Source: Sphaerisporangium sp. (GTDB lineage Bacteria > Actinomycetota > Actinomycetes > Streptosporangiales > Streptosporangiaceae). Taken from it: a stretch of DNA of 64,000 nucleotides. Made by a program: the position numbers and the translations under genes. The first letter of the stretch is position 1. Each line of letters starts with the position of its first letter. Where the stretch lies: positions 1 to 64,000 of the forward strand of contig JAOPYI010000116.1 in the NCBI GenBank assembly GCA_025964675.1, given 5' to 3'. Below are positions 1 to 64,000 of this stretch, piece by piece. Under the pieces are notes generated by a model. The model ran no database searches. It was not told where the DNA came from and saw only the letters and a list, made by a program, of their open reading frames with translations.

Positions 1-1
1 A

Positions 2-151
2 CACCGCCAGCTGAGCGACGACGAACTCCGGGCAGCCGGCGTCGCACCAGGAACAGTGCGGCTGTCGGTCGGCACCGAGTCCGTCGAGGATCTGATCTGG
101 GACCTGGAGCAGAGTTTCGCGCACGTCGCCGCGACAGCGGGAAGGAGGTAG
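2..151 (+). CDS. O-acetylhomoserine sulfhydrylase-type PLP enzyme, C-terminal end (5' truncated)
   Basis: Only the last 49 codons are inside the window. They end in TAG and read HRQLSDDELRAAG, then VRLSVGTES, then DLIWDLEQSF. This is the usual C-terminus of the Cys/Met-metabolism PLP family (MetY / homocysteine synthase), where the strand carrying RLSVG packs beside the cofactor site. MetY makes homocysteine from O-acetylhomoserine and sulfide. The PLP lysine and the rest of the fold lie upstream of base 1. Cystathionine gamma-synthase or another family member cannot be excluded from the tail alone. The next gene starts 7 bases after this stop, so the two are probably co-transcribed. Confidence 0.7.
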   Translation, partial: HRQLSDDELRAAGVAPGTVRLSVGTESVEDLIWDLEQSFAHVAATAGRR

Positions 152-158
152 CGAGAGC

Positions 159-641
159 ATGACCGATCTCGGGCACTACCAGGAGCCGTTGACGATCCAA
201 CGCGTGCTCCACACCGCGAGGACTATCGCGATCGTGGGCCTGTCGAACAACGAGTTGCGAGCCAGCTACTTCGTTGGCTACTACCTCAAGCGGCACGGCT
301 ACCGCGTGATCCCCGTGAATCCCCGCGAGACACAGATCCTCGGAGAGACATGCTACGCGAGCCTGCTGGACGTAACCGTGCCAGTGGACGTCGTGAACGT
401 CTTCCGCGCGCCCGATGCGCTGCCGGGGATCGCGCGGGAGACTGTGGCGATCCACGCCGGTGCCCTCTGGTGCCAGTTCGGCGTGATCAACGAGGAGGGC
501 GCGCGGATCGCGGAGGACGGCGGCGCGACGGTGATCATGGACCGCTGCCTCAAGGTCGAGCACGCGCGCTACATGGGCCGGATGCACTGGCTCGGCTTCA
601 ACACCCAGCGCATCACGTCCGTCCGCGCCGGGCTCCAGTAG
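159..641 (+). CDS. CoA-binding (Rossmann) domain protein, YccU-like
   Basis: A 160-residue single-domain protein of the CoA_binding_2 family. A nucleotide-binding Rossmann strand and loop lies at about residues 23-31 (IAIVGLSNN), followed by IPVNPRE at about 51-57 and LWCQFGVINEEG near the middle. Family members resemble the CoA-binding domain of succinyl-CoA synthetase but have no established reaction. The start is supported by AGGAGG about 10 bases upstream. It follows the homocysteine synthase gene by 7 bases, a pairing that is common in actinomycetes and hints at a link to acyl-homoserine/sulfur metabolism (inference). Length is normal for the family. Confidence 0.85.
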   Translation: MTDLGHYQEPLTIQRVLHTARTIAIVGLSNNELRASYFVGYYLKRHGYRVIPVNPRETQILGETCYASLLDVTVPVDVVNVFRAPDALPGIARETVAIHAGALWCQFGVINEEGARIAEDGGATVIMDRCLKVEHARYMGRMHWLGFNTQRITSVRAGLQ

Positions 642-734
642 CTGATACCTCCCGGGTAGAGCGCCCCGGGTTGGGCCTGCTCGTGGTGCGGCTGGCCGGC
701 GTCCCAGGCTGCCATGGCCCGCGACCCCGCAGGT

Positions 735-755
735 GCGGCTTCAAGCCGAAGCCGC
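735..755. terminator. Hairpin between convergent genes
   Basis: Perfect 8-bp arms GCGGCTTC (735-742) and GAAGCCGC (748-755) enclose a 5-base loop. It lies between the CoA-binding gene on the plus strand and the SpoIIE-type phosphatase on the minus strand, so it could end transcripts from both sides. There is no clear T-run, as is usual in high-GC actinomycetes. Confidence 0.5.
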
Positions 756-859
756 GGCCGAGCTTGGGATATGACCCCACTGACGCCCTGCAGCCTAGAA
801 ACGAACGCCCCGCCTCGCGTGGGCCATGGCGCCGGGGACGGCGGTCGCGGTGGTGCGGG

Positions 860-2611
860 TCAGGGGCCGGTGTGTGTCATGCGGGTGAGGAGGAGGGCTA
901 CGTCGTCGTACTGCTTGGGGAGTGCGTTGATGATGGCTTCGCAGGTCGACTCCAGCGTGCCGCGTGGGGAGCCGAGGGCTTTCTGCAGGGTCGCGATGCC
1001 GGTGTCGATGTCCTGCTCCCGGCTCTCCACGAGCCCGTCCGTGTAGAGCGCGAGCGTGCTCCCGACCGGGATCGTGACCTCCGTGGTGGTGAAGGCCCTG
1101 GAGAACGCGGGGTCGCCGAGGCCGAGCGCCAGCCCTGAGGGTAGGTCGAGCACGGAGGCGGTGCCGTCGGGCTGGACCAGGATCGGCGGTGGATGTCCGG
1201 CGCGGGACAGGGCGCAGGTGCGGGTGTCCAGGTCGATGATGGCGTAGAGGCAGGTCGCGCACTGGATGGAGTCCAGGTCTTCGGCCATCTGGTCGAGCCG
1301 GCGAAGCACCTGGTCGGGCGGCAGGTCGAAGCCCGCTAGGGCGCGTACGGCCGCGCGGAGCTGGCCCATCGCGCCGGCGGCCACGGCGCCGTGCCCCATG
1401 GCGTCCCCGATCACCAGGGCGATCCGCGTCTCGGACAGCGAGATCACGTCGTACCAGTCTCCGCCCACCGTCATGGCGCTGGCGGGAAGGTAACGGTGGG
1501 CGACCTCCAGGCCGGGCGGGACGGTGAGCGTGCGGGGTGCGAGGTTCTGCTGGAGGGCCTGCGCGGTGCGGCGCTCCCGGGAGTAGAGCCGGGCGTTGTC
1601 GATGCAGATGGCCGCCCGCGTGGCGAGACCCTCGGCCAGCGTCCTGTCGTGGTCGTCGAAGCTGGGCCGGTCGGCGTTGCGGGTGAACGAGATGAAGCCG
1701 AGCACCATGCCCCTGGCCTTCAGCGGTGCGGTCAGGAACGAGGACCTCTCGAGAACGTTCACAGCCGGCTGGCCCAGCACTCTCGTGATCTTGTTGAGAT
1801 CCTTGATCTCCAGGTCGGCCACGCTGTACAGGATGGGCGTGTCGCTGACCATGCACCGGTTGGCCGGGTGCCGCGCGCCGTAGACGACGATCTCGTTGGC
1901 CGGGAAGGCCGCGCGCCAGGCGTGCTCGTCGGTCCGGCGGGTGCCGATGCTGAGAGCCAGCCGCCGCACCCTCACCGATCCGTCGGCCGCGTGGTCGGGA
2001 TACACCTCGTCCCTGAGCAGGCCTTCGACGACGTAGAGGCCGGAGCTGTCGGCGAACCTCGGCACGGCGACGTCCATGAAGTCCTCGGCGGCCTGGCGCG
2101 GATCGAGCGTGGCACCCACGCGGGTGCTCAGCTCGTTCAGCAGTGTGAGGCGCTGGGCGGCGGCGTCGGCGTCACGGGCGTGGGGCGGGGAGGTCTCCAT
2201 GGCTGTGACCAGCACCGCTCCCCATGTGCCGGGCCTGACCAGAGGCTCCCAGTTGAAGGCCACGTCGTGGACCTGCCCGTCGGCGCACTCGGCGGACAGG
2301 ACGTCGCTCCATCGCTCACCGGCGGCCACCTCGTCCAAGGCCCGCCTGACCCTGTCGCGACGGGTGCCGCGTAACAGCAGCTCGCAGATGTCGCGGCCCA
2401 TGGCCGTTTCGGGAGAGCGGCCGAACAGCCGCGCCGCGCCGCCACCCCACTGGGTGACATGCCCGTCTCCGTCGAGCACCAGAGCGGCGAAGCCCGCGAG
2501 CTGCCCGGCGATTGCGTTTGACCGGCACAACTCGTCCGTCGATGACTTCGATCTCGCCGCACGCACCACCAGACCCCCTGGGAACATCGCACTGGGCCGC
2601 GGGGGGCGCAT
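860..2611 (-). CDS. PAS-GAF-SpoIIE (PP2C-type) serine phosphatase
   Basis: A 583-residue sensor phosphatase. A PAS-like domain occupies roughly residues 35-140, a GAF domain about 155-325, and a SpoIIE/PP2C domain from about 350 to the end. The phosphatase domain has the metal-binding motif VGGDWYDV, then IGDAMGHG and LALYTDGLVE. Such proteins dephosphorylate anti-sigma-factor antagonists and so release sigma factors under stress or during development. A STAS antagonist gene lies about 3.5 kb away and is a possible partner (inference). The start at 2611 is preferred over the upstream ATG at 2641 because GAGGAA lies 5 bases before it; the longer form would add 10 residues. No histidine-kinase-like (RsbW) domain is present in this protein. 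Confidence 0.85.
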   Translation of the reverse strand: MRPPRPSAMFPGGLVVRAARSKSSTDELCRSNAIAGQLAGFAALVLDGDGHVTQWGGGAARLFGRSPETAMGRDICELLLRGTRRDRVRRALDEVAAGERWSDVLSAECADGQVHDVAFNWEPLVRPGTWGAVLVTAMETSPPHARDADAAAQRLTLLNELSTRVGATLDPRQAAEDFMDVAVPRFADSSGLYVVEGLLRDEVYPDHAADGSVRVRRLALSIGTRRTDEHAWRAAFPANEIVVYGARHPANRCMVSDTPILYSVADLEIKDLNKITRVLGQPAVNVLERSSFLTAPLKARGMVLGFISFTRNADRPSFDDHDRTLAEGLATRAAICIDNARLYSRERRTAQALQQNLAPRTLTVPPGLEVAHRYLPASAMTVGGDWYDVISLSETRIALVIGDAMGHGAVAAGAMGQLRAAVRALAGFDLPPDQVLRRLDQMAEDLDSIQCATCLYAIIDLDTRTCALSRAGHPPPILVQPDGTASVLDLPSGLALGLGDPAFSRAFTTTEVTIPVGSTLALYTDGLVESREQDIDTGIATLQKALGSPRGTLESTCEAIINALPKQYDDVALLLTRMTHTGP

Positions 2612-2824
2612 GGGTTCCTCTCGAGCCGGGTCTGCACCCATCTGCGGCTACCGTAAGTAAAGTAGCACCTACTGTTAGCTCTCTTTCGCGAAAACTCATC
2701 AAACCTAGAGGCCCGGCGCCGTCCCCGCCGTGTCATCAAGGGCCAGGAGAACGACCCCAAGGTGAAGAAGCCGGCGCGGGCCCCGAGGTGACACCTACAA
2801 GGGCTCGGTGATCCCCTCCGCGAC

Positions 2825-3442
2825 CTAGGTGCCGGTGGCGTCCTGGCGCAGGCCGTCGAACGCGATCTTGCAGACGGCCTCCGCCAGGGCGTCCGCGCCC
2901 ATGCCGCCGCGCGGCCGGTACCACTCGATCAGCGAGTTGACGAGCCCGAACACCAGGCGGCTGGCGACGGCGGGATCAACGTCGGGACGTACGTCCCCCT
3001 CGGCCTCGGCCTGCCGCACCAGCTCGCTGACCAGGTGATCGAACTCGCGGCGGCGGGCGAGAGCCTGGCGTTCCACCTTGGTGTTGCCCCGCACGCGCAG
3101 CAGGAGCGTGACGAACGGCAGGCGATCGACCAGCACGTGCACGCTGCGCCGTACGAGGTGCTCGAGCTTGTCGATCGCGCGGCCCTCCATGGCGCCGGCC
3201 TCGTCCGCGGCCTCGAAGAGGCCGTCGAGGGCACGGGCGACGGCCAGGCGGAGCAGCTCGTCCTTGCTCGCGACGTGGTAGTAGATCGCCGACTTGGTGA
3301 TGCCGAGTCCGCGGGAGAGGTCCTCCATGCTGGTGGCCTCGTAGCCGCGCTCGTTGAACACCTTGACCGCGACGGCGAGCAGCGACTCCAGGTCGTAGCC
3401 GGGGCGGCCTCGACGGGGAGGGTTGACGCGGGCGGTGGCCAT
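2825..3442 (-). CDS. TetR-family repressor, PaaR-like candidate
   Basis: A 205-residue TetR regulator. The N-terminal helix-turn-helix (residues about 15-62) reads GRPGYDLESLLAVAVKVFNE, then GYEATSMEDLSRGLGITKSA and IYYHVASKDELL. The rest is an all-helical ligand and dimerisation domain. The HTH resembles actinobacterial PaaR repressors, which sense phenylacetyl-CoA and control paa operons (recalled family knowledge, not searched). The phenylacetate genes start 3.3 kb away, and a palindrome of PaaR type lies before paaA at 8866-8887. An alternative is a regulator of the multicopper-oxidase genes or of an unlinked target. It is followed on the same strand by the SpoIIE-type gene and preceded by the MarR gene. 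Confidence 0.8.
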   Translation of the reverse strand: MATARVNPPRRGRPGYDLESLLAVAVKVFNERGYEATSMEDLSRGLGITKSAIYYHVASKDELLRLAVARALDGLFEAADEAGAMEGRAIDKLEHLVRRSVHVLVDRLPFVTLLLRVRGNTKVERQALARRREFDHLVSELVRQAEAEGDVRPDVDPAVASRLVFGLVNSLIEWYRPRGGMGADALAEAVCKIAFDGLRQDATGT

Positions 3443-3512
3443 CGCAGCAGTATCTCAGCCCTTCTCTGTCTCCCGGTGGCCGATCAGGCGCCGCAGCTCG
3501 CCCGGCGGGGCT

Positions 3513-3959
3513 TCAGGGGGCGATGAATCTGCGCAGCAAGTGGCGCAGCTGATCCTGCTCGTCGGGGGTCAGGTGGGCGAGCAGCTCGCCGTTGACGCGT
3601 AGCGCCACCTCCTCGGCGCGGGCGAACAGTTCGCGTCCCGCATCGGTGAGCTCGACCGCGTAGGCTCGCCGGTCGCCGACGGCGGGGCGGCGTACCGCGA
3701 GGCCTCTGTCTTCGAGATCGTCGATGGTTCGCACGATCGAGGACTTGTCGCTGCCGGTCAGCGAGCCGAGTTTCCGCTGGTTGACCGCGCCGTGCCGGAC
3801 GAGGTTCAGCATCACCCCGAAATGCCGGCCCTCGATGCCGAGGGGCACGAGCATATCCGCGAAGGCCATGGAGGCACGCCGCCCCGCGAGCCGCAGCAGC
3901 GGCCCGAGGCTGTAGTCACGGCCGGCCCGTGGCGAACCCGGGGCCCCTTGGGAGTCCAT
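3513..3959 (-). CDS. MarR-family transcriptional regulator
   Basis: A 148-residue winged-helix regulator. The recognition region reads NQRKLGSLTGSDKSSIVRTI followed by DDLEDRGLAVRR, and the wing by DRRAYAVELTDAGRELF, all standard MarR signatures. MarR proteins are dimers that usually repress a divergent gene and release DNA on binding a small molecule or on oxidation. No cysteine is present in the HTH, so thiol sensing there is unlikely. It diverges from the membrane protein and multicopper oxidase genes, with a 26-bp near-perfect palindrome in the gap (3983-4008), so it very probably controls both itself and that operon. Confidence 0.9.
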   Translation of the reverse strand: MDSQGAPGSPRAGRDYSLGPLLRLAGRRASMAFADMLVPLGIEGRHFGVMLNLVRHGAVNQRKLGSLTGSDKSSIVRTIDDLEDRGLAVRRPAVGDRRAYAVELTDAGRELFARAEEVALRVNGELLAHLTPDEQDQLRHLLRRFIAP

Positions 3960-3982
3960 CGCATCCTCAGTGTAGGCTCACG

Positions 3983-4008
3983 GAGATTGTCTCACATGAG
4001 ACTATCTC
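3983..4008. promoter_or_regulatory. Palindrome, probable MarR operator
   Basis: Arms GAGATTGTCTCA (3983-3994) and TGAGACTATCTC (3997-4008) are separated by CA and match at 11 of 12 positions. The site is in the 70-bp gap between the divergent marR-type gene and the membrane protein/oxidase operon. Its size and position fit a MarR dimer site. Confidence 0.7.
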
Positions 4009-4029
4009 TGTACGGCCATTCGAGGTTCG

Positions 4030-4494
4030 ATGACAACTTCCCCCTTGCTCGCCAAAGCCGGCAGCGATCGGCCTGACCAACCGAGGCGCTGGGCGCGCTG
4101 GCCCTTCCGGATAGCGATGACCTTCGCCGCTGTGCTGCTGTTCGATCAGGCGGTGTTCGCCGGACAGTTCCTGTCCGGCACGTTCGGCGCGCTGCACACG
4201 CACCGGGAGAACGCCACGTTCGCCGCGATCGCCACGCTGGTCGCCGCGGTGGCGGCGATCCCCATCCGCTGGCCTGGCGGCGGACCATTCTGGCCGATGC
4301 TCGCGTGCGTCGGGCTGTTCGGGCTCATCGCCCTGCAGATCGCGCTGGGTTTCGCCCGTACGTTGACCGTGCACATCCCGCTGGGCGTCTCGATCATCTT
4401 GCTGGCCGTACTGCTCGTCATCTGGGCCTGGCGCCCGCCCAGGGCGCCTACGGCGCGCGGGGTTCCCGGCGCGAAAAAGGGCGGGCCGGCATGA
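4030..4494 (+). CDS. Small four-helix membrane protein of unknown function
   Basis: A 154-residue protein with about four hydrophobic segments (near residues 27-50, 62-80, 86-108 and 115-133) and a basic C-terminal tail. Histidines occur in HTHREN after the first helix and in TVHIPLG before the last. This is reminiscent of small DUF6220-like or cytochrome-b561-like four-helix proteins in which such residues could hold haem, but I cannot assign a family. GAGG lies 5 bases before the ATG. The stop overlaps the start of the multicopper oxidase gene (ATGA), so the two are translationally coupled. A role in electron transfer or copper supply for the oxidase is only an inference. Confidence 0.65.
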   Translation: MTTSPLLAKAGSDRPDQPRRWARWPFRIAMTFAAVLLFDQAVFAGQFLSGTFGALHTHRENATFAAIATLVAAVAAIPIRWPGGGPFWPMLACVGLFGLIALQIALGFARTLTVHIPLGVSIILLAVLLVIWAWRPPRAPTARGVPGAKKGGPA

Positions 4495-6044
4495 GGGCGA
4501 TGAACAGGCGGGGCTTCTTCGGCGTGCTGGGCGGCGCGACGGTGGCCGCCGGAGTCGGTGTGCCGCTCCTGTCGGGGATACGCGGCTCGACCTCGGCAGG
4601 CACCCTGCTCGCCAGCAGCGTGCCGCTTCCGGGCCGCTTCACGTTGCCGCTGGTGACCCCGCCGGTCCTGGCACCGGTACGCAGCGATGCCACCGGCGAC
4701 TACTACGAGCTGGTACAACGATCGGCCCGGGTCGAGCTGATCCCGGGAATGAAGACCGAGATCTGGGGATACAACGGGATCTTCCCCGGTCCGACGATCG
4801 TGTCACGCAGCGACCGTCCCACGGTCGTACGGCACCGCAACGAGCTGCCGGTACCCGTGGTCGTCCACCTGCACGGCGGGCGCACGCCGCCCTCCGACGA
4901 CGGCTATCCCACCGACCTGCTGATGCCGGTCGGCTCCGCCGCCGAGCACCAGCACGGCCACGATCCGGCCGCCGTCATCACCATGGGGGAACGCGACTAC
5001 CGCTATCCGCCGCGTCACCGGGCCGCGACACTCTGGTACCACGACCACCGGATGGACTTCACCGGTCCCAGCGTTTGGCGCGGGCTGGCGGGTTTCCACC
5101 TCGTGCACGACGCCGAGGAGGATGCGCTGCCGCTGCCTAGAGGCGACCGCGACCTGCCATTGATGATCGTCGACCGGTCGTTCGCCGAGGACGGCTCGCT
5201 GCGATACCCCAGCCTCGACCCCACCCTCAAGACGCCCGGTGTGACGGACGCGTACGGCGCGGGGGTGCTGGGGGACGTCATCCTGGTCAACGGCGTGCCA
5301 TGGCCGGTGGCCGAGGTCTCCGCGACCCGCCATCGGCTGCGGATGCTCAACGCCTCGAACGCGCGGAGGTATCGTCTGGCGCTCGATCCCCCACCGCCGG
5401 GCGGCGGCGGGCTTGTTCAGATCGGCACCGACGGCGGGCTGCTGGACCGTCCGGTGCGGCATGACGCCATCGAGATGGCGCCGGCCCAGCGATACGACGT
5501 GGTCGTCGATTTCGGCGCCTACCATGTCGGCCAGGAGGTCACGCTGGTCAACGAGTTCGGCGCCGGCTCCACGGCGCAAGTGATGCGTTTCCGGATCGCT
5601 CGCTCAGCCAAGGACGACACCCGCGTACCCGAGAAGCTTTCTGAGATCGCCGCGTTGAACCCCGCGCAGGCGGTGGTCACGCGCACGATGCGCTTCCGGC
5701 ACGACGACGTGCGTGGAATGGCGGGCTGGACCATCAACGGGCAGCCCTTCGCCCCCGACGTGGTGCACGCGCGCGCCCGGCTCGGCACCGTCGAGATCTG
5801 GCGGCTCACCACCGACTTCCACCACCCGATACACGTGCACCTCGCCCCGTTCCAGGTGCTCTCGCGGGGCAACGGCGGGCCTGGTTCCTACGACCGAGGC
5901 TGGAAGGACACCCTCGACCTGCGCCCGGCCGAGCAGGCCGAGATCATCATCCGCTTCGACGGATACGCCGGCCGCTACGTGTTCCACTGCCACAACCTGG
6001 AACACGAGGATATGGCCATGATGGGCAACCTGCTGGTGACCTGA
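4491..6044 (+). CDS. Tat-exported multicopper oxidase (CotA/laccase-like)
   Basis: A 517-residue copper oxidase. The N-terminus MNRRGFFGVLGGATVAAG is a twin-arginine signal, so it should be exported folded. All four copper-binding blocks are present: HLHGG, LWYHDHRMD, HPIHVHLAPFQ, and HCHNLEHEDMAMM at the C-terminus, which supplies the type 1 copper Cys and axial Met. The domain layout and the C-terminal block resemble spore-coat CotA, bilirubin oxidase and phenoxazinone synthase types. The family oxidises phenols, bilirubin or metal ions with reduction of O2 to water; the substrate here is unknown. The start at 4491 overlaps the preceding stop; a second ATG at 4500 gives a shorter signal. 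It lies in the unit probably controlled by the divergent MarR protein. Confidence 0.92.
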   Translation: MRAMNRRGFFGVLGGATVAAGVGVPLLSGIRGSTSAGTLLASSVPLPGRFTLPLVTPPVLAPVRSDATGDYYELVQRSARVELIPGMKTEIWGYNGIFPGPTIVSRSDRPTVVRHRNELPVPVVVHLHGGRTPPSDDGYPTDLLMPVGSAAEHQHGHDPAAVITMGERDYRYPPRHRAATLWYHDHRMDFTGPSVWRGLAGFHLVHDAEEDALPLPRGDRDLPLMIVDRSFAEDGSLRYPSLDPTLKTPGVTDAYGAGVLGDVILVNGVPWPVAEVSATRHRLRMLNASNARRYRLALDPPPPGGGGLVQIGTDGGLLDRPVRHDAIEMAPAQRYDVVVDFGAYHVGQEVTLVNEFGAGSTAQVMRFRIARSAKDDTRVPEKLSEIAALNPAQAVVTRTMRFRHDDVRGMAGWTINGQPFAPDVVHARARLGTVEIWRLTTDFHHPIHVHLAPFQVLSRGNGGPGSYDRGWKDTLDLRPAEQAEIIIRFDGYAGRYVFHCHNLEHEDMAMMGNLLVT

Positions 6045-6077
6045 GACCCATGGTGATCACCCACCGCGCGCGAGGTA

Positions 6078-6410
6078 TCACCTGGCCAAGGCCACGTCGT
6101 CCATTTCGAAGATCTGCCGGCACTGGGTTATCTCAAGCACGCGTTCGAGGACGCCATGGACACCGATCAGGCGAAGAGAGCCGCCGGCTTTCCATGCCTC
6201 GTCGTGGCTCTGTAGAAGGGACTCCAGGCCGGTGGTGTCGCAGAATCGGACCCCGGACACATCGAGGACCAAGGTTGCGTGCCCGATGCGGATGAGCTCC
6301 TTGACCATTCCGGCGATGAGGCCGGCTGTGGCGATGTCGAGTTCACCCGCCAGTTCTACAACGGTGATGGGGCCGGGGCGGGCGACAGAAAGGTCCAGCC
6401 GTGCTGTCAT
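6078..6410 (-). CDS. STAS-domain anti-sigma factor antagonist
   Basis: A 110-residue single STAS domain starting MTARLDLSVA. The core strand is ITVVELAGELDIATA at about residues 14-28, and the phosphorylation-site region is RFCDTTGLESLL, with Thr at the position that is Ser or Thr in SpoIIAA/RsbV. In its unphosphorylated state such a protein binds an anti-sigma kinase and frees a sigma factor. The start at 6410 has AAGG about 9 bases upstream and matches normal family length; longer in-frame versions would add about 80 unlikely residues. It converges with the oxidase gene 33 bases away. The SpoIIE-type phosphatase at 860-2611 is a candidate for its activation. Confidence 0.88.
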   Translation of the reverse strand: MTARLDLSVARPGPITVVELAGELDIATAGLIAGMVKELIRIGHATLVLDVSGVRFCDTTGLESLLQSHDEAWKAGGSLRLIGVHGVLERVLEITQCRQIFEMDDVALAR

Positions 6411-6770
6411 CTGTGCACCTTCATGTGGTTCGGGGTGTTTGTCCGAAATCACGCTATCCGGTGGGGCTTCAGCGATCAGTAATGTCACTGCGCTGGGTGT
6501 GCTGTGGATTGGGCTGGAAGCTCCAGGCGGCCCCACGTTACTGTCAAGTAACGCCAAGCGGGTGAATCCGCACGGTGCCTTCTGAGGTGACGCAGGCCGG
6601 GCGCCGGCCTTGAGCAAGTCGCCGGCCGTGGTGCCGCGGAACCGGTGAGGGTGCACATCTGGAATGGGTAGGAGCGAAAAGGGTGCGATGCCGTCAGGGG
6701 TCGTCTGAGCGGCCCGGCGTCACCATCCGCACCAATGGCCGGTAAGTGATTCCTCAATGGGAGGTCTTCG
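6411..6770. other. 360-bp non-coding gap between the STAS gene and paaZ
   Basis: No convincing gene. It holds the divergent promoters of the STAS gene and paaZ. Visible elements are a perfect inverted repeat CGTTACT / AGTAACG at 6536-6553, a CGGTAAGT half-site resembling the right half of a PaaR operator at 6740-6747, and the paaZ ribosome-binding site GGGAGG at 6759-6764. Confidence 0.6.
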
Positions 6771-8819
6771 ATGGCCCCGCTCAGCAGCTATGTCACCGGT
6801 TCTTGGCATGTTCCGGACGACGAGGGAGCCCCCCTGCACGACGCGGTGACGGGCGAGGAGGTCGCCAGGATCTCGTCCGCCGGAGTGGACTTCGGCGCCA
6901 CGCTGCAGTACGGCCGCCGCGTCGGCGGGCCCGCGCTGCGCGAGCTGACCTTCCACCGGCGCGCCGCGCTGCTCAAGTCGCTGGCCTCCCACCTGCGCGA
7001 GCATCGCGAGGAGCTGTACGAGCTGTCGCTGCGCACGGGCGCCACGCTCGGCGACTCGAAGTTCGACGTCGACGGCGGCATCGGCGTGCTCTTCTCGTAC
7101 TCCAGCAAGGGGAGACGCGAGCTGCCCAATGACACCGTTCACCTCGACGGCGGCGTGGAGCCGCTGGGCAAGGGCGGATCGTTCGTCGGCCAGCACCTCT
7201 ACACCCCCATGCGGGGCGTCGCCGTGCAGATCAACGCGTTCAACTTCCCCGTCTGGGGGCCGCTGGAGAAGCTCGCGCCCGCATTTCTGGCGGGGATGCC
7301 GTCGCTGGTCAAGCCGGCGGGCCAGACCGCCTACGTGACCGCCCGGCTCGTGGAGCTGATCGTCGGCTCCGGCATCCTCCCCGAGGGTGCCCTGCAACTG
7401 ATCTGCGGGAGCACGGGTGACCTGTTCGAGCACCTGACCGAGCAGGACCTGGTGGCCTTCACGGGCTCGGCCTCCACGGCACAGAAGCTGCGCACCCACC
7501 CGGTCGTCGCGGCCCGGTCCGTGCGCTTCAACGCCGAGGCCGACTCGCTGAACTGCTCGATCCTCGGTCCGGACGCCGTTCCCGGCGGCCAGGAGTTCGA
7601 CCTGTTCGTCAAGCAGCTCGTCACCGAGATGACGGTCAAGGCGGGGCAGAAGTGCACGGCGATCCGGCGCGCGTTCGTCCCGGCGGCGCTGCTCGGTGAG
7701 GTGGCCGAGGCCGCCGCCGCCCGGCTGGCCAAGGTGACCGTCGGCAACCCCGCCGACCCCTCCGTACGGATGGGCGCGCTCGCGAGCCTGGGGCAGCGCG
7801 AGGAGGTCCGCCGGGCGCTGAAGGCCCTGATCGCGGCGGGCTCGGTGGTGTACGGAGACCCGGAGCGCGTCGAGGTCGTCGGCGCCGACGCGGAGCGCGG
7901 GGCGTTCGTCTCTCCGGTGCTCCTTCGCGTGGACGATCCCGATCGGGCGGAGCCGCACGAGGTGGAGGCGTTCGGGCCGGTCAGCGCGCTCATGCCGTAC
8001 ACCTCGGCCGAGCAGGTGATCGAGCTGGCCGCGCGTGGCCAGGGCAGCCTGGTCGGGTCGGTCGTGACAGGCGACGGCGCGTTCGCCCGCGAGGTGGTGC
8101 TCGGCACGGCCCCCTGGCACGGCCGCCTGCTCGTGCTGGACACGGAGGCCGCCAAGGAGTCCACGGGGCACGGCTCCCCGCTGCCCGTGCTGGTGCACGG
8201 CGGCCCCGGCAGGGCCGGTGGCGGGGAGGAGATGGGCGGCGTTCGCGGGGTGCTGCACCACATGAACCGCACCGCCGTGCAGGCGAGCCCGGCGATGCTC
8301 GGAGCGATCACCGGGCGATGGGTGCCGGGCGGCGAGCGCACCGTGACCGAGGTCCACCCGTTCCGCAAGCACCTGGAGGACCTCAGGCCCGGCGACACGG
8401 TGATCGCAGGGCCGCGACGGGTCGGCCTCGAGGACATCGAGCACTTCGCTGAGTTCACCGGCGACAAGTTCTACGCCCACATGGACGAGGAGGCGGCCAG
8501 GGCGAACCCGTTCTTCGACGGCAGGGTGGCCCACGGCTACCTGATCGTCTCACTGGCGGCCGGGTTGTTCGTCGACCCCGACCCGGGGCCCGTGCTGGCG
8601 AACTACGGCCTGGAGAACCTTCGCTTCCTCACCCCGGTCTACCCCGGCGACGAGCTGACCGTCACGCTCACCGCCAAACAGATCGACCCCCGCGAGGGAG
8701 CGCCGTACGGAGAGGTCCGCTGGGACGCGGACGTGACCAAGCAGGACGGGTCCTCGGTGGCGAAGTACGACGTCCTCACCCTCGTGGCCAGGCGTGACAC
8801 CTCCTCGGCGTCCTCGTGA
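6771..8819 (+). CDS. paaZ: Bifunctional oxepin-CoA hydrolase / aldehyde dehydrogenase PaaZ
   Basis: A 682-residue fusion. Residues 1 to about 520 form an aldehyde dehydrogenase domain with VQINAFNFPVWGPLEK, the NAD-site motif FTGSASTAQ, and the catalytic Cys295 in GQKCTAIRR. Residues about 540-675 form a MaoC-like hydratase domain with FTGDKFYAHMDEEAA and FFDGRVAHGYL. In phenylacetate degradation the MaoC part opens oxepin-CoA and the dehydrogenase part oxidises the semialdehyde to 3-oxo-5,6-dehydrosuberyl-CoA. GGGAGG lies 6 bases before the ATG. A hairpin follows the stop directly, and paaA has its own operator, so paaZ is probably a separate transcript. Length matches E. coli-type PaaZ. Confidence 0.95.
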   Translation: MAPLSSYVTGSWHVPDDEGAPLHDAVTGEEVARISSAGVDFGATLQYGRRVGGPALRELTFHRRAALLKSLASHLREHREELYELSLRTGATLGDSKFDVDGGIGVLFSYSSKGRRELPNDTVHLDGGVEPLGKGGSFVGQHLYTPMRGVAVQINAFNFPVWGPLEKLAPAFLAGMPSLVKPAGQTAYVTARLVELIVGSGILPEGALQLICGSTGDLFEHLTEQDLVAFTGSASTAQKLRTHPVVAARSVRFNAEADSLNCSILGPDAVPGGQEFDLFVKQLVTEMTVKAGQKCTAIRRAFVPAALLGEVAEAAAARLAKVTVGNPADPSVRMGALASLGQREEVRRALKALIAAGSVVYGDPERVEVVGADAERGAFVSPVLLRVDDPDRAEPHEVEAFGPVSALMPYTSAEQVIELAARGQGSLVGSVVTGDGAFAREVVLGTAPWHGRLLVLDTEAAKESTGHGSPLPVLVHGGPGRAGGGEEMGGVRGVLHHMNRTAVQASPAMLGAITGRWVPGGERTVTEVHPFRKHLEDLRPGDTVIAGPRRVGLEDIEHFAEFTGDKFYAHMDEEAARANPFFDGRVAHGYLIVSLAAGLFVDPDPGPVLANYGLENLRFLTPVYPGDELTVTLTAKQIDPREGAPYGEVRWDADVTKQDGSSVAKYDVLTLVARRDTSSASS

Positions 8820-8849
8820 CAGGCGTGCGGAGTTGCGCCGCCACGCCTG
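8820..8849 (+). terminator. Hairpin between paaZ and paaA
   Basis: Perfect 8-bp arms CAGGCGTG (8820-8827) and CACGCCTG (8842-8849), with further CGG/CCG pairing inside the loop, start directly after the paaZ stop. There is no T-run. It separates paaZ from the paaABCDE unit. Confidence 0.5.
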
Positions 8850-8865
8850 CTGAGCGAGACTAATA

Positions 8866-8887
8866 ACTGACCGAATGTTCGGTAAAA
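8866..8887. promoter_or_regulatory. PaaR-type operator upstream of paaA
   Basis: The core palindrome has arms ACCGAA and TTCGGT around TG (8870-8883), extended on the left to ACTGACCG (8866-8873). It agrees closely with the imperfect palindrome recalled for Corynebacterium PaaR (ACTNACCG on the left, CGGTNAGT on the right). It ends 14 bases before the paaA start, a position suited to repression, and fits the TetR protein encoded at 2825-3442. Confidence 0.65.
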
Positions 8888-8900
8888 GGGGTGGCGGTGT

Positions 8901-9845
8901 ATGCCTGACCTCGAAGACCACTTCGACCGCACGATCGAGAGGGACCAGCGCGTCGAGCCGCGCGACTGGATGCCCGACGGCTACCGCGCGACCATGGTCC
9001 GCCAGATCGCCCAGCACGCGCATTCGGAGATCATCGGGATGCAGCCCGAGGGCGAGTGGATCACCCGGGCGCCGTCGCTGCGCCGCAAGGCCATCCTGCT
9101 CGCCAAGGTGCAGGACGAGGCCGGGCACGGGCTCTACCTCTACTCCGCCGCGGAGACGCTGGGGGCCGACCGGGCCGAGCTGACCGCGATGCTCATCGAG
9201 GGGCGGCAGAAGTACTCCTCGATCTTCAACTACCCGACGTTGACCTACGCCGACGTCGGCGTGATCGGCTGGCTGGTCGACGGCGCCGCCATCTGCAACC
9301 AGGTGCCGCTGTGCCGCAGCTCCTACGGGCCGTACGCGCGGGCGATGATCCGCATCTGCAAGGAGGAGTCCTTCCACCAGCGGCAGGGGTACGAGCTGCT
9401 GATGACCATGATGAAGGGCACCGAGGTGCAGCGGGCGATGGTCCAGGACGCCGTGGACCGCTGGTGGTGGCCCTCGCTCATGATGTTCGGGCCGCCCGAC
9501 GACGCCTCTCCGAACACCGCCCGGTCGATGGCCTGGAAGATCAAGCGGCACACCAACGACGAGCTGCGGCAGCGCTTCGTGGACATGAGCGTGCCACAGG
9601 CCGAGTCGCTCGGCGTGACGCTCCCGGACCCCGAGCTGCGATGGAACGCCGAGCGGGGTCACCACGACTTCGGCCCGATCGACTGGTCCGAGCTCCAGCG
9701 GGTGATCTCGGGCGACGGACCCTGCAACGCCCAGCGGGTCGCGGTCCGCCGTGCCGCACACGAGAACGGCACCTGGGTCCGCGAGGCGGCGGTCGCGCAC
9801 GCGCGCAAGGCCGCCGTACCCAGATCGGCGGGGGTGTTCGCGTGA
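8901..9845 (+). CDS. paaA: 1,2-phenylacetyl-CoA epoxidase subunit PaaA
   Basis: A 314-residue ferritin-like di-iron oxygenase subunit. The carboxylate-bridged iron ligands are visible in [20 protein letters not shown] (an E-x-x-H motif) and [10 protein letters not shown] (a second one). PaaA is the catalytic subunit of the PaaABCE complex, which epoxidises the ring of phenylacetyl-CoA using O2 and electrons from PaaE. It is the first gene of paaABCDE, directly after a PaaR-like operator, and its stop overlaps the paaB start by 4 bases. Length and motifs are normal for the family. The ribosome-binding site is a loose run of G residues at about 8888-8897. Confidence 0.96.
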
Positions 9846-10123
9846 GTGCCTGGCCGCTGTACGAGGTGTTCGTCCGGAGCAAGCGAGGGCTCAACCACGT
9901 ACACGTCGGCTCGCTGCACGCCGCCGACGACGAGACGGCGCTGCGCCACGCCCGCGACCTCTACACGCGGCGGAACGAGGGCGTGAGCATCTGGGTGGTG
10001 CGCTCCGACCACATCGCCGCCACCAGCCCGGACGAGAAGGACCCGTTCTTCGCGCCCAGCGGGGACAAGGTGTACCGGCATCCGACGTTCTACGCCATCC
10101 CCGACGACGTTCCGCACATGTGA
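9842..10123 (+). CDS. paaB: 1,2-phenylacetyl-CoA epoxidase subunit PaaB
   Basis: A 93-residue protein that starts with GTG overlapping the paaA stop (GTGA). The motifs [20 protein letters not shown] near the N-terminus, [14 protein letters not shown] in the middle and [12 protein letters not shown] at the end are typical PaaB. PaaB has no iron site and bridges PaaAC units in the epoxidase complex. Its position between paaA and paaC and its length (usual 90-100 residues) support the call. Confidence 0.95.
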
Positions 10124-10130
10124 GGCCGCC

Positions 10131-11090
10131 ATGTCCTCCGGCAACAACGTCCACGAACCCAAGCCATCCTCGGACGACACCCCCGAAACGCCGTACGAGG
10201 AGGTCTACGCACCGTCGTCCGGCAATGCCTACGAGGCGCTCAACGAGGGGGAGGACCCTCGCTGGGCCTACGGCACCGGGTTCGCCGATCCGCTGGCCGG
10301 GGTCGACACCCGGGTGCCCGAAGGCGTGGACCGTACCGATTTGGCGGCCTACTGCCTGATGCTCGGCGACGACGCGCTCATCATGTCGCACCGCCTGCAG
10401 GAGTGGTGCACGCGCGCGCCTGAGCTGGAGGAGGAGGTCGCGCTGGCCAACATCGCGCTCGACCTGCTCGGGCAGGCCCGGTTGCTGCTCGCCCGCGCGG
10501 GCGCGGCTGAAGGGGCGGGCCGCGACGAGGACGCGCTGGCGTTCCTGCGTGAGGCGGGCGAGTTCCGCAACGTACGGCTGGTCGAGGCGGAGAACGGCGA
10601 CTTCGGCCATGCCATGGCCCGGCTGCTGGTCTTCACGACCTGGCGGCTGGCGCTGCTCGACCGGTTGGCCGGTTCGCGTGATCCCGTGCTGGCGGCGGTG
10701 GCCGTCAAGGGTGTGAAGGAGGTCGCCTACCACCGTGACTACGCCGCCGGCTGGGTCGTACGGCTCGGCGACGGGACGCCGTACTCGCGGGAGCGTGTAG
10801 CGGAGGGGCTGGAATCCGTGTGGCCGCTCGTGGCGGAGTTGTTCCGCCCGCACGTGGTGGAGCTACGGCTCGCCGAGGCGGGCGTCGGGGTCGATCCGGC
10901 CGCCCTGCGTGAGGAGTTCGACGCCGTACTCGACCACGTGCTGTCCGCCGCGACCCTGACCCGGCCGGGGGACACGGTCACGCCGGAGGGCGGCCAGGGG
11001 GGTCGCGCCGGCACGCACACCGACGTGATGACCGGTCTTTTGGCCGAGATGCAGAGCGTCGCCCGCGCCCACCCGGAGGCGACATGGTGA
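10131..11090 (+). CDS. paaC: 1,2-phenylacetyl-CoA epoxidase subunit PaaC, with N-terminal extension
   Basis: A 319-residue ferritin-like subunit, the structural partner of PaaA. From about residue 66 it matches the family: LAAYCLMLGDDALIMSHRLQ, ELEEEVALANIALDLLGQAR, and FTTWRLALLDRL. The first 65 or so residues are rich in Pro, Ser and acidic residues and have no counterpart in the usual 250-residue PaaC, so the protein is long. No clear internal start with a better ribosome-binding site is evident, although a GTG or CTG within the extension could be used. It follows paaB by 7 bases and overlaps paaD by 7 bases. Confidence 0.93.
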   Translation: MSSGNNVHEPKPSSDDTPETPYEEVYAPSSGNAYEALNEGEDPRWAYGTGFADPLAGVDTRVPEGVDRTDLAAYCLMLGDDALIMSHRLQEWCTRAPELEEEVALANIALDLLGQARLLLARAGAAEGAGRDEDALAFLREAGEFRNVRLVEAENGDFGHAMARLLVFTTWRLALLDRLAGSRDPVLAAVAVKGVKEVAYHRDYAAGWVVRLGDGTPYSRERVAEGLESVWPLVAELFRPHVVELRLAEAGVGVDPAALREEFDAVLDHVLSAATLTRPGDTVTPEGGQGGRAGTHTDVMTGLLAEMQSVARAHPEATW

Positions 11091-11620
11091 CCGGCCGCCA
11101 GCGGTACGGCCATGAGGTCGGACGGATGGTGAGCGCGCGGGAGGTCGCGGAGGCCGTGGCGGATCCCGAGCTGCCCATGATGACCTTGGACGATCTGGGC
11201 ATCCTGCGCGACGTCGAGGAGACCTCCGGTGGAGGCGTGGTCGTCACCATCACACCGACCTACAGCGGGTGTCCCGCGATGGCGGCCATCCGGGCCGATC
11301 TCTCCAGTGCCCTGCACGCTGCCGGGTACGCCGAGGTCGACGTCCGTACCCTCCTCTCCCCGGCCTGGACGACCGAGTGGATCAGCGAGAAGGGCAGGCG
11401 GAAGCTCGCCGAGGCGGGCATCGCCCCGCCGGGCACGGCTCCGGTACGGCGGAGCGGGCCGGTGCCCGTAGCGCTCGGCCCGAGCCGTAAGCGGTTGAGG
11501 TGCCCCCGCTGCGGCTCGGGCGACACCGAGGAGCTGTCCCGGTTCGGCGCGACCGCGTGTAAGGCCCTGTGGCGCTGCCGCACCTGCCGTGAACCGTTCG
11601 AGCACCTCAAGGAGCTGTGA
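11084..11620 (+). CDS. paaD: Phenylacetate epoxidase assembly protein PaaD (MIP18-like)
   Basis: A 178-residue two-part protein. Residues about 13-110 form a MIP18/SufT-type domain with DPELPMMTLDDLGILRDV and TPTYSGCPAM, which contains the conserved Cys. The C-terminus carries four cysteines in CPRCGS and CRTCRE, ending in PFEHLK, which is typical of PaaD and probably binds zinc or an iron-sulfur cluster. PaaD is thought to help mature the iron or Fe-S centres of the epoxidase system and is not part of the core complex. It overlaps paaC by 7 bases. After its stop there are 77 bases before paaE. Confidence 0.93.
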   Translation: MVTGRQRYGHEVGRMVSAREVAEAVADPELPMMTLDDLGILRDVEETSGGGVVVTITPTYSGCPAMAAIRADLSSALHAAGYAEVDVRTLLSPAWTTEWISEKGRRKLAEAGIAPPGTAPVRRSGPVPVALGPSRKRLRCPRCGSGDTEELSRFGATACKALWRCRTCREPFEHLKEL

Positions 11621-11697
11621 CCGTGCATTCATGTGACGAAGCCAAGGGGTCGTGACGCCATGGTGTGCCTGCGTGAAGACGTCGAGGGGCTCTGACG

Positions 11698-12783
11698 GTG
11701 GCCATGGCCGGGGTGCGTGCGCGGCGGCGTGCGGAGTTCGCCACGTTGCGCGTGGCGCGGGTCGACCGGTTGTGCGAGGACGCCAGCGCCATCACGTTCG
11801 ACGTGCCGGACGGGCTGGCGGAGGAGTTCGCGTTCCTGCCCGGCCAGTCGCTCACGCTGCGCGCGATCGTGGACGGCCGTGAGGAGCGGCGGTCCTATTC
11901 CATCTGCGCTCCGGCCGGTGCCCCTTTGCGGATCGGCGTCCGGGAGATCCCCGGCGGGCTGGTCTCGACGTGGCTGGTACACCACTTGAAGCCGGGCGAC
12001 CGCGTCGAGGTCCTGCCTCCCAGCGGCGGCTTCACGGCCGACCTCGAAAGGCCGGACCACCACGTGTTCATCGCCGCCGGGTCCGGCATCACACCCGTGC
12101 TGTCGATCGCCTCATCGGTGCTGGCTGCCCCCGGCGCCACGGTGACGCTGTTCTACGGAAACCGGACGACCAGGACCGTCATGTTCGCCGAGGAGCTGGC
12201 CGACCTGAAAGACGTCGCGCCCGCCCGCGTGGAGCTGGTCCATGTGCTGTCCCGGGAACCACGGGAGCCCGAGCTGTTCACCGGCCGCCTCGACGCCGCG
12301 AAGCTGCGCGTCCTGCTCCCCGCGCTGACCCCCGTGTCGGATGTCGGCCACTGGTGGCTCTGCGGGCCGTACGGGATGGTGCTCGACGCGCGGCGGGTGC
12401 TGGGCGAGCTGGGCGTGCCCGGGGAGCGCATCCACCACGAGCTGTTCTACGTTGATGAGCCTCCGCCCGCGCCGGTTCGCCGGGTGGAGGGCCCGGGCGA
12501 GGGGGCCGCAGCCAAGGTCACGGTGGTGCTGGACGGGCGGGCCACGTCCATGGTGCTTCCCCCTGGCGTCACCGTCCTCGAGGGCGCGCAACGCGTACGT
12601 CCCGATCTGCCCTTCGCCTGCAAGGGCGGGGTGTGCGGCACCTGCCGTGCGCGGCTCGTCGAGGGCGAGGTGGAGATGCGCCGCAACTTCGCCCTGGAAC
12701 CGGCCGAGGTCGAGGCGGGGTACGTGCTGACGTGCCAGTCCGTCGCGGTGTCCGAGAACGTCACCGTCGACTTCGACACGTGA
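11698..12783 (+). CDS. paaE: Phenylacetyl-CoA epoxidase reductase PaaE
   Basis: A 361-residue ferredoxin-NADP reductase type protein. The FAD site is RRSYSICAPAG near residue 64, and the NADPH-binding loop is IAAGSGITPVLSIASS. A C-terminal plant-type [2Fe-2S] domain has CKGGVCGTC and a fourth Cys in VLTCQSV. It passes electrons from NADPH to the PaaAC di-iron centre. The GTG start at 11698 has GAGGGG about 8 bases upstream; an in-frame ATG two codons later is an alternative. It is the last gene of paaABCDE. paaK, paaG, paaH and paaJ are not in the window. Confidence 0.95.
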   Translation: MAMAGVRARRRAEFATLRVARVDRLCEDASAITFDVPDGLAEEFAFLPGQSLTLRAIVDGREERRSYSICAPAGAPLRIGVREIPGGLVSTWLVHHLKPGDRVEVLPPSGGFTADLERPDHHVFIAAGSGITPVLSIASSVLAAPGATVTLFYGNRTTRTVMFAEELADLKDVAPARVELVHVLSREPREPELFTGRLDAAKLRVLLPALTPVSDVGHWWLCGPYGMVLDARRVLGELGVPGERIHHELFYVDEPPPAPVRRVEGPGEGAAAKVTVVLDGRATSMVLPPGVTVLEGAQRVRPDLPFACKGGVCGTCRARLVEGEVEMRRNFALEPAEVEAGYVLTCQSVAVSENVTVDFDT

Positions 12784-12820
12784 GCCGCTCCCTCCAGGGC
12801 CGTGGAGAGGCTGGTTGGTG

Positions 12821-13399
12821 TCAGTTCCGTTGTGAGAAGCGGAGTCGCCAGCGGCTGTTCTGGGCGGTGAGCTGGATGTGGGAGAGAGGCTCCGCGTCTA
12901 TCTTCCAGAATGCCTCCGGCGGGGTGCCGAGGACGTGGACCACGGCGGCCCTGATGACGGCCGGGTGGGTGACGGCCACAACCTTCCCTGCTCCGGTGTC
13001 GTGCTGTGACTTCAGCCACGTGGCCACCCGGTCGACCACGGCGAGCACCGACTCGCCGCCATGGGGAGCGGCAGCGGGGTCGGTCAGCCATGCCATGACG
13101 CCTTGGGGATCCTCTCCCTGCACGTCCGCAAGGGTACGGCCCGCCCAGCGGCCGGCGTCGCAGTCGCGCAGCCCGTCATCGGTCTCGGCGGCGAAGCCCA
13201 GTCCGGCCGCGGTCTGGCGGCAGCTCAGGGACGGCCCGCACAAGGCGCTTTTCCGCGGGTTCTCCGGCGTCCCGAGCAGGGGAGCGCCTGCGGCCACCTG
13301 CCGCAGGCCCTGCTCGTCCAGACCTTCGTCGAGGGGAAACGCGGCTCGGTGCAGCGCCTCGGTAGAACCATGACAAATCATGATAAGGCGGGCGGTCAC
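12821..13399 (-). CDS. Histidine phosphatase superfamily protein next to the cobalamin locus
   Basis: A 192-residue phosphoglycerate-mutase-like protein. The catalytic His lies in LIMICHGSTEA, where the usual RHG is CHG. A later acidic/His block reads AVTHPAVIRAAVV, and HGGESVLAVVDRVATW is typical of the fold. Members include CobC-type alpha-ribazole phosphatases. Its place beside the riboswitch and cbtBA suggests a cobalamin link, but the substrate is unknown and the missing Arg argues against canonical CobC. The GTG start at 13399 has GAGGGG close upstream. Longer in-frame starts would run into the riboswitch on the other strand. It is divergent from cbtB and convergent with paaE. Confidence 0.78.
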   Translation of the reverse strand: MTARLIMICHGSTEALHRAAFPLDEGLDEQGLRQVAAGAPLLGTPENPRKSALCGPSLSCRQTAAGLGFAAETDDGLRDCDAGRWAGRTLADVQGEDPQGVMAWLTDPAAAPHGGESVLAVVDRVATWLKSQHDTGAGKVVAVTHPAVIRAAVVHVLGTPPEAFWKIDAEPLSHIQLTAQNSRWRLRFSQRN

Positions 13400-13484
13400 G
13401 TCTATCCCCTCTGTGGCGCAAGAGGGGTTATTGTCGCCCTTCGCCCCATTGACGCACCAGTGGTTCTCACCGTAACGTCCAAGC

Positions 13485-13590
13485 GACATTGTTGACGGTG
13501 TGGGGAAGCCAGCGAGACTCTGGCACGGCCGCGCCACTGTGACCGGCCCTTCGGGGCCGGGAGTCAGACCCTCCGTCGTCACCGCCACCC
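13485..13590 (+). ncRNA. Cobalamin riboswitch upstream of cbtB
   Basis: The sequence carries the adenosylcobalamin-riboswitch core in order: GGGGAAGCCAGCGAGACTC (about 13502-13520), then CGCGCCACTGTGACC (about 13531-13545), a GGCCC / GGGCC hairpin, and a B12-box-like GGGAGTCAGACCC (about 13559-13571). The cbtB ribosome-binding site GAGGAGG follows about 25 bases further on, which suggests control of translation or of early termination. The limits given are approximate. It should turn down cbtBA, and perhaps the following biosynthetic genes, when cobalamin is plentiful. Confidence 0.9.
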
Positions 13591-13623
13591 CTTATGGGAC
13601 GCGTGATCCCGAGGAGGCATTTC

Positions 13624-13836
13624 ATGGCCCAAGCCGTCGTTCCCCACTCCCAGCATGCCCCCATCAGCATCCCCGTTCGCGAGTTGCTGCCGTGGGCGGC
13701 GTTCGCCGGGGTCCTGGCCCTCATCCTCATCTACTTCGTGGGTGCGGAGCAGGGCGCCACCTCACTGATCTCCGGGAACGTCGTGCATGAGTTCGTGCAC
13801 GACGGACGTCACCTGCTCGGCTTCCCCTGCCACTGA
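13624..13836 (+). CDS. cbtB: Cobalt transporter subunit CbtB
   Basis: A 70-residue protein with a single transmembrane helix (about residues 20-42) and a His-rich C-terminus reading HEFVHDGRHLLGFPCH, the CbtB family signature. The histidines and cysteine at the end are the presumed cobalt ligands. It works with the membrane protein CbtA in cobalamin-regulated cobalt uptake. The ATG at 13624 is chosen because GAGGAGG lies 6 bases upstream; an in-frame ATG at 13594 would add ten residues. It is directly downstream of a cobalamin riboswitch and 20 bases before cbtA. Confidence 0.93.
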   Translation: MAQAVVPHSQHAPISIPVRELLPWAAFAGVLALILIYFVGAEQGATSLISGNVVHEFVHDGRHLLGFPCH

Positions 13837-13856
13837 GCCGGGGGACAAGTCACAGC

Positions 13857-14597
13857 ATGGTGAGAAACCTGCTGGTCCGCGGCATGCTCGCGGGCCTCGT
13901 CGCCGCTGCTCTCGCCTTGGCCTTCGCCTGGATCTTCGGTGAGCCCCAGGTGGGAGCGGCCATGTCCCTGGAACAGCACGCGGGGCACGCCTCCCACGCG
14001 GCGTCGGCGGAACCCGAGCCGGTCAGCCGTGGCGTGCAGTCGACCGTGGGCCTCGCCACGGCGGTCGGCGTCTACGGCGTCGCGGTCGGCGGCATCTTCG
14101 CCCTCGTGTTCGCCTTCGCGTACGGGCGGCTCGGGGCGCTCGGGGCCCGGGCAACCGCCGCCCTGATCGCGTCCGGCGCGTTCGTCACGGTCGAACTGGT
14201 CCCGTTCCTGAAGTATCCGGCCAACCCACCGGCGGCGAACGACCCCGAGACCATCTCCCACCGCACGGTGGTCTACTTCACGGTCGTGCTGTGCTCGGTC
14301 CTCCTCGCGGTCGCGGCGCTGTACTTGGGGCGCCGGCTGGCACCCCGCTTCGGGAACTGGAACGCGTCGTTGCTGGCCATCGTCGCGTTCCTCGTCGCCG
14401 TGGTCGTCGTCTGCCTGGTGATGCCCACGGTGAACGAGGTGCCGTCGGACTTCCCCGCCGTACTGCTGTGGAAGTTCCGGCTCGCCTCGCTCGGCACCCA
14501 GGCCGTCCTGTGGAGCTGCGTCGGGCTGGTGTTCGGCGTGCTGGCCGAGCGGGCGCTCATGCCGTACCGGGCACCGGTGGCCGCGCCTGTCGCCTGA
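13857..14597 (+). CDS. cbtA: Cobalt transporter CbtA
   Basis: A 246-residue integral membrane protein with about five to six hydrophobic segments, starting MVRNLLVRGMLAGLVAAALA. An early loop has His residues in LEQHAGHASHAA, and a later one carries EPVSRGVQSTVGL, both typical of CbtA. The conserved FLKYPANPPA motif follows the third helix. It is the predicted cobalt permease and the partner of CbtB. It lies in the riboswitch-controlled unit. A GC-rich hairpin follows the stop, before the chelatase gene. Confidence 0.92.
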   Translation: MVRNLLVRGMLAGLVAAALALAFAWIFGEPQVGAAMSLEQHAGHASHAASAEPEPVSRGVQSTVGLATAVGVYGVAVGGIFALVFAFAYGRLGALGARATAALIASGAFVTVELVPFLKYPANPPAANDPETISHRTVVYFTVVLCSVLLAVAALYLGRRLAPRFGNWNASLLAIVAFLVAVVVVCLVMPTVNEVPSDFPAVLLWKFRLASLGTQAVLWSCVGLVFGVLAERALMPYRAPVAAPVA

Positions 14598-14607
14598 ACG
14601 CGTGACC

Positions 14608-14629
14608 CGTGGGCCCGCGCGGGTCCACG
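14608..14629 (+). terminator. GC-rich hairpin after cbtA
   Basis: Arms CGTGGGCCC (14608-14616) and GGGTCCACG (14621-14629) pair over 9 bp with one G-T wobble around a GCGC loop. There is no T-run. It could end or attenuate the cbtBA transcript before the chelatase gene. Confidence 0.45.
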
Positions 14630-14684
14630 GCCTACCGAGCCTGTCACCCGTGGTCATCGGACCTCGGCGAAAGGACATCACGAG

Positions 14685-16739
14685 ATGCTTGATCGGCCCG
14701 TGACGGCCGTACGCCAACTCCACTACCCCTTCACGGCGGTAGTGGGACTCGACAACCTCAAGCTGGCGCTGATCCTCAACGCGATCTCTCCGCGTACGGG
14801 TGGCGTGCTCATCCGGGGGGAGAAGGGGACGGCGAAGTCCACGATCGTCCGGGCACTGGCGGCCCTGCTGCCGCCGGTCGCCGTCGTGCCGGGGTGCCGC
14901 TTCTCCTGCGATCCGGCCGCTCCCGATCCCGAGTGCCCGGACGGCCCGCACGGCCCCGAGCCCGCCGCGTCCGTACGGCCCGCGAGGCTGGCGGAGCTGC
15001 CTGTCGGGGCCTCAGAGGACCGCCTGATCGGCTCGCTCGACCTGGAGCGCGCGCTGACCGAGGGGGTGAAGGCATTCGACCCGGGCCTGCTCGCCGCCGC
15101 CCACCGGGGCGTCCTGTACGTGGACGAGGTGAACCTGCTGCACGATCACCTGGTGGACTTGCTGCTCGACGCGGCGGCGCTCGGCACCTGCTACGTCGAG
15201 CGCGACGCCGTGTCCGTACGGCACGCGGCCCGGTTCCTGCTGGTCGGCACGATGAACCCGGAGGAAGGCGAGCTGCGTCCTCAGCTCCTCGACCGTTTCG
15301 GCCTGACCGTGGAGGTCACGGCCTCGCGCGACCCGGCCGAGCGGGCCGAGGTGGTGCGCCGGAGGCTGTCCTTCGAGGACGACCCCGAGCGGTTCGCCGC
15401 CCTCTGGACCGGGGAGGAGCAGGCTCTCGCCGCCCGCATAGCCGAGGCGCGGGGGCGGCTGCGCGGGGTGGTGCTGTCCGACGGGTCACTCCGGCAGATC
15501 GCCACGGTGTGCGCCGCCTTCGGTGTGGACGGGATGCGCGCCGACCTCATCACCGCTCACGCCGCCGTGGCGCACGCCGCCTGGCGTGGCCGTACGGAGG
15601 TCACGGCGGAGGACATCCGGGAGGCCGTACGGCTCGCCCTGCCGCACCGCCGCAGGCGCGACCCGTTCGACGCGCCCGGCCTGGACGAGTCGGAGCTCGA
15701 CGACCTCCTCGGCGACTCCGGCCCCGATCACGATCCCGACCGAGATCCCGAACAGGACCCCGACCCCGATCCGGGCCCTGGCCCTGGCCCTGGCCGGGAT
15801 CCGGGCGCCGGCCGGGATGGGGAACAGGGTCGGGATCAGGGCTCCAACGGTGAGGCTCAGGGAACAGCTCAGGGAGCCGGGGACGGGCAGGAGTCCGGCA
15901 ACGGTCTGGTGCCGCCGGCCGCGCGGCAGCCCACGGCACAGGCAGGGGAGCCCTACCGGGTGCGCCCGCTGGCCGTCCCGGGGCTCGGCGCGGGAAGTCC
16001 CGGGCGACGGTCGCGAGCCCGCACGTCGTACGGCCGGGTCTCGGGGTCACGGGTGCCGGTGGGACGGCTCACCTCGCCGCATCTGACGGCCACGCTTCAG
16101 GCGGCGGCCCCGTACCAGCGGGAACGCGGCAGGAACGGACCCGGGTTGATCGTGCGCCCGGGCGACCTGCGGGAGGCGGTACGCGAGGGGCGTGAGGGCA
16201 ACCTCGTCCTTTTCGTCGTGGACGCGAGCGGCTCGATGGCGGCGCGCCGGCGCATGGGCGCGGTCAAGGGAGCCGTGCTGAGCCTGCTGCTCGACGCCTA
16301 CCAGCGGCGCGACAAGATCGGCCTGGTGACGTTCCGGGGGGCCGGCGCGGAATTGGTGCTGCCGCCGACCTCGTCCGTGGAGGCCGGTGCCGCACGCATG
16401 CGCCTGCTTCCCACGGGCGGGCGTACCCCCCTCGCCGCCGGGCTGCGCCGGGCCGCCGAGGTGGTCCGCGTGGAACGGCTCCGTGACCCCTCCCGGCGTC
16501 CGCTGCTGGTCGTGGTCACAGACGGACGTGCCACCTCGGGCACTGACGCCGACGTGCACCGCGCCGCCATGCTGCTCAGGGACGTCGCCGCGGTGGTGGT
16601 CGACTGCGAGACCGGCCCGGTGCGGCTCGGCCTCGCTGTGCGTCTGGCCGAACGCCTGGGCGGTGAGGCCGTACGGCTCGACCGGCTGGCGGCGGGCGGC
16701 CTACGAGATCTGGTCCGCGAGCGGAAGAAGGCGGCCTGA
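14685..16739 (+). CDS. ChlI-ChlD type chelatase subunit fusion, putative cobaltochelatase
   Basis: A 684-residue fusion. Residues about 10-330 form a ChlI-like AAA+ ATPase with Walker A GEKGTAKST, Walker B VLYVDEVNLL, and GTMNPEEGELRPQLLDRFG. A linker (about residues 345-430) consists of Asp-Pro, Gly-Pro and Gln/Gly repeats. Residues about 495-680 form a von Willebrand A domain with the MIDAS motifs VVDASGSMA, GGRTPLAAGL and VTDGRATSG. It corresponds to CobS plus CobT or ChlI plus ChlD in one chain. With CobN it should insert cobalt into hydrogenobyrinic acid a,c-diamide, using ATP. It lies between cbtA and cobO, which supports cobalt rather than magnesium. Confidence 0.9.
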   Translation: MLDRPVTAVRQLHYPFTAVVGLDNLKLALILNAISPRTGGVLIRGEKGTAKSTIVRALAALLPPVAVVPGCRFSCDPAAPDPECPDGPHGPEPAASVRPARLAELPVGASEDRLIGSLDLERALTEGVKAFDPGLLAAAHRGVLYVDEVNLLHDHLVDLLLDAAALGTCYVERDAVSVRHAARFLLVGTMNPEEGELRPQLLDRFGLTVEVTASRDPAERAEVVRRRLSFEDDPERFAALWTGEEQALAARIAEARGRLRGVVLSDGSLRQIATVCAAFGVDGMRADLITAHAAVAHAAWRGRTEVTAEDIREAVRLALPHRRRRDPFDAPGLDESELDDLLGDSGPDHDPDRDPEQDPDPDPGPGPGPGRDPGAGRDGEQGRDQGSNGEAQGTAQGAGDGQESGNGLVPPAARQPTAQAGEPYRVRPLAVPGLGAGSPGRRSRARTSYGRVSGSRVPVGRLTSPHLTATLQAAAPYQRERGRNGPGLIVRPGDLREAVREGREGNLVLFVVDASGSMAARRRMGAVKGAVLSLLLDAYQRRDKIGLVTFRGAGAELVLPPTSSVEAGAARMRLLPTGGRTPLAAGLRRAAEVVRVERLRDPSRRPLLVVVTDGRATSGTDADVHRAAMLLRDVAAVVVDCETGPVRLGLAVRLAERLGGEAVRLDRLAAGGLRDLVRERKKAA

Positions 16740-16803
16740 CATGGTGCGGCGGAGCGGGTAGGCGGTCTGGTCATGTGGCGAGGGAACGGGAAGGTGGGCT
16801 GAC

Positions 16804-17406
16804 ATGCCTCAGGGGAAGCCGGCGGCGGTGCCGGACGACGGCCTGACCACCCGGCAGCGGCGTACCCGGCCACTCGTGCTCGTTCACACCGGGCCGGGCA
16901 AGGGGAAGTCCACCGCGGCGTTCGGGCTTGCGCTGCGCGCGTGGAACCAGGGCTGGCCGGTGGGAGTGTTCCAGTTCGTCAAGTCCGCCAAGTGGCGTGT
17001 GGGGGAGGAGCGGGCCCTGACCGTGCTGGGTGAGTCCGGCGAGGGCGGCACGGTGGCCTGGCACAAGATGGGCGAGGGCTGGTCCTGGATCAAGAAGCCG
17101 GGGACGGAAGAGGACCACGCGGCCGACGCCCGCGAGGGGTGGGAGCAGATCAAGCGGGACCTCGCGACGGAGTCCTACCGGCTGTATGTCCTTGACGAGT
17201 TCACCTATCCCCTCAAGTGGGGCTGGATCGACGTGGAGGACGTGGTCGCCACCCTGGCAGCACGCCCGGGCACGCAACATGTCGTGATCACCGGCAGGGA
17301 CGCCCACCCCCGCCTCTTGGAGGTGGCAGACCTGGTCACCGAGATGACCAAGGTCAAACACCCAATGGACGCAGGACAAAAAGGTCAAAAGGGCATCGAA
17401 TGGTAA
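16804..17406 (+). CDS. cobO: Cob(I)yrinic acid a,c-diamide adenosyltransferase
   Basis: A 200-residue BtuR/CobO-family enzyme. The ATP-binding loop is TGPGKGKSTAAFGLALRAW near residues 27-45, and later conserved pieces are YVLDEFTYPLKWGW and HVVITGRDAHPRLLEVADLV, ending KHPMDAGQKGQKGIEW. It transfers the adenosyl group of ATP to the Co(I) corrinoid. Length and end motif are normal. GGTGGGCTGAC precedes the ATG. The stop overlaps the cobB start, so the two are coupled. Confidence 0.95.
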   Translation: MPQGKPAAVPDDGLTTRQRRTRPLVLVHTGPGKGKSTAAFGLALRAWNQGWPVGVFQFVKSAKWRVGEERALTVLGESGEGGTVAWHKMGEGWSWIKKPGTEEDHAADAREGWEQIKRDLATESYRLYVLDEFTYPLKWGWIDVEDVVATLAARPGTQHVVITGRDAHPRLLEVADLVTEMTKVKHPMDAGQKGQKGIEW

Positions 17407-18890
17407 CCAACGACTCCAGTCGCACGTATGAACCCGTGCGCGGTGGTGAGGGCGTGACCGAGATTCCTCGCCTTGTCATCGCCGCTCCGTCCTCGGGCTC
17501 CGGCAAGACGACCGTGGCGACCGGCCTGATCGCGGCTCTGACGGCCAAGGGTTTCGTGGTCTCCCCGCACAAGGTCGGGCCGGACTACATCGACCCTGGC
17601 TATCACGCGCTCGCCGCCGGCCGTCCCGGGCGGAACCTCGACCCATGGCTGGTCGGAGAGGAGCTGATCGTTCCCCTCCTCATGCACGGGGCCTCCGGTG
17701 CCGACATCGCCGTCATCGAGGGAGTGATGGGCCTCTTCGACGGCGCCACCTCTCCTGACGGCGCCGGCTCTTACAGTGCCGGCGGTTCCTCACCCGCGGG
17801 TGCTCCGTCTGGGATGGGTGACTTCGCGTCCACCGCCCATGTCGCCCGGCTGCTGGACGCGCCCGTCGTACTGGTCGTGGACGTCTCGGGGCAGGGGAGA
17901 TCGGTCGCGGCGCTGGTCCACGGGTTCATGTCCTACGACACGCGTCTCCGTATCGGCGGGGTGATCCTCAACCGGGTCGGCTCGCCGCGACACGAACGCA
18001 TCTGCCGGGACGCCCTGGCGGAGACAGGGATCCCCGTGTTCGGCGCCATTCCGCGTACCGACGTGGCCGTGACGCCCTCCCGCCATCTCGGCCTCGTACC
18101 GCCCGCGGAGCGCAGGGCCGAGGCCGTCAGCGCGGTGGCCGAGGTGGGAGAACTGATGGCGGCCACCTGTGACCTGGAAGCCCTGGTCCGTCTCGCCCGC
18201 GGCGCTTCCCGGCTTTCCGGACCCGCCTGGACCCCGCGAGACGCGATCGGCGGAGCCCTGGACCGGGTGGTGGCGGGTGGTGGCGCCATTGGGGCGGTCG
18301 ACGGGGAAACTTGCGTGGTGGCGGTGGCCGGGGGGAAGGCGTTCACCTTCGGTTACGCCGAGCAGGCCGAGCTGATCGAGGCGGCAGGAGCCACGGTGGC
18401 CGTATTCGACCCGTTGAGCGAGGAGAGCCTTCCCGCCGGGACGCGTGCCCTGGTGCTGCCCGGAGGCTTTCCCGAGGTGTACGCGGCCGAGCTGTCGGCG
18501 AACGAGCCCCTCCGCCGCGTGGTAGCCGCGTTCAGCGGCCCGATCGTGGCCGAGTGCGCGGGTCTGCTCTATCTCTGCCGGGAACTGGACGGCCGTCCCA
18601 TGTGCGGGGTCGTCGACGCGACGGCCTCGATGACGGGCAAGCTGACCCTCGGTTACCGGAGCGCCGTGGCCGTACGGGACTCGCTGCTGACGCGTGAGGG
18701 CGAGCGGTACCACGGGCACGAGTTCCACCGCACGAGCGTCACCCCGGCGGACGATTCCGAGCCCCTCTTCCGATGGCGGGGCGGCGCCGACGGGTACGGC
18801 GGCCCGAGGCTGGCCGCGTCGTACCTGCACCTGCACTGGGCCGGAAGCCCCCACATGGCCACAAGGCTGGTGTCCCATGCCCGTCACTAG
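17400..18890 (+). CDS. cobB: Hydrogenobyrinic/cobyrinic acid a,c-diamide synthase
   Basis: A 496-residue amidotransferase. The N-terminal dethiobiotin-synthetase-like domain has the P-loop APSSGSGKTTVATG (about residues 29-42), KVGPDYIDPGYH and VIEGVMGLFDG. The C-terminal class I-like glutamine amidotransferase domain has the nucleophile Cys386 in VAECAGLLYL and the later HGHEFHRTSV. It amidates side chains a and c with glutamine and ATP. The ATG at 17400 overlaps the cobO stop; a GTG at 17454 with GGTGAGG upstream is a good alternative that would drop 18 residues. Residues about 118-140 are a Gly/Ser/Pro insertion before the FASTAHVARLL segment. Confidence 0.93.
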   Translation: MVTNDSSRTYEPVRGGEGVTEIPRLVIAAPSSGSGKTTVATGLIAALTAKGFVVSPHKVGPDYIDPGYHALAAGRPGRNLDPWLVGEELIVPLLMHGASGADIAVIEGVMGLFDGATSPDGAGSYSAGGSSPAGAPSGMGDFASTAHVARLLDAPVVLVVDVSGQGRSVAALVHGFMSYDTRLRIGGVILNRVGSPRHERICRDALAETGIPVFGAIPRTDVAVTPSRHLGLVPPAERRAEAVSAVAEVGELMAATCDLEALVRLARGASRLSGPAWTPRDAIGGALDRVVAGGGAIGAVDGETCVVAVAGGKAFTFGYAEQAELIEAAGATVAVFDPLSEESLPAGTRALVLPGGFPEVYAAELSANEPLRRVVAAFSGPIVAECAGLLYLCRELDGRPMCGVVDATASMTGKLTLGYRSAVAVRDSLLTREGERYHGHEFHRTSVTPADDSEPLFRWRGGADGYGGPRLAASYLHLHWAGSPHMATRLVSHARH

Positions 18891-18920
18891 CGGCTACCGC
18901 TGTCGCCGGCATGGCCGGAT

Positions 18921-20126
18921 ATGAGCGGGCCGGTTGTCGTCGTCGGCATAGGTGCCGGCGGGTGGGAGGCGTTGTCCGCCCTCGCGCAGCGGGAGATCGG
19001 CGCAGCCGAGGTGCTCATGGGCAGTGCTCGGCAGCTCGCGCTGGTCCCGGAAACGGGTGCCGAGCGGGTCGCGTGGCCCTCGCCGATGCTGCCCGCCGTC
19101 CAAAGGCTCCTCGCCGAGCGCGCGGGCAGGGCTGTATGCGTGCTGGCCAGCGGTGACCCGATGTTTCATGGTGTCGGCACGACGCTGGTCAGGCTTCTCG
19201 GCCCGGAACGGGTCCGCGTGCTGCCGCATCCGTCGTCCGTCTCGCTGGCCTGTGCCCGGATGGGGTGGCCGGTCGAGGACACGACCGTCGTCAGCATGGT
19301 GGGCCGGCCGGTCGAGCTGCTGAACCGGCTGCTGCATCCGGCACGCCGAGTGCTGGCGCTGAGCGCGGACGCCACCACTCCGGCCCTGATCGCGAAGCTG
19401 CTGGCCTCCAGAGGTTATGGAGCGAGCAAGATCACCGTGCTGGAGCAGCTCGGCGGCCCGGACGAGCGCCTGGTGACGGGTACGGCCGAGCGTTGGGACG
19501 CGGAGGTGAACCCTCTGAACGTCGTGGCCCTGGAATGCCGTGCCGGTCCCGATGTGACGTCGATGCCTCTCATCCCCGGCCTGCCCGACGAGGCGTTCGA
19601 GCATGACGGGCAGCTGACGAAGCGTGAGGTCCGCGCGGTGACGCTGTCCCGGCTCGCGCCCGTACCCGGGGAGTTGCTCTGGGACGTGGGCGCGGGTGCC
19701 GGAAGTGTCGCGATCGAGTGGATGCGGGTTCATCCTGCCTGCCGGGCGTTCGCCGTGGAGAGCCGTGCCGACCGGGCCGCGCGGATCGGCCGCAACGCGG
19801 CGGCGCTCGGGGTACCGGCGCTGGGCGTGGTGACCGGCACGGCCCCGCGAGCACTCGAGGGTCTGGAACCACCCGACGCCGTCTTCGTCGGAGGCGGGGC
19901 CACGGCGCCAGGAACCGTCGAAACCTGCTGGAACGCCCTGCGCCCGGGCGGACGGCTGGTGGTCAACGCGGTCACGGTGGAGTCCGAGGCGGTCGTGGCG
20001 GCCTGGCATGCCAAGGTCGGCGGTGACCTGCTCCGCATCGCGGTCCAGCGCGCCGGCCCGGTGGGCGCCTTCACCGCGTGGCGACCGTCGATGCCGGTCA
20101 CCGTATGGACGGCGGTCCGCCGATGA
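18921..20126 (+). CDS. cobL: Precorrin-6Y C5,15-methyltransferase (decarboxylating), CbiE-CbiT fusion
   Basis: A 401-residue two-domain enzyme. Residues 1-205 are a CbiE-type tetrapyrrole methylase with VVVVGIGAGGWEAL, VCVLASGDPMFHGVG and HPSSVSLACARMGWP. Residues about 215-400 are a CbiT-type SAM methyltransferase with LTKREVRAVTLSRL and LLWDVGAGAGSVAIEW. It methylates C5 and C15 and decarboxylates the ring C acetate. It starts 30 bases after cobB. Fusion length is normal for CobL. Confidence 0.95.
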   Translation: MSGPVVVVGIGAGGWEALSALAQREIGAAEVLMGSARQLALVPETGAERVAWPSPMLPAVQRLLAERAGRAVCVLASGDPMFHGVGTTLVRLLGPERVRVLPHPSSVSLACARMGWPVEDTTVVSMVGRPVELLNRLLHPARRVLALSADATTPALIAKLLASRGYGASKITVLEQLGGPDERLVTGTAERWDAEVNPLNVVALECRAGPDVTSMPLIPGLPDEAFEHDGQLTKREVRAVTLSRLAPVPGELLWDVGAGAGSVAIEWMRVHPACRAFAVESRADRAARIGRNAAALGVPALGVVTGTAPRALEGLEPPDAVFVGGGATAPGTVETCWNALRPGGRLVVNAVTVESEAVVAAWHAKVGGDLLRIAVQRAGPVGAFTAWRPSMPVTVWTAVRR

Positions 20127-20190
20127 CCCCTCCAGGCACGACCACGTACTTCCGAACCAGTGGTAACCGTGAGACTTGGGAGGCAACAGC

Positions 20191-20934
20191 GTGACGGTGC
20201 ACTTCATCGGAGCGGGGCCGGGTGCGGCCGATCTCATCACCGTGCGCGGGCGCGACCTGATCGCCTCCTCGCCGGTCTGCCTGTACGCGGGCTCCCTGGT
20301 CCCGAAGGAGCTACTGGACTACGCGCCTTCGGGAGCGCGGCTGGTGGACACGGCGAGGATGACGCTGGACCAGATCGTGGCCGAGATGCTCGCCGCCCAC
20401 GCTAGTGGGCACGATGTGGCCCGGTTGCAGTCGGGCGACCCGTCCATCTTCAGCGCGATGGCCGAGCAGTCGCGCCGCCTGGAGGCCGCCGGGGTGCCTT
20501 ACGACGTGACGCCCGGCGTTCCCGCGTTCGCCGCTGCCGCCGCCTCGCTGGGCCGCGAGCTGACCGTGCCAGGAGTGGGCCAGACGGTCGTGCTCACCCG
20601 TACGTCCGCTCGCGCAACGCCGATGCCCGACGGCGAGGATCTGGCCACGCTCGGCCGTAGCCGCTCGACCATCGTGCTTCACCTGGCGATACAGCGAATC
20701 GAGGCGGTCGTGGAGGAGTTGACGCCCAACTACGGTGCGGACTGCCCGGTCGCCGTGGTGGCCCGTGCCAGCCGTGACGACGAGGTGGTCCTGCGGGGCA
20801 CCCTGGCCGACATCGCCGAACAGGCCCGGGATGCGGGCGTGGTGCGCACTGCTGTGATCATCGTCGGTGGAGTGCTGACGGCTTCGGAGTTCCCCGACAG
20901 TCACCTGTACTCCACCGCCCGCCACCGCGACTAG
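20191..20934 (+). CDS. cobM: Precorrin-4 C11-methyltransferase
   Basis: A 247-residue tetrapyrrole methylase. SAM-site motifs are VHFIGAGPGAADLITVRG at the N-terminus, VARLQSGDPSIFSAMAEQ, and VTPGVPAFAAAAASLGRELT. It methylates C11. The GTG at 20191 is chosen because GGGAGG ends 7 bases before it; an in-frame TTG at 20176 lies inside that ribosome-binding region and is unlikely. A hairpin-forming sequence and a 140-base gap follow before cobH. Confidence 0.95.
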   Translation: MTVHFIGAGPGAADLITVRGRDLIASSPVCLYAGSLVPKELLDYAPSGARLVDTARMTLDQIVAEMLAAHASGHDVARLQSGDPSIFSAMAEQSRRLEAAGVPYDVTPGVPAFAAAAASLGRELTVPGVGQTVVLTRTSARATPMPDGEDLATLGRSRSTIVLHLAIQRIEAVVEELTPNYGADCPVAVVARASRDDEVVLRGTLADIAEQARDAGVVRTAVIIVGGVLTASEFPDSHLYSTARHRD

Positions 20935-20938
20935 TGCG

Positions 20939-20966
20939 GTCGGTGCCGGCCCAACATGGCGCCGAC
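20939..20966 (+). terminator. Hairpin after cobM
   Basis: Arms GTCGGTGCC (20939-20947) and GGCGCCGAC (20958-20966) pair with one wobble over 9 bp around a 10-base loop, just after the cobM stop. It could be a weak terminator or processing site within the cob run. The rest of the 140-base gap to cobH shows nothing clear. Confidence 0.35.
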
Positions 20967-21074
20967 CATCGCGCCGAACATCAGGCAAGACGACTTTCAC
21001 TACGGGCAGCACCCGGTACGGAGCCCGCGATGGGCCGCAGCGTGATCAGCAACGGATAGCACTGGTAGGAGCTT

Positions 21075-21704
21075 GTGATCGACTACATCCGAGATGGCGG
21101 GGAGATCTACCGCCGTTCTTTTGCCACTATTCGCGCCGAGGCCGATCTCGGGGGTTTGCCGGACGACATCGCGAGAGTGGCCGTGCGGATGATTCATGCC
21201 TGCGGGATGGTGGATCTGGTGGCCGATCTCGCCTGGTCCTCCGGTGTTGTGGCCGCAGCACGGGCGGCCCTGCTGTCGGGGGCACCGGTGCTGTGCGACG
21301 CCACCATGGTCGCCTCCGGCGTGACCCGCGGCCGCCTGCCCGCCGGGAACGACGTGCTGTGCATGCTGGGCGACCCCCGGGTGCCCGACCTGGCTCGCCG
21401 GCTTGGCACGACGCGAAGCGCCGCGGCACTGGAGCTTTGGCGAGACCGGCTCGACGGCGCTGTTGTGGCCGTCGGCAACGCCCCCACGGCTTTGTTCCGG
21501 CTGCTCGAACTGGTGCGGGAAGGCACGGCAGGGCGACCGGCCGCCGTGCTGGGCGTCCCCGTGGGCTTCATCGGCGCCGCCGAGTCGAAGCGGGCCCTCG
21601 CGGACTACGGCGACGGTCTCGATCATCTGGTGGTACACGGCCGCCGGGGTGGAAGCGCGCTGGCCGCGGCAGCCGTCAACGCCATGGCTAACGAGGAAGA
21701 ATGA
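21075..21704 (+). CDS. cobH: Precorrin-8X methylmutase
   Basis: A 209-residue CobH/CbiC protein. Motifs include [20 protein letters not shown], which holds the catalytic His, [33 protein letters not shown], and [17 protein letters not shown]. It moves the C11 methyl group to C12, giving hydrogenobyrinic acid. The GTG start has GGTAGGAG about 4 bases upstream. The stop overlaps the next start (ATGA). Length is normal. Confidence 0.95.
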
Positions 21705-23290
21705 GCGACAGGATGACCGAGCCCACCTACCCTGAGGTAACCGAACCCGAGTCGGCCCATTCCGAGGGTGCGGAGCCTGTGCGACCTGGTCGGCTCTGGG
21801 GGGTGGGGCTGGGGCCCGGGGACCCCGAGTTGGTGACGGTGAAGGCCGCGCGGCTGGTGCGTGAGGCTGACGTGATCGCTTATCACAGTGCCAGGCACGG
21901 ACGGAGCATCGCCCGCGCGGTGGCTGAGCCGTACCTCCGGGGTGACCAGATCGAGGAAGCGCTGATCTATCCCGTCACCACCGAGACCACCGACCACCCC
22001 GGTGGTTACCGAGGGGCCATCGACGACTTCTACGTCACCTGCGCCGTGCGGCTCGCCGCACACCTGGACGCCGGGCGCGACGTGGTGGTGCTGTGCGAGG
22101 GCGACCCGATGTTCTACGGCTCCTACATGCACCTGCACAAGCGGCTGGCGCATCGCTACCCGACCGAGGTCGTACCCGGTGTCACCTCGGTGAGCGCCGC
22201 GGCGGCGGTTCTGGGCCGACCGCTGGTCGAGCGGGAGGAGACCCTGACCATCTTCCCTGGCACCCTGCCGTCGGAGACCCTCGCCGCGCGGCTGGCGGCG
22301 ACGGACTCCGCGGCGATCCTCAAGCTGGGCCGTACGTTCACCTCGGTGCGCGAGGCACTGGACGAGGCCGGTCGCCTGGATGAGGCGTGGTACGTCGAAC
22401 GCGCCACCACGGACCGGCAGCGGATCGCGCCGCTCGCGGACGTCGATCCCGGCGAGGTCCCGTACTTCTCGCTGGCCATCCTGCCCAGCCGCATGCATGC
22501 GCCACCTACGCCCGATGCCGGCCAGGTGACAGGCCCGGACGCCGGTCGCGGCGAGGTCGTCGTGGTGGGGCTCGGCCCGGCGGGCCGGCCGTGGCTGACC
22601 CCCGAGGCCCAGGACGCCCTGGCGACCGCCGACGATCTCATCGGGTACGGTCCCTACCTCGACCGGGTGGCTCCCAACCCGCGCCAGCGCCGGCATCCGA
22701 CGGACAACCGCGCCGAGGCCGAGCGGGCGGCGCACGCCCTCGAGCTCGCCAGGGCCGGATCGCGGGTCGCCGTGGTGTCCTCGGGAGATCCCGGTGTGTT
22801 CGCCATGGCGAGTGCGGTGCTGGAGGTGGCGTGTGAACCTCGGTTCGCCGATGTGCCGGTGCGCGTGGTGCCGGGCCTGACCGCCGCCCAGGCGGTCGCG
22901 AGCCGGGCCGGTGCGCCGCTCGGTCACGACTACTGCGTGCTGTCCCTGTCCGACCAGCTCAAGCCGTGGGACGTCATCGCCGGGCGCGTCACCGCCGCCG
23001 CGCGTGCCGATCTCGTGCTCGCCATCTACAACCCCGCGTCACGGAGCCGTACCTGGCAGGTGGCCGCGGCCCGGGACCTCCTGCTGGAGCACCGCTCTCC
23101 GGACACCCCGGTGGTCATCGGGCGGGACGTCGGAGGACCGTCGGAGAGCCTGCGCGTCACGACCCTGGCCAAGCTGGACCCCGCCGACGTCGACATGCGC
23201 TGCCTGCTGGTGATCGGCTCGTCGACGACACGCGCCGTGGACCGCGGCGGCAGCACCGTGGTCTTCACCCCGCGCCGCTACCCGGCTTGA
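21701..23290 (+). CDS. cobIJ: CobI-CobJ fusion: precorrin-2 C20- and precorrin-3B C17-methyltransferase
   Basis: A 529-residue fusion of two tetrapyrrole methylases. Residues about 27-265 are CobI-like, with [38 protein letters not shown] and [20 protein letters not shown]. Residues about 283-527 are CobJ-like, with [36 protein letters not shown] and [14 protein letters not shown]. The first part makes precorrin-3A; the second contracts the ring and methylates C17. A Pro/Ala-rich joint of about 18 residues separates the halves. Such fusions are common in actinobacteria. It overlaps cobH by 4 bases and converges with cobK. Confidence 0.95.
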
Positions 23291-23336
23291 GATCGTGGTC
23301 AAGATCCCCGCCTGGCCCGTTGATGGCAGGGCGCTC

Positions 23337-24119
23337 TCATGGTCTGTGTGACATCCGTGGCTCAGCCGTCACGGTCTGACCGGGACCGGCGGCGAGCCAG
23401 GCGAGGGTGTCCTCCACGGTCTCGACCGACGGGACCTCCGGCAGCGGCGGGCGCCGTACCACGACGACGGGCAGGCCGAGGTCCCGTGCCGCCGCCAGCT
23501 TGGCCATGGTCATCGTTCCCCCGCTGTCCTTGGTGACCAGCACGTCGACGCGATGGTCCCGCATCAGCGACAGCTCGCCGTCCAGCGTGTAGGGACCCCG
23601 GTCGAGCAGGAGGTGGAAACCGTACGGAAGCGGTGGCTCAGGGGGGTCCACCGTACGGATGAGGAACCACAGGTCGTCCAGGCCCGCGAAGGCGGGCAAC
23701 CCCTGGCGCCCGGTGGTCAAGAAGACCCGGCGGCCGAGCCCGGGCAGCAGGGCGGCGGCTTGCTCCAGCGAGGACGCCCAGTGCCAGTCGTCTCCTGCGC
23801 CGGGCGTCCATCCGGGGCGCCGCAGGACGAGCAGAGGGACTCCCGCCGCCGCCGTGGCCTGGACCGCCGAGGCGGTGATCCGCTCGGCGAACGGGTGGGT
23901 GGCGTCGACCACGGCCTGGATACCCTGCTCGCGCAGCCAGAGGGCCAGGCGGTCAGGGCCGCCGAACCCCCCGACACGCACCTCGCCCTCGGGCAGGCGG
24001 GGGTCGGTCACCCGGCCCGCCAATGAGGACACGACGCGGACGTCCGGACGGCGTGCCAGCGCCGCGGCCAGCCGCCGCGCCTCGCCGGTCCCGCCCAGCA
24101 CCAGGACGCCCGCCCTCAC
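23337..24119 (-). CDS. cobK: Precorrin-6A reductase
   Basis: A 260-residue CobK/CbiJ protein. The NADPH-binding N-terminus is VLVLGGTGEARRLAAALA; further conserved parts are VVDATHPFAERITASA, VFLTTGRQGLPAFAGL, VDVLVTKDSGGTMTMAKLAA and LPVVVVRRPPLP. It reduces the C18-C19 bond of precorrin-6A. It starts with GTG at 24119, preceded by GGGAG, and is divergent from cbiD with a 35-bp gap, so the two promoters must overlap. It converges with cobIJ 46 bases away. Confidence 0.95.
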   Translation of the reverse strand: MRAGVLVLGGTGEARRLAAALARRPDVRVVSSLAGRVTDPRLPEGEVRVGGFGGPDRLALWLREQGIQAVVDATHPFAERITASAVQATAAAGVPLLVLRRPGWTPGAGDDWHWASSLEQAAALLPGLGRRVFLTTGRQGLPAFAGLDDLWFLIRTVDPPEPPLPYGFHLLLDRGPYTLDGELSLMRDHRVDVLVTKDSGGTMTMAKLAAARDLGLPVVVVRRPPLPEVPSVETVEDTLAWLAAGPGQTVTAEPRMSHRP

Positions 24120-24154
24120 CAGGAGCTCCCGGCGGCGTGGTACATCCTTGACGC

Positions 24155-25345
24155 ATGACCACTGGCCTGCGACACGGGTGGACCACAGGCGCGTGCGCCA
24201 CGGCGGCCACCACGGCCGCGTACACGGCGCTGCTCACCGGGTCGTTCCCCGACCCCGTGGAGATCCTGTTGCCCCGTGGACAGCGCCCGGCGTTCGCGCT
24301 CGCCACGGAGGAACTGGCTACCGACGATCACCCTCGGGCCCTTCCGTGCCGAGCCCCGTCCATTGGAGGACCCACCGGGTATCCGGCAGGACATCCCACC
24401 GAAGGTCTGGACGGACATCCAGCCGGGGATCCGCCCTTCGTGATGGCCCGGGCCGGGGTGGTGAAGGACGCGGGGGACGATCCCGATGTCACTCACGGTG
24501 CGCTGATCTTCGCGGCCGTCCGGCACGGTGCTCCTGGGACCGGGGTCGCGTTCCGTGCCGGGCCCGGTGTGGGCACGGTGACCAAGCCAGGGTTGCCGCT
24601 GGAGGTGGGAGAGCCGGCGATCAATCCGGTGCCGCGGCAGATGATGGCCGAGCACGTCGCGCGGGTCGCGGCCACGCACGGAGCCAGCGGCGACGTCATC
24701 GTGGAGATCTCGGTGGAGAACGGCGAGGAGCTGGCACTCCGTACGTGGAATCCTCGCCTCGGCATCCTCGGCGGCCTGTCCATCCTCGGCACCACCGGCA
24801 TCGTGGTCCCCTATTCGTGTTCTGCCTGGATCGACAGCATCCGGCGCGGCATCGACGTCGCGCGCGCGGCCGGTCATCGGCACGTCGCCGCGTGCACCGG
24901 CAGCACATCGGAGAAGGTCGCCGCCGACCTGTACGGCCTTCCTGACGACGCGCTTCTGGACATGGGCGACTTCGCCGGAGCCGTGCTGAAATACCTTCGC
25001 AGGCATCCGGTGCCTCGGCTGACCGTCGCCGGAGGCATCGGCAAGCTGTCCAAGCTCGCCGACGGCCATCTCGACCTGCACTCCGGCCGTTCGCAGGTCA
25101 GCACAGAGGCACTCGCCGCGCTCGTACGGGAGGCCGGCGGCACGGATGAACTGGCCGACACGGTCCGGCACGCGAACACCGCGTTGCAGGCGCTGCGGCT
25201 CTGCCAGGAGGCGGCCCTGCCGCTCGGAGACCTGGTGGCCGAGCGGGCGAGGACCGCCGCCGCCGGGGTGATGCGCGGCGCACCCGTCGAGATCGACGTC
25301 ATCGTCATCGACCGAGCAGGCACGATCGTCGGCCGCGCCGGCTGA
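24155..25345 (+). CDS. cbiD: Cobalt-precorrin-5B C1-methyltransferase-type protein
   Basis: A 396-residue CbiD protein. Motifs are LRHGWTTGACATAATTAAYT at the N-terminus, ARAGVVKDAGDDPDVTHGA, GVGTVTKPGLPLEVGEPAIN, CTGSTSEKVAADLYGLPDDA, and ELADTVRHANTALQAL. CbiD methylates C1 in the anaerobic (cobalt-early) pathway, whereas the aerobic pathway uses CobF; no CobF is seen in the window. Residues about 65-90 carry an insertion with GYPAGHP and GHPAGDPP repeats not expected in the family. It is divergent from cobK and convergent with cobG. Confidence 0.93.
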   Translation: MTTGLRHGWTTGACATAATTAAYTALLTGSFPDPVEILLPRGQRPAFALATEELATDDHPRALPCRAPSIGGPTGYPAGHPTEGLDGHPAGDPPFVMARAGVVKDAGDDPDVTHGALIFAAVRHGAPGTGVAFRAGPGVGTVTKPGLPLEVGEPAINPVPRQMMAEHVARVAATHGASGDVIVEISVENGEELALRTWNPRLGILGGLSILGTTGIVVPYSCSAWIDSIRRGIDVARAAGHRHVAACTGSTSEKVAADLYGLPDDALLDMGDFAGAVLKYLRRHPVPRLTVAGGIGKLSKLADGHLDLHSGRSQVSTEALAALVREAGGTDELADTVRHANTALQALRLCQEAALPLGDLVAERARTAAAGVMRGAPVEIDVIVIDRAGTIVGRAG

Positions 25346-25412
25346 CGCCGCTGCGATCGGGCCTCGGTGTGGCGGCCGTTCTGGTAGGTCGGCCATACCG
25401 AGTACGGGCCGC

Positions 25413-26777
25413 TCATCGCGTTGCCGGCGGGTCTCGTACGTCGGCTCGGCGCGGCATGCCGGTTGGTCTGCTTGATCTGGAGCAGGCCACCGTGGCTGTC
25501 GTCTCATCGATTCCGGCGCAGTGCACGCTCTGGCCGTCGGCGTCCACCCGGTAGCCGTTGCCGGTGGCGACCACCACTACGGCCCGCCCGCTTGGACGTC
25601 CGCACCGGCGTTCGCACCCGGCCCAGTGCACGGGGAGCGCTCCAGCCGGCGGTGGGTCGACCAGGAGGACGACCGAACGGGCGGCGTCCGCCTGGACATC
25701 GGCGAGGGACTTCGCGCAGCCCGGTCGCCCGGCGCACGCGGTGACCCCGGTCCACGGTGACAAGGGATCGGTGACGAGGCCGGTGGCGGCCAGCCTGGCC
25801 AGCCAAAGCTCGGCATCCTCCCTGTTCAGACCGGGTACGACCGCGCCGCGCCACGGGGTGAGCCGGATCTCGCCGTCACCCGCCTCCGCCGCCGCCGCGA
25901 GGGAATGCGCCTGGGCGGACGTCAAACGGCCGAGCGGCGGCATGACGACGACCGCCACCCGCTCACCGCGTCCGCCTACGAGCCCCAGCGGATGTCGCGA
26001 CCGGACATCCGCCGCACCTCCTGGAACCACCGTGTCACCAACGCCGGATGGCGCCGCGGCGCTGCCGATCCGGGCGCCGATCCGGGCCGGGCCGTCGTTC
26101 AGCTCGGATACACGCCAGGCCGTTGAGTTCTGGGCGGACCGTTCGGCCAGGAAGGCCTCGGCAGCCGCCATCATCGCGGGTACGGCTCCCGCGAGGTTCA
26201 CGCGCAGCCCACTGTCCTCGCCCGCGAGCAGCAACGCTCCTTCGACGGCGTCGCCGTGTGATGACGTGCTCCTGGGTGTGGGGAGGAGGGTGACGTCGGC
26301 GCCCAGGGGCGTCATGTCGGATCTGCCGTCGTCGATGGCGAAAAGGAAGCGGCCGGGGAGTTCGGACAGGGCCGGGCGGGCGCAGAGGGCGAGGTCTAGT
26401 TCGCGTACGAGCGGAGCCACCTCGATGAGCCCGTACCCGTCGAGCCCCGCCATCGGGGAGGCCAGGATGTTGCGCACCCGCTCGTGGGTGGCCGAGGGAA
26501 GCAGCCCCGCGGCGGCCATCCGGCCGGCGAACTCCGTCTCCGTCTCGCCGCTCAGCCCGCGTACCTGCACGTTGGCCCGGGAGGTCAGCTCGATCACGCC
26601 CGAGCCGAGGGAGGCCGCGGTGGCGCCGAGTTCGCGCACTTGTGAAGCGGTGAGGATGCCTCCCGGTACCCGGACGCGGGCCACGGCGCCGTCCGCGGCC
26701 GAATGCGTCTGCGATGCGCCAGGACAGGCGTCGGGCCGCGACCGATCTGAAAAGCCATGAAACTCGGCATCAGCCAC
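25413..26777 (-). CDS. cobG: Precorrin-3B synthase CobG
   Basis: A 454-residue nitrite/sulfite-reductase-like protein (counted from GTG at 26777). It has duplicated ferredoxin-like and haem-binding-like halves: RVRVPGGILTASQVRELG and IELTSRANVQVRGL early, LPGRFLFAIDDGRSDM in the middle, and iron-sulfur cysteines in CAGRPGCAKSLAD and CERRCGRP near the end. CobG uses O2 and a [4Fe-4S] cluster to hydroxylate precorrin-3A, the oxygen-dependent step of the aerobic pathway. No ribosome-binding site is seen before the GTG; the open frame runs upstream into the opposite-strand riboswitch, so 26777 is the most plausible start and the mRNA may be leaderless. About 20 C-terminal residues are low-complexity. 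Confidence 0.9.
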   Translation of the reverse strand: MADAEFHGFSDRSRPDACPGASQTHSAADGAVARVRVPGGILTASQVRELGATAASLGSGVIELTSRANVQVRGLSGETETEFAGRMAAAGLLPSATHERVRNILASPMAGLDGYGLIEVAPLVRELDLALCARPALSELPGRFLFAIDDGRSDMTPLGADVTLLPTPRSTSSHGDAVEGALLLAGEDSGLRVNLAGAVPAMMAAAEAFLAERSAQNSTAWRVSELNDGPARIGARIGSAAAPSGVGDTVVPGGAADVRSRHPLGLVGGRGERVAVVVMPPLGRLTSAQAHSLAAAAEAGDGEIRLTPWRGAVVPGLNREDAELWLARLAATGLVTDPLSPWTGVTACAGRPGCAKSLADVQADAARSVVLLVDPPPAGALPVHWAGCERRCGRPSGRAVVVVATGNGYRVDADGQSVHCAGIDETTATVACSRSSRPTGMPRRADVRDPPATR

Positions 26778-26791
26778 GTTGAGGATGTTAA

Positions 26792-26815
26792 CCCGACTTC
26801 TCGCAATAAGTCGGG
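26792..26815. promoter_or_regulatory. Inverted repeat between cobG and the cobN riboswitch
   Basis: Perfect 8-bp arms CCCGACTT (26792-26799) and AAGTCGGG (26808-26815) with an 8-base AT-containing loop. It sits 15 bases upstream of the cobG start and just before the riboswitch that precedes cobN, in the shared divergent promoter zone. It may be an operator for either side. Confidence 0.45.
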
Positions 26816-26831
26816 CTACGTGATCTGATAG

Positions 26832-26982
26832 ACCGCGACGGCACATGGAGGAAGCCGGTGTGAAGCCGGCGCGGTCCCGCCACTGTAACCGGGGAGTCAA
26901 CCCCACCGAAGGCCACTGCCCGAGCGAACGGGCGGGAAGGCCGGGGTGAGCGTCGATCCGGGAGCCAGGAGACTCCAGGCCG
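26832..26982 (+). ncRNA. Cobalamin riboswitch upstream of cobN
   Basis: All core parts of a full-length cobalamin riboswitch are visible in order: GAGGAAGCCGGTGTGAAGCC (about 26848-26867), GTCCCGCCACTGTAACC (about 26874-26890), a peripheral hairpin GCCCG / CGGGC, and the B12 box GGAGCCAGGAGAC (about 26961-26973). A GGGG / CCCC hairpin (26997-27010) comes just before the cobN ribosome-binding site GTGAGGA and may be the expression platform. Limits are approximate. Confidence 0.93.
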
Positions 26983-27025
26983 TGTGGACCACGACCGGGG
27001 CGCGGACCCCGAGTGAGGATGTGCC

Positions 27026-30742
<3,717 letters not shown>

Positions 30743-30787
30743 GAGAGCGCGCCGTGCCCGCGCCAGAGCACCCTAGAGTGAGGTTCC

Positions 30788-31144
30788 ATGCACGCGTTCG
30801 ACGTCCTCGGCGATCCGGTCCGGCGGCGGATCCTGGAGCTGCTCGCCGACGGTGAGCGCTCCGCCGGCGAGATCGGCACCGTCGTGCAGGGCGAGTTCGG
30901 CATCTCGCAGCCCGGCGTGTCGCAGCACCTGCGGGTGCTGCGTGACAACGGGTTCACGACCGTACGCGCGGAGGGCACCCGGCGCCTGTACGCCGTCGAT
31001 CCCGCGCCCCTGCGCGAGGTGGACCTGTGGCTGGAGAACTTCCGGAGGTTCTGGAGCATGCGCCTTGACGCGCTGGGCACCGAGCTGGTGCGGGGCAGGC
31101 GGGAACGCCGCGCCAAGGGAGAGGACGCCGGGCAGTCGGGCTGA
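30788..31144 (+). CDS. ArsR-family regulator without metal-site cysteines
   Basis: A 118-residue winged-helix protein: HAFDVLGDPVRRRILELLAD, then ISQPGVSQHLRVLRDNGFTT and the wing VRAEGTRRLYAVDP, followed by LREVDLWLENFRRFW. This subgroup of ArsR proteins usually has no metal site and is often encoded beside an AHSA1/SRPBCC protein, which is absent here. The target is unknown. It lies 45 bases after cobN on the same strand and could be read from the cobN transcript, though it may have its own promoter. It converges with the transglutaminase-like gene. Confidence 0.85.
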   Translation: MHAFDVLGDPVRRRILELLADGERSAGEIGTVVQGEFGISQPGVSQHLRVLRDNGFTTVRAEGTRRLYAVDPAPLREVDLWLENFRRFWSMRLDALGTELVRGRRERRAKGEDAGQSG

Positions 31145-31179
31145 GACGCGCAGGACGCCCTTGCCGAGGGGCAGGGCGG

Positions 31180-32091
31180 TCAGGAGCGCAGGGTGACGGT
31201 GTTGGTGCCCGCGTAGGTGGTGTGGGAGACGATGGCCGGCGGGGTGCGCAGAGCGGGGTTCGCGAGGAACAGGTTCCGCAATCGGGAGAACGGGGCGCCG
31301 TCGCTCTCGGCCTCGGCGACCGTGTCCAGCAGCCTGATCTCGGCGTCCTGGAGGTCCTTGTGGAACCTCTCCGCGAGGTCCCAGCCGTCCCACGGCAGCA
31401 CCTCGGCCTTGTTGAGGGCCGCGAGGTCCCGTACGACGTTGCTCTGGACGAAGTCCATTCCGGACAGGTTGATGGAGGACACGCCGAAGCTCGCCGGGTC
31501 GGCCAGCCCGGCGCGGCACGCCCGCCAGGCGTCGCCCGCCACGAGGAACCGGTCCCTCGGCACGTCCATCGGGTCGAACGGGATTTTGAAGGCTTCCATC
31601 AGCTCGGGGGCGGGGAGCTGGGCGTCGATCAGCGTCCATCCGCGCTCCGGATGCCGGTACTCCGCGACCCAGTGATCCTCATGGTGGCCGGGGACGAAGT
31701 ACGAGGCGAAGCCGCAGCGGATGCGGGCGGGCGTGCCCGTGCTCCGCAGCAGGGAGCACAGCACGAGCGCGAAGTCGCGGCAGGTCCCGGCGAACCGCCT
31801 GGCGGGCGGGCGCGCGACCGTCAGCGGCATGCCGTCCATTTCGGTGACGATGCGAAGGATGGCGGAGACGTAGCGCGTCTCGGCCTCGTTCCTGCGGTGT
31901 TCCGGCAGCGTGAAGCCGAAGAGGTGGGTCTCCTCGCGGTGGATGAGGAGGTTCCTGACGATCAAGGAGAGCTGGCCTGGATCGGTGGGAAGGCCGTCCA
32001 GCCTGCTCAGGTCCCCGGGGTCGCTGAAGACGCTGTGGTGGAGATAGAAGGCCCGCTCTTCCGCTTCGAGCGCGTGATGTGCGTCGGTCAT
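31180..32091 (-). CDS. Transglutaminase-like (TGc) domain protein
   Basis: A 303-residue cytoplasmic protein starting MTDAHHALEAEERAFYL. The papain-like transglutaminase core has the three catalytic positions: Cys in FAGTCRDFALVLCSLLR, His in DHWVAEYRHPERGW, and Asp in TLIDAQLPAPE. It resembles bacterial transglutaminase-like proteins of unknown substrate, probably hydrolases. The start at 32091 is backed by GGGAAGG 6 bases upstream; the longer open frame has no coding character before this point. It is separated from the zinc exporter gene by about 148 bases of promoter-like DNA. Confidence 0.82.
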   Translation of the reverse strand: MTDAHHALEAEERAFYLHHSVFSDPGDLSRLDGLPTDPGQLSLIVRNLLIHREETHLFGFTLPEHRRNEAETRYVSAILRIVTEMDGMPLTVARPPARRFAGTCRDFALVLCSLLRSTGTPARIRCGFASYFVPGHHEDHWVAEYRHPERGWTLIDAQLPAPELMEAFKIPFDPMDVPRDRFLVAGDAWRACRAGLADPASFGVSSINLSGMDFVQSNVVRDLAALNKAEVLPWDGWDLAERFHKDLQDAEIRLLDTVAEAESDGAPFSRLRNLFLANPALRTPPAIVSHTTYAGTNTVTLRS

Positions 32092-32239
32092 GGTCGCCTT
32101 CCCTCGCGATGTAAAGGAACCGAGCGGCCTTAGCTTGACGGGACTTAACGGCAAATGTCCACAATATCGTTTGTAAATTCGGCGGTCTTGGAACATGGCG
32201 CCGATCGGGCCGCAACCTGCCGCCGTCTCGGTGACCGCG

Positions 32240-33232
32240 TCAGGGCCGCTTCGAAGGCGGAGGGACGGACCCGTCGCTCCTGTGCGTGGGGCCGTGCGGA
32301 TCGGCGCAGTGGGGGTCGGCGTAGCCGAACGTGAGCAGATCGGACCTCGCGTGGTCGACCTGCAGGGTGGTGTGGCCGATGCCGTACTGATCGTGGACCA
32401 TGCGCTCGGCGGCGACCCGTATGGCATGGCAGTCGGCGCCCGGGGTCACCAGGATGTGCGCGGACAGCGCGGCGTAGCCGGAGGTGACCTCCCAGATGTG
32501 CAGGTCATGCACCTCCACGACGTGCTCGAGCGCGGCCGCCTTCCTGCCGATCTCGGCGGGGTTCATCCCCGCGGGCGCGGCCTCCATGAAGACCCTGCCG
32601 GAGTCGCGGACCAGACCCCAGCCGGCCTTGAGCATCAGGGCGGCGACCACCAGCGCGGCGATGGCGTCGGCCCGGCTCCAGCCGGTCAGCCAGATCACCA
32701 GCCCGGCGATCGTGGTGGCCACGAACGCGTAGAGGTCGCTCAGGATGTGCTGGAAGGCGCCCTCGACGTTGAGGCTGGTCCTGTTCGCCCTGCTGAGCAT
32801 CCAGGTCGCGGCGACGTTGACGACGATCCCGGTCAGCCCGGTGGCGACGACGTACGCTCCTTGGACCGCGGGCGGCGTGACGAGGCGGCCGATGCCCTGG
32901 TACACGAAATAGGCGCTCAGTAGGAGCAGGGTGATGCCGTTGATCTGCGCGGATATGATCTCGGCGCGTTTGAGCCCGTAGGTGAAGCCTCCTTGCGGAG
33001 GGCGCTGGGCGATCCGCATCGCGATCAGCGCGAAGACGATCGCGATGGCGTCGGTCAGCATGTGGCCCGCGTCGGAGATCAGAGCGAGGGAGCCCGCGAC
33101 GATGCCGACGACCACCTCGACGGCCATGAAGCCCAAGATCAGCGCGAGCGCTCCGGTCAGGTAGCGCCTGTCGGCCTCGGCGCTGACGCCGTGCCCGTGT
33201 CCGTGCCCCTTGTCGCGGCCGGGCTCAGCCAT
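32240..33232 (-). CDS. CDF-family zinc exporter (CzcD/ZitB-like)
   Basis: A 330-residue cation diffusion facilitator. A His-rich N-terminus (HGHGHG) precedes six membrane helices. The zinc site is the pair of HxxxD motifs, ISDAGHMLTDAIA in helix 2 and FQHILSDLYAFVA in helix 5. The C-terminal cytoplasmic domain has VVEVHDLHIWEVTSGYAALS. The Asp/His set fits Zn(II)/H+ antiport out of the cell. It overlaps the upstream ArsR/SmtB-type gene by 8 bases, so it is translationally coupled to its probable regulator. The C-terminal 35 residues contain HCADPHGPTH, which may also bind metal. Confidence 0.92.
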   Translation of the reverse strand: MAEPGRDKGHGHGHGVSAEADRRYLTGALALILGFMAVEVVVGIVAGSLALISDAGHMLTDAIAIVFALIAMRIAQRPPQGGFTYGLKRAEIISAQINGITLLLLSAYFVYQGIGRLVTPPAVQGAYVVATGLTGIVVNVAATWMLSRANRTSLNVEGAFQHILSDLYAFVATTIAGLVIWLTGWSRADAIAALVVAALMLKAGWGLVRDSGRVFMEAAPAGMNPAEIGRKAAALEHVVEVHDLHIWEVTSGYAALSAHILVTPGADCHAIRVAAERMVHDQYGIGHTTLQVDHARSDLLTFGYADPHCADPHGPTHRSDGSVPPPSKRP

Positions 33233-33629
33233 CGCCGAGCTCCCCCTCCGTGTGCCTGGCATGGGTGATGGCCAGGTCGAAGAGCATGCGCACGTGGGAG
33301 TCGGCAAGCTGGTAGTAGGCCATGCGCCCGGACCGCCGCACCTTGACGACCCGGCGCATCCGGAGCAGCCGCAGAGCGTGGGAGGCGCCGGACATGCTCT
33401 GGCCGGTCGCCGCGGCGAGGTCGCACACGCACATCTCGCCGCCCTCGAGCAGCGCCGCCATCATCCGCAGCCGGCCGGGATCGGCGAGCAGGCCGAACAC
33501 CTGGGCGAGATCCTCCACCGTCTCCTCGGAGGGCAGAGCCTGGCGGACCGACGACACCCGCTCCGCGTCGACCACCGGCACCGAGCAGGCGTCCACGTCC
33601 ACCACTACAACGCTTGAACGATGCTTCAT
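33225..33629 (-). CDS. ArsR/SmtB-family zinc-sensing repressor (CzrA-like)
   Basis: A 134-residue winged-helix repressor. The HTH is CDLAAATGQSMSGASHALRL followed by LRMRRVVKVRRSGRMAYYQL. The last helix has DSH, ten residues, then HARH, matching the alpha-5 zinc site D-x-H-x10-H-x2-H of CzrA and SmtB. A CVC pair in GEMCVCDLAA marks a possible second (alpha-3 type) site. On binding zinc it should release DNA and allow the overlapping CDF exporter gene to be expressed. The ATG at 33629 has no ribosome-binding site and lies inside a palindrome; a leaderless message or a downstream GTG start are both possible. Confidence 0.88.
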   Translation of the reverse strand: MKHRSSVVVVDVDACSVPVVDAERVSSVRQALPSEETVEDLAQVFGLLADPGRLRMMAALLEGGEMCVCDLAAATGQSMSGASHALRLLRMRRVVKVRRSGRMAYYQLADSHVRMLFDLAITHARHTEGELGDG

Positions 33630-33647
33630 ACATTGAAGTGTATGAAG
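33624..33647. promoter_or_regulatory. Inverted repeat, probable SmtB/CzrA operator
   Basis: Perfect 9-bp arms CTTCATACA (33624-33632) and TGTATGAAG (33639-33647) with a 6-base centre. AT-rich repeats with TTCA/TGAA steps are typical of SmtB-type repressors. It overlaps the presumed start codon of the repressor gene, so binding would block the promoter of the repressor-exporter pair. Confidence 0.65.
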
Positions 33648-33729
33648 TGCGGCTCGCCGCTGTCGACTCCAGGGGCTGTGCCGCACCGGACGGTACGGCA
33701 CAGCCCTGAGGTTCGGTTGTCAACCGGGA

Positions 33730-34314
33730 TCACAGGGGCGTGAAGGCCCCGGTCTCTCGCTGGTAGTTGGACACGACGCCCGTGTCCACCTCGTAGAACC
33801 AGCCGTGCAGGCGCAGCCGGCCGCCGGCGAGGCGCCGGGCCACCTGGGGATAGCGGCGCAGCTTGTCGAGCTGGGCGACGAGATGGGCCGGGCCGGGCTC
33901 CTCGTCCCCGGTCGCCCGGGCCTCCCGCCAGCGGTGGGTCTGGAGCAGCCACCAGCGGGTGGTGGGAGCCGAGCGCAGCGTCCACGAACGGACCCGGCCC
34001 TGGACGGCGCCGCAGTGGGTGTGGCCGCAGACGATCACATCGCGCACGCCGAGGATGTTCACGGCGTACTCGATGGTGGCGGCCTCGGCGGTGAGCCGGC
34101 CGAGGCGGTAGGGCGGGATGACGTTCCCCGCGGTGCGCAGCTCGAACAGCTGGCCGGGCCGGGCTCCGGTGATCAGGGAGGGGATGACCTGCGCGTCGGA
34201 GCAGGTGATGAACATCGCCTGGGGCGAGACGTCCTCGCTGAGGGTGGCTGCCCGTTCTCGGCCTCCGCTCATCCTCTGGTGGAATGTGCGGGCATGGTCG
34301 ATCAACGACTGCAT
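33730..34314 (-). CDS. Beta-class carbonic anhydrase with altered active-site dyad
   Basis: A 194-residue beta-carbonic anhydrase. Zinc ligands are Cys in MFITCSDAQVIP and the His and Cys of CGHTHCGAV. The following PSLITGARPGQLFELRTAGN and IEYAVNILGVRDVIVCGH blocks are standard. The usual active-site motif is C-x-D-x-R; here the Arg is Gln (CSDAQV), which would break the Asp-Arg dyad that gates the zinc water. The ATG at 34314 has AAGGAG about 9 bases upstream. Family members hydrate CO2 and are often encoded beside SulP transporters, but none is present. Activity is uncertain. Confidence 0.85.
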   Translation of the reverse strand: MQSLIDHARTFHQRMSGGRERAATLSEDVSPQAMFITCSDAQVIPSLITGARPGQLFELRTAGNVIPPYRLGRLTAEAATIEYAVNILGVRDVIVCGHTHCGAVQGRVRSWTLRSAPTTRWWLLQTHRWREARATGDEEPGPAHLVAQLDKLRRYPQVARRLAGGRLRLHGWFYEVDTGVVSNYQRETGAFTPL

Positions 34315-34408
34315 GGAAGTGGACTCCTTCGTGCTGATGACAGGCATGGAAGACCGGTCGGACGCGGCGGGCGCCCGATCCCCGCGCCAAGCGCGGGAGA
34401 TCCTCTGA

Positions 34409-34816
34409 TCAGCAGCGAAAGATCGGTAGCCGCGGCCCTGTCGGCCGCGCCCATCGCAGGGCGGGGAAGCCCACTCCGGACTTCTCCGCCGGAGAGGCCG
34501 CCTTCCCGACGGCTCTGGGCTTACGCGATGGGTGCCCGCCGTGACGTGACGACGGTGGTGGAGGCTTGACCCATCCGGCGGCGCACGGGTGCTCCGATGG
34601 CTTCGGACAGCCGTCGTGGTCGATGTCCTCGGGAACCGGCATGGGGGAGGTCGCGGGCGGCGTCTCGGCGGAGGGGACGACCGGGGCCGCATACGCGACC
34701 GGAAAGAAGCTCAAATGACCGTCATGGGGGATGATGCCGTGGAAAAGCAGGATGACGGCGGCCACGGTCACGAAGGTGCGAAGAGCCGCCCGCACCGCAG
34801 ATCGTCGCTCCGTCAA
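34409..34816 (-). CDS. Small secreted or anchored protein of unknown function
   Basis: A 135-residue protein I do not recognise. A hydrophobic N-terminal segment (about residues 10-27, LRTFVTVAAVILLFHGI) and the following AYAAP look like a signal peptide or anchor. The rest is rich in Pro, Ser and basic residues with HDGC, HPCAAGW and SRHGGHP, giving several His and Cys residues that could bind metal. It starts with TTG preceded by a GGGG run. A 17-bp palindrome lies about 30 bases upstream (34848-34864), suggesting specific regulation. The last 40 residues may not be part of a fold. Coding is moderately likely from codon position bias. Confidence 0.5.
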   Translation of the reverse strand: MTERRSAVRAALRTFVTVAAVILLFHGIIPHDGHLSFFPVAYAAPVVPSAETPPATSPMPVPEDIDHDGCPKPSEHPCAAGWVKPPPPSSRHGGHPSRKPRAVGKAASPAEKSGVGFPALRWARPTGPRLPIFRC

Positions 34817-34847
34817 CGCATCGCCCCACTACCTATAGCGTGCAGTT

Positions 34848-34864
34848 GACTACTGATAGTAGTC
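34848..34864. promoter_or_regulatory. Perfect palindrome upstream of the small secreted protein gene
   Basis: Arms GACTACT (34848-34854) and AGTAGTC (34858-34864) flank GAT. The size and TACT/AGTA core are like BlaI/CopY-family operators, but no such regulator is in the window. It lies in the promoter position for the minus-strand gene at 34409-34816. Confidence 0.5.
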
Positions 34865-34935
34865 GAAGAGTCGTGTTCCGTACATCTCCTGTTTGGCAAA
34901 GGTGCTGGTCACGCTATGGGGCAGGGAGATCGCTG

Positions 34936-35016
34936 ACCCGCCCCCACCGCAAGCTCACGGGCGCCGGCTTAGACGTCGAGTCGATCGCCAGGAACCCCGA
35001 CGGCACCTACTGGATG
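34936..35016 (+). pseudogene. Remnant of a phytase-like esterase/phosphodiesterase gene
   Basis: A 27-codon stretch reads RKLTGAGLDVESIARNPDGT followed by YWM. This matches the signature LTGADFDIES-x-DGT-x-W of secreted phytase-like-domain proteins (recalled family knowledge). Another frame just upstream reads FGKGAGHAMGQGDR, also expected in that family, so at least one frameshift separates the pieces. Similarity stops at about 35016 and the end of the sialidase-like gene follows on the other strand. There is no start, no signal peptide and no catalytic region, so this is a decayed fragment. Confidence 0.5.
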
Positions 35017-35040
35017 CCCCCATCTCCTCCGCCGGTCGGG

Positions 35041-37356
35041 TCACCCCGCGGGGGAGGTCGCGGTCACGCGGGTCCACTCGATGCGGGCCTCGGCGGAGTT
35101 GCCGTGCGCGGTCCCTGTCACCCAGTGCATGACCTGCGGGTTCTCCCGGCTGTTCTGCACCACCCAGGTGGCCCCGGTGTCGGCCCCGTCGCGATGGAGG
35201 TGGGCCACCCCGGCACTGTCGACCGTGACCTTCCAGGTCGACGGAGCGGGCGCCGTGGCCGAGGAGTAGACCTTCTCCCACACGCTCGAGCCCTTCTTCA
35301 TCGTCCAGACGCCGCTCTTCTGGACCGTCAGCATCAGACGCACGTAGCCGTTGGTGACCCTGGTGCCGAGGGTGACGCCCTCGCCCGTGGCGGGGTCCAG
35401 GGCGCTGTCGTCATCGACCTGCCCCCGGAACTCCAGCGTGAAGTCGCAGCCCTTGGTGACGTCGAGACCGATCGACGCCTTCGACACCTTCTGGGTGGTG
35501 CTGCGGAGCCGCAGGTGGCCTCCGGTCACCTCGGCCACGCCTCCCGAGCGGTCGAGAGCCCAGTCGCCGAACGTGTCCCAGGTGCTGCTCGCGACGTCGT
35601 CGACGACCTCCACCAGGTCCACCAGGGCCTCCGCGGGAGCGGCGGCGGTGCCCGAGCACCACACCGACACCTGCGGAGCCTCACGGGAAGAGGCGACCAC
35701 CCACCCGGCCCCCGTCTCGGCCCCGTCATGGAAGAGGGTGGCGTTGCCCCCGGCGTCGACGACCACCTGCCACACGTGAGAGCCCGCCGTGTCGCCGGGC
35801 GTCGCGTGGACGCGGCTCCACCCGCCCGTGCCCTGGACGAACGAGTACACGCCGTCGGGCTGGAGTGCCAGCATCAGTCTCCGGGCTCCGGTGGCGACCT
35901 TCAGCGCGAGGCCGGCGCCAGCTCCGGTGCCCGGGTCCAGCACGGAGTACGAGGTCATCCGCGCCTTCATCGTCGCGACGAACCCGCTGGAGGGGCCGTA
36001 CCGCTGGGTGACGCCCGAGAAGCCCGCCGTCGCGTCGGCCAGGCGCAGGCGACCGGACGTGTCGAGCTCGACGGCGCCGCCGCCGGTCGTCACGGTCCAG
36101 CCGGACAGCTCGTCCCACTTCGGGCCGATCCCGGTGAAGGCCTTGGAGATGTCGAGCTTCGCCACCTTGATGTTGGTCTGGTTGTGCTCCCAGACGACGA
36201 GGAAGCGGCCCGGCTCGTACTCGGCCGCGCTCGCGTACACGTCCCAGCCTCGGGCCGCGCCCTTGGTCAGCCGCGTGCCGTCCGCGAAGAGCCGTCCCGG
36301 GCCCCAGGGGGCGTGCGGGCGCTTGATCTTGTAGCAGAGGACCTCGCGGTACTGGTCGGGCTTGCTCGCGCCCGCGCCGGTGAACGGGCCGGCGAGGGTG
36401 TTGTAGATCGTGAGGTACTGGTCGTTCGTGTCCTTCGCGAAGAACCCTTTGACGTAATAATTCGGGATATTGGGGTCTAAGGTCATCGGGGACCAGGTCA
36501 GCCCGCCGTCCGTGCTGGTGGCGGTCGCGGCGTAGGCGGCATGGGTGCGGTAGAAGGCGTCCTTGCCGGCCGCCGACGTGCCTCCCGTGTGGTCCAGCGT
36601 GCGCGTCACCATGAGCAGCGTGCCCGGCGCGTCGTGCGACACGACGAGCTGGGGCTCCTCGACGCCGATGCCCGGAGGGTTCGCGGCGAGCGCCCCAGGC
36701 GTCCAGGTGACCAGGTCCGCCGACCGCAGCACGCCCGCCCGCGTGGCGCCCCTGGACTCCTGCCAGTAGGGGATCAGCCAGGTCCCGTCATACTTCACCG
36801 GCTTGCCCGCCACCACGACGCCCCTGCTGTTGCCGGCCACGGCGACGTTGATGGGGAAGTCGGTCCAGGTACGGCCGCCGTCGGTGCTCCTCTTCGCCAC
36901 CATCGCCACGGGGAAGCCGTCGACGTTCCCCTGCCCGTCCCGGTCGGTGGCGGTCGTGATCCGGCCGAGCAGGGCGTACAGGGTGCCCGCGTCATTCAGG
37001 AAGATCACGTAGTGGTAGCGATAGGTCGAGGTCGCGGCGGCGAGCGTGCCGGTCGTCCAGGTCGCTCCGCCGTCGCCGGAGCGGGCGTACAGGATGGAGC
37101 CCTGGTCGGTCGGGGTGGGGTCGCGGCCGTCCCGTGCCCCCGACCGCCAGCCGACCACCACGCGCCGGGCGTCGAGGGCGACGATGTCGGGCACGCGGTT
37201 ACCCTCGTGCGCCAGCTCGCCCTGCGAGTCGCTCTCCACCGCCCGGTAGACGATGACCGGGTCGCCGACCGCCGCTCCGACGATGTCGGCGTCCGGCCAG
37301 GATCGCGCGCGGCCATGGCCCGGGGGGACGGTCGGAGTCATGATCACAGGGAACAC
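35041..37356 (-). CDS. Sialidase-like BNR-repeat protein with two C-terminal repeats
   Basis: A 771-residue protein. Residues about 25-420 form a six-bladed-propeller sialidase-like domain with Asp boxes SGDGGATW, STDGGRTW and STDGGLTW; the early VIVYRAVESDSQG and RVPDIVALDARRVVVGW also fit exo-sialidases. Residues about 425-600 and 601-771 are two related beta-sandwich modules, each ending in WVV-x2-SRE-x-PQV (WVVASSREAPQV and WVVQNSRENPQV). Its sugar substrate is unknown. No signal peptide is visible after the GTG start at 37356, although the family is normally secreted. The gene lies between remnants of other secreted-hydrolase genes, so its 5' end may be lost. Confidence 0.75.
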   Translation of the reverse strand: MFPVIMTPTVPPGHGRARSWPDADIVGAAVGDPVIVYRAVESDSQGELAHEGNRVPDIVALDARRVVVGWRSGARDGRDPTPTDQGSILYARSGDGGATWTTGTLAAATSTYRYHYVIFLNDAGTLYALLGRITTATDRDGQGNVDGFPVAMVAKRSTDGGRTWTDFPINVAVAGNSRGVVVAGKPVKYDGTWLIPYWQESRGATRAGVLRSADLVTWTPGALAANPPGIGVEEPQLVVSHDAPGTLLMVTRTLDHTGGTSAAGKDAFYRTHAAYAATATSTDGGLTWSPMTLDPNIPNYYVKGFFAKDTNDQYLTIYNTLAGPFTGAGASKPDQYREVLCYKIKRPHAPWGPGRLFADGTRLTKGAARGWDVYASAAEYEPGRFLVVWEHNQTNIKVAKLDISKAFTGIGPKWDELSGWTVTTGGGAVELDTSGRLRLADATAGFSGVTQRYGPSSGFVATMKARMTSYSVLDPGTGAGAGLALKVATGARRLMLALQPDGVYSFVQGTGGWSRVHATPGDTAGSHVWQVVVDAGGNATLFHDGAETGAGWVVASSREAPQVSVWCSGTAAAPAEALVDLVEVVDDVASSTWDTFGDWALDRSGGVAEVTGGHLRLRSTTQKVSKASIGLDVTKGCDFTLEFRGQVDDDSALDPATGEGVTLGTRVTNGYVRLMLTVQKSGVWTMKKGSSVWEKVYSSATAPAPSTWKVTVDSAGVAHLHRDGADTGATWVVQNSRENPQVMHWVTGTAHGNSAEARIEWTRVTATSPAG

Positions 37357-37403
37357 GACCGCCCCGCGTGGGGCAGCGAATCCACCACGCTTTCATCAGG
37401 TGT

Positions 37404-37505
37404 TCACCTTGGAGTGCTGACGGTGTACGTGCCGTTCCGCAGGCTGTTGATCGTCGTACCGCTCGGCAGGGTCCACTTGGTGGTGGCCGCCTTGGGAGAT
37501 CGGTC
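37404..37505 (-). pseudogene. Remnant of a CBM2-like carbohydrate-binding domain
   Basis: A 33-codon stretch ending in a stop reads KWTLPSGTTINSLRNGTYTV. It resembles the middle of a family 2 cellulose-binding module (WTLPSGQ-x-I-x-x-LWN), a domain common on actinomycete secreted hydrolases. There is no start or flanking domain; upstream DNA belongs to the plus-strand uridine-kinase-like gene. It points the same way as the sialidase-like gene just downstream and may be the debris of its former neighbour or 5' end. Confidence 0.45.
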
Positions 37506-37516
37506 AGGATGGGGAT

Positions 37517-38146
37517 GTGGACGTACGCCCTGTTACTCCCTCGGCCCTGGTCGAGGAGCTCGCCGATCGGATAGCCGGGGCGCCCGGGGGATCCTGGGTG
37601 CGGGTCGCCCTGGACGGCGCTCCGGCGGCGCGGCCAGGGGACCTGGCCGACGCACTCGCCGGGCCGTTGCGCGTTCGCGGCCGCGAGGTCCTTCGCGTCT
37701 CGGCGGCCGACTTCCTGCGCCCGGCTTCGCTCCGCTTCGAGTACGGCCGTACCGACCCTGACGCGTTCTACGACGACTGGCTGGACTACGGCGCGCTGTC
37801 CCGGGAGGTTCTCAACCCTCTGGAGCCCACTGGATCGGGAAAGGTCCTCCCCACGCTGTGGGACAGCACCATCGATCGCGCCACCCGCGCGCCGTACGTG
37901 ACCATGCCTCGGGGCGGGGTGCTGCTGATGGACGGGGCGCTGCTGCTGGGCCGCTGGCTGCCCTTCGACGTGACCGTGCACCTGTGGCTCTCGCCCGGCG
38001 CGCTGGCGCGGCGTACCGCCGAGGACCAGCGGTGGACCCTGCCCGCCTACGCGAGGTACGAGGAGGAGGCCGGGCCGCTGGACACCGCGGATGTGGTCGT
38101 CCGCGCCGACGACCCACGGCACCCGGCCGTCGTGGCCGGGTTCTGA
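37517..38146 (+). CDS. Uridine-kinase-like P-loop fold protein lacking a Walker A lysine
   Basis: A 209-residue protein of the actinobacterial uridine-kinase-like family. Typical blocks are VSAADFLRPASLRFEYGRTD, PDAFYDDWLDYGALSREVL, LLMDGALLLGRWLPFDV and TVHLWLSPGALARRTAEDQR. Where a P-loop GxxxxGKT would lie the sequence is DGAPAARPGDL, so the ATP-binding lysine is missing. The kinase label is therefore doubtful; a nucleotide-related role is possible. The GTG start has GGATGGGG close upstream. It stands alone between the CBM2 remnant and asnB. Confidence 0.75.
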   Translation: MDVRPVTPSALVEELADRIAGAPGGSWVRVALDGAPAARPGDLADALAGPLRVRGREVLRVSAADFLRPASLRFEYGRTDPDAFYDDWLDYGALSREVLNPLEPTGSGKVLPTLWDSTIDRATRAPYVTMPRGGVLLMDGALLLGRWLPFDVTVHLWLSPGALARRTAEDQRWTLPAYARYEEEAGPLDTADVVVRADDPRHPAVVAGF

Positions 38147-38250
38147 CGCCTCCTGCCGTTCGCCGGCTGAGCCATCCGCGCGGGAAACGGACGGGGTCGA
38201 ACACCGGCCAGGCGACCGGAGACCATCCTTTGCCACCGGACGGGCGGGGT

Positions 38251-38272
38251 TGCCCGGGTGCCCGGCCGGGCA
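38251..38272 (+). terminator. Hairpin upstream of asnB
   Basis: Arms TGCCCGG (38251-38257) and CCGGGCA (38266-38272) form a perfect 7-bp stem with an 8-base loop. It probably ends the transcript of the uridine-kinase-like gene. Confidence 0.4.
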
Positions 38273-38344
38273 TACAGGGGGCCTGATGGCCGTTTGACCA
38301 GGTGGAACAACTTCCTGCTTCCGACGAGACGTGGGGTCGTCGAG

Positions 38345-40207
38345 ATGTGCGGAATCACTGGGTGGGTGGACTTCGACAGGGATCTACGGGAGTCACGGGA
38401 CACGCTGCGGGACATGACCGAGACCATGGCCTGCCGTGGACCGGACGACGAGGGGATGTGGCTGTCCCCGCACGGCGCGCTGGGGCACCGGCGGCTCGCG
38501 ATCATCGACCTCCAGGGCGGTCGCCAGCCCATGGTCGCGGAGGAGGACGGCGAGGTGCTCGCCGTCCTGACCTACAGCGGCGAGGTGTACAACTTCCAGG
38601 AGCTGCGCGTCGAGCTGGCCGCGCGAGGTCACCAGTTCCGCACCCGCAGTGACACCGAGGTCGTCCTGCGCGCCTACCTCGAATGGGGCGCCGATCTGGG
38701 CGTCCATTTCAACGGCATGTACGCCTTCGGGATCTGGGACCCCCGCACCGAGGAGCTCGTGCTCGTACGCGACCGGCTGGGCATCAAGCCGCTCTACTAC
38801 TACCCGACCCCGGCCGGCGTGCTGTTCGGCTCGGAGCCCAAGGCCATCCTCGCCAACCCTCTTTCCCTGCCCCCCGTGGTGGAGGCCGAAGGGCTGCGAG
38901 AGCTGCTCTCGTTCGTCAAGACCCCGGAATGCGCGGTCTACCGGGGGATGTACGAAGTGCGGCCGGGCGGTGTCGTCAGGGTCAACCGGCACGGCCTGGC
39001 CAAGCACCGCTACTGGCAGCTCCAGGCCCGCGAGCACACCGACGACCTGCCGACCACCATCCGCACGATTCGCGGGCTGCTGGACGACATCATCGAACGC
39101 CAGCTCATCTCCGACGTGCCGCTGTGCACGCTGCTGTCCGGTGGCCTCGACTCCAGCGCCGTGACCGCGCTCGCCGCCAAGGCCCTGCGCGAGCACGGCC
39201 AGGGCAAGCTCCGCTCGTTCTCCGTCGACTTCGTCGGCTACACCGAGAACTTCAGCCCCGACGAGATGCGCGACACTCCCGACACGCCGTACGTCCACGA
39301 CCTCGTCCGGCATCTCGAGGACCTCGGCGTCGAGCACACCGACATCGTGCTGGACTCCGGCGACCTCATGAACCCCCAGGTACGGATGGCCGTGCTGAGG
39401 GCACGTGATCTGCCGATGGGCATCGGCGACATGGACACGTCGCTCTACCTGCTGTTCAAGGCGATCCGGGCATACTCCACGGTCGCGCTGTCCGGAGAGT
39501 CGGCCGACGAGGTCTTCGGCGGCTACCGCTGGTTCCACGACCCGGAGGCGGTGAACGCCGGGACGTTCCCGTGGCTGGCCGCCCAGGGAGGCGTCCGCTT
39601 CACGGCGCTAGAGGAGGTGCTCGACCAGGATCTGCTGCGCAAGCTGGACATCACGGGCTACCGCGCCCAGCGCTACCGCCAGGCACTGGACGAGGTGCCG
39701 CGCCTGCCGGGGGAGAGCGGGCTGCAGTCGCGGATGCGGGAGATCAGCTACCTCCACCTGTCACGGTTCGTGCAGATCCTGCTCGACCGCAAGGACCGCA
39801 TGAGCATGGCCGTCGGGCTGGAGGTCCGCGTGCCGTTCTGCGACCACCGGCTCGTGGAGTACGTCTTCAACGCGCCGTGGTCGATGAAGACCTACGACGG
39901 GCGCGAGAAAAGCCTGCTCCGCGCGGCCGTGGCCGACCTGCTCCCGCAGTCGGTGCTGGAGCGCCGCAAGAGCCCGTACCCCTCGACGCAGGACCCGGGG
40001 TACGAGAAGGCCCTCAGGGATGAGGCGGCCCGCCTGCTCAGCAGCGGAAATCTCGCGGCGGCACCCTTCGTCGACCTCTCCAAGATCCGCGCCATGCTGG
40101 ACCAGCCGCAGGGCACGGTCAGCCGCCACGACGTACGGGCGGCGCTGGAGGGGCTCCTGCAGTTCAACGCCTGGCTGGAGAGATACCAGGTGCGGATCAA
40201 CGTGTGA
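38345..40207 (+). CDS. asnB: Asparagine synthase (glutamine-hydrolysing)
   Basis: A 620-residue AsnB-type enzyme. It begins MCGITGWVDF, so Cys2 is the N-terminal glutaminase nucleophile; this fixes the start at 38345, with GTGGGG upstream. GATase features include MACRGPDDEGMW and HRRLAIIDL. The synthetase domain has the pyrophosphate loop LLSGGLDSSAVTAL, ALSGESADEVFGGY, and RKDRMSMAVGLEVRVPFCDH. It makes Asn from Asp, ATP and Gln. Related enzymes can act in peptide or cell-wall amidation, but no such context is seen; it stands alone. Length is normal for the class. Confidence 0.92.
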   Translation: MCGITGWVDFDRDLRESRDTLRDMTETMACRGPDDEGMWLSPHGALGHRRLAIIDLQGGRQPMVAEEDGEVLAVLTYSGEVYNFQELRVELAARGHQFRTRSDTEVVLRAYLEWGADLGVHFNGMYAFGIWDPRTEELVLVRDRLGIKPLYYYPTPAGVLFGSEPKAILANPLSLPPVVEAEGLRELLSFVKTPECAVYRGMYEVRPGGVVRVNRHGLAKHRYWQLQAREHTDDLPTTIRTIRGLLDDIIERQLISDVPLCTLLSGGLDSSAVTALAAKALREHGQGKLRSFSVDFVGYTENFSPDEMRDTPDTPYVHDLVRHLEDLGVEHTDIVLDSGDLMNPQVRMAVLRARDLPMGIGDMDTSLYLLFKAIRAYSTVALSGESADEVFGGYRWFHDPEAVNAGTFPWLAAQGGVRFTALEEVLDQDLLRKLDITGYRAQRYRQALDEVPRLPGESGLQSRMREISYLHLSRFVQILLDRKDRMSMAVGLEVRVPFCDHRLVEYVFNAPWSMKTYDGREKSLLRAAVADLLPQSVLERRKSPYPSTQDPGYEKALRDEAARLLSSGNLAAAPFVDLSKIRAMLDQPQGTVSRHDVRAALEGLLQFNAWLERYQVRINV

Positions 40208-40305
40208 CGGGCGTGCCCGCCGTGGCCGGAAGCCTGGCGACCCAGGTGAGGAGCGGGAGATGAGGCCCCTCACCAGCCGCATCGGCTCGCACCTCCCGGC
40301 GCCAG

Positions 40306-40731
40306 TCAGCGGCTCACGCGGTCGAGGCCATCGGCGATGCCGCGCCGGAGCATGTCTCCGTAGGGCCCGGCCGGGAGATCACCGGCGTGGTCGGCCGCGA
40401 GGCGGAAGTAGCGCGCGGCCTCGGCCGGATCTCCCATCAGCTCGTGCGACGCGCCCATGTTGAGGTAGAGCGAGGGATAGAACTCAAGGACGCGCTCGTC
40501 TTCCGTGGCGTTCGCGTGGTGCAGCGAGACGGCGTTCCACAGCAGGGTCTCCTCCGCGGAGTCCTGCTGGCGGGCGACGTAGTGGGCGGCCACGCAGGCG
40601 TCGAAGTCGTCGCCCCGCTCGGCCCACGCCTGGTCGAACAGCCGGCGCGCGTCCTCCGGCTTGCCCTCGGACTCGGCGCGCATGCCGTCGGCGCACAGGC
40701 GGACGACTGGGTTGTCGAGATCGAGATCCAC
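40306..40731 (-). CDS. TPR-like helical-repeat protein of unknown function
   Basis: A 141-residue all-helical protein. It begins with GTG (VDLDLDNPVVRLCADG), with GGGAGG about 5 bases upstream. Repeats of TPR type are visible: MRAESEGKPEDARRLFDQAW at about 17-36 and LYLNMGASHELMGDPAEAAR at about 88-107. It most likely binds a protein or peptide; no catalytic residues are seen. Similar short TPR proteins are found across actinomycetes. It lies after the zur gene on the same strand, with a 130-base gap, and no functional link is evident. Confidence 0.75.
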   Translation of the reverse strand: MDLDLDNPVVRLCADGMRAESEGKPEDARRLFDQAWAERGDDFDACVAAHYVARQQDSAEETLLWNAVSLHHANATEDERVLEFYPSLYLNMGASHELMGDPAEAARYFRLAADHAGDLPAGPYGDMLRRGIADGLDRVSR

Positions 40732-40861
40732 GGCTACCTCCCTTGTTCTGGGTCCCCAGAAGCCTAAGCCGTGGAACCGACAAAGTTCCGGGCGCGGGGG
40801 GCCGGGCTCACCCGAACCCCTCGGCGGCGCGGCGCTCGTACGCGCGGCGCCGGGACACCCG

Positions 40862-41314
40862 TCAGGCCGTGGCGGAGGCGCAGCCGGGGCAGACGCCGAA
40901 GATCTCCACGGTGTGGTCGACGTCGACGAACCCCGCCTCGGCGGCGACGCCCTCGGCCCACCGCTCGACGGCCCTGCCCTCGACCTCGATGCTGCGCCCG
41001 CACGAGCGGCACGTCATGTGGTGGTGGTGACCGCCGGTCGCGCATCGGCGGTAGAGCGTCTCGCCGCTCTCGTCGCGGATGGCGTCGACGGCCTCGTCCT
41101 CGCTGAGCACCTGGAGGTGGCGGTAGACGGTGGTCAGGCCGACGCGCTCGCCCAGGCGGCGCAGCTCGGCGTGGATCTCCTGGGCGCTGTGGAACCCGGG
41201 CAGCTTGCCCAGCACCGACACCAGCGCCTCGGCCTGCCGGGTGCCCCTGACCCGGGTGCCCCGGGTGGAGGGCCGATCGAGCTGTCGCGACGGTTCGACT
41301 GATTGCGGCGTCAT
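40862..41314 (-). CDS. zur: Fur-family zinc uptake regulator Zur
   Basis: A 150-residue Fur-family repressor. The DNA-binding half has FHSAQEIHAELRRLGERVGL and TTVYRHLQVL. The regulatory site has GGHHHHMTCRSCG and the structural zinc Cys pair is completed by VCPGC near the end. Fur members with this His cluster beside a zinc importer are Zur. Zn-bound Zur represses znu operons. The ATG at 41314 has GGGAGGGG about 6 bases upstream; longer in-frame versions are unlikely. It is divergent from znuA1, and the gap has two Zur-box-like sites. Confidence 0.92.
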   Translation of the reverse strand: MTPQSVEPSRQLDRPSTRGTRVRGTRQAEALVSVLGKLPGFHSAQEIHAELRRLGERVGLTTVYRHLQVLSEDEAVDAIRDESGETLYRRCATGGHHHHMTCRSCGRSIEVEGRAVERWAEGVAAEAGFVDVDHTVEIFGVCPGCASATA

Positions 41315-41567
41315 GCTGAGCCCCTCCCACCCACCTTGGTAAGCCTGTGCACGGCTTTCACCGTCGCTATGAAGGCTACCAACCGGCGTGACCCGTCCCC
41401 TTGCTCCGCGACGGCACGTGCCGCACATGCCGTGCACCTCGGTCTTCGGCGAGTCCGGTTGGAAGTCGGCCTCCCTGGCCATGCGCTCCAGCCGGCCTTC
41501 GCCTTCTTTCCGGTCCACGTGTCGCAGGCGGACGTCATGATCAGACGCTACGAGACAAATCTGACAT

Positions 41568-41586
41568 TGACAACCATTATCTATCA
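41568..41586. promoter_or_regulatory. Candidate Zur box 1
   Basis: TGACAACCATTATCTATCA is an AT-rich imperfect palindrome sharing CATTATC with the two other sites near znu genes. It lies about 64 bases before znuA1, where it could overlap the promoter. Confidence 0.55.
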
Positions 41587-41617
41587 GAGCACGATACCGA
41601 GTGGCCCCTATTGAGAT

Positions 41618-41633
41618 TGAATTTCATTATCCA
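41618..41633. promoter_or_regulatory. Candidate Zur box 2
   Basis: TGAATTTCATTATCCA shares TGAAT-x-TCATTATC with the site before znuA2. It lies 17 bases before the znuA1 start, so a bound repressor would block initiation. Confidence 0.6.
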
Positions 41634-41649
41634 CTCGCTTGGAGACGCG

Positions 41650-42618
41650 TTGCCCATCCGAAACCTCCGCCTGGTCGTTCCCCTGCTGGGGGCCGTGCTG
41701 GCCGCGGTGACGGCCTGCGGTTCGAGCTCGACGAACACAGCCCACGACACCGGCGCTACGACAGGCGCGCCCGCGACGACACTGAAAGTGATCGCCACCA
41801 CGACGCAGGTGGCCGACTTCGCCCGCAACATCGGCGGCGACAGGATCCAGCTGACCCAGATCCTGAAGCCGAACGTGGACCCGCACGATTACGAGCCGTC
41901 CCCCCTGGACATTCAGGCGATCAGCGAAGCCGACGTGGTGGTGGAGAACGGCTTGGGGCTGGAGAGGTGGCTCGCCCAGACCATCGCGTCCTCGGGGTTC
42001 CACGGCACGCGGGTCGACGCCAGCAAGGGGGTCACGATCCGCGAGGGCGACGGCTCGAAGGAAGGAGGGGCGGGTGACCCGCACATCTGGCACAACCCCC
42101 AGAACGTCGTGATCATGAGCCGCAACATCGCCGACGCCTTCGGCAGCATGGCAGCCGCCGACAAGGCGTACTTCGACGGCAACCTGCGCACCTACACGGC
42201 CACGCTGAACCAGTTGGACACGTGGATCGCGCAGCAGATCGACTCCGTGCCCGCCGGCCGGCGCAAGCTGGTCACCAACCATGACGCCTTCGGTTACTAC
42301 GTCGACCGCTACCACTTGACCTTCGTCGGCTCGATCATCCCGAGCTTCGACCCCTCCGCCGAGCTGTCCGCCCAGCAACTGACCAGCATCGTCGCGAAGA
42401 TCAAGTCCACTGGGGTAAAGGCGCTGTTCTCCGAGTCGTCACTGCCTCCCAAGACCGCGGAGGCCATCGGCGCCGAGGCCGGGGTGAGGGTGGAAGCGGG
42501 CGAGGACGCCCTCTACGGTGACACCCTCGGCCCGGCGGGCTCCGCGGGCGCCACGTACGTGGACATGGAGAAGCACAACACCACCACGATCGTCACCGCG
42601 CTGCGGGGTTCAGGATGA
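41650..42618 (+). CDS. znuA: Zinc ABC transporter substrate-binding lipoprotein ZnuA (copy 1)
   Basis: A 322-residue cluster A-I metal-binding lipoprotein. The signal ends in a lipobox (AAVTAC). Metal ligands are His in VDPHDYEPSP, His in GDPHIWHNP and His in TNHDAFGYYVDRY, a three-His set typical of zinc binders. The 280s loop is FSESSLPPKTAEAI. It captures zinc outside the membrane for the ZnuC/ZnuB importer. The TTG at 41650 is chosen because GGAG lies 5 bases upstream and it places the signal peptide correctly. It overlaps znuC by 4 bases. It is divergent from zur with two Zur-box-like sites upstream. Confidence 0.92.
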   Translation: MPIRNLRLVVPLLGAVLAAVTACGSSSTNTAHDTGATTGAPATTLKVIATTTQVADFARNIGGDRIQLTQILKPNVDPHDYEPSPLDIQAISEADVVVENGLGLERWLAQTIASSGFHGTRVDASKGVTIREGDGSKEGGAGDPHIWHNPQNVVIMSRNIADAFGSMAAADKAYFDGNLRTYTATLNQLDTWIAQQIDSVPAGRRKLVTNHDAFGYYVDRYHLTFVGSIIPSFDPSAELSAQQLTSIVAKIKSTGVKALFSESSLPPKTAEAIGAEAGVRVEAGEDALYGDTLGPAGSAGATYVDMEKHNTTTIVTALRGSG

Positions 42619-43364
42619 TCACGCTCACGCTGGATCAGGTCGGCGTCTCCTATGGGTCCGCCCGCGCTTTGGACAGCATCGACGGCACCGTCCATGCCGG
42701 TGAGGCGGTCGCCCTGATCGGCCCGAACGGCGCCGGCAAGTCGACGTTGATCAAGGCGATCCTCGGCCTGGTGCCCGTGGCCAGCGGACGGATCACCGTC
42801 CTCGGTGTTTCGCCAGACCAGGCCCGCCACCACATGGCCTACGTCCCGCAGGCCGACACATTGGACCCGGACTTCCCCATCTCGGTGGGCGAGGTCGTGC
42901 TCATGGGCCGCTACCGGCGGATCGGCTGGCTCCGGCGCCCCAAGAGGGCCGACCGTACAGCCGCGTCGCGGGCACTGGAACAGGTCGGTCTCGCCGAGCG
43001 TGCGCGGGACCGGTTCGGCACTCTCTCGGGTGGCCAGCGGCAGCGGGTGCTGCTGGCCAGGGCCATCGCCGCCGAGCCGCGGCTCCTGCTGCTCGACGAA
43101 CCGTTCAACGGAGTCGACGCGGTCAGCGAGCAGGCACTGCTGGACGCCATCACCGGGCTCAAGTCCGGCGGGACGGCGGTGGTCATCTCCACGCATGACC
43201 TCGCGCTGGCCCACCTGGCCTGCGAGGGGGTGTGCCTGCTCAACTGCTGCCAGTACGGCTTCGGCCCCGCCGCCGCCACGCTGACGCCCGAACGGCTGCG
43301 CGCCACTTACGGCGGGAACGCCCTCGAACTGCGCGGTGACCGGGTCATCGTGGCCCACTCCTAG
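42615..43364 (+). CDS. znuC: Zinc ABC transporter ATP-binding protein ZnuC (copy 1)
   Basis: A 249-residue ABC ATPase. Walker A is GPNGAGKSTLIKAI, the signature is FGTLSGGQRQRVLLARA, Walker B is PRLLLLDEPFNGVD, and the switch His lies in VVISTHDLALAHL. The Q-loop VPQADTLDPDFPISV is typical of metal importers. It overlaps znuA1 (ATGA). A small cysteine cluster (LLNCCQYG) follows the H-loop. Confidence 0.93.
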   Translation: MITLTLDQVGVSYGSARALDSIDGTVHAGEAVALIGPNGAGKSTLIKAILGLVPVASGRITVLGVSPDQARHHMAYVPQADTLDPDFPISVGEVVLMGRYRRIGWLRRPKRADRTAASRALEQVGLAERARDRFGTLSGGQRQRVLLARAIAAEPRLLLLDEPFNGVDAVSEQALLDAITGLKSGGTAVVISTHDLALAHLACEGVCLLNCCQYGFGPAAATLTPERLRATYGGNALELRGDRVIVAHS

Positions 43365-43381
43365 GACACCCGAGAGAGCCG

Positions 43382-44272
43382 ATGCTTCACCGCCTGTTCG
43401 TCGAGCCGTTCACCTACCCCTTCATGGCCCGTGCCCTGGCCGAGTTGCTGATCTGCGGCACCCTCGCCGGCACGGTGGGAGTGGTCATCCTGCTGCGCCG
43501 CCTGGCCTTCATGACCGACGCTCTCACCCACACCGTCTTCCCCGGCGTGGTCGTCGGCCACCTGCTGAGCGGAGACTCCGGAATCTTCTGGGGCGCGCTC
43601 GCCGCCGGGCTGCTGACCGCGATCCTGCTCACGACGCTGACCCGCCGACGGGAGGTCGCCGAGGACACCGCCCTGGCCGTGATGCTCACCAGCTTCTTCG
43701 CCGTCGGCGTCGTCATGGTGTCGCGGCAGACCGGGTACACCGCCGACCTGACCGCGTTCCTGTTCGGCCGCATCCTCACCGTCACCGAGGCGCAGTTGCT
43801 CCAGAGCGCGGTGGTCGCCGCGCTGGTCGTCGCCCTCCTCGCGGTGCTGCGCCGCCCGCTGCTGGCCCGTACCTTCGACCCCGAGGGCGCGCGGGCAGTC
43901 GGCTACCGTATCGGCCTGCTCGACCTCGCGATCAACGTCGTCGTGGCGCTGGTCGTCGTGGCATCCGTCCGAGCCGTGGGCACCGTTCTGGTGATCGCGT
44001 TGCTGATCGTGCCCGCCGCCGCGGCCCGGGCTGTGTCGGACCGGCTCGTCGTCATCGTCCCCCTCGCCGCCCTGATCGGCGCGCTCGGAGGCTGGGCCGG
44101 CCTTGCGACCAGCTACGAAGCGTCGATCAACCACGGGCTCCGGCTCGCCTCGGGAGGCACCGTCGTGCTCGCCCTGGTCGCGTTCCACCTCGCCTGCCTG
44201 GCGGCCGGTACGGCGAGAAGGCATCGACGCTGTACGGCGATGGTCCCCGTGCGGCCGGCGGTCGCGCCATGA
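43382..44272 (+). CDS. znuB: Zinc ABC transporter permease ZnuB (copy 1, first permease)
   Basis: A 296-residue membrane protein with about eight helices, of the ABC-3 (ZnuB/MntB) family. Motifs include LAFMTDALTHTVFPGVVVGH, VMLTSFFAVGVVMVSRQ, LARTFDPEGARAVGYRIGLL and VIALLIVPAAAARAVSDRL. It forms the channel with ZnuC. It is followed by a second permease gene that overlaps it by 4 bases, so the transporter may use a heterodimeric channel. Confidence 0.92.
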   Translation: MLHRLFVEPFTYPFMARALAELLICGTLAGTVGVVILLRRLAFMTDALTHTVFPGVVVGHLLSGDSGIFWGALAAGLLTAILLTTLTRRREVAEDTALAVMLTSFFAVGVVMVSRQTGYTADLTAFLFGRILTVTEAQLLQSAVVAALVVALLAVLRRPLLARTFDPEGARAVGYRIGLLDLAINVVVALVVVASVRAVGTVLVIALLIVPAAAARAVSDRLVVIVPLAALIGALGGWAGLATSYEASINHGLRLASGGTVVLALVAFHLACLAAGTARRHRRCTAMVPVRPAVAP

Positions 44273-45150
44273 CGCTCGTCCAGCGGGCCATGGCTGAGGC
44301 CGTGCTGCTCGGCGCCGTGGGCGGCCTGATCAGCGTGCAAATCGTGGTACGGCGGCTGCCGTTCTTCACGATGGCGATGACACACGCCACCTTTCCGGGG
44401 GTGGTGCTGGCCGCGCTCACCGGCGCCGATCTCTACCTCGGCGGCGGCCTGTTCGGCGTCTTGGTCGTGCTCGGCGTCGTCATGCTGTCCCGCCGCCCGG
44501 GACAGGAGACCGGCTCCGCCATCGGCATCATGCTGTCGGCCGGGTTCGCCCTCGGCGTCGTGCTGATGTCGGCCAGAGATGGCTTCTCCAAGGACCTGGC
44601 CGCCTACACCGTCGGTCAGATCCTCACCGTGAGCGACGGCGACCTGGTCGCCGTGGCCGTCGCGGGCATCATGGTGCTCCTCCTGCTGGCCGTCGCGGGG
44701 AAGGAACTCACCTTCCGGGCCTTCGATCCGGGCGGCTTCGCCGCCGCGGGCTACCGCGCCGCCGCCCTCGACATCGTGCTGCTTCTCGCCGTGGAAGCCG
44801 TGATCGTGGTTGCCGTCCCCGCCGTGGGCACCATCCTGGCCGTCGCCATCCTGGTCGCCCCCGCCGCCACGGCAGGGTTGTGGACCCGCCGGCTCCCGGT
44901 GATGACCGTGATCGCCGTGGCGGTGGGCAGCGCCAGCGGCGTCGCGGGAGTCCTCGCCTCCGTTCGCTACGACGTCGCGGCAGGCGGTGCCATCACCCTC
45001 GCCACCGGAGTCGCCTTCGCACTGTCGTTCGGCGCCGTGACGGCGCGACGGGCGCTCGCCGGACGGCGGAGCGGCACCGGGATGCCGGGTCCGGCGATGC
45101 CCCAGCCCAGCGCCTATGGCAGGTCTGACCAGGTGATGCCCCGCCGTTGA
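44269..45150 (+). CDS. Zinc ABC transporter permease (second permease of operon 1)
   Basis: A 293-residue ABC-3 family permease starting MTLVQRAMAEAVLLGAVGGL. It has the family pieces FTMAMTHATFPGVVLAALTG, SAIGIMLSAGFALGVVLMSA, LTFRAFDPGGFAAAGYRAAA and ILAVAILVAPAATAGL. It is similar to but distinct from the preceding permease. The ATGA overlap shows coupling. Two permeases per operon are usual when the channel is a heterodimer. About 30 C-terminal residues are a Pro/Gly-rich tail. Confidence 0.9.
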   Translation: MTLVQRAMAEAVLLGAVGGLISVQIVVRRLPFFTMAMTHATFPGVVLAALTGADLYLGGGLFGVLVVLGVVMLSRRPGQETGSAIGIMLSAGFALGVVLMSARDGFSKDLAAYTVGQILTVSDGDLVAVAVAGIMVLLLLAVAGKELTFRAFDPGGFAAAGYRAAALDIVLLLAVEAVIVVAVPAVGTILAVAILVAPAATAGLWTRRLPVMTVIAVAVGSASGVAGVLASVRYDVAAGGAITLATGVAFALSFGAVTARRALAGRRSGTGMPGPAMPQPSAYGRSDQVMPRR

Positions 45151-45190
45151 TCGGCTCGACCAGAACATTCACACAATGCTATGTTGTAAC

Positions 45191-45210
45191 TGAATATCAT
45201 TATCGTTATC
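45191..45210. promoter_or_regulatory. Candidate Zur box 3 before znuA2
   Basis: TGAATATCATTATCGTTATC lies 13 bases before the znuA2 GTG, in an AT-rich island. It shares TGAAT-x-TCATTATC with candidate box 2. The 73-base gap between the two importers thus holds its own Zur-controlled promoter. Confidence 0.62.
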
Positions 45211-45223
45211 TGAAAGGTCTGGT

Positions 45224-46153
45224 GTGCGTACCCTCCCGCGCGTGCCGCTCATAAGCGTCGTGGCCGGCATGGCCACCGTTCTTCTGACCGCCTGCGGATC
45301 CCCTGCGGGCACCGTTTCGAGCGCCTCACCGACAGCCGCGGCCTCCGCCGGTGTCACGGTGGTGGCATCCACGAACGTCTACGGCGACATCGTCAAGCAG
45401 ATCGGCGGTGACAAAGTCGAGGTCGTTTCGATCATCAGCGACCCCTCTCAAGACCCCCACTCCTTCGAGGCCAACACGCAGACGCAACTGCGGTTGAGCA
45501 AGGCGAAGGTCATCATCGAGAACGGTGGCGGCTACGACGACTTCGTCGACACCATGCTCAAAGCCGCCAATTCGAGCGCCGAGGTGCTCAATGCCGTCAC
45601 GGTCTCCGGCAAGACCCCGGTGGGAGGCGTGCTCAACGAGCACATCTGGTACGACTTCCCGAGCGTCGGCAAGCTCACCGACGAGATCGCGGGCGCGCTG
45701 AGCAAGGCAGACTCCGCCGACGCCTCGCTGTTCACCGCCAACGCCACGGCGTTCAAGGACAAGCTGCAGACCCTGCAGAAGCAGGAGTCCGAGATAGCCG
45801 CGGCCGCCAAGGGAGAGGGCGTCCTGATCACCGAACCGGTTCCGCTGTACATGCTCGAGGCGTGCGGGCTGGTCAATCGGACTCCCGAGAAGTTCAGCGA
45901 GGCCATCGAACAGGGCAGCGACGTGTCGCCACGCCTGCTGCAGGAGACGCTGGCGTTGCTGACCGGCAAGAACGTCGTGGCCTTGGCCTACAACTCGCAG
46001 ACCGCAGGTCCGGAGACGGAGAAGCTCAAGCAGGCGGCCCAGGACAGTGGCGTCGCGGTCGTGCCGGTCACCGAGACCCTGCCCCAGGGCAAGGACTACA
46101 TCGGGTGGATGAGCGGTAATCTCTCCGCGCTCCGCACCGCCGTCTCACGATGA
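45224..46153 (+). CDS. Metal ABC transporter substrate-binding lipoprotein (copy 2)
   Basis: A 309-residue cluster A-I lipoprotein with signal MRTLPRVPLISVVAGMATVL and lipobox LTAC. Metal ligands visible are His in SQDPHSFEAN and His in NEHIWYDFPS. At the third position, where ZnuA1 has His, it has Glu (LITEPVPLYMLEACG), and the 280s loop is YNSQTAGPETEKL. It may therefore bind zinc with a different geometry or prefer another metal. It starts with GTG, with AAAGG 6 bases upstream, after a Zur-box-like site. It overlaps the next gene by 4 bases. Confidence 0.9.
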   Translation: MRTLPRVPLISVVAGMATVLLTACGSPAGTVSSASPTAAASAGVTVVASTNVYGDIVKQIGGDKVEVVSIISDPSQDPHSFEANTQTQLRLSKAKVIIENGGGYDDFVDTMLKAANSSAEVLNAVTVSGKTPVGGVLNEHIWYDFPSVGKLTDEIAGALSKADSADASLFTANATAFKDKLQTLQKQESEIAAAAKGEGVLITEPVPLYMLEACGLVNRTPEKFSEAIEQGSDVSPRLLQETLALLTGKNVVALAYNSQTAGPETEKLKQAAQDSGVAVVPVTETLPQGKDYIGWMSGNLSALRTAVSR

Positions 46154-46953
46154 TCAGCCTGCGCGACGCGGCGCTCTCCTACGGCGAGCGAGTCCTGTGG
46201 CGGGACCTCACCCTTGAGGTCGGACGGGGAGAGTTCCTGGCCGTGCTCGGCCCGAACGGTTCCGGCAAGACGAGCCTGCTGCGTGCCCTGCTCGGCCAGG
46301 TGCCTCTCTCGGCCGGGACGCTGACGATCGACGGGCGGCCACCGAGGCGCGGGAGCGCAATCGTCGGTTACATCCCTCAGCAGAAGTCTCTCGCACCGAA
46401 CACCCCGCTGCGCTCCCGTGACCTGGTGCGACTCGGCATCGACGGCCACCGTTGGGGGATCGGGCGGGGTGGCCCCGCGATCCGCAGGCGAGTGGAGGAA
46501 CTGCTGGCCGACGTGGGCGCGGCGCCCTACGCCGACGTTCCGGTCGGGATGCTTTCGGGAGGTGAACAGCAGCGCGTGCGGGTCGCCCAGGCCCTGGCCA
46601 CCGACCCGCGCATCCTGCTGTGCGACGAGCCGCTGCTGTCGCTGGACCTGAACCATCAGCGAGCGATCACCGAGCTGCTCGACCGGCGCCGTCGCACCCG
46701 CGACACGACGGTGGTGTTCGTCACGCACGAGATCAATCCCATCCTGGCGATGGTGGACCGGGTGCTCTATCTGGCCGGGGGCCGGTTCAGCGTGGGCACG
46801 GTTTCCGAGGTCATGACCTCGCAGACCTTGTCGGAGCTGTACGGCACCACCGTTGATGTCATCAGAACCGGAGGTCGCATCGTGGTCGCCGGAGCCGCGG
46901 ACGCCTCCGGTTCGTCGCACCACAGCGGCTCCGCCAAGGAGGCCGGCACGTGA
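46150..46953 (+). CDS. Metal ABC transporter ATP-binding protein (copy 2)
   Basis: A 267-residue ABC ATPase. Walker A is GPNGSGKTSLLRALLG, the signature is MLSGGEQQRVRVAQA, Walker B is PRILLCDEPLLSLD, and the switch His lies in VFVTHEINPILAM. The DEPLLSLDL sequence is typical of actinobacterial metal importers. It overlaps its binding-protein gene (ATGA) and the permease gene (GTGA). Confidence 0.92.
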   Translation: MISLRDAALSYGERVLWRDLTLEVGRGEFLAVLGPNGSGKTSLLRALLGQVPLSAGTLTIDGRPPRRGSAIVGYIPQQKSLAPNTPLRSRDLVRLGIDGHRWGIGRGGPAIRRRVEELLADVGAAPYADVPVGMLSGGEQQRVRVAQALATDPRILLCDEPLLSLDLNHQRAITELLDRRRRTRDTTVVFVTHEINPILAMVDRVLYLAGGRFSVGTVSEVMTSQTLSELYGTTVDVIRTGGRIVVAGAADASGSSHHSGSAKEAGT

Positions 46954-47876
46954 ACGATCTGTGGCATCAGATCTTCAACTTCTCTGACTACGGTGCCCTG
47001 CTGGGCCTGGTGAAGAACTCTCTCGTCGCCGGAGCGATACTGGGTCTCGTCGGTGGCCTGGTCGGCACCTTCGTGGTGATGCGCGATCTGCCCTTCGCCG
47101 TGCACGGCATCAGCGAGCTGTCCTTCGCCGGCGCCTCGGGCGCGCTCCTGCTTGGGACCAACGTGGTGGCGGGATCCCTCGTCGGCTCGTTGCTGGCCGC
47201 CTGCGCCATCGGTGCGCTGGGCATCAGAGCACGGGACCGCAACTCCATCATCGGTGTGCTCATGCCGTTCGGTCTCGGCTTGGGAGTGTTGTTCCTAGCT
47301 CTTTACAAGGGCCGGGCCGCCAACAAGTTCGGACTGCTCACCGGCCAGATCGTGGCGGTGGACACCGTCCAGCTGTCCTGGCTCGCCGGAACGGCGGCGG
47401 TCATCCTGATCTTGCTCGTCATCCTGTGGCGGCCGCTCACCTTTGCGAGCGTCGATCCCGAGGTCGCCTCCGCGCGCGGGGTCCCGGTCCGTGCGCTGGC
47501 GCCGCTCTTCACCATCGTGCTGGGCCTGGCGGTGGCGATCTCGATTCAGATCGTCGGCGCCTTGCTCGTGCTCACCCTGCTGTGCACGCCGGCAGCCGCC
47601 GCGATGAGGGTTACCGCTTCGCCGGTGAAGGCACCGCTGCTGAGCACGCTCTTCGCCACTGTCTCCGTCGTCGGCGGCACCATGCTGGCCCTGGGCAGCA
47701 GCATCCCCATCAGCCCGTACGTCACGACCATCTCGTTCACGATCTACTTGGTGTGCCGCGGCATCGGGGCCGTCAGGACCCGGACCACGTGGGGCAGGCG
47801 GAAAGCCCTCCCCTACGCCGGGCAGAGCGAAGCCCGCACCGAGGCTCCGGCGGCCCGCCTTGCCGGCAAGGGCTGA
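46950..47876 (+). CDS. Metal ABC transporter permease (copy 2)
   Basis: A 308-residue ABC-3 family permease with about eight helices: LVGGLVGTFVVMRDLPFAVH, GISELSFAGASGALLLG, NSIIGVLMPFGLGLGVLFLA, LTFASVDPEVASARGVPVRA and LLVLTLLCTPAAAAMRV. It is the only permease of the second operon, so it should form a homodimeric channel. It starts with GTG overlapping the ATPase gene. Its last codons form one arm of a very strong terminator hairpin. Confidence 0.92.
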   Translation: MNDLWHQIFNFSDYGALLGLVKNSLVAGAILGLVGGLVGTFVVMRDLPFAVHGISELSFAGASGALLLGTNVVAGSLVGSLLAACAIGALGIRARDRNSIIGVLMPFGLGLGVLFLALYKGRAANKFGLLTGQIVAVDTVQLSWLAGTAAVILILLVILWRPLTFASVDPEVASARGVPVRALAPLFTIVLGLAVAISIQIVGALLVLTLLCTPAAAAMRVTASPVKAPLLSTLFATVSVVGGTMLALGSSIPISPYVTTISFTIYLVCRGIGAVRTRTTWGRRKALPYAGQSEARTEAPAARLAGKG

Positions 47877-47893
47877 GCCGGCAAGGCGGGCCG
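47851..47893 (+). terminator. 17-bp perfect stem-loop overlapping the end of the second zinc operon
   Basis: Arms at 47851-47867 (CGGCCCGCCTTGCCGGC) and 47877-47893 are exact reverse complements over 17 bp, with a 9-base loop that contains the TGA stop. The left arm is coding sequence. This is the strongest terminator-like structure I saw in the window. Confidence 0.8.
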
Positions 47894-48067
47894 GCACTGT
47901 GTCGCTCGACAGCTGATGGCGAGAGACGAGCGGCTGTCGTCGAACGGGGCGCCTGTGACGAGCCGCCCGTGACCTCGGCTTCACGGAACACCAGACGTTC
48001 ACGGGCGGCCTCGACGTGACATGCTGTCGTGCACCCCTTCTGCCGTGCCGATCCCGAGAAGGAGCCG

Positions 48068-48553
48068 ATGACCTTGTCCTGGCGTCACCTGCCCAAGCCC
48101 GCGCGGGCCATCGCCGAGGCCGCCTCCGACGCGGTGGCGGCTGCGCGCTCACGTGATCTGGAGGCGTCGCGGTCGGCGGCCGTGCGACTCGCCGCGCTCG
48201 ACTCCGAGCAGGTCGGCCTGGTGCTCGGCGCCGTGGTGAGGTCGCTACTGGAAGGCATGCACCCCGACGGGCCGGCCGCCGACGACGTGCACGCGCTGGT
48301 CGCGCGTTGCGCGCGGTCGGCGGCCGGCTGGTCTCCCGATCTCGACCCGGACGTCCTGGTGATGCTGGTGGCCGGGGCCCTCGGCGTGTACCAGCCCGAC
48401 GGGGTGGCGTTCCCGCTCGACGGGCTGCAGGTCGCCCGGCACGCCCCATTGCTCGTCGCCGACCTGCTGGCCGTGTCCGGTCGCCTGTTCGACGTCTGCC
48501 TGGAGGCCGCCTTCGCCGACATCGCGCGGCTCCAGATAGCCGAGATGCCCTAG
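48068..48553 (+). CDS. Conserved actinomycete protein of unknown function
   Basis: A 161-residue, mostly helical, soluble protein that I do not recognise. It starts MTLSWRHLPKPARAIAEAA, with GAAGGAG 3 bases upstream. The middle is rich in Ala, Leu, Asp and Arg (AAVRLAALDSEQVGLVLGAV, LDPDVLVMLVAGALGVYQPD). There is no signal, membrane segment or catalytic motif. Codon bias is strongly coding. The next gene converges with it 5 bases away. Its role is unknown. Confidence 0.7.
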   Translation: MTLSWRHLPKPARAIAEAASDAVAAARSRDLEASRSAAVRLAALDSEQVGLVLGAVVRSLLEGMHPDGPAADDVHALVARCARSAAGWSPDLDPDVLVMLVAGALGVYQPDGVAFPLDGLQVARHAPLLVADLLAVSGRLFDVCLEAAFADIARLQIAEMP

Positions 48554-48557
48554 CCGC

Positions 48558-49139
48558 TCAGTACAGGTGCCCGGCGGAGCCCACGAGTGCCGGTCGGAGC
48601 AGGTGGTCGGCTGTCACCCGTACGCCGGTGGCCCGCTCGGCCAGGGCGAAGGCCGTGAGGATGGGATCGTCGTCGTCTTCGTCGAGGTCGGCCTCGTCGG
48701 TGGGCATGCCGAGGTCGCGCATGAAGCCAAGGAGCCGGTCGGGGTCGGCGCCCCACCGGGCGTCGGGGCCGTCGGGCTCGAAACCGGTGATCAGGTGCCC
48801 GTCCGCGGCGTACACGAACTGCTGGTGGGCGTTCACGTTGAGGTACACCGCGGCCATGGCCGTGCCCGGCGACAGCCGCCGCGTCACCTCCGTCATCGTT
48901 CCGGCGTAGCCGTTCTCCTCGAGCAGGACGGTGCCGCCGAACGCGGGGTGCGCGGAGATCTGGTGGTCGGTGAAGGGCTCATCGGGATCGTCGACCTGCT
49001 CGGCCGTCACCCCGAGCCGACGGAACGCCTCTTCGGGGGACAGGTCGCGTACGAAGGTGAGGCAGAAGCCCGAGACGCATAAGCTGTCGCCGTACTTCTC
49101 GTCGAACCAGGCGTAGTCGGCCGCCGTCCCGCTGCTCAT
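48558..49139 (-). CDS. DUF6461-like protein
   Basis: A 193-residue soluble, acidic protein. Near the start are WFDEKYGDSLCVSGFCLTFV and RDLSPEEAFRRLG, then the middle VLLEENGYAG and AAVYLNVNAHQQFVYAADG, and a very acidic EADLDEDDDDP. This pattern resembles DUF6461 proteins, which are numerous in Streptomyces and Nonomuraea and have no known function; the assignment is from memory. ATG 49139 is chosen because AAGGA lies 8 bases upstream; a TTG directly before it would add one residue. Confidence 0.72.
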   Translation of the reverse strand: MSSGTAADYAWFDEKYGDSLCVSGFCLTFVRDLSPEEAFRRLGVTAEQVDDPDEPFTDHQISAHPAFGGTVLLEENGYAGTMTEVTRRLSPGTAMAAVYLNVNAHQQFVYAADGHLITGFEPDGPDARWGADPDRLLGFMRDLGMPTDEADLDEDDDDPILTAFALAERATGVRVTADHLLRPALVGSAGHLY

Positions 49140-49447
49140 CAAGCGCGTCCTTTCGACATTTCAATTCAAGGCAACATGATCTTCCCAGTCGTGACTGACA
49201 GAATCTGCTTTCATGGGCTACCACAACACTTTATTTTTCCCGAAATATCACAGCATGTCTGACTCCGCTGCCCCTACCGTCACGGGCTTCCCGTGATGCA
49301 AGGATCGCTGACATGGGCCTTTTCGTCGAGTGGAGTGATGACTGTCGCGGTTTAACGGACCTCTGGCTCTTTTGTAATAGATCACTGGTCCAATAAAGTT
49401 GTGCAAGATGGTAAGGAACGGTCTTTTGGTCCTCAACAAGGGGCAAC
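49140..49447. other. 308-bp AT-richer intergenic region
   Basis: No gene is supported here. It is the least GC-rich gap of this part and holds the divergent promoters of the DUF6461-like gene and the SDR gene. A perfect inverted repeat TCACGGG / CCCGTGA with a CTT loop lies at 49280-49296. No clear -35/-10 pair stands out. Confidence 0.55.
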
Positions 49448-50401
49448 ATGAGCAACGTGACGCAGGACATCGACATCCCTGACCAGACCGGCAAGCTCGC
49501 CGTGGTCACCGGGGCCAACAGCGGCATCGGGTTCGAGACCGCCCGCCGCCTCGCCCTCGCCGGGGCGGACGTTGTGCTGGCGGTACGCGACCAGGCCAAG
49601 GGCGACCAGGCCATGGCGAGGATCGGCGCCGCGGGGCCGAAGGGTGCCCTCTCCACCGAGCCGCTGGACCTGTCCAGCCTGGATTCGATCAGGTCCTTCG
49701 CCGAGACGATGGCCGCTCGCGGCCGGCCGATCGACATCCTTGTCAACAACGCGGGCATCATGGCCGTGCCGACGCGGCACACCACGGCCGACGGCTTCGA
49801 GCTTCAGATCGGCACCAACTACCTGGGGCACTTCGCCCTGACCGGCCGGCTGCTGCCGCTGCTGGTGGGGACCGGGTCCGCCCGGGTGGTCCACGTCAGC
49901 AGCAGAATGGCCCGGAGGGGATACATCGACCTCGGGGACCTCCAGAGCGAGCGCAAATACAGCCCTTGGGGCGCGTACGCGGAGTCCAAGCTCGGGAACC
50001 TGTTGTTCGCCCGCGAGATGCAGCGGCTGAGCCTGCGAGAGGGCTGGGGGGTGCTCAGCGTCGCCTCCCACCCCGGGTTCACCCGTACGAACCTGCTGAA
50101 GACCGGCCGCAGCATGGGACGCGACACCGACCGCGGCGAGTTCCAGACACGGCTCGCGGCGCTCATGGGGGTCGTCATGGAGCCCGAGCAGGGCGCCCTG
50201 GCCACCATCTACGCCGCCACCGGTCCCGACGTGGCCGGCGGCGCCTACTACGGCCCCGGCGGCCGTTTCGGTCTGGTCGGCATGCCCGAGACGACCAGGA
50301 TGCCGAAGCAGGCGCTGGACGACGGCCTGGCCGCCGCGCTCTGGCAGGCCGCCGAGCGCCTCACCGGCGTCTCGTTCGCCCCGGGCGTCATCCCGGCGTG
50401 A
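49448..50401 (+). CDS. Short-chain dehydrogenase/reductase
   Basis: A 317-residue SDR of the retinol-dehydrogenase-like oxidoreductase type. The cofactor site is [20 protein letters not shown] (TGxxxGxG), followed by [26 protein letters not shown] and the catalytic [16 protein letters not shown] (YxxxK). The Arg in [10 protein letters not shown] suggests NADP(H). The C-terminus carries a Gly/Tyr motif ([15 protein letters not shown]) seen in this subgroup. The substrate is unknown. It has its own promoter region and no operon partner. Length is normal. Confidence 0.9.
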
Positions 50402-50552
50402 CCAGAGCGCGGGCACTTCCCCGCGGCGGAGCGGAGACGCCGAGGATCCTCCGGGGGGATCCGGGCGCCGCACCGGAGACGCCTGCACGGGCCACTGCGG
50501 CCGTCCGGGACAATGGAGGCGTCAGGCTTTCCAGGAAGGATGTGTACCGATC

Positions 50553-52277
50553 GTGGCTACGAGCGCCGAGGCCGACTGGGTCTCACGGTTCGCGGATGAG
50601 GTCATTGCCGAGGCGGAGCGTCGCGCCCCCGGCAAACCGATCGTCTGCGCCTCGGGCCTCAGCCCCTCGGGCCCGATCCACCTCGGCAACCTCCGCGAGG
50701 TCATGACGCCCCACTTGGTCGCCGACGAGATCCGGCGGCGGGGTCACGATGTCGTCCACATCATCTCCTGGGACGACTACGACCGGTTCCGCAAGGTCCC
50801 CGCGGGCATCGACTCGTCGTGGTCCGAGCACATCGGCAAGCCGCTGACCTCCGTGCCCGCGCCACCCGGCAGTGAGTATGCCAACTGGGCCGAGCACTTC
50901 AAGGCGCCGATGATCGCGGCGCTGGCCGAGATGGGCGTCGAGTACCACGGCATCAGCCAGACCGCGCGGTACACCTCCGGCGTCTACCGCGAGCAGGTCC
51001 TGTTCGCCATGCGCGAGCGCGAGCGCATCGACGCGATCCTCGACCGCTACCGCACCAAGGACAAGCCGGCCGCGGCCAGGAAGCCGCAGCAGAAGCTGGA
51101 CGAGGCCGACGCCGCGGCCGCCGAGGCCGCGGCGGAGGGTTCGGGCGCGGCCTCCGAGGACGACGGCACGGCCGACGCGGGCTACTTCCCGTACAAGCCG
51201 TACTGTTCGGTCTGCGAGCGCGACCTGACCACGGTCATCGCCTACGACGACGAGACCACCGAGCTTTCCTACACCTGCGCCTGCGGCCACTCGGAGACCG
51301 TGCTGCTGTCGGAGCATGATCAGGGCAAGCTGGTGTGGAAGGTCGACTGGCCGATGCGCTGGGCCTACGAAGGCGTCGTCTTCGAGCCCTCCGGCGTCGA
51401 CCACAGCTCGCCGGGGTCGTCGTTCGTCGTCGGCGGGCAGATCGTCAAGGAGATCTTCGGCGCCGAGCAGCCGATCGGGCCGATGTACGCCTTCGTCGGC
51501 ATCAGCGGCATGGCCAAGATGAGCAGCTCCAAGGGCGGCGTGCCGACCCCGGCCGACGCCCTGGAGATCATGGAGGCCCCGCTGCTCCGCTGGCTGTACG
51601 CGCGGCGCAAGCCGAACCAGTCCTTCAAGATCGCCTTCGATCAGGAGATCCAGCGGCTGTACGACGAGTGGGACGCCCTGGAGCGGAAGATCGACGACGG
51701 TACGGCCCTGCCCGCCGACGTCGCCGCGTACAGCCGGGCGATCGGCACCGCCGCCGGCCCGCTGCCGGAGACGCCGAGGCCGCTGCCCTACCGCACGCTG
51801 GCCTCGATCGTCGACATCACCACCGGCCACGCCGAGCAGACCCTGCGCATCCTGCGCGACCTCGACCCCGAGCGCCCGATCACGTCCCTGGAGGAGACCC
51901 GGCCGCGGCTCGACCGCGCGGAGCGGTGGGTCACCACCCAGGTCCCGGCCGAGCAGCGCACCCGCGTGCGAGACGAGCCGGACACCGAGTTGCTCGGCTC
52001 CCTCGGGCACGGCGAGCGCGAGTCGCTCCGGCTGCTGCTCGACGGGTTGGACGACCACTGGTCACTCGACGGGCTGACGGCGCTGGTGTACGGCGTGCCG
52101 AAGGTCCAGGCGGGTCTGGCGCCCGACGCCAAGCCCACTCCGGAGCTCAAGGTCGCTCAGCGCGGGTTCTTCGCGCTGCTGTACAGGTTGCTGGTCGGCC
52201 GCGACACCGGCCCGCGCCTGCCGACGCTGCTGCTCGCGGCCGGCGCCGACCGCGTACGCAAGCTGCTCGGCGCCTGA
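50553..52277 (+). CDS. lysS: Lysyl-tRNA synthetase, class I
   Basis: A 574-residue class I enzyme. The HIGH-like motif is SGPIHLGNLREVMTPHLVAD and the KMSKS-like motif is MAKMSSSKGGVPTPADA. A Cys4 zinc-binding insert is visible in CSVCERDLTT and YTCACGH. Residues about 175-205 are an Ala/Glu-rich linker. It attaches lysine to tRNA-Lys. Class I LysRS is found in archaea and some bacteria, including many actinomycetes. The GTG start lies 12 bases after AGGAAGGA, a wide spacing. A 12-bp hairpin follows the stop. Confidence 0.92.
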   Translation: MATSAEADWVSRFADEVIAEAERRAPGKPIVCASGLSPSGPIHLGNLREVMTPHLVADEIRRRGHDVVHIISWDDYDRFRKVPAGIDSSWSEHIGKPLTSVPAPPGSEYANWAEHFKAPMIAALAEMGVEYHGISQTARYTSGVYREQVLFAMRERERIDAILDRYRTKDKPAAARKPQQKLDEADAAAAEAAAEGSGAASEDDGTADAGYFPYKPYCSVCERDLTTVIAYDDETTELSYTCACGHSETVLLSEHDQGKLVWKVDWPMRWAYEGVVFEPSGVDHSSPGSSFVVGGQIVKEIFGAEQPIGPMYAFVGISGMAKMSSSKGGVPTPADALEIMEAPLLRWLYARRKPNQSFKIAFDQEIQRLYDEWDALERKIDDGTALPADVAAYSRAIGTAAGPLPETPRPLPYRTLASIVDITTGHAEQTLRILRDLDPERPITSLEETRPRLDRAERWVTTQVPAEQRTRVRDEPDTELLGSLGHGERESLRLLLDGLDDHWSLDGLTALVYGVPKVQAGLAPDAKPTPELKVAQRGFFALLYRLLVGRDTGPRLPTLLLAAGADRVRKLLGA

Positions 52278-52290
52278 GCTCGGTGTGAAC

Positions 52291-52317
52291 GAAGGCCACC
52301 ACATGGTGGTGGCCTTC
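52291..52317 (+). terminator. Perfect hairpin after lysS
   Basis: Arms GAAGGCCACCAC (52291-52302) and GTGGTGGCCTTC (52306-52317) are exact complements over 12 bp around an ATG loop, 13 bases after the lysS stop. No long T-run follows. It is a strong terminator-like structure. Confidence 0.75.
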
Positions 52318-52412
52318 GCCATGTCCGTTTACGTGAAAAAGCCGATGTGATCGGTAAAGGCTCAGACATCCCCTACGATTTTGAAGTACGAGTGAGTGGG
52401 GTGAGGAGCGGC

Positions 52413-53219
52413 GTGACCGAGTTCGACGCACCTTCAGGAGTGGATCCGTTCACGCCGAGCGTCGCGCGGATGTACGACTATTACCTGGGGGGCAAGGACA
52501 ACTTCGCCGCCGACCGCGAGGCCGCCGAGAAGATCATCGAGATCCTTCCGAACGTCCGTGACGTCGCGCGCGAGAACCGCGATTTCCTGATCCGCACGGT
52601 GACCTACCTCAGCGGGCAGGGCGTCCGCCAGTTCCTCGACGTCGGCGCGGGGCTGCCGACCCAGCGGAACGTCCACCAGGTCGCCCAGGAGCTGGCGCCG
52701 GAGGCCCGGGTCGTCTACGTCGACAACGATCCCATCGTGCTCACCCACGCCCGGGCGCTCCTCGCCCAGAACGAGCGCGTGATGGTCGTCGGCGCCGACA
52801 TGCGTGGCACGCAGGCGCTCCTCGACCACCCGGACGTCCGCTCACACCTCGACCTCTCCCAGCCCGTGGCGGTCCTCCTGCTGGGCGTCCTCCACTTCAT
52901 ACCGGACGACGACGAGGCCATGAAGATCGTTACGACGCTCAGGTCCATACTGGGGCCGGGCGGCTACCTGGTCGTCTCCCACGGCTCCATTGGAGAGCTC
53001 AGCGAGGACGAGAAGCGTGAGGGGGCGCAGGTGTTCAGCCGCACCTCCGCGCCCGGGGTGACCTCCCGGTCCGTCGAGCAGGTGCTGGCGTTCTTCGACG
53101 GGCTCGACCTGGTGCACCCCGGAGTCGTCCCCCTGCAGCGCTGGCGGCCCGAGACGCACCTGTCGATCGTCAGGTCCGGCGAAGCGGGAGCCGTCGGCGG
53201 CGTCGCCCGGGTGTCCTGA
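52413..53219 (+). CDS. SAM-dependent methyltransferase, DUF574 family
   Basis: A 268-residue protein of the actinobacterial DUF574/Methyltransf_19 family. Family hallmarks are PSVARMYDYYLGGKDNFAAD near the N-terminus, VRQFLDVGAGLPTQRNVHQV as the SAM-binding region, VVYVDNDPIVLTHARALL, and ILGPGGYLVVSHG. The substrate of this very large actinomycete family is not known. The GTG at 52413 follows GTGAGGAG and is preferred; an ATG at 52347 would add 22 residues with no family match. It probably has its own promoter after the lysS terminator. Confidence 0.88.
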   Translation: MTEFDAPSGVDPFTPSVARMYDYYLGGKDNFAADREAAEKIIEILPNVRDVARENRDFLIRTVTYLSGQGVRQFLDVGAGLPTQRNVHQVAQELAPEARVVYVDNDPIVLTHARALLAQNERVMVVGADMRGTQALLDHPDVRSHLDLSQPVAVLLLGVLHFIPDDDEAMKIVTTLRSILGPGGYLVVSHGSIGELSEDEKREGAQVFSRTSAPGVTSRSVEQVLAFFDGLDLVHPGVVPLQRWRPETHLSIVRSGEAGAVGGVARVS

Positions 53220-53353
53220 CCCGCTTCTCACCATCTCCGCAGACCCTCGTCCGCGTTTCACACATGCGCGCGCCGGGGGTCTTCGGCATGTATCCGCAGG
53301 TAGACGGGCCGGGTAAAGAATAGCTTCATGATAGGGTGTGTGGAAGAAAAAAA

Positions 53354-53383
53354 TTGACCACCCTGCCCTGGCGCCCGTATGGT
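53354..53383 (+). promoter_or_regulatory. Sigma-70-type promoter of the murQ/peptide-transporter operon
   Basis: TTGACC (53354-53359) and TATGGT (53378-53383) are separated by 18 bases and lie about 30 bases before the first gene of the operon. An A-run just upstream could act as an UP element. Confidence 0.55.
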
Positions 53384-53411
53384 CCTGGCAATCGGGGACC
53401 TGGAGCACTTC

Positions 53412-55202
53412 ATGAAGCGACTCGCAGCGATCACGGCACTGGCGGTGATCATTACAGCCACCGCCTGCGGCACCACCGAGGCCACCGGCACCGCCGGTCC
53501 GGGCGGTATCTACACCACGATCGACGGCGCGAAGCAGATCGACGCGACCGCGCCGATCAACCCGTTCAACCCGCAGGGCAGCACGTTCGTCGGCTATGAC
53601 GCGATGTCGCTGGCCTGGCCCAAGAACGACCTCATGGATCCGAACCAGTTCTACCCCGGCATCGCCAAGAGCTGGACCGCCACGCCCGACCAGGGCGAGG
53701 TCGTCGTGCACCTCCAGCCGAACGCCCGGTGGTCCGACGGCAAGCCGGTCACCAGCGAGGACATCCGCACGTCCATCGGCCTCGCGTACACCCAGGGCGG
53801 CAGCGCGTACACCGTCGACGCAGGTGCGGCCGGCGCCGCCGCCGACATCCAGATCCTGGACGGCAAGACCGTCAAGGTGGTCCAAGGGGCCAACCGCAGC
53901 AACGTGTTCCTCCGGAACGTCCTGTCCACGGTGGTCGTCCCCGCCCATGTCTACGGCTCGCTGCTGCCCGCCGGCTTCTGGACGAAGCTGAAGGCCGCCA
54001 GGGGGACCGGTCCCGCAGCCGAGCAGGCCAAGACGGAGATCACCGGGCTGTCGCAGAAGGTCATCACCTTCGCCCCGCCGAAGGACGTCTCCGCGGGCCC
54101 GTTCGTGCTCGAGCGGATCAACCCCGGCGCGGCGCTGCTGAAGAAGAACGAGTACTTCTACGACGCCGCCAAGATCGTGCCGGACAAGGTGAAGGTCCTC
54201 AACTACACCGGCAACGAGCAGATCTGGAACTACCTGGTCTCCGGGAAGCTGGACAGCGCGCCCTTCACGGCCGTGCCGGCCGCGGTCATGAAGCGGATCA
54301 AGGAGACCCAGGGCAACGGCATCCGCAAGGGCTTCTCTCCGGTGGCGGCGTCCTTGGCGTTCAACCAGGCGCGCAAGCCGTACGACAACGTGCACGTGCG
54401 CAGGGCGCTGGCCTACCTGATCGACAGGAGCCAGGTCACGAAGATCGCCTCCCCCGAGGCCGGGACACCGTCGGTCACCACGACCGGCATCCACGGCAGC
54501 TCCGCCAAGGCCTGGCTGGGCGACGGGCTGGGCACCCTCGAGCCGTACAAGCTCGACCCCGCCAAGGCGGACCAGGAGCTGAAGGCCGCGGGCATGGTCA
54601 AAAAGGGCGGCACGTGGGCGATGCCGGACGGCAAGCCCTGGAAGGTGGAACTCCACGTGCCCGCGTCGTTCTCCGACTGGGTCGCTGCGGCGAAGTCGGT
54701 CACGAGCCAGCTCAACGACCACGGCATCGAGGCCAGCGTGGTCACCTCCGCGGACTACATCCTCTACCTCGACGAGCTGGCGAGAGGGAAGTACGACATC
54801 GGGTTCTGGCTGATGGCACTCGGCCCCTCGCCGTACAACATCTACCAGCGCGTGTACGGCTCGGCCAACGGATGGCAGCTTCTGGCCGGGCAGCTCAGGC
54901 ACTCGCCGCCGGGCAAGAACGGCAACTGGATGGGCGGTCCAGAGACGATCGGCGGGGTGAACCCCGGCGAGCTCACCAGCAGGCTCAACCTGGCCTCGCC
55001 GGCCGAGCAGAAGCGGATCGTCGGCACGCTGGCCAAGCTGACGAACGAGCAGCTGCCCGTCATCCAGATCTACGACTACGTCAACACCCAGTTCGTCAAC
55101 GACACCCGCTACACCGGCTGGCCGGCGGCGGACAGCGAGGCCCTGCGGCTGCCCGCGGGCGTGTGGATGCAACTCGGAATGATCAGGAAAACTAGCCTAT
55201 GA
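53412..55202 (+). CDS. Peptide-type ABC transporter substrate-binding lipoprotein
   Basis: A 596-residue family 5 extracellular solute-binding protein. The signal MKRLAAITALAVIITATACG has a lipobox ending ATAC. Typical parts are FYPGIAKSWTATPDQGEVVV, HLQPNARWSDGKPVTSEDI, VHVRRALAYLIDRSQV and a C-terminal VIQIYDYVNTQFVND. Such proteins bind di- and oligopeptides or other amphipathic ligands. The ATG at 53412 has GGAG 6 bases upstream. The stop overlaps the permease gene (ATGA). Linkage to murQ suggests a peptidoglycan fragment as ligand (inference). Confidence 0.9.
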   Translation: MKRLAAITALAVIITATACGTTEATGTAGPGGIYTTIDGAKQIDATAPINPFNPQGSTFVGYDAMSLAWPKNDLMDPNQFYPGIAKSWTATPDQGEVVVHLQPNARWSDGKPVTSEDIRTSIGLAYTQGGSAYTVDAGAAGAAADIQILDGKTVKVVQGANRSNVFLRNVLSTVVVPAHVYGSLLPAGFWTKLKAARGTGPAAEQAKTEITGLSQKVITFAPPKDVSAGPFVLERINPGAALLKKNEYFYDAAKIVPDKVKVLNYTGNEQIWNYLVSGKLDSAPFTAVPAAVMKRIKETQGNGIRKGFSPVAASLAFNQARKPYDNVHVRRALAYLIDRSQVTKIASPEAGTPSVTTTGIHGSSAKAWLGDGLGTLEPYKLDPAKADQELKAAGMVKKGGTWAMPDGKPWKVELHVPASFSDWVAAAKSVTSQLNDHGIEASVVTSADYILYLDELARGKYDIGFWLMALGPSPYNIYQRVYGSANGWQLLAGQLRHSPPGKNGNWMGGPETIGGVNPGELTSRLNLASPAEQKRIVGTLAKLTNEQLPVIQIYDYVNTQFVNDTRYTGWPAADSEALRLPAGVWMQLGMIRKTSL

Positions 55203-56236
55203 AGCCTTTCGCGGCCCGGGGTGGTCTCCGGGTGAACCCAATGACACGACGGCTCGCGGGTCATCTGGCCCGCGGCCTCGTCATGATCTGGGTGGTCACC
55301 ACGATCAGCTTCGTGATCATCCGTAACATCCCGGGCAACCCCGTCCTCGGGCAGTACGAGACGCTGATCGAGCGTGGCATGTCCCCGGACGCCGCGGAGC
55401 GCGCGACGGCGGCGCTCTACGGCTTCCTGCCTACCGGCACCCTGTGGGAGCAGTACACCGGCTACATGAAGGCCCTGCTCCACCTGGATCTCGGGCAGTC
55501 GCTCAGCACGCCGGGCACCGAGGTCGTCACGCTGATCGGCTCGGCCACCAAGTGGACCGTGCTGCCGGTGCTCGGGGGCACGCTGCTGAGCTTCGTGCTC
55601 GGCGTCACGCTCGGGGTCTACGCGGGCATCAAGCGCTCGGGCAAGCTCGGCGACCTGCTCTCGATCTCCGGCTCGCTGTTGCACGGCGTGCCGCAGTACG
55701 TCATCGGGCTCCTCGTCCTCGCGATCTTCACGACGCTGTGGCCGATCTTCCCCGCGGGTGGTCCCGTCGATGTCGAGTTCGTGCCCGGCCTCAACGCCGG
55801 CTACCTCGCCTCGCTGGTCCAGCACGCCACGCTGCCGGTGCTGACGTACGCGCTGGCCAGCTACGGCGGCTGGGTGCTCGCGATGAAGTCGAGCGTGGCC
55901 ACCGTGCTCGGCGACGACTTCATCCTGGCCGCCGAGCTGCGCGGGCTCTCGCGGGGCGTCCTGTTCAGGTACGTGGCGCGCAACGCGATCCTGCCGCTCT
56001 TCACGATCCTGGCGCTGTCGCTCGGCATGCTCTTCGGCGGCGCCATCTTCATCGAGCGGATCTTCAACTACCCGGGGCTCGGGCTGCTGCTCGTCAACAG
56101 CATCGGCACCCGCGACTACGCCCTGATGGGCGGCACCTTCCTGGTGACCACGATGGCCATCATCGTCGCCAACATCGCGGCCGACCTGTTCTACGCCGTG
56201 ATCGACCCCCGAGTGCGTACAGGAGGCGCGGCATGA
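55199..56236 (+). CDS. ABC transporter permease, DppB-like
   Basis: A 345-residue integral membrane protein of the binding-protein-dependent permease family (OppB/DppB type). It has an N-terminal helix (LVMIWVVTTISFVIIRNIPG) and five more helices. The EAA-like loop is AAELRGLSRGVLFRYVARNA ILP, and FIERIFNYPGLGLLLVNSIG follows. It forms half of the channel. It overlaps its neighbours by 4 bases on both sides. Confidence 0.92.
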   Translation: MKPFAARGGLRVNPMTRRLAGHLARGLVMIWVVTTISFVIIRNIPGNPVLGQYETLIERGMSPDAAERATAALYGFLPTGTLWEQYTGYMKALLHLDLGQSLSTPGTEVVTLIGSATKWTVLPVLGGTLLSFVLGVTLGVYAGIKRSGKLGDLLSISGSLLHGVPQYVIGLLVLAIFTTLWPIFPAGGPVDVEFVPGLNAGYLASLVQHATLPVLTYALASYGGWVLAMKSSVATVLGDDFILAAELRGLSRGVLFRYVARNAILPLFTILALSLGMLFGGAIFIERIFNYPGLGLLLVNSIGTRDYALMGGTFLVTTMAIIVANIAADLFYAVIDPRVRTGGAA

Positions 56237-57144
56237 CGGTGACGACGATCCTCCCGGGAAGCCCGGGGAACACCGGCGCGACCCTGCGGCGCAACTTCTG
56301 GCGGGGCGTCGGGCGAGTGCTGCGCCGCAAGCCCAGCCGGATCGCCGGCGTGGGCATCGTGGCCCTGTTCGGCGCCATGGCACTGTTCGGGCCGATGCTC
56401 TACCCCGCCCACCTGCCACGTGACAACAACGCCCTGTACGCGGCGCCGAGCCTGGCACATCCGTTCGGCACCGACTTCGAGGGCACAGACGTGCTCGCGC
56501 TGGTGGTCACCGGCTCGCGGTACGTCATCCTCACCGGCCTCGCCACCGCGGTCATCACGGTCGCGCTGGGCACGGCGCTCGGGCTGCTCGCCGGCTTCCA
56601 CCGGGGGCGCTGGGACACCGTGCTCATGCGGATCACCGACATGCAGCTCACCATTCCGGGCCTGCCGCTGCTGCTGGTGCTGTCGACCATCTGGAAGTTC
56701 CAGGGGCCGCTCGAGATGGGCCTGGTACTCGGGCTGCTCGGCTGGGGCGGCGTGGCGCGGGCCGTGCGGTCGCAGACCCTGTCGCTGCGTGAGCGAGGCT
56801 TCATCGAGGCCGCCAGGGGACTCGGACTGTCCACCAGGCACATCGTCGGCCGCGAGCTGCTGCCGAGCATGGCGCCCTACATCGCGATGAACGTGCTCAT
56901 CGCCGTGACGGGGGCGATCTACGCCCAGGTGGGCCTGTTCTTCCTTGGAGTCCTGCCGTTCGACTCCAACAACTGGGGCGTGATGCTGAACCTCGCCGTC
57001 TTCGGCGGCGGGGCCCTGACCAGCACGGCCGCGCTGCCGTACCTGCTGGCGCCGCTGCTCGCCATCCTCCTGCTCACGCTGGGCATCGTGCTGATCGTCG
57101 ACGCGATGGACGAGATCTTCAACCCTCGGCTGCGTGAGGAGTAA
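56233..57144 (+). CDS. ABC transporter permease, DppC-like
   Basis: A 303-residue permease starting MTVTTILPGSPGNTGATLRR, with AGGAGG about 6 bases upstream and an ATGA overlap. It has an N-terminal helix, the family motif HPFGTDFEGTDVLALVVTGS, and the EAA loop ERGFIEAARGLGLSTRHIVG. The final helix ends LIVDAMDEIFNPRLREE. It is the OppC/DppC-type half of the channel. Confidence 0.92.
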   Translation: MTVTTILPGSPGNTGATLRRNFWRGVGRVLRRKPSRIAGVGIVALFGAMALFGPMLYPAHLPRDNNALYAAPSLAHPFGTDFEGTDVLALVVTGSRYVILTGLATAVITVALGTALGLLAGFHRGRWDTVLMRITDMQLTIPGLPLLLVLSTIWKFQGPLEMGLVLGLLGWGGVARAVRSQTLSLRERGFIEAARGLGLSTRHIVGRELLPSMAPYIAMNVLIAVTGAIYAQVGLFFLGVLPFDSNNWGVMLNLAVFGGGALTSTAALPYLLAPLLAILLLTLGIVLIVDAMDEIFNPRLREE

Positions 57145-57148
57145 CCCG

Positions 57149-58216
57149 GTGACCACCAACTTTCCCCAGGCCGAGTCCGCCGCCGTGTCTCCCCTGGTCG
57201 CGGCGCCCGGCCACGCCACGGCGCCCGGCGTGCGCGTCAAGGATCTCACCGTCGTCTACAGGACCCCGCTGGGCGAGCTGCCCGCCGTGGGCGGCGTCAG
57301 CCTCACGATCGAGCCGGGCACCATCACCGGCATCGTGGGGGAGTCCGGCTCCGGCAAGTCCACGCTGGCGCTCTCGTTGCTGAACGCCGTCCAGCCGCCC
57401 GGCCGCATCAAGGGCGGCAGCGTCGAGATCGACGGCCTCGGAGACGTCGTGAAGCTCGGCGGCGACGAGCTGCGCCAGGCGCGCGGACGGCACCTCGGGT
57501 ACGTCTTCCAGGCCGCGCAGAACTCCCTCAACCCGCTCAAGACGGTCGGCAAGCAACTACTCGACCTCGGCCGCTCCCACGGCGTCGACGACCTGCGCGC
57601 GCTCGTACGGGACGCCAAGGACCTGCTGGAGCGGATGGGCCTCGACGGAGCCCGCGTGCTCGACTCCCACCAGCACGAGCTGTCCGGCGGGATGCGCCAG
57701 CGCGTCGGCATCATGCTCGCCCTCGTGCTCAACGCCCAGCTCGTCATCCTCGACGAGCCGACCACGGCGCTCGACATGATCACGCAGGCCACCATCCTGC
57801 GGATCGTCCGAGAGGTCCACAAGGAGCGCGGGCTCACGACCCTGATGGTGACCCACGACATCGGCGTGGCGGCGGAGGTCACCGACCGCCTCGCCGTGAT
57901 GTACGGCGGTCGCGTGGTGGAGCACGGTCCCACCATGGAGGTGCTCGGCGCGCCCAGCCACCCGTACACCCGGGGCCTGATCCGGGCGATCCCGCGCCTG
58001 TCCGGCGACATCGCCGAGGCCCAGGCGCTGCCAGGACGGCCGCCCACGCTCGGCACCCTGCCCACGGCGGGATGCGTGTTCAGGGAGCGCTGCCCGCTCC
58101 GCATGGACATCTGCGAGACGGTGGACCCGCGCCCGCTGACCCATGACCGAAGGACCGTCGCGTGCCACGCGGTGGAGCGGTCGCACTCCACGGCGGAGCA
58201 GGAGGAATACGCGTGA
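57149..58216 (+). CDS. ABC transporter ATP-binding protein, DppD-like
   Basis: A 355-residue peptide-importer ATPase. Walker A is GESGSGKSTLALSLLNAV, the signature is HELSGGMRQRVGIMLAL, and Walker B is AQLVILDEPTTALDM. The C-terminal oligopeptide-importer domain has RGLIRAIPRLSG, GCVFRERCPLRMDIC. The cysteines there could hold an iron-sulfur cluster as in some DppD proteins. The GTG at 57149 follows GAGGAG by 7 bases; an in-frame GTG at 57134 is less likely. Confidence 0.92.
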   Translation: MTTNFPQAESAAVSPLVAAPGHATAPGVRVKDLTVVYRTPLGELPAVGGVSLTIEPGTITGIVGESGSGKSTLALSLLNAVQPPGRIKGGSVEIDGLGDVVKLGGDELRQARGRHLGYVFQAAQNSLNPLKTVGKQLLDLGRSHGVDDLRALVRDAKDLLERMGLDGARVLDSHQHELSGGMRQRVGIMLALVLNAQLVILDEPTTALDMITQATILRIVREVHKERGLTTLMVTHDIGVAAEVTDRLAVMYGGRVVEHGPTMEVLGAPSHPYTRGLIRAIPRLSGDIAEAQALPGRPPTLGTLPTAGCVFRERCPLRMDICETVDPRPLTHDRRTVACHAVERSHSTAEQEEYA

Positions 58217-59220
58217 TCACAGGCACCGGCATCACCAAGACCTTCAAGCAGCGCGGCGACGTCCTCGGCGGCCGCGACGTGCGGGCCCTGCGCGGGATCG
58301 ACTTCGCCATCGAGAAGGGCGGGGCCGTCTCGTTCATCGGCGAGTCCGGATGCGGCAAGACCACGCTCGGGCGGATCATCGCCGGGCTGGAGAGCTGGGA
58401 CTCCGGCGAGATCGTGATCGACGGCACGCCGATGTCCTCGCTCCGTCCGAGGCGCCGGCAGCCGTACTTCCGCAAGATCCAGCTCATCCACCAGGACCCG
58501 TACTCCGCCCTCAACCCGACCCGGACGATCTACCAGACCCTCCAGGCGCCGCTCGCCCTGCGCGCGCGCCAGGCCGGCCGCCCGAAGTCGTGGATCGGCG
58601 AGCGCGCCGAGGAACTGCTCTCCCTGGTGGGCATCGACCCCGGGTACGTCCTCGGCCGGTACCCGCACCAGCTCTCAGGCGGCATGCGCCAGCGCGTGGT
58701 CATCGCCCGCGCGCTGACCGTTGACCCCGAGATGCTCGTCGCCGACGAGTCGGTCTCGATGATCGACGTGTCCATGCGGCTGAGCATCCTCGCCCTGCTC
58801 AAGGATCTTCGCGAGCGGCTCGGGGTGAGCGTGCTGTTCATCACCCACGACATCGCCACCGCCAGGTACATCGGCGCCGAGGGCGAGCTGTATGTGCTCT
58901 ACCGGGGGCAGGTCGTGGAACGCGGGCTCACCGAGAGCATCATCACGGGCCCCGTGCATCCGTACACCCAGTCGCTGCTGTCGGCCATTCCCGTCCTGCA
59001 CGGGCTGGAGCAGCCCGGACCCGAGCGGGTCGTGCCGACCGAGGCCCTCGACGAGCGCCACGCGGACGAGGGATGCCTGTTCGCCCGCAGGTGTCCCTTC
59101 CGCACCGAGCGTTGCGAGAAGGAGCGGCCGGCGCTGGTGCGGGGCGTGGAGGTGGCGCACGAGCGCGCGTGCTTCCACCCGCAGCGCCGGAGCGTGATCC
59201 CCGTCGAGGCGGTCGCGTGA
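58213..59220 (+). CDS. ABC transporter ATP-binding protein, DppF-like
   Basis: A 335-residue ATPase starting with GTG that overlaps the previous stop. Walker A is GESGCGKTTLGRIIAGLE, the Q-loop is IHQDPYSALNPTRTIYQ, the signature is HQLSGGMRQRVVIARA, and Walker B is PEMLVADESVSMIDV. The C-terminus has GCLFARRCPFRTERC, the cysteine motif of oligopeptide importers. It overlaps the GNAT gene by 4 bases. Confidence 0.92.
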   Translation: MITGTGITKTFKQRGDVLGGRDVRALRGIDFAIEKGGAVSFIGESGCGKTTLGRIIAGLESWDSGEIVIDGTPMSSLRPRRRQPYFRKIQLIHQDPYSALNPTRTIYQTLQAPLALRARQAGRPKSWIGERAEELLSLVGIDPGYVLGRYPHQLSGGMRQRVVIARALTVDPEMLVADESVSMIDVSMRLSILALLKDLRERLGVSVLFITHDIATARYIGAEGELYVLYRGQVVERGLTESIITGPVHPYTQSLLSAIPVLHGLEQPGPERVVPTEALDERHADEGCLFARRCPFRTERCEKERPALVRGVEVAHERACFHPQRRSVIPVEAVA

Positions 59221-60140
59221 GCGGCCTCAGCCCTGACGACCGTCCCGCGACGCCGGTGACGGGCATCCGTCCCGCCGTGCCCGCCGAGCTGCCCGCCGTC
59301 GGCGAGCTCGCTCGGGCCGCGCTCACTCTGGACGCCTCGGAGGCGCCTCAGATCGTCTCGCGGCTATCGGCTCCGCCCGAGGGACGCCAGTGGACGGCCC
59401 TGGTGACGCCGGATCTGCACGGCGTCGTGTTCGCGTCCACGTCCTCCACCGAGGGCGTGGGCCATGTGGACCTGCTCGCCGTACACCCGTCCGCTCAGGG
59501 CCGGGGCGTCGGCAGGACCCTGGTCGGGGCGGCCGAGGGCTGGCTGCGCGAGCAAGGGGTGCGCGAGGTGCGCCTGGCCGGCAACCCTCCCTGCTACGCC
59601 TGGCCGGGCGTCGACGTGCGCTACACCCCGGCGAGCTGCCTGGCCGAGAGCCTCGGCTATGAGCGGTACCGCACCGCCTGGAACATGACAGCCGACCTCT
59701 CGGGATACGTGCCGGGCGGCGCGGACCGGCCGTCGGGCGAGGAGCTCGCCCGGCTCGCCTCGGCCGGGGTCGCCCTCCATTCGGCGCCCGCCGGCGAGCG
59801 CTCGGCGGTGATGGAGTTCGCCAGGGAGCACTGGAACGACGCGTGGGCCTGGGAGGTGGCGCAGGCGAGCGGCTGCCACTACGCGACCCGGCACGGGGAG
59901 ATCCTGGGCTTCGCCGCCTGGGGAGCCCGGCCAGGCTGGTTCGGGCCGATGGGCACGGCCGAGGCCGCTCGTGGGCTCGGGGTCGGCGGGGTCCTGCTGC
60001 GGCGATGCCTGGAGGAGCAGGCGTTGGCCGGGCAGCGCAGCGCCCAGATCGGCTGGGTGGGGCCGGTGCGCTTCTACGCCAGAGCCGTCGGCGCGCGCGT
60101 GGAACGCGTCTTCTGGCTCTACCGCCGCACCCTCGCCTGA
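59217..60140 (+). CDS. Tandem GNAT acetyltransferase
   Basis: A 307-residue protein with two GNAT domains. The first (about residues 16-145) has the acetyl-CoA loop HPSAQGRGVGRTLVGAAEGW. The second (about 160-305) has TAEAARGLGVGGVLLRRCLE and a final PVRFYARAVGARVERVFWLY. The GTG start overlaps the upstream ATPase gene. Its place between a peptide-type transporter and murQ suggests acetylation of an amino sugar or peptide from cell-wall turnover, which is inference; the acceptor is unknown. About 86 bases separate it from murQ. Confidence 0.88.
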   Translation: MSGLSPDDRPATPVTGIRPAVPAELPAVGELARAALTLDASEAPQIVSRLSAPPEGRQWTALVTPDLHGVVFASTSSTEGVGHVDLLAVHPSAQGRGVGRTLVGAAEGWLREQGVREVRLAGNPPCYAWPGVDVRYTPASCLAESLGYERYRTAWNMTADLSGYVPGGADRPSGEELARLASAGVALHSAPAGERSAVMEFAREHWNDAWAWEVAQASGCHYATRHGEILGFAAWGARPGWFGPMGTAEAARGLGVGGVLLRRCLEEQALAGQRSAQIGWVGPVRFYARAVGARVERVFWLYRRTLA

Positions 60141-60226
60141 CCGTTCTCCCGCCGCCGGCCTCCCACGGTCGGCGGCCACACGGCCGGCGAACCATTTCGA
60201 CGATCCGCCCGGAAGATTGAGGAGTC

Positions 60227-61144
60227 ATGAACCGACCAGGTGCCGCTCTGGCCACGACGGAACAGAGTGATCCGCGTTACCGCCGGATCGACAGGCTGCC
60301 GACCGACGAGATCGCGCGGCTCATGAACGCGGCCGATTCCACGGTGCCGGCGGCGGTGGCCAGGGCGGTCCCGCGGATCTCTGCCGCGATCGACGGGATC
60401 GCCGCCCGGATGCAGGACGGCGGGCGGCTGTTCTACGTGGGTGCCGGCACGTCCGGACGGCTCGCCGTGCTGGACGCCTCGGAGTGCCCGCCGACCTTCG
60501 GCACCGATCCTGAGGTGGTGCGCGGCATCATCGCCGGGGGAGTGGAGGCGCTGACCCGGTCCGTCGAGGGGGCGGAGGACGACGCCGAGGCGGGCGCAGC
60601 CGCCATCCGGGAGCAGGGCGTGGGACCGCTGGACTCGGTGGTGGGGATCTCTGCGAGCGGCCGGGCCCCGTTCGTGCTCGCCGCGGTGGCCGAGGCCCGC
60701 CGTCTCGGCGCGCTGACGGCCGGTCTGTCCTGCAACACCCGCGTGCCGCTGTCCGAGGTCGCCGACCATCCCATCGAGGTCATCGTCGGGCCCGAGGTGG
60801 TGACCGGTTCGACACGGTTGAAGGCCGGGACCGCGCAGAAGCTGGTCCTCAACATGATCTCGACGATCTCGATGATCAAGTGCGGCCGGACCTTCGGGAA
60901 CTACATGATCGAGGTTTCCGCGAGCAACACCAAGCTGGTCGACCGGGCCGCCCGCATCGTCGGCGACATCACCGGCGCCGACATCTCCGTCGCCCGCCTC
61001 GCCCTGGAGGCCGCGGGACACCAGGTTAAGACCGCCGTGGTGATGCTCGAACGCCACCTCGACGCCGACGAGGCGCGCCTGCTGCTCGCGGCCTTCGGCG
61101 ACCGGCTCGACAGCGCCCTGGAGGCCCGCCCCCAGGGCGCCTGA
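60227..61144 (+). CDS. murQ: N-acetylmuramic acid 6-phosphate etherase
   Basis: A 305-residue SIS-domain enzyme. The hallmark block is FYVGAGTSGRLAVLDASECP followed by PTFGTD, with the catalytic Glu in ASECPP. Further matches are VDSVVGISASGRAPFVLAAV, GLSCNTRVPLSEVADHPIEV and STRLKAGTAQKLVLNMISTI. It cleaves the lactyl ether of MurNAc 6-phosphate, giving GlcNAc 6-phosphate and D-lactate, the key step of MurNAc recycling. It closes the operon that encodes a peptide-type importer. No MurP-type PTS protein, MurK kinase or RpiR/MurR regulator is in the window. Length is normal. Confidence 0.95.
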   Translation: MNRPGAALATTEQSDPRYRRIDRLPTDEIARLMNAADSTVPAAVARAVPRISAAIDGIAARMQDGGRLFYVGAGTSGRLAVLDASECPPTFGTDPEVVRGIIAGGVEALTRSVEGAEDDAEAGAAAIREQGVGPLDSVVGISASGRAPFVLAAVAEARRLGALTAGLSCNTRVPLSEVADHPIEVIVGPEVVTGSTRLKAGTAQKLVLNMISTISMIKCGRTFGNYMIEVSASNTKLVDRAARIVGDITGADISVARLALEAAGHQVKTAVVMLERHLDADEARLLLAAFGDRLDSALEARPQGA

Positions 61145-61169
61145 CCGCCTGGCGGGTCGTCAACGGGTG

Positions 61170-61185
61170 GCCGCACGGGTGCGGC
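61170..61185 (+). terminator. Hairpin after murQ
   Basis: Arms GCCGCA (61170-61175) and TGCGGC (61180-61185) around a CGGG loop, 26 bases after the murQ stop. It probably ends the transporter-murQ transcript. Confidence 0.4.
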
Positions 61186-61359
61186 GTGCGGGCCGGGCTC
61201 CGAGGAAGGCCGACGGTACGGCGAGGTACCTGCTGACCCGGGGGGCGTTCACGACAAGGACGGCTCCGGCTCCGGATGTGTGACATCCCCCGTGTACGAA
61301 CCCTCGGGATCCGGGGGCGCTGGAGTCCGCGGGACGGTGAGCATGCATAATCCACACTC

Positions 61360-61959
61360 ATGTCTCCCGCGATCGAACTGATGTGGCCCACCGGGGCCGA
61401 TGACGCCCTGCGCGACGAGGTCCAGCGGGTCGTGCATGCTGTGGTCGAGCTCGGCGGCGCGGTCGGCTACGTGAAACCGCCTGGCAGGGACGAGACCGAC
61501 CCCTTCCTGGACGGCGTCCTCGCCGACGTTCGCCGCGGTCGCGCGGCGCTGGCACTGGCACGGGTGGACGGCGCGGTCGAGGCCATGGGTCTGTGGAGGC
61601 GGGCGAGCTCACAGCTCTTCGAGCACTCGGCCGAGGTCGGGAAGGTCATGGCGCATCCGTCGGCACGCGGTCTCGGGCTCGGCCGCCTGATCGTCGGCGC
61701 CCTCATCGAGAACGCCCGGGCGGCGGGCGTCGAGACGCTGACCCTGGGCACCCGTGGCAACAACCATGGTGCGATCGGGCTGTACGAGGAACTGGGCTTC
61801 CGTGTATGGGGGCGGTTGCCCAACGTCATCGAGATCGGTGACGAGCGCTTCGATGACGTTCGCATGTTCGTGGACCTGGGCAGGGGCCCTGAGGTCGTGC
61901 TCCGGGGGTCGGCGCCCGGCGGTGTGGGCTCCTCGCCACGCCGTACGCCCCGCCCGTAG
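61360..61959 (+). CDS. GNAT-family N-acetyltransferase
   Basis: A 199-residue protein. The acetyl-CoA binding motif is MAHPSARGLGLGRLIVGALI (RxxGxG), followed by LTLGTRGNNHGAIGLYEELG and FRVWGRLP, typical of GNAT enzymes. The acceptor is unknown. A CATAAT hexamer at 61346-61351 lies so close to the ATG that the mRNA may be leaderless, and no ribosome-binding site is seen. About 30 C-terminal residues after MFVDLGRGPEV are low-complexity. Confidence 0.85.
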   Translation: MSPAIELMWPTGADDALRDEVQRVVHAVVELGGAVGYVKPPGRDETDPFLDGVLADVRRGRAALALARVDGAVEAMGLWRRASSQLFEHSAEVGKVMAHPSARGLGLGRLIVGALIENARAAGVETLTLGTRGNNHGAIGLYEELGFRVWGRLPNVIEIGDERFDDVRMFVDLGRGPEVVLRGSAPGGVGSSPRRTPRP

Positions 61960-62061
61960 AGGTCTTCTCACTCTGGCCAAACCTGTGTCTCGGGCAAAAG
62001 TGTCGCCAGAATCACCGGCAAACGCTGAGCGGAGGCGCCCGGAGGAGTAGCTTCTCTCAGC

Positions 62062-63033
62062 ATGTCTTCAGGGCATGTTAACCACGCACCCAGCGGGGTG
62101 GGGCACCATAGATTCATGTCATCTCCACCCATGGGCGACATTAGTCCTCATAGCCGACATGTCAGGCGGGCCGCCAGGGCCGCGCGGCGCATGCGGTTCA
62201 GGGTGGGCGTGACGCTGCTCGCCGTGGTGGCCATCCTGGGCGTCACACTCGACGCCGTCTCGGCCGCCGGGGTTCTGCGCGCGCCGGGAAATGAAGGTGT
62301 CACGATCGCCGAGCCGCCCGCAGAGTCCGGCACGACGGCGGGCAAGTCCCGCGCCTCCGCGGTCGGCACCGTCGTCGGGCTGGGCGACTCGGTGCCCGCC
62401 GGCTCCGCGTGCGGTTGCCAGACGTACGTCTCGCTGGTCGGCGAGACTCTGGCGGCGAGGCAGGGAACGCGGGTCGTCAGCAGGAACCTCGCCGCCCCCG
62501 GGCTCACCACCGAGGGACTGCTGGAGCAGCTCGCGGATGACACGGCGCAGTCCACCGTGGTGGGCGCCGACCTGACGATCATCACCATCGGCGCGAACGA
62601 CTTCGACAGCGGAGCCATCGAGGACGACAGCTGCGGCCCGAGCGCGGATCTCGCCTGCTACAAGGACGATCTGGCGCGGCTGCGTACCAACATGGACGCC
62701 ATCCTCAGCAAGGTGCGCTCGCTGGAGACGCGTGACGGAAGCCGGATCATCGTCACCGGCTACTGGAACGTCTTCATGGACGGCGCCACCGGACGTGCCC
62801 AGGGGCAGACATACGTCACCGTCAGCGACAGGCTCACGCTTGCCGTCAACGAGACCATCGCGGCCTCGGCCGACGCCGCGGGCGTGCGGTACGTCGACCT
62901 GTACGCGCCGTTCAAGGGAGGCGACGGCACGCGGGACGACACGCCGCTCCTGGCCTCCGACGGTGACCACCCCGATGCCACGGGACACCAGCTCATCGCC
63001 GGCTCGGTCCTCGAGGCGATCTCCGCCGTCTGA
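62062..63033 (+). CDS. Secreted or membrane-anchored SGNH/GDSL hydrolase
   Basis: A 323-residue protein. After a basic leader, one hydrophobic segment (about residues 47-70) acts as signal or anchor. The SGNH blocks are VVGLGDSVPAGSACG (block I, catalytic Ser), LAAPGLTTEGLLEQL (block II Gly), ITIGANDFDSGA (block III Asn), and SDGDHPDATGHQLI (block V Asp-x-x-His). Family members cleave ester or acetyl groups from lipids or sugars. The ATG at 62062 lies 14 bases after GGAGGAG; the ATG at 62116 is a plausible alternative that puts the signal nearer the N-terminus. The substrate is unknown. Confidence 0.88.
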   Translation: MSSGHVNHAPSGVGHHRFMSSPPMGDISPHSRHVRRAARAARRMRFRVGVTLLAVVAILGVTLDAVSAAGVLRAPGNEGVTIAEPPAESGTTAGKSRASAVGTVVGLGDSVPAGSACGCQTYVSLVGETLAARQGTRVVSRNLAAPGLTTEGLLEQLADDTAQSTVVGADLTIITIGANDFDSGAIEDDSCGPSADLACYKDDLARLRTNMDAILSKVRSLETRDGSRIIVTGYWNVFMDGATGRAQGQTYVTVSDRLTLAVNETIAASADAAGVRYVDLYAPFKGGDGTRDDTPLLASDGDHPDATGHQLIAGSVLEAISAV

Positions 63034-63105
63034 CCCCTTCCGATGCCTCCGGCAGCGGGGCCGTGAGGTGCCGCGGGTTATCGTTGGGCTCAGGGGGAGA
63101 GCGTT

Positions 63106-63465
63106 ATGAAGCGAACATTTGCCATGGCTGTGCTGCTCGCGGTCACCGCGGCCGGATTCGTCGTCACAGGGGGCGCGGCTCAGGCGGCGGCGAAGACCAC
63201 GGTGAGCAGGACACAGTACAACATCATGATCCGCCAGTGCCGGTACGCCGACAGCCGCACGCTGCGCAGGCAGTGCCGGATGGCGGTGAGAAAGCACTAC
63301 CGCGTCGGCAGATGGAATCCCAACCTGGATTGCCGCACATATTCCGGCATAACCGTATGCGGAACGCTGAAGCTGAGCAGGAGGGAACGCCTATGTGTCA
63401 AGCACTTGGCGCAGGACGGCCTGTCCCGCAGACGTGCCGAGGTGGAGTGCTACGTGTTCGCGTAG
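63106..63465 (+). CDS. Small secreted, basic, cysteine-rich protein of unknown function
   Basis: A 119-residue protein with a clear Sec signal (MKRTFAMAVLLAVTAAGFVV, then AAQAAA with cleavage near residue 27-29). The mature part is strongly basic and has six cysteines (MIRQCRYA, RRQCRMA, NLDCRTY, TVCGTL, RLCVKH, EVECYVFA), which probably form three disulfides. I do not recognise a family. Its size, charge and cysteine content resemble small extracellular effectors or inhibitors, but this is only a description. GGGGGAGAG precedes the ATG. A hairpin with a short T-run follows. Confidence 0.72.
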   Translation: MKRTFAMAVLLAVTAAGFVVTGGAAQAAAKTTVSRTQYNIMIRQCRYADSRTLRRQCRMAVRKHYRVGRWNPNLDCRTYSGITVCGTLKLSRRERLCVKHLAQDGLSRRRAEVECYVFA

Positions 63466-63473
63466 GTATGGCG

Positions 63474-63494
63474 CACTGACATTCCTCAGTGTTT
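63474..63494 (+). terminator. Hairpin with T-run after the small secreted protein gene
   Basis: Arms CACTGA (63474-63479) and TCAGTG (63486-63491) with a 6-base loop, followed by TTT, 9 bases after the stop. It is a modest rho-independent-like terminator. Confidence 0.5.
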
Positions 63495-63583
63495 CATCCG
63501 AAATACTGCGATATGTCGTCCATGCGTCATGCGGAGGGTCTGGGATTCGGGGACCTAGCCGCTTGGCCCTTCGGAGGACGACA

Positions 63584-64000
63584 ATGCGCAGAACCTTGTT
63601 GATGGCAGCCGCCGGTGCCCTGGTGATGTTCGGCGGGACGGTGGCCGCGTACGCCGGCAGCGGTTCCGACCGGCAGAGCCACGGGCAGCCGGACCAGGCA
63701 TACGAGATCGCGCTCATCGGCGACATGCCGTACGGCGACACGGGGAGGGCCCAGTACCCGCGCGTGATCGACGAGATCAACGCCGACCGGCACCTCGCGT
63801 TCACCGTTTTCGACGGCGACATCAAGAACGGCAGCGAGCGATGCGACCAGCCGCTGTACGACCTGGCGGCGAAGAGCTTCGGCTCCTTCCGTAGCCCCGT
63901 GGTGTACGTGCCGGGCGACAACGAGTGGACCGACTGCGACCGGGCCAGCGCCGGTGCTTACGACCCCAACGAGCGCCTGTCCCTGGTGCGCCGCATGTTC
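63584..64000 (+). CDS. Secreted metallophosphoesterase (3' truncated by window end)
   Basis: The first 139 codons are present. A Sec signal (MRRTLLMAAAGALVMFGGTV, then AAYAGS) is followed by the metallophosphoesterase pieces IALIGDMPYGD, FTVFDGDIKNGSERC and VVYVPGDNEWTDC, whose Asp and Asn residues would bind the two metals. The start has GGAGG 6 bases upstream. The remaining His motifs lie beyond base 64000. Related secreted phosphoesterases are common in actinomycetes; the substrate cannot be told from this part. Confidence 0.85.
   Translation, partial: MRRTLLMAAAGALVMFGGTVAAYAGSGSDRQSHGQPDQAYEIALIGDMPYGDTGRAQYPRVIDEINADRHLAFTVFDGDIKNGSERCDQPLYDLAAKSFGSFRSPVVYVPGDNEWTDCDRASAGAYDPNERLSLVRRMF

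Follow-up and report, generated by a model that had tools for sequence, protein, structure and literature searches.

The seven genes described here, all on the same strand, form a real operon, and this operon is part of a muramic-acid salvage cluster that is conserved in the Streptosporangiaceae. We put at roughly 0.7 the probability that it represents that half of a muramic-acid (peptidoglycan) salvage system which handles uptake and the etherase step; this would give bacteria without MurP, the usual sugar-uptake system, a plausible way of taking in cell-wall fragments. An earlier note on the same window (the whole stretch of 64,000 nucleotides of Sphaerisporangium DNA that was analysed) was largely right on function, since the functional link that it proposed between the importer and MurNAc salvage is borne out by gene linkage, partner genes and a common regulatory motif. 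Gene content, conserved linkage, the common motif and the nearest sequences and folds were all computed, and from these we infer the substrates (that of the importer included), the activities, where in the cell the enzymes are located and the pairing of regulator with operator.

Features of the operon and its upstream region (positions in the window)
Feature	Position	Strand	Remark
Operator-like motif	53313..53329	-	rank 1 of all window positions, both strands
Second operator-like match, overlapping the -35	53344..53360	-	rank 2 in the window
Sigma70-like promoter, TTGACC-18-TATGGT	53354..53383	+	identical in several Sphaerisporangium relatives
Substrate-binding lipoprotein, SBP_bac_5 (cluster C)	53412..55202	+	sugar-binding branch by similarity
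ABC permease, DppB/OppB type	55199..56236	+	BPD_transp_1
ABC permease, DppC/OppC type	56233..57144	+	BPD_transp_1
ABC ATPase, DppD/OppD type (oligo_HPY)	57134..58216	+	start codon uncertain
ABC ATPase, DppF/OppF type (oligo_HPY)	58213..59220	+	domain matches
Tandem GNAT, closest to glucosamine N-acetyltransferases	59217..60140	+	sequence and fold matches
murQ, MurNAc-6-phosphate etherase	60227..61144	+	above TIGR00274 cut-off

The earlier description of six genes ending in murQ was correct as to the last gene, which closes the operon at 61144, but one gene short in its count. Its first five genes were said to overlap by 4 bases, save for a near-miss where the ATPase begins, and such overlaps are indeed possible at four junctions (55199-55202, 56233-56236, 58213-58216 and 59217-59220). 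A start at the GTG at 57134 would make the gene of the first ATPase overlap that of the second permease by 11 nt, and an 86-nt gap (60141-60226) precedes murQ. The start that had been placed at 53354 is wrong, because the TTGACC found there is the -35 of the sigma70-like promoter, the only one in 52900-61400 against 0.4 expected in shuffles. An ATG at 53379 was also rejected, as it falls inside the -10 of the same promoter; the binding protein is likely to start at the ATG at 53412, which is followed, as it is in relatives, by a lipoprotein-like signal.

A matrix learned from the nagZ-locus DNA of other genomes finds its best match in the window directly upstream of the operon, the 15 training sites having been chosen by eye at a time when the upstream regions of the binding proteins were already known. 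Across 20 of the 22 named loci (L008 and L016, with miscalled starts, were excluded) this matrix places the expected site at rank 1 in 17, the misses being L007, L010 and L021. In an unsupervised search of the same 11 regions, three of the five distinct motifs shown put the upstream region of the operon first in the window, and the remaining two, which are shifted, put it fourth. The matrix scan of the window returned no site before murQ itself. The RpiR/MurR-type regulator encoded beside nagZ would probably control both loci through a common operator.

How firmly is the importer tied to muramic acid by its neighbours? Among the matches listed, the binding protein is present in 56 of 150 family genomes, at 60 orthologous places (rows above 300 bits out of 69 listed, with nine weak rows dropped), and at 57 of these murQ follows on the same strand, no more than 10 kb downstream, with murQ rows counted from about 59% identity upwards; this frequency means that the linkage is not due to chance. 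Within the same distance, and again among the matches listed, are the GNAT (55 places), NamZ (29), NagZ (23) and the kinase (23), the last two counts being for the orthologous type, as they come from higher-identity rows that omit most of each one's second paralog group. In relatives such as G022 the order is kinase-nagZ-rpiR-[importer]-GNAT-namZ-murQ-serine hydrolase, and whole clusters were read in L188, L189 (which has no namZ) and L190, with genes called by a home-made codon-score script and labelled by BLAST matches to genes of the window or of C223. This last is another contig of the window's own genome, and carries its kinase, nagZ and rpiR; here rpiR sits beside nagZ, and in relatives it stands between nagZ and the binding protein. 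Outside the family, four genomes have a GH3 gene immediately after the importer, a linkage in favour of salvage, but within the 19 kb read murQ was not recognised in any of them. As three of the 60 places, in G129, G078 and G105, also have no murQ nearby among the matches listed, the link of the importer is not exclusively with MurQ.

The importer is of the Dpp/Opp type, with an SBP_bac_5 protein, two BPD_transp_1 permeases and two oligo_HPY ATPases, and so the 'peptide-type', DppABCDF-like label that it was first given holds for the ABC family, although the binding protein is closest to solved sugar binders. Its nearest solved relatives by profile and by fold, among the matches listed, are mannoside- and chitooligosaccharide-binding proteins, and the closest folds listed are the Vibrio chitin-oligosaccharide-binding proteins (Z 28.4, 3.6 A over 489, yet only about 19% identity), with the nickel-binding NikZ and peptide-binding AppA trailing the top match by no more than about 2 Z, for a structure model of middling confidence (pLDDT 77). 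The protein falls below the NCBIfam equivalog cut-offs for Opp4A (its best, 61.6 bits vs 650) and DppA (35.1 vs 1005). In place of one double-length YejF there are two separate, single ATPases, which reach 181 and 160 bits where the YejF cut-off is 834. We think that the importer probably carries intact muro-disaccharides or muropeptides. The initial suggestion of muropeptides or anhydro-sugars survives in part: a muro-disaccharide appears at least as likely as a muropeptide, because the nearest solved relatives of the binding protein bind sugars, and anhydro-sugars appear less likely in this genome (G000), because the search for AnmK gave no match there and the kinase linked in its place is a sugar kinase of the BadF type. 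An anhydroMurNAc route was accordingly set aside for this genome. Elsewhere in the genus, AnmK is found in six of 11 genomes, and lies beside a different murQ in the two that were read (G129 L118 and G148 L119).

MurQ itself passes the TIGR00274 equivalog cut-off (363.2 vs 302 bits, positions 2-291 of 291). A candidate second MurQ in the same genome, a 33% match on C223, proved to be the RpiR regulator. The proposal of uptake without a PTS stands at the level of the operon, whose genes include an ABC importer and no PTS gene, hence no MurP. The linked BadF-type kinase matches the solved MurNAc/GlcNAc kinase 8zo3 at 4.7e-21, tied with its top solved match, hexokinase 2e2n (3.5e-21), and four importer-bearing genomes (G003, G009, G028 and G039) returned no kinase match at 1e-30. 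By inspection, the enzymes of this cluster seem to have no leaders, and NagZ in this genome, together with NamZ and the hydrolase in relatives, look cytoplasmic; the hydrolase domain begins at residue 10 or 24, and a crude hydropathy value separates leaderless from leader-bearing copies for NamZ only. A sister cluster with an SBP_bac_1 sugar ABC has enzyme copies with leader-like starts, and it is this difference that argues for import of intact fragments.

The pathway that we envisage would begin with the lipid-anchored binding protein, which would capture a soluble piece of peptidoglycan, in all likelihood GlcNAc-MurNAc, either bare or bearing a peptide, for import by the DppBCDF-type ABC machine. 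Inside the cell, NagZ (encoded on C223 here, and adjoining the importer in many relatives) would take off GlcNAc, the BadF-type kinase would phosphorylate MurNAc and probably GlcNAc too, and MurQ would convert MurNAc-6P to GlcNAc-6P and D-lactate, while the cytoplasmic NamZ and AmiE/PBP4B-like serine hydrolase of relatives would handle MurNAc ends and peptides. The acetyltransferase, first described simply as modifying a product, can be narrowed to a tandem GNAT of the glucosamine/glucosaminide type, albeit with one GlmA active-site residue missing. Among the matches listed its fold is closest to GlmA/RmNag (4zm6, Z 22.6, 3.1 A over 285; 5kf2, Z 21.4, 2.8 A over 269), with 3tt2 (Z 20.8) and 2wpx (Z 20.7) tied with 5kf2. 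The equivalent of GlmA Tyr297 is Tyr in all 24 GNAT sequences, but that of Asp287, an active-site residue named in the title of a PDB mutant entry, is not conserved (G in 17, S in 4, A in 3). The GNAT probably restores the N-acetyl group on de-acetylated fragments, making them usable by NagZ and the kinase; it is missing or broken in some clusters, and is therefore not essential. Taken as a whole, we would suggest, tentatively and at slightly less than even odds, a new ABC importer that brings muro-disaccharides or disaccharide-peptides intact into Gram-positive actinomycetes, with a binding protein from the oligosaccharide-binding branch of the 'peptide' binding proteins, wired to a cytoplasmic set of NagZ, NamZ, amidase-like hydrolase, kinase and MurQ, as well as to a tandem GNAT whose active site differs from that of GlmA and which puts N-acetyl groups back.

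Other readings of the same genes deserve attention. The DppBCDF-type subunits, and the presence of DppE with murein tripeptide (8ay0) among the fold matches, would suit an importer that handles only the peptides of murein (tri/tetrapeptides), in the manner of MppA or DppE, with murQ adjacent only through a common role in wall recycling; we regard this as unlikely, given that the sugar binders come ahead of Dpp/Opp proteins among the solved matches listed and that the conserved partners, among the neighbours classified, are glycosidase and sugar-kinase genes. Those same sugar binders raise the idea of a chitooligosaccharide importer, amino-sugar catabolism (NagZ, kinase and GNAT) being common to chitin use and MurNAc salvage. 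Consistent with this are the Vibrio folds, the resemblance of the GNAT to a domain fused to a fungal NAGase, and the outside-family clusters, whose GH3 gene is NagZ-like. However, MurQ and NamZ belong to families specific for muramic acid, and the near-constant presence of murQ also makes a chitin importer decidedly improbable.

It might also be asked whether murQ is a separate transcription unit that merely follows an unrelated importer operon in Sphaerisporangium. The gap before murQ would fit, and where relatives carry namZ the two genes diverge, so that murQ must start from the intergenic region between them. An independent murQ promoter, which the earlier note had counted against its proposal, may thus exist, but conservation of the cluster as a whole extends over many genera, and G031 and G033 have an ATGA in which the stop codon of the GNAT overlaps the start codon of murQ, so that we find an unrelated importer scarcely credible.

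How does muramic-acid salvage by this cluster compare with known systems? With the Bacillus subtilis mur operon, whose ybbC we take to be NamZ, it shares MurQ (in the window), a MurR-type regulator and NagZ (on C223), and NamZ and an AmiE-like hydrolase (in relatives), but it has an ABC importer in the place of PTS MurP, hydrolases that seem to be cytoplasmic and not extracellular, and an added kinase and GNAT. The Bacillus gene order is given as murQ-murR-murP-amiE-nagZ-ybbC in PMC5061867. A precedent for an ABC muropeptide importer is YejBEF-YepA of Agrobacterium, where, according to PMC9790009, a peptide-family importer was recruited for muropeptides and feeds cytoplasmic NagZ. Our cluster differs in its two separate ATPase genes, its sugar-branch binding protein and its linkage to murQ, the GNAT and (in relatives) rpiR. 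In Clostridium acetobutylicum, NagZ, MurK and GlmA are encoded in a gene cluster, and the apparently leaderless NagZ, BadF-type kinase and tandem GNAT of glucosamine N-acetyltransferase fold are all similar, although here GlmA Asp287 is not conserved and the linkage to importer and MurQ is part of the cluster. These three clostridial proteins are cited in PMC4974736, PMC4680927 and PMC10465942. The open-licence literature yielded no paper describing the present cluster, which is a weak negative. Streptomyces coelicolor has MurQ, recycles MurNAc and lacks a MurP ortholog (PMC5061867), and the Mycobacteriales tested in PMC13041923 are likewise without MurP. For the Streptosporangiaceae, the cluster furnishes a testable importer, regulator and kinase; with the binding protein in the share of family genomes given above, the cluster alone does not explain Streptomyces. 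The contrast with the sister cluster, with its leader-bearing enzymes and sugar-type ABC, predicts 'digest inside' and 'digest outside' strategies.

We think that the importer encoded in this operon serves muramic-acid salvage, a role that is well supported by context and to which we give a probability of about 0.7, whereas the exact substrate of its binding protein is a prediction resting on the cluster context and the nearest structures. The genes can overlap by 4 nt at four junctions and by 11 nt at one, and an 86-nt gap separates murQ from the preceding gene. Since the promoter in the table is the sole sigma70-like one detected within 52900-61400, position 53354, which the earlier note had taken for the operon start, is its -35 box and not a gene start. 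MurQ exceeds the curated equivalog cut-off, and over residues 9-298 it can be aligned to the solved etherase 4lzj; the only other MurQ-like match in the genome, at 33% on contig C223, was rejected as a second MurQ, being an RpiR regulator.

Features of the operon and its upstream region
Feature	Position	Strand	Remark
Seven-gene operon	53412-61144	+	SBP_bac_5 binding protein, two permeases, two oligo_HPY ATPases, tandem GNAT, MurQ
Sigma70-like promoter	53354-53383		
Operator-like motif	53313-53329		best matrix match of the 64-kb window
Operator-like motif	53344-53360		second-best matrix match of the window

The linkage is widely conserved. The binding protein has 60 occurrences above 300 bits, spread over 56 of the 150 family genomes; among the matches listed, 57 of them are followed by a same-strand murQ no more than 10 kb downstream (the exceptions are in G129, G078 and G105). 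Within 10 kb there is also GNAT at 55 places, NamZ at 29 (in 28 cases it lies on the opposite strand, flanked by GNAT and murQ), and NagZ and a BadF-type kinase, both of orthologous type, at 23 each. Two importer-murQ units are present in each of four genomes (G084, G097, G119, G123), and in one unit of each pair no GNAT was detected. Among named relatives, the linked set is seen in Sphaerisporangium, Microbispora, Streptosporangium, Sphaerimonospora (no GNAT seen), Nonomuraea and Thermoactinospora; no murQ was seen downstream of GNAT in S. rufum (L006), and the Actinocatenispora stretch examined (L021) has the importer, with murQ and GNAT absent. Class-wide, 18 of 394 genomes carry the importer, and the four outside the family have a GH3 NagZ-like gene immediately downstream of the ATPases (Pfam check in one, L184; domain from residue 2), with no recognised murQ within the 19 kb read. 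As in YejBEF-YepA, the importer would act as a muropeptide importer, but its two separate ATPases place it outside that system.

Two loci from our genome's genus, L118 (G129:C1) and L119 (G148:C12), show a different SBP_bac_5 importer in one run with murQ (59-65% identity) and with genes for AnmK, a fused ATPase and a serine hydrolase; an RpiR gene (HTH_6+SIS) is transcribed divergently from the run. This is a second, independent case in which murQ is linked to an importer of the peptide family.

In genome G022 (L188) the order is kinase-nagZ-rpiR-SBP-permease-permease-ATPase-ATPase-GNAT-namZ(opposite)-murQ-serine hydrolase, repeated in G059 (L190) and, minus namZ, in G033 (L189), so that RpiR separates nagZ from the binding protein in relatives. 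The partners in our genome, RpiR (HTH_6+SIS), a leaderless GH3 NagZ, a GHL10 protein and the BadF kinase, lie on C223 (L113). This separation is real, since on the single contig of G031 the binding protein is at 5.70 Mb and NagZ and kinase near 3.10 Mb. NamZ and AnmK have no match in our genome, and the serine hydrolase no close copy (best 35%); in some other genomes AnmK adjoins kinase, GHL10 or NagZ at this hub (L195-L198), and genus g4, by NamZ nearest to the Nonomuraea loci, has kinase matches of 42-45% or none. The GHL10 protein (PF02638) has a Tat-like start, and at the hub its gene is repeatedly found in divergent orientation to nagZ (L113 5907-7490; e.g. L134-L143, L191-L193, L195, L197, L198); it may be the extracellular enzyme producing the imported fragments.

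A 17-bp matrix was built from 15 sites in the intergenic regions between nagZ and GHL10 in 11 other genomes. Its two top matches in the window flank and overlap the promoter -35, it also matches C223 at 5713 and 5755, and in 17 of the 20 named loci its first-ranked site precedes the binding-protein gene; an unsupervised search of the same 11 regions gave a best motif with the identical top window match. No site preceding murQ emerged from the scan. The predicted operator ties the importer operon to the nagZ-rpiR locus, and we infer that RpiR binds it.

By inspection, NamZ and the hydrolase of the importer cluster (domain from residue 10 or 24) start without leader sequences. The sister cluster (L130, G104:C3; L132, G144:C2) combines GH3, NamZ, hydrolase and a distant murQ with an SBP_bac_1 binding protein, two permeases and RpiR, and its enzyme copies begin with Tat- or Sec-like leaders, also by inspection, making it the apparent 'digest outside' version. 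A crude hydropathy score separated the NamZ copies of the two types, not the hydrolases. Glycosidases in the cytoplasm can act only on what is imported, and this favours a di- or oligosaccharide as the importer's substrate. Among curated models the hydrolase scores best against PBP4B (2.1e-26, far under the cut-off), presumably YfeW. The E. coli murQ operon contains yfeW, for a penicillin-binding protein, according to one paper (PMC5061867).

Profile searches with the binding protein placed T. maritima TM1223 first (7e-34), Vibrio chitooligosaccharide-binding proteins next (~1e-29) and Opp/Dpp behind; Foldseek and VIA-align agree for its model (pLDDT 77): 1zu0 (Z 28.4, 3.6 A over 489), TM1223 (1vr5; Z 26.8, 3.2 A over 491), NikZ (Z 26.6, 3.0 A over 460) and Dpp (Z 24-25). 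Profile searches with GNAT give a clear order (glucosamine N-acetyltransferase from C. acetobutylicum, 4e-12; the GNAT part of the R. miehei NAGase, 5.7e-12; then 3tt2, 2e-5), but by fold the matches are nearly tied (pLDDT 86.8; Z 22.6 for 4zm6, 21.4 for 5kf2, 20.8 for 3tt2, 20.7 for 2wpx, 18.3 for MshD). All 24 GNAT sequences have Tyr aligned with Tyr297 of GlmA, the C. acetobutylicum tandem GNAT, but Gly, Ser or Ala at Asp287, so the enzyme may use another acceptor or mechanism. According to the R. miehei paper (PMC4680927), bacterial enzymes of this kind recover sugars that are non-acetylated ahead of NAGase cleavage, which fits the GNAT-nagZ linkage.

GNAT orthologs (~63%) at L121 8804-9655, near a Pterin_bind (dihydropteroate-synthase-like) gene, and L122 4847-5701 belong to genomes without a binding-protein match; the gene can occur outside the cluster. 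It also seems dispensable: at L131 (G058:C20, 7717-7992) it has shrunk to 91 aa in an otherwise intact cluster, and in G130, G149 and G133 it gives only piecewise matches.

Elsewhere in the window, cobalamin riboswitches (Rfam RF00174) lie at 13479-13591 and 26808-26994, the latter directly preceding a CobN gene (27026-30742, PF02514), and 40862-47876 holds two adjoining ZnuA-type (PF01297) metal ABC systems, probably duplicated zinc or manganese uptake, with a Fur-family gene at 40862-41221.
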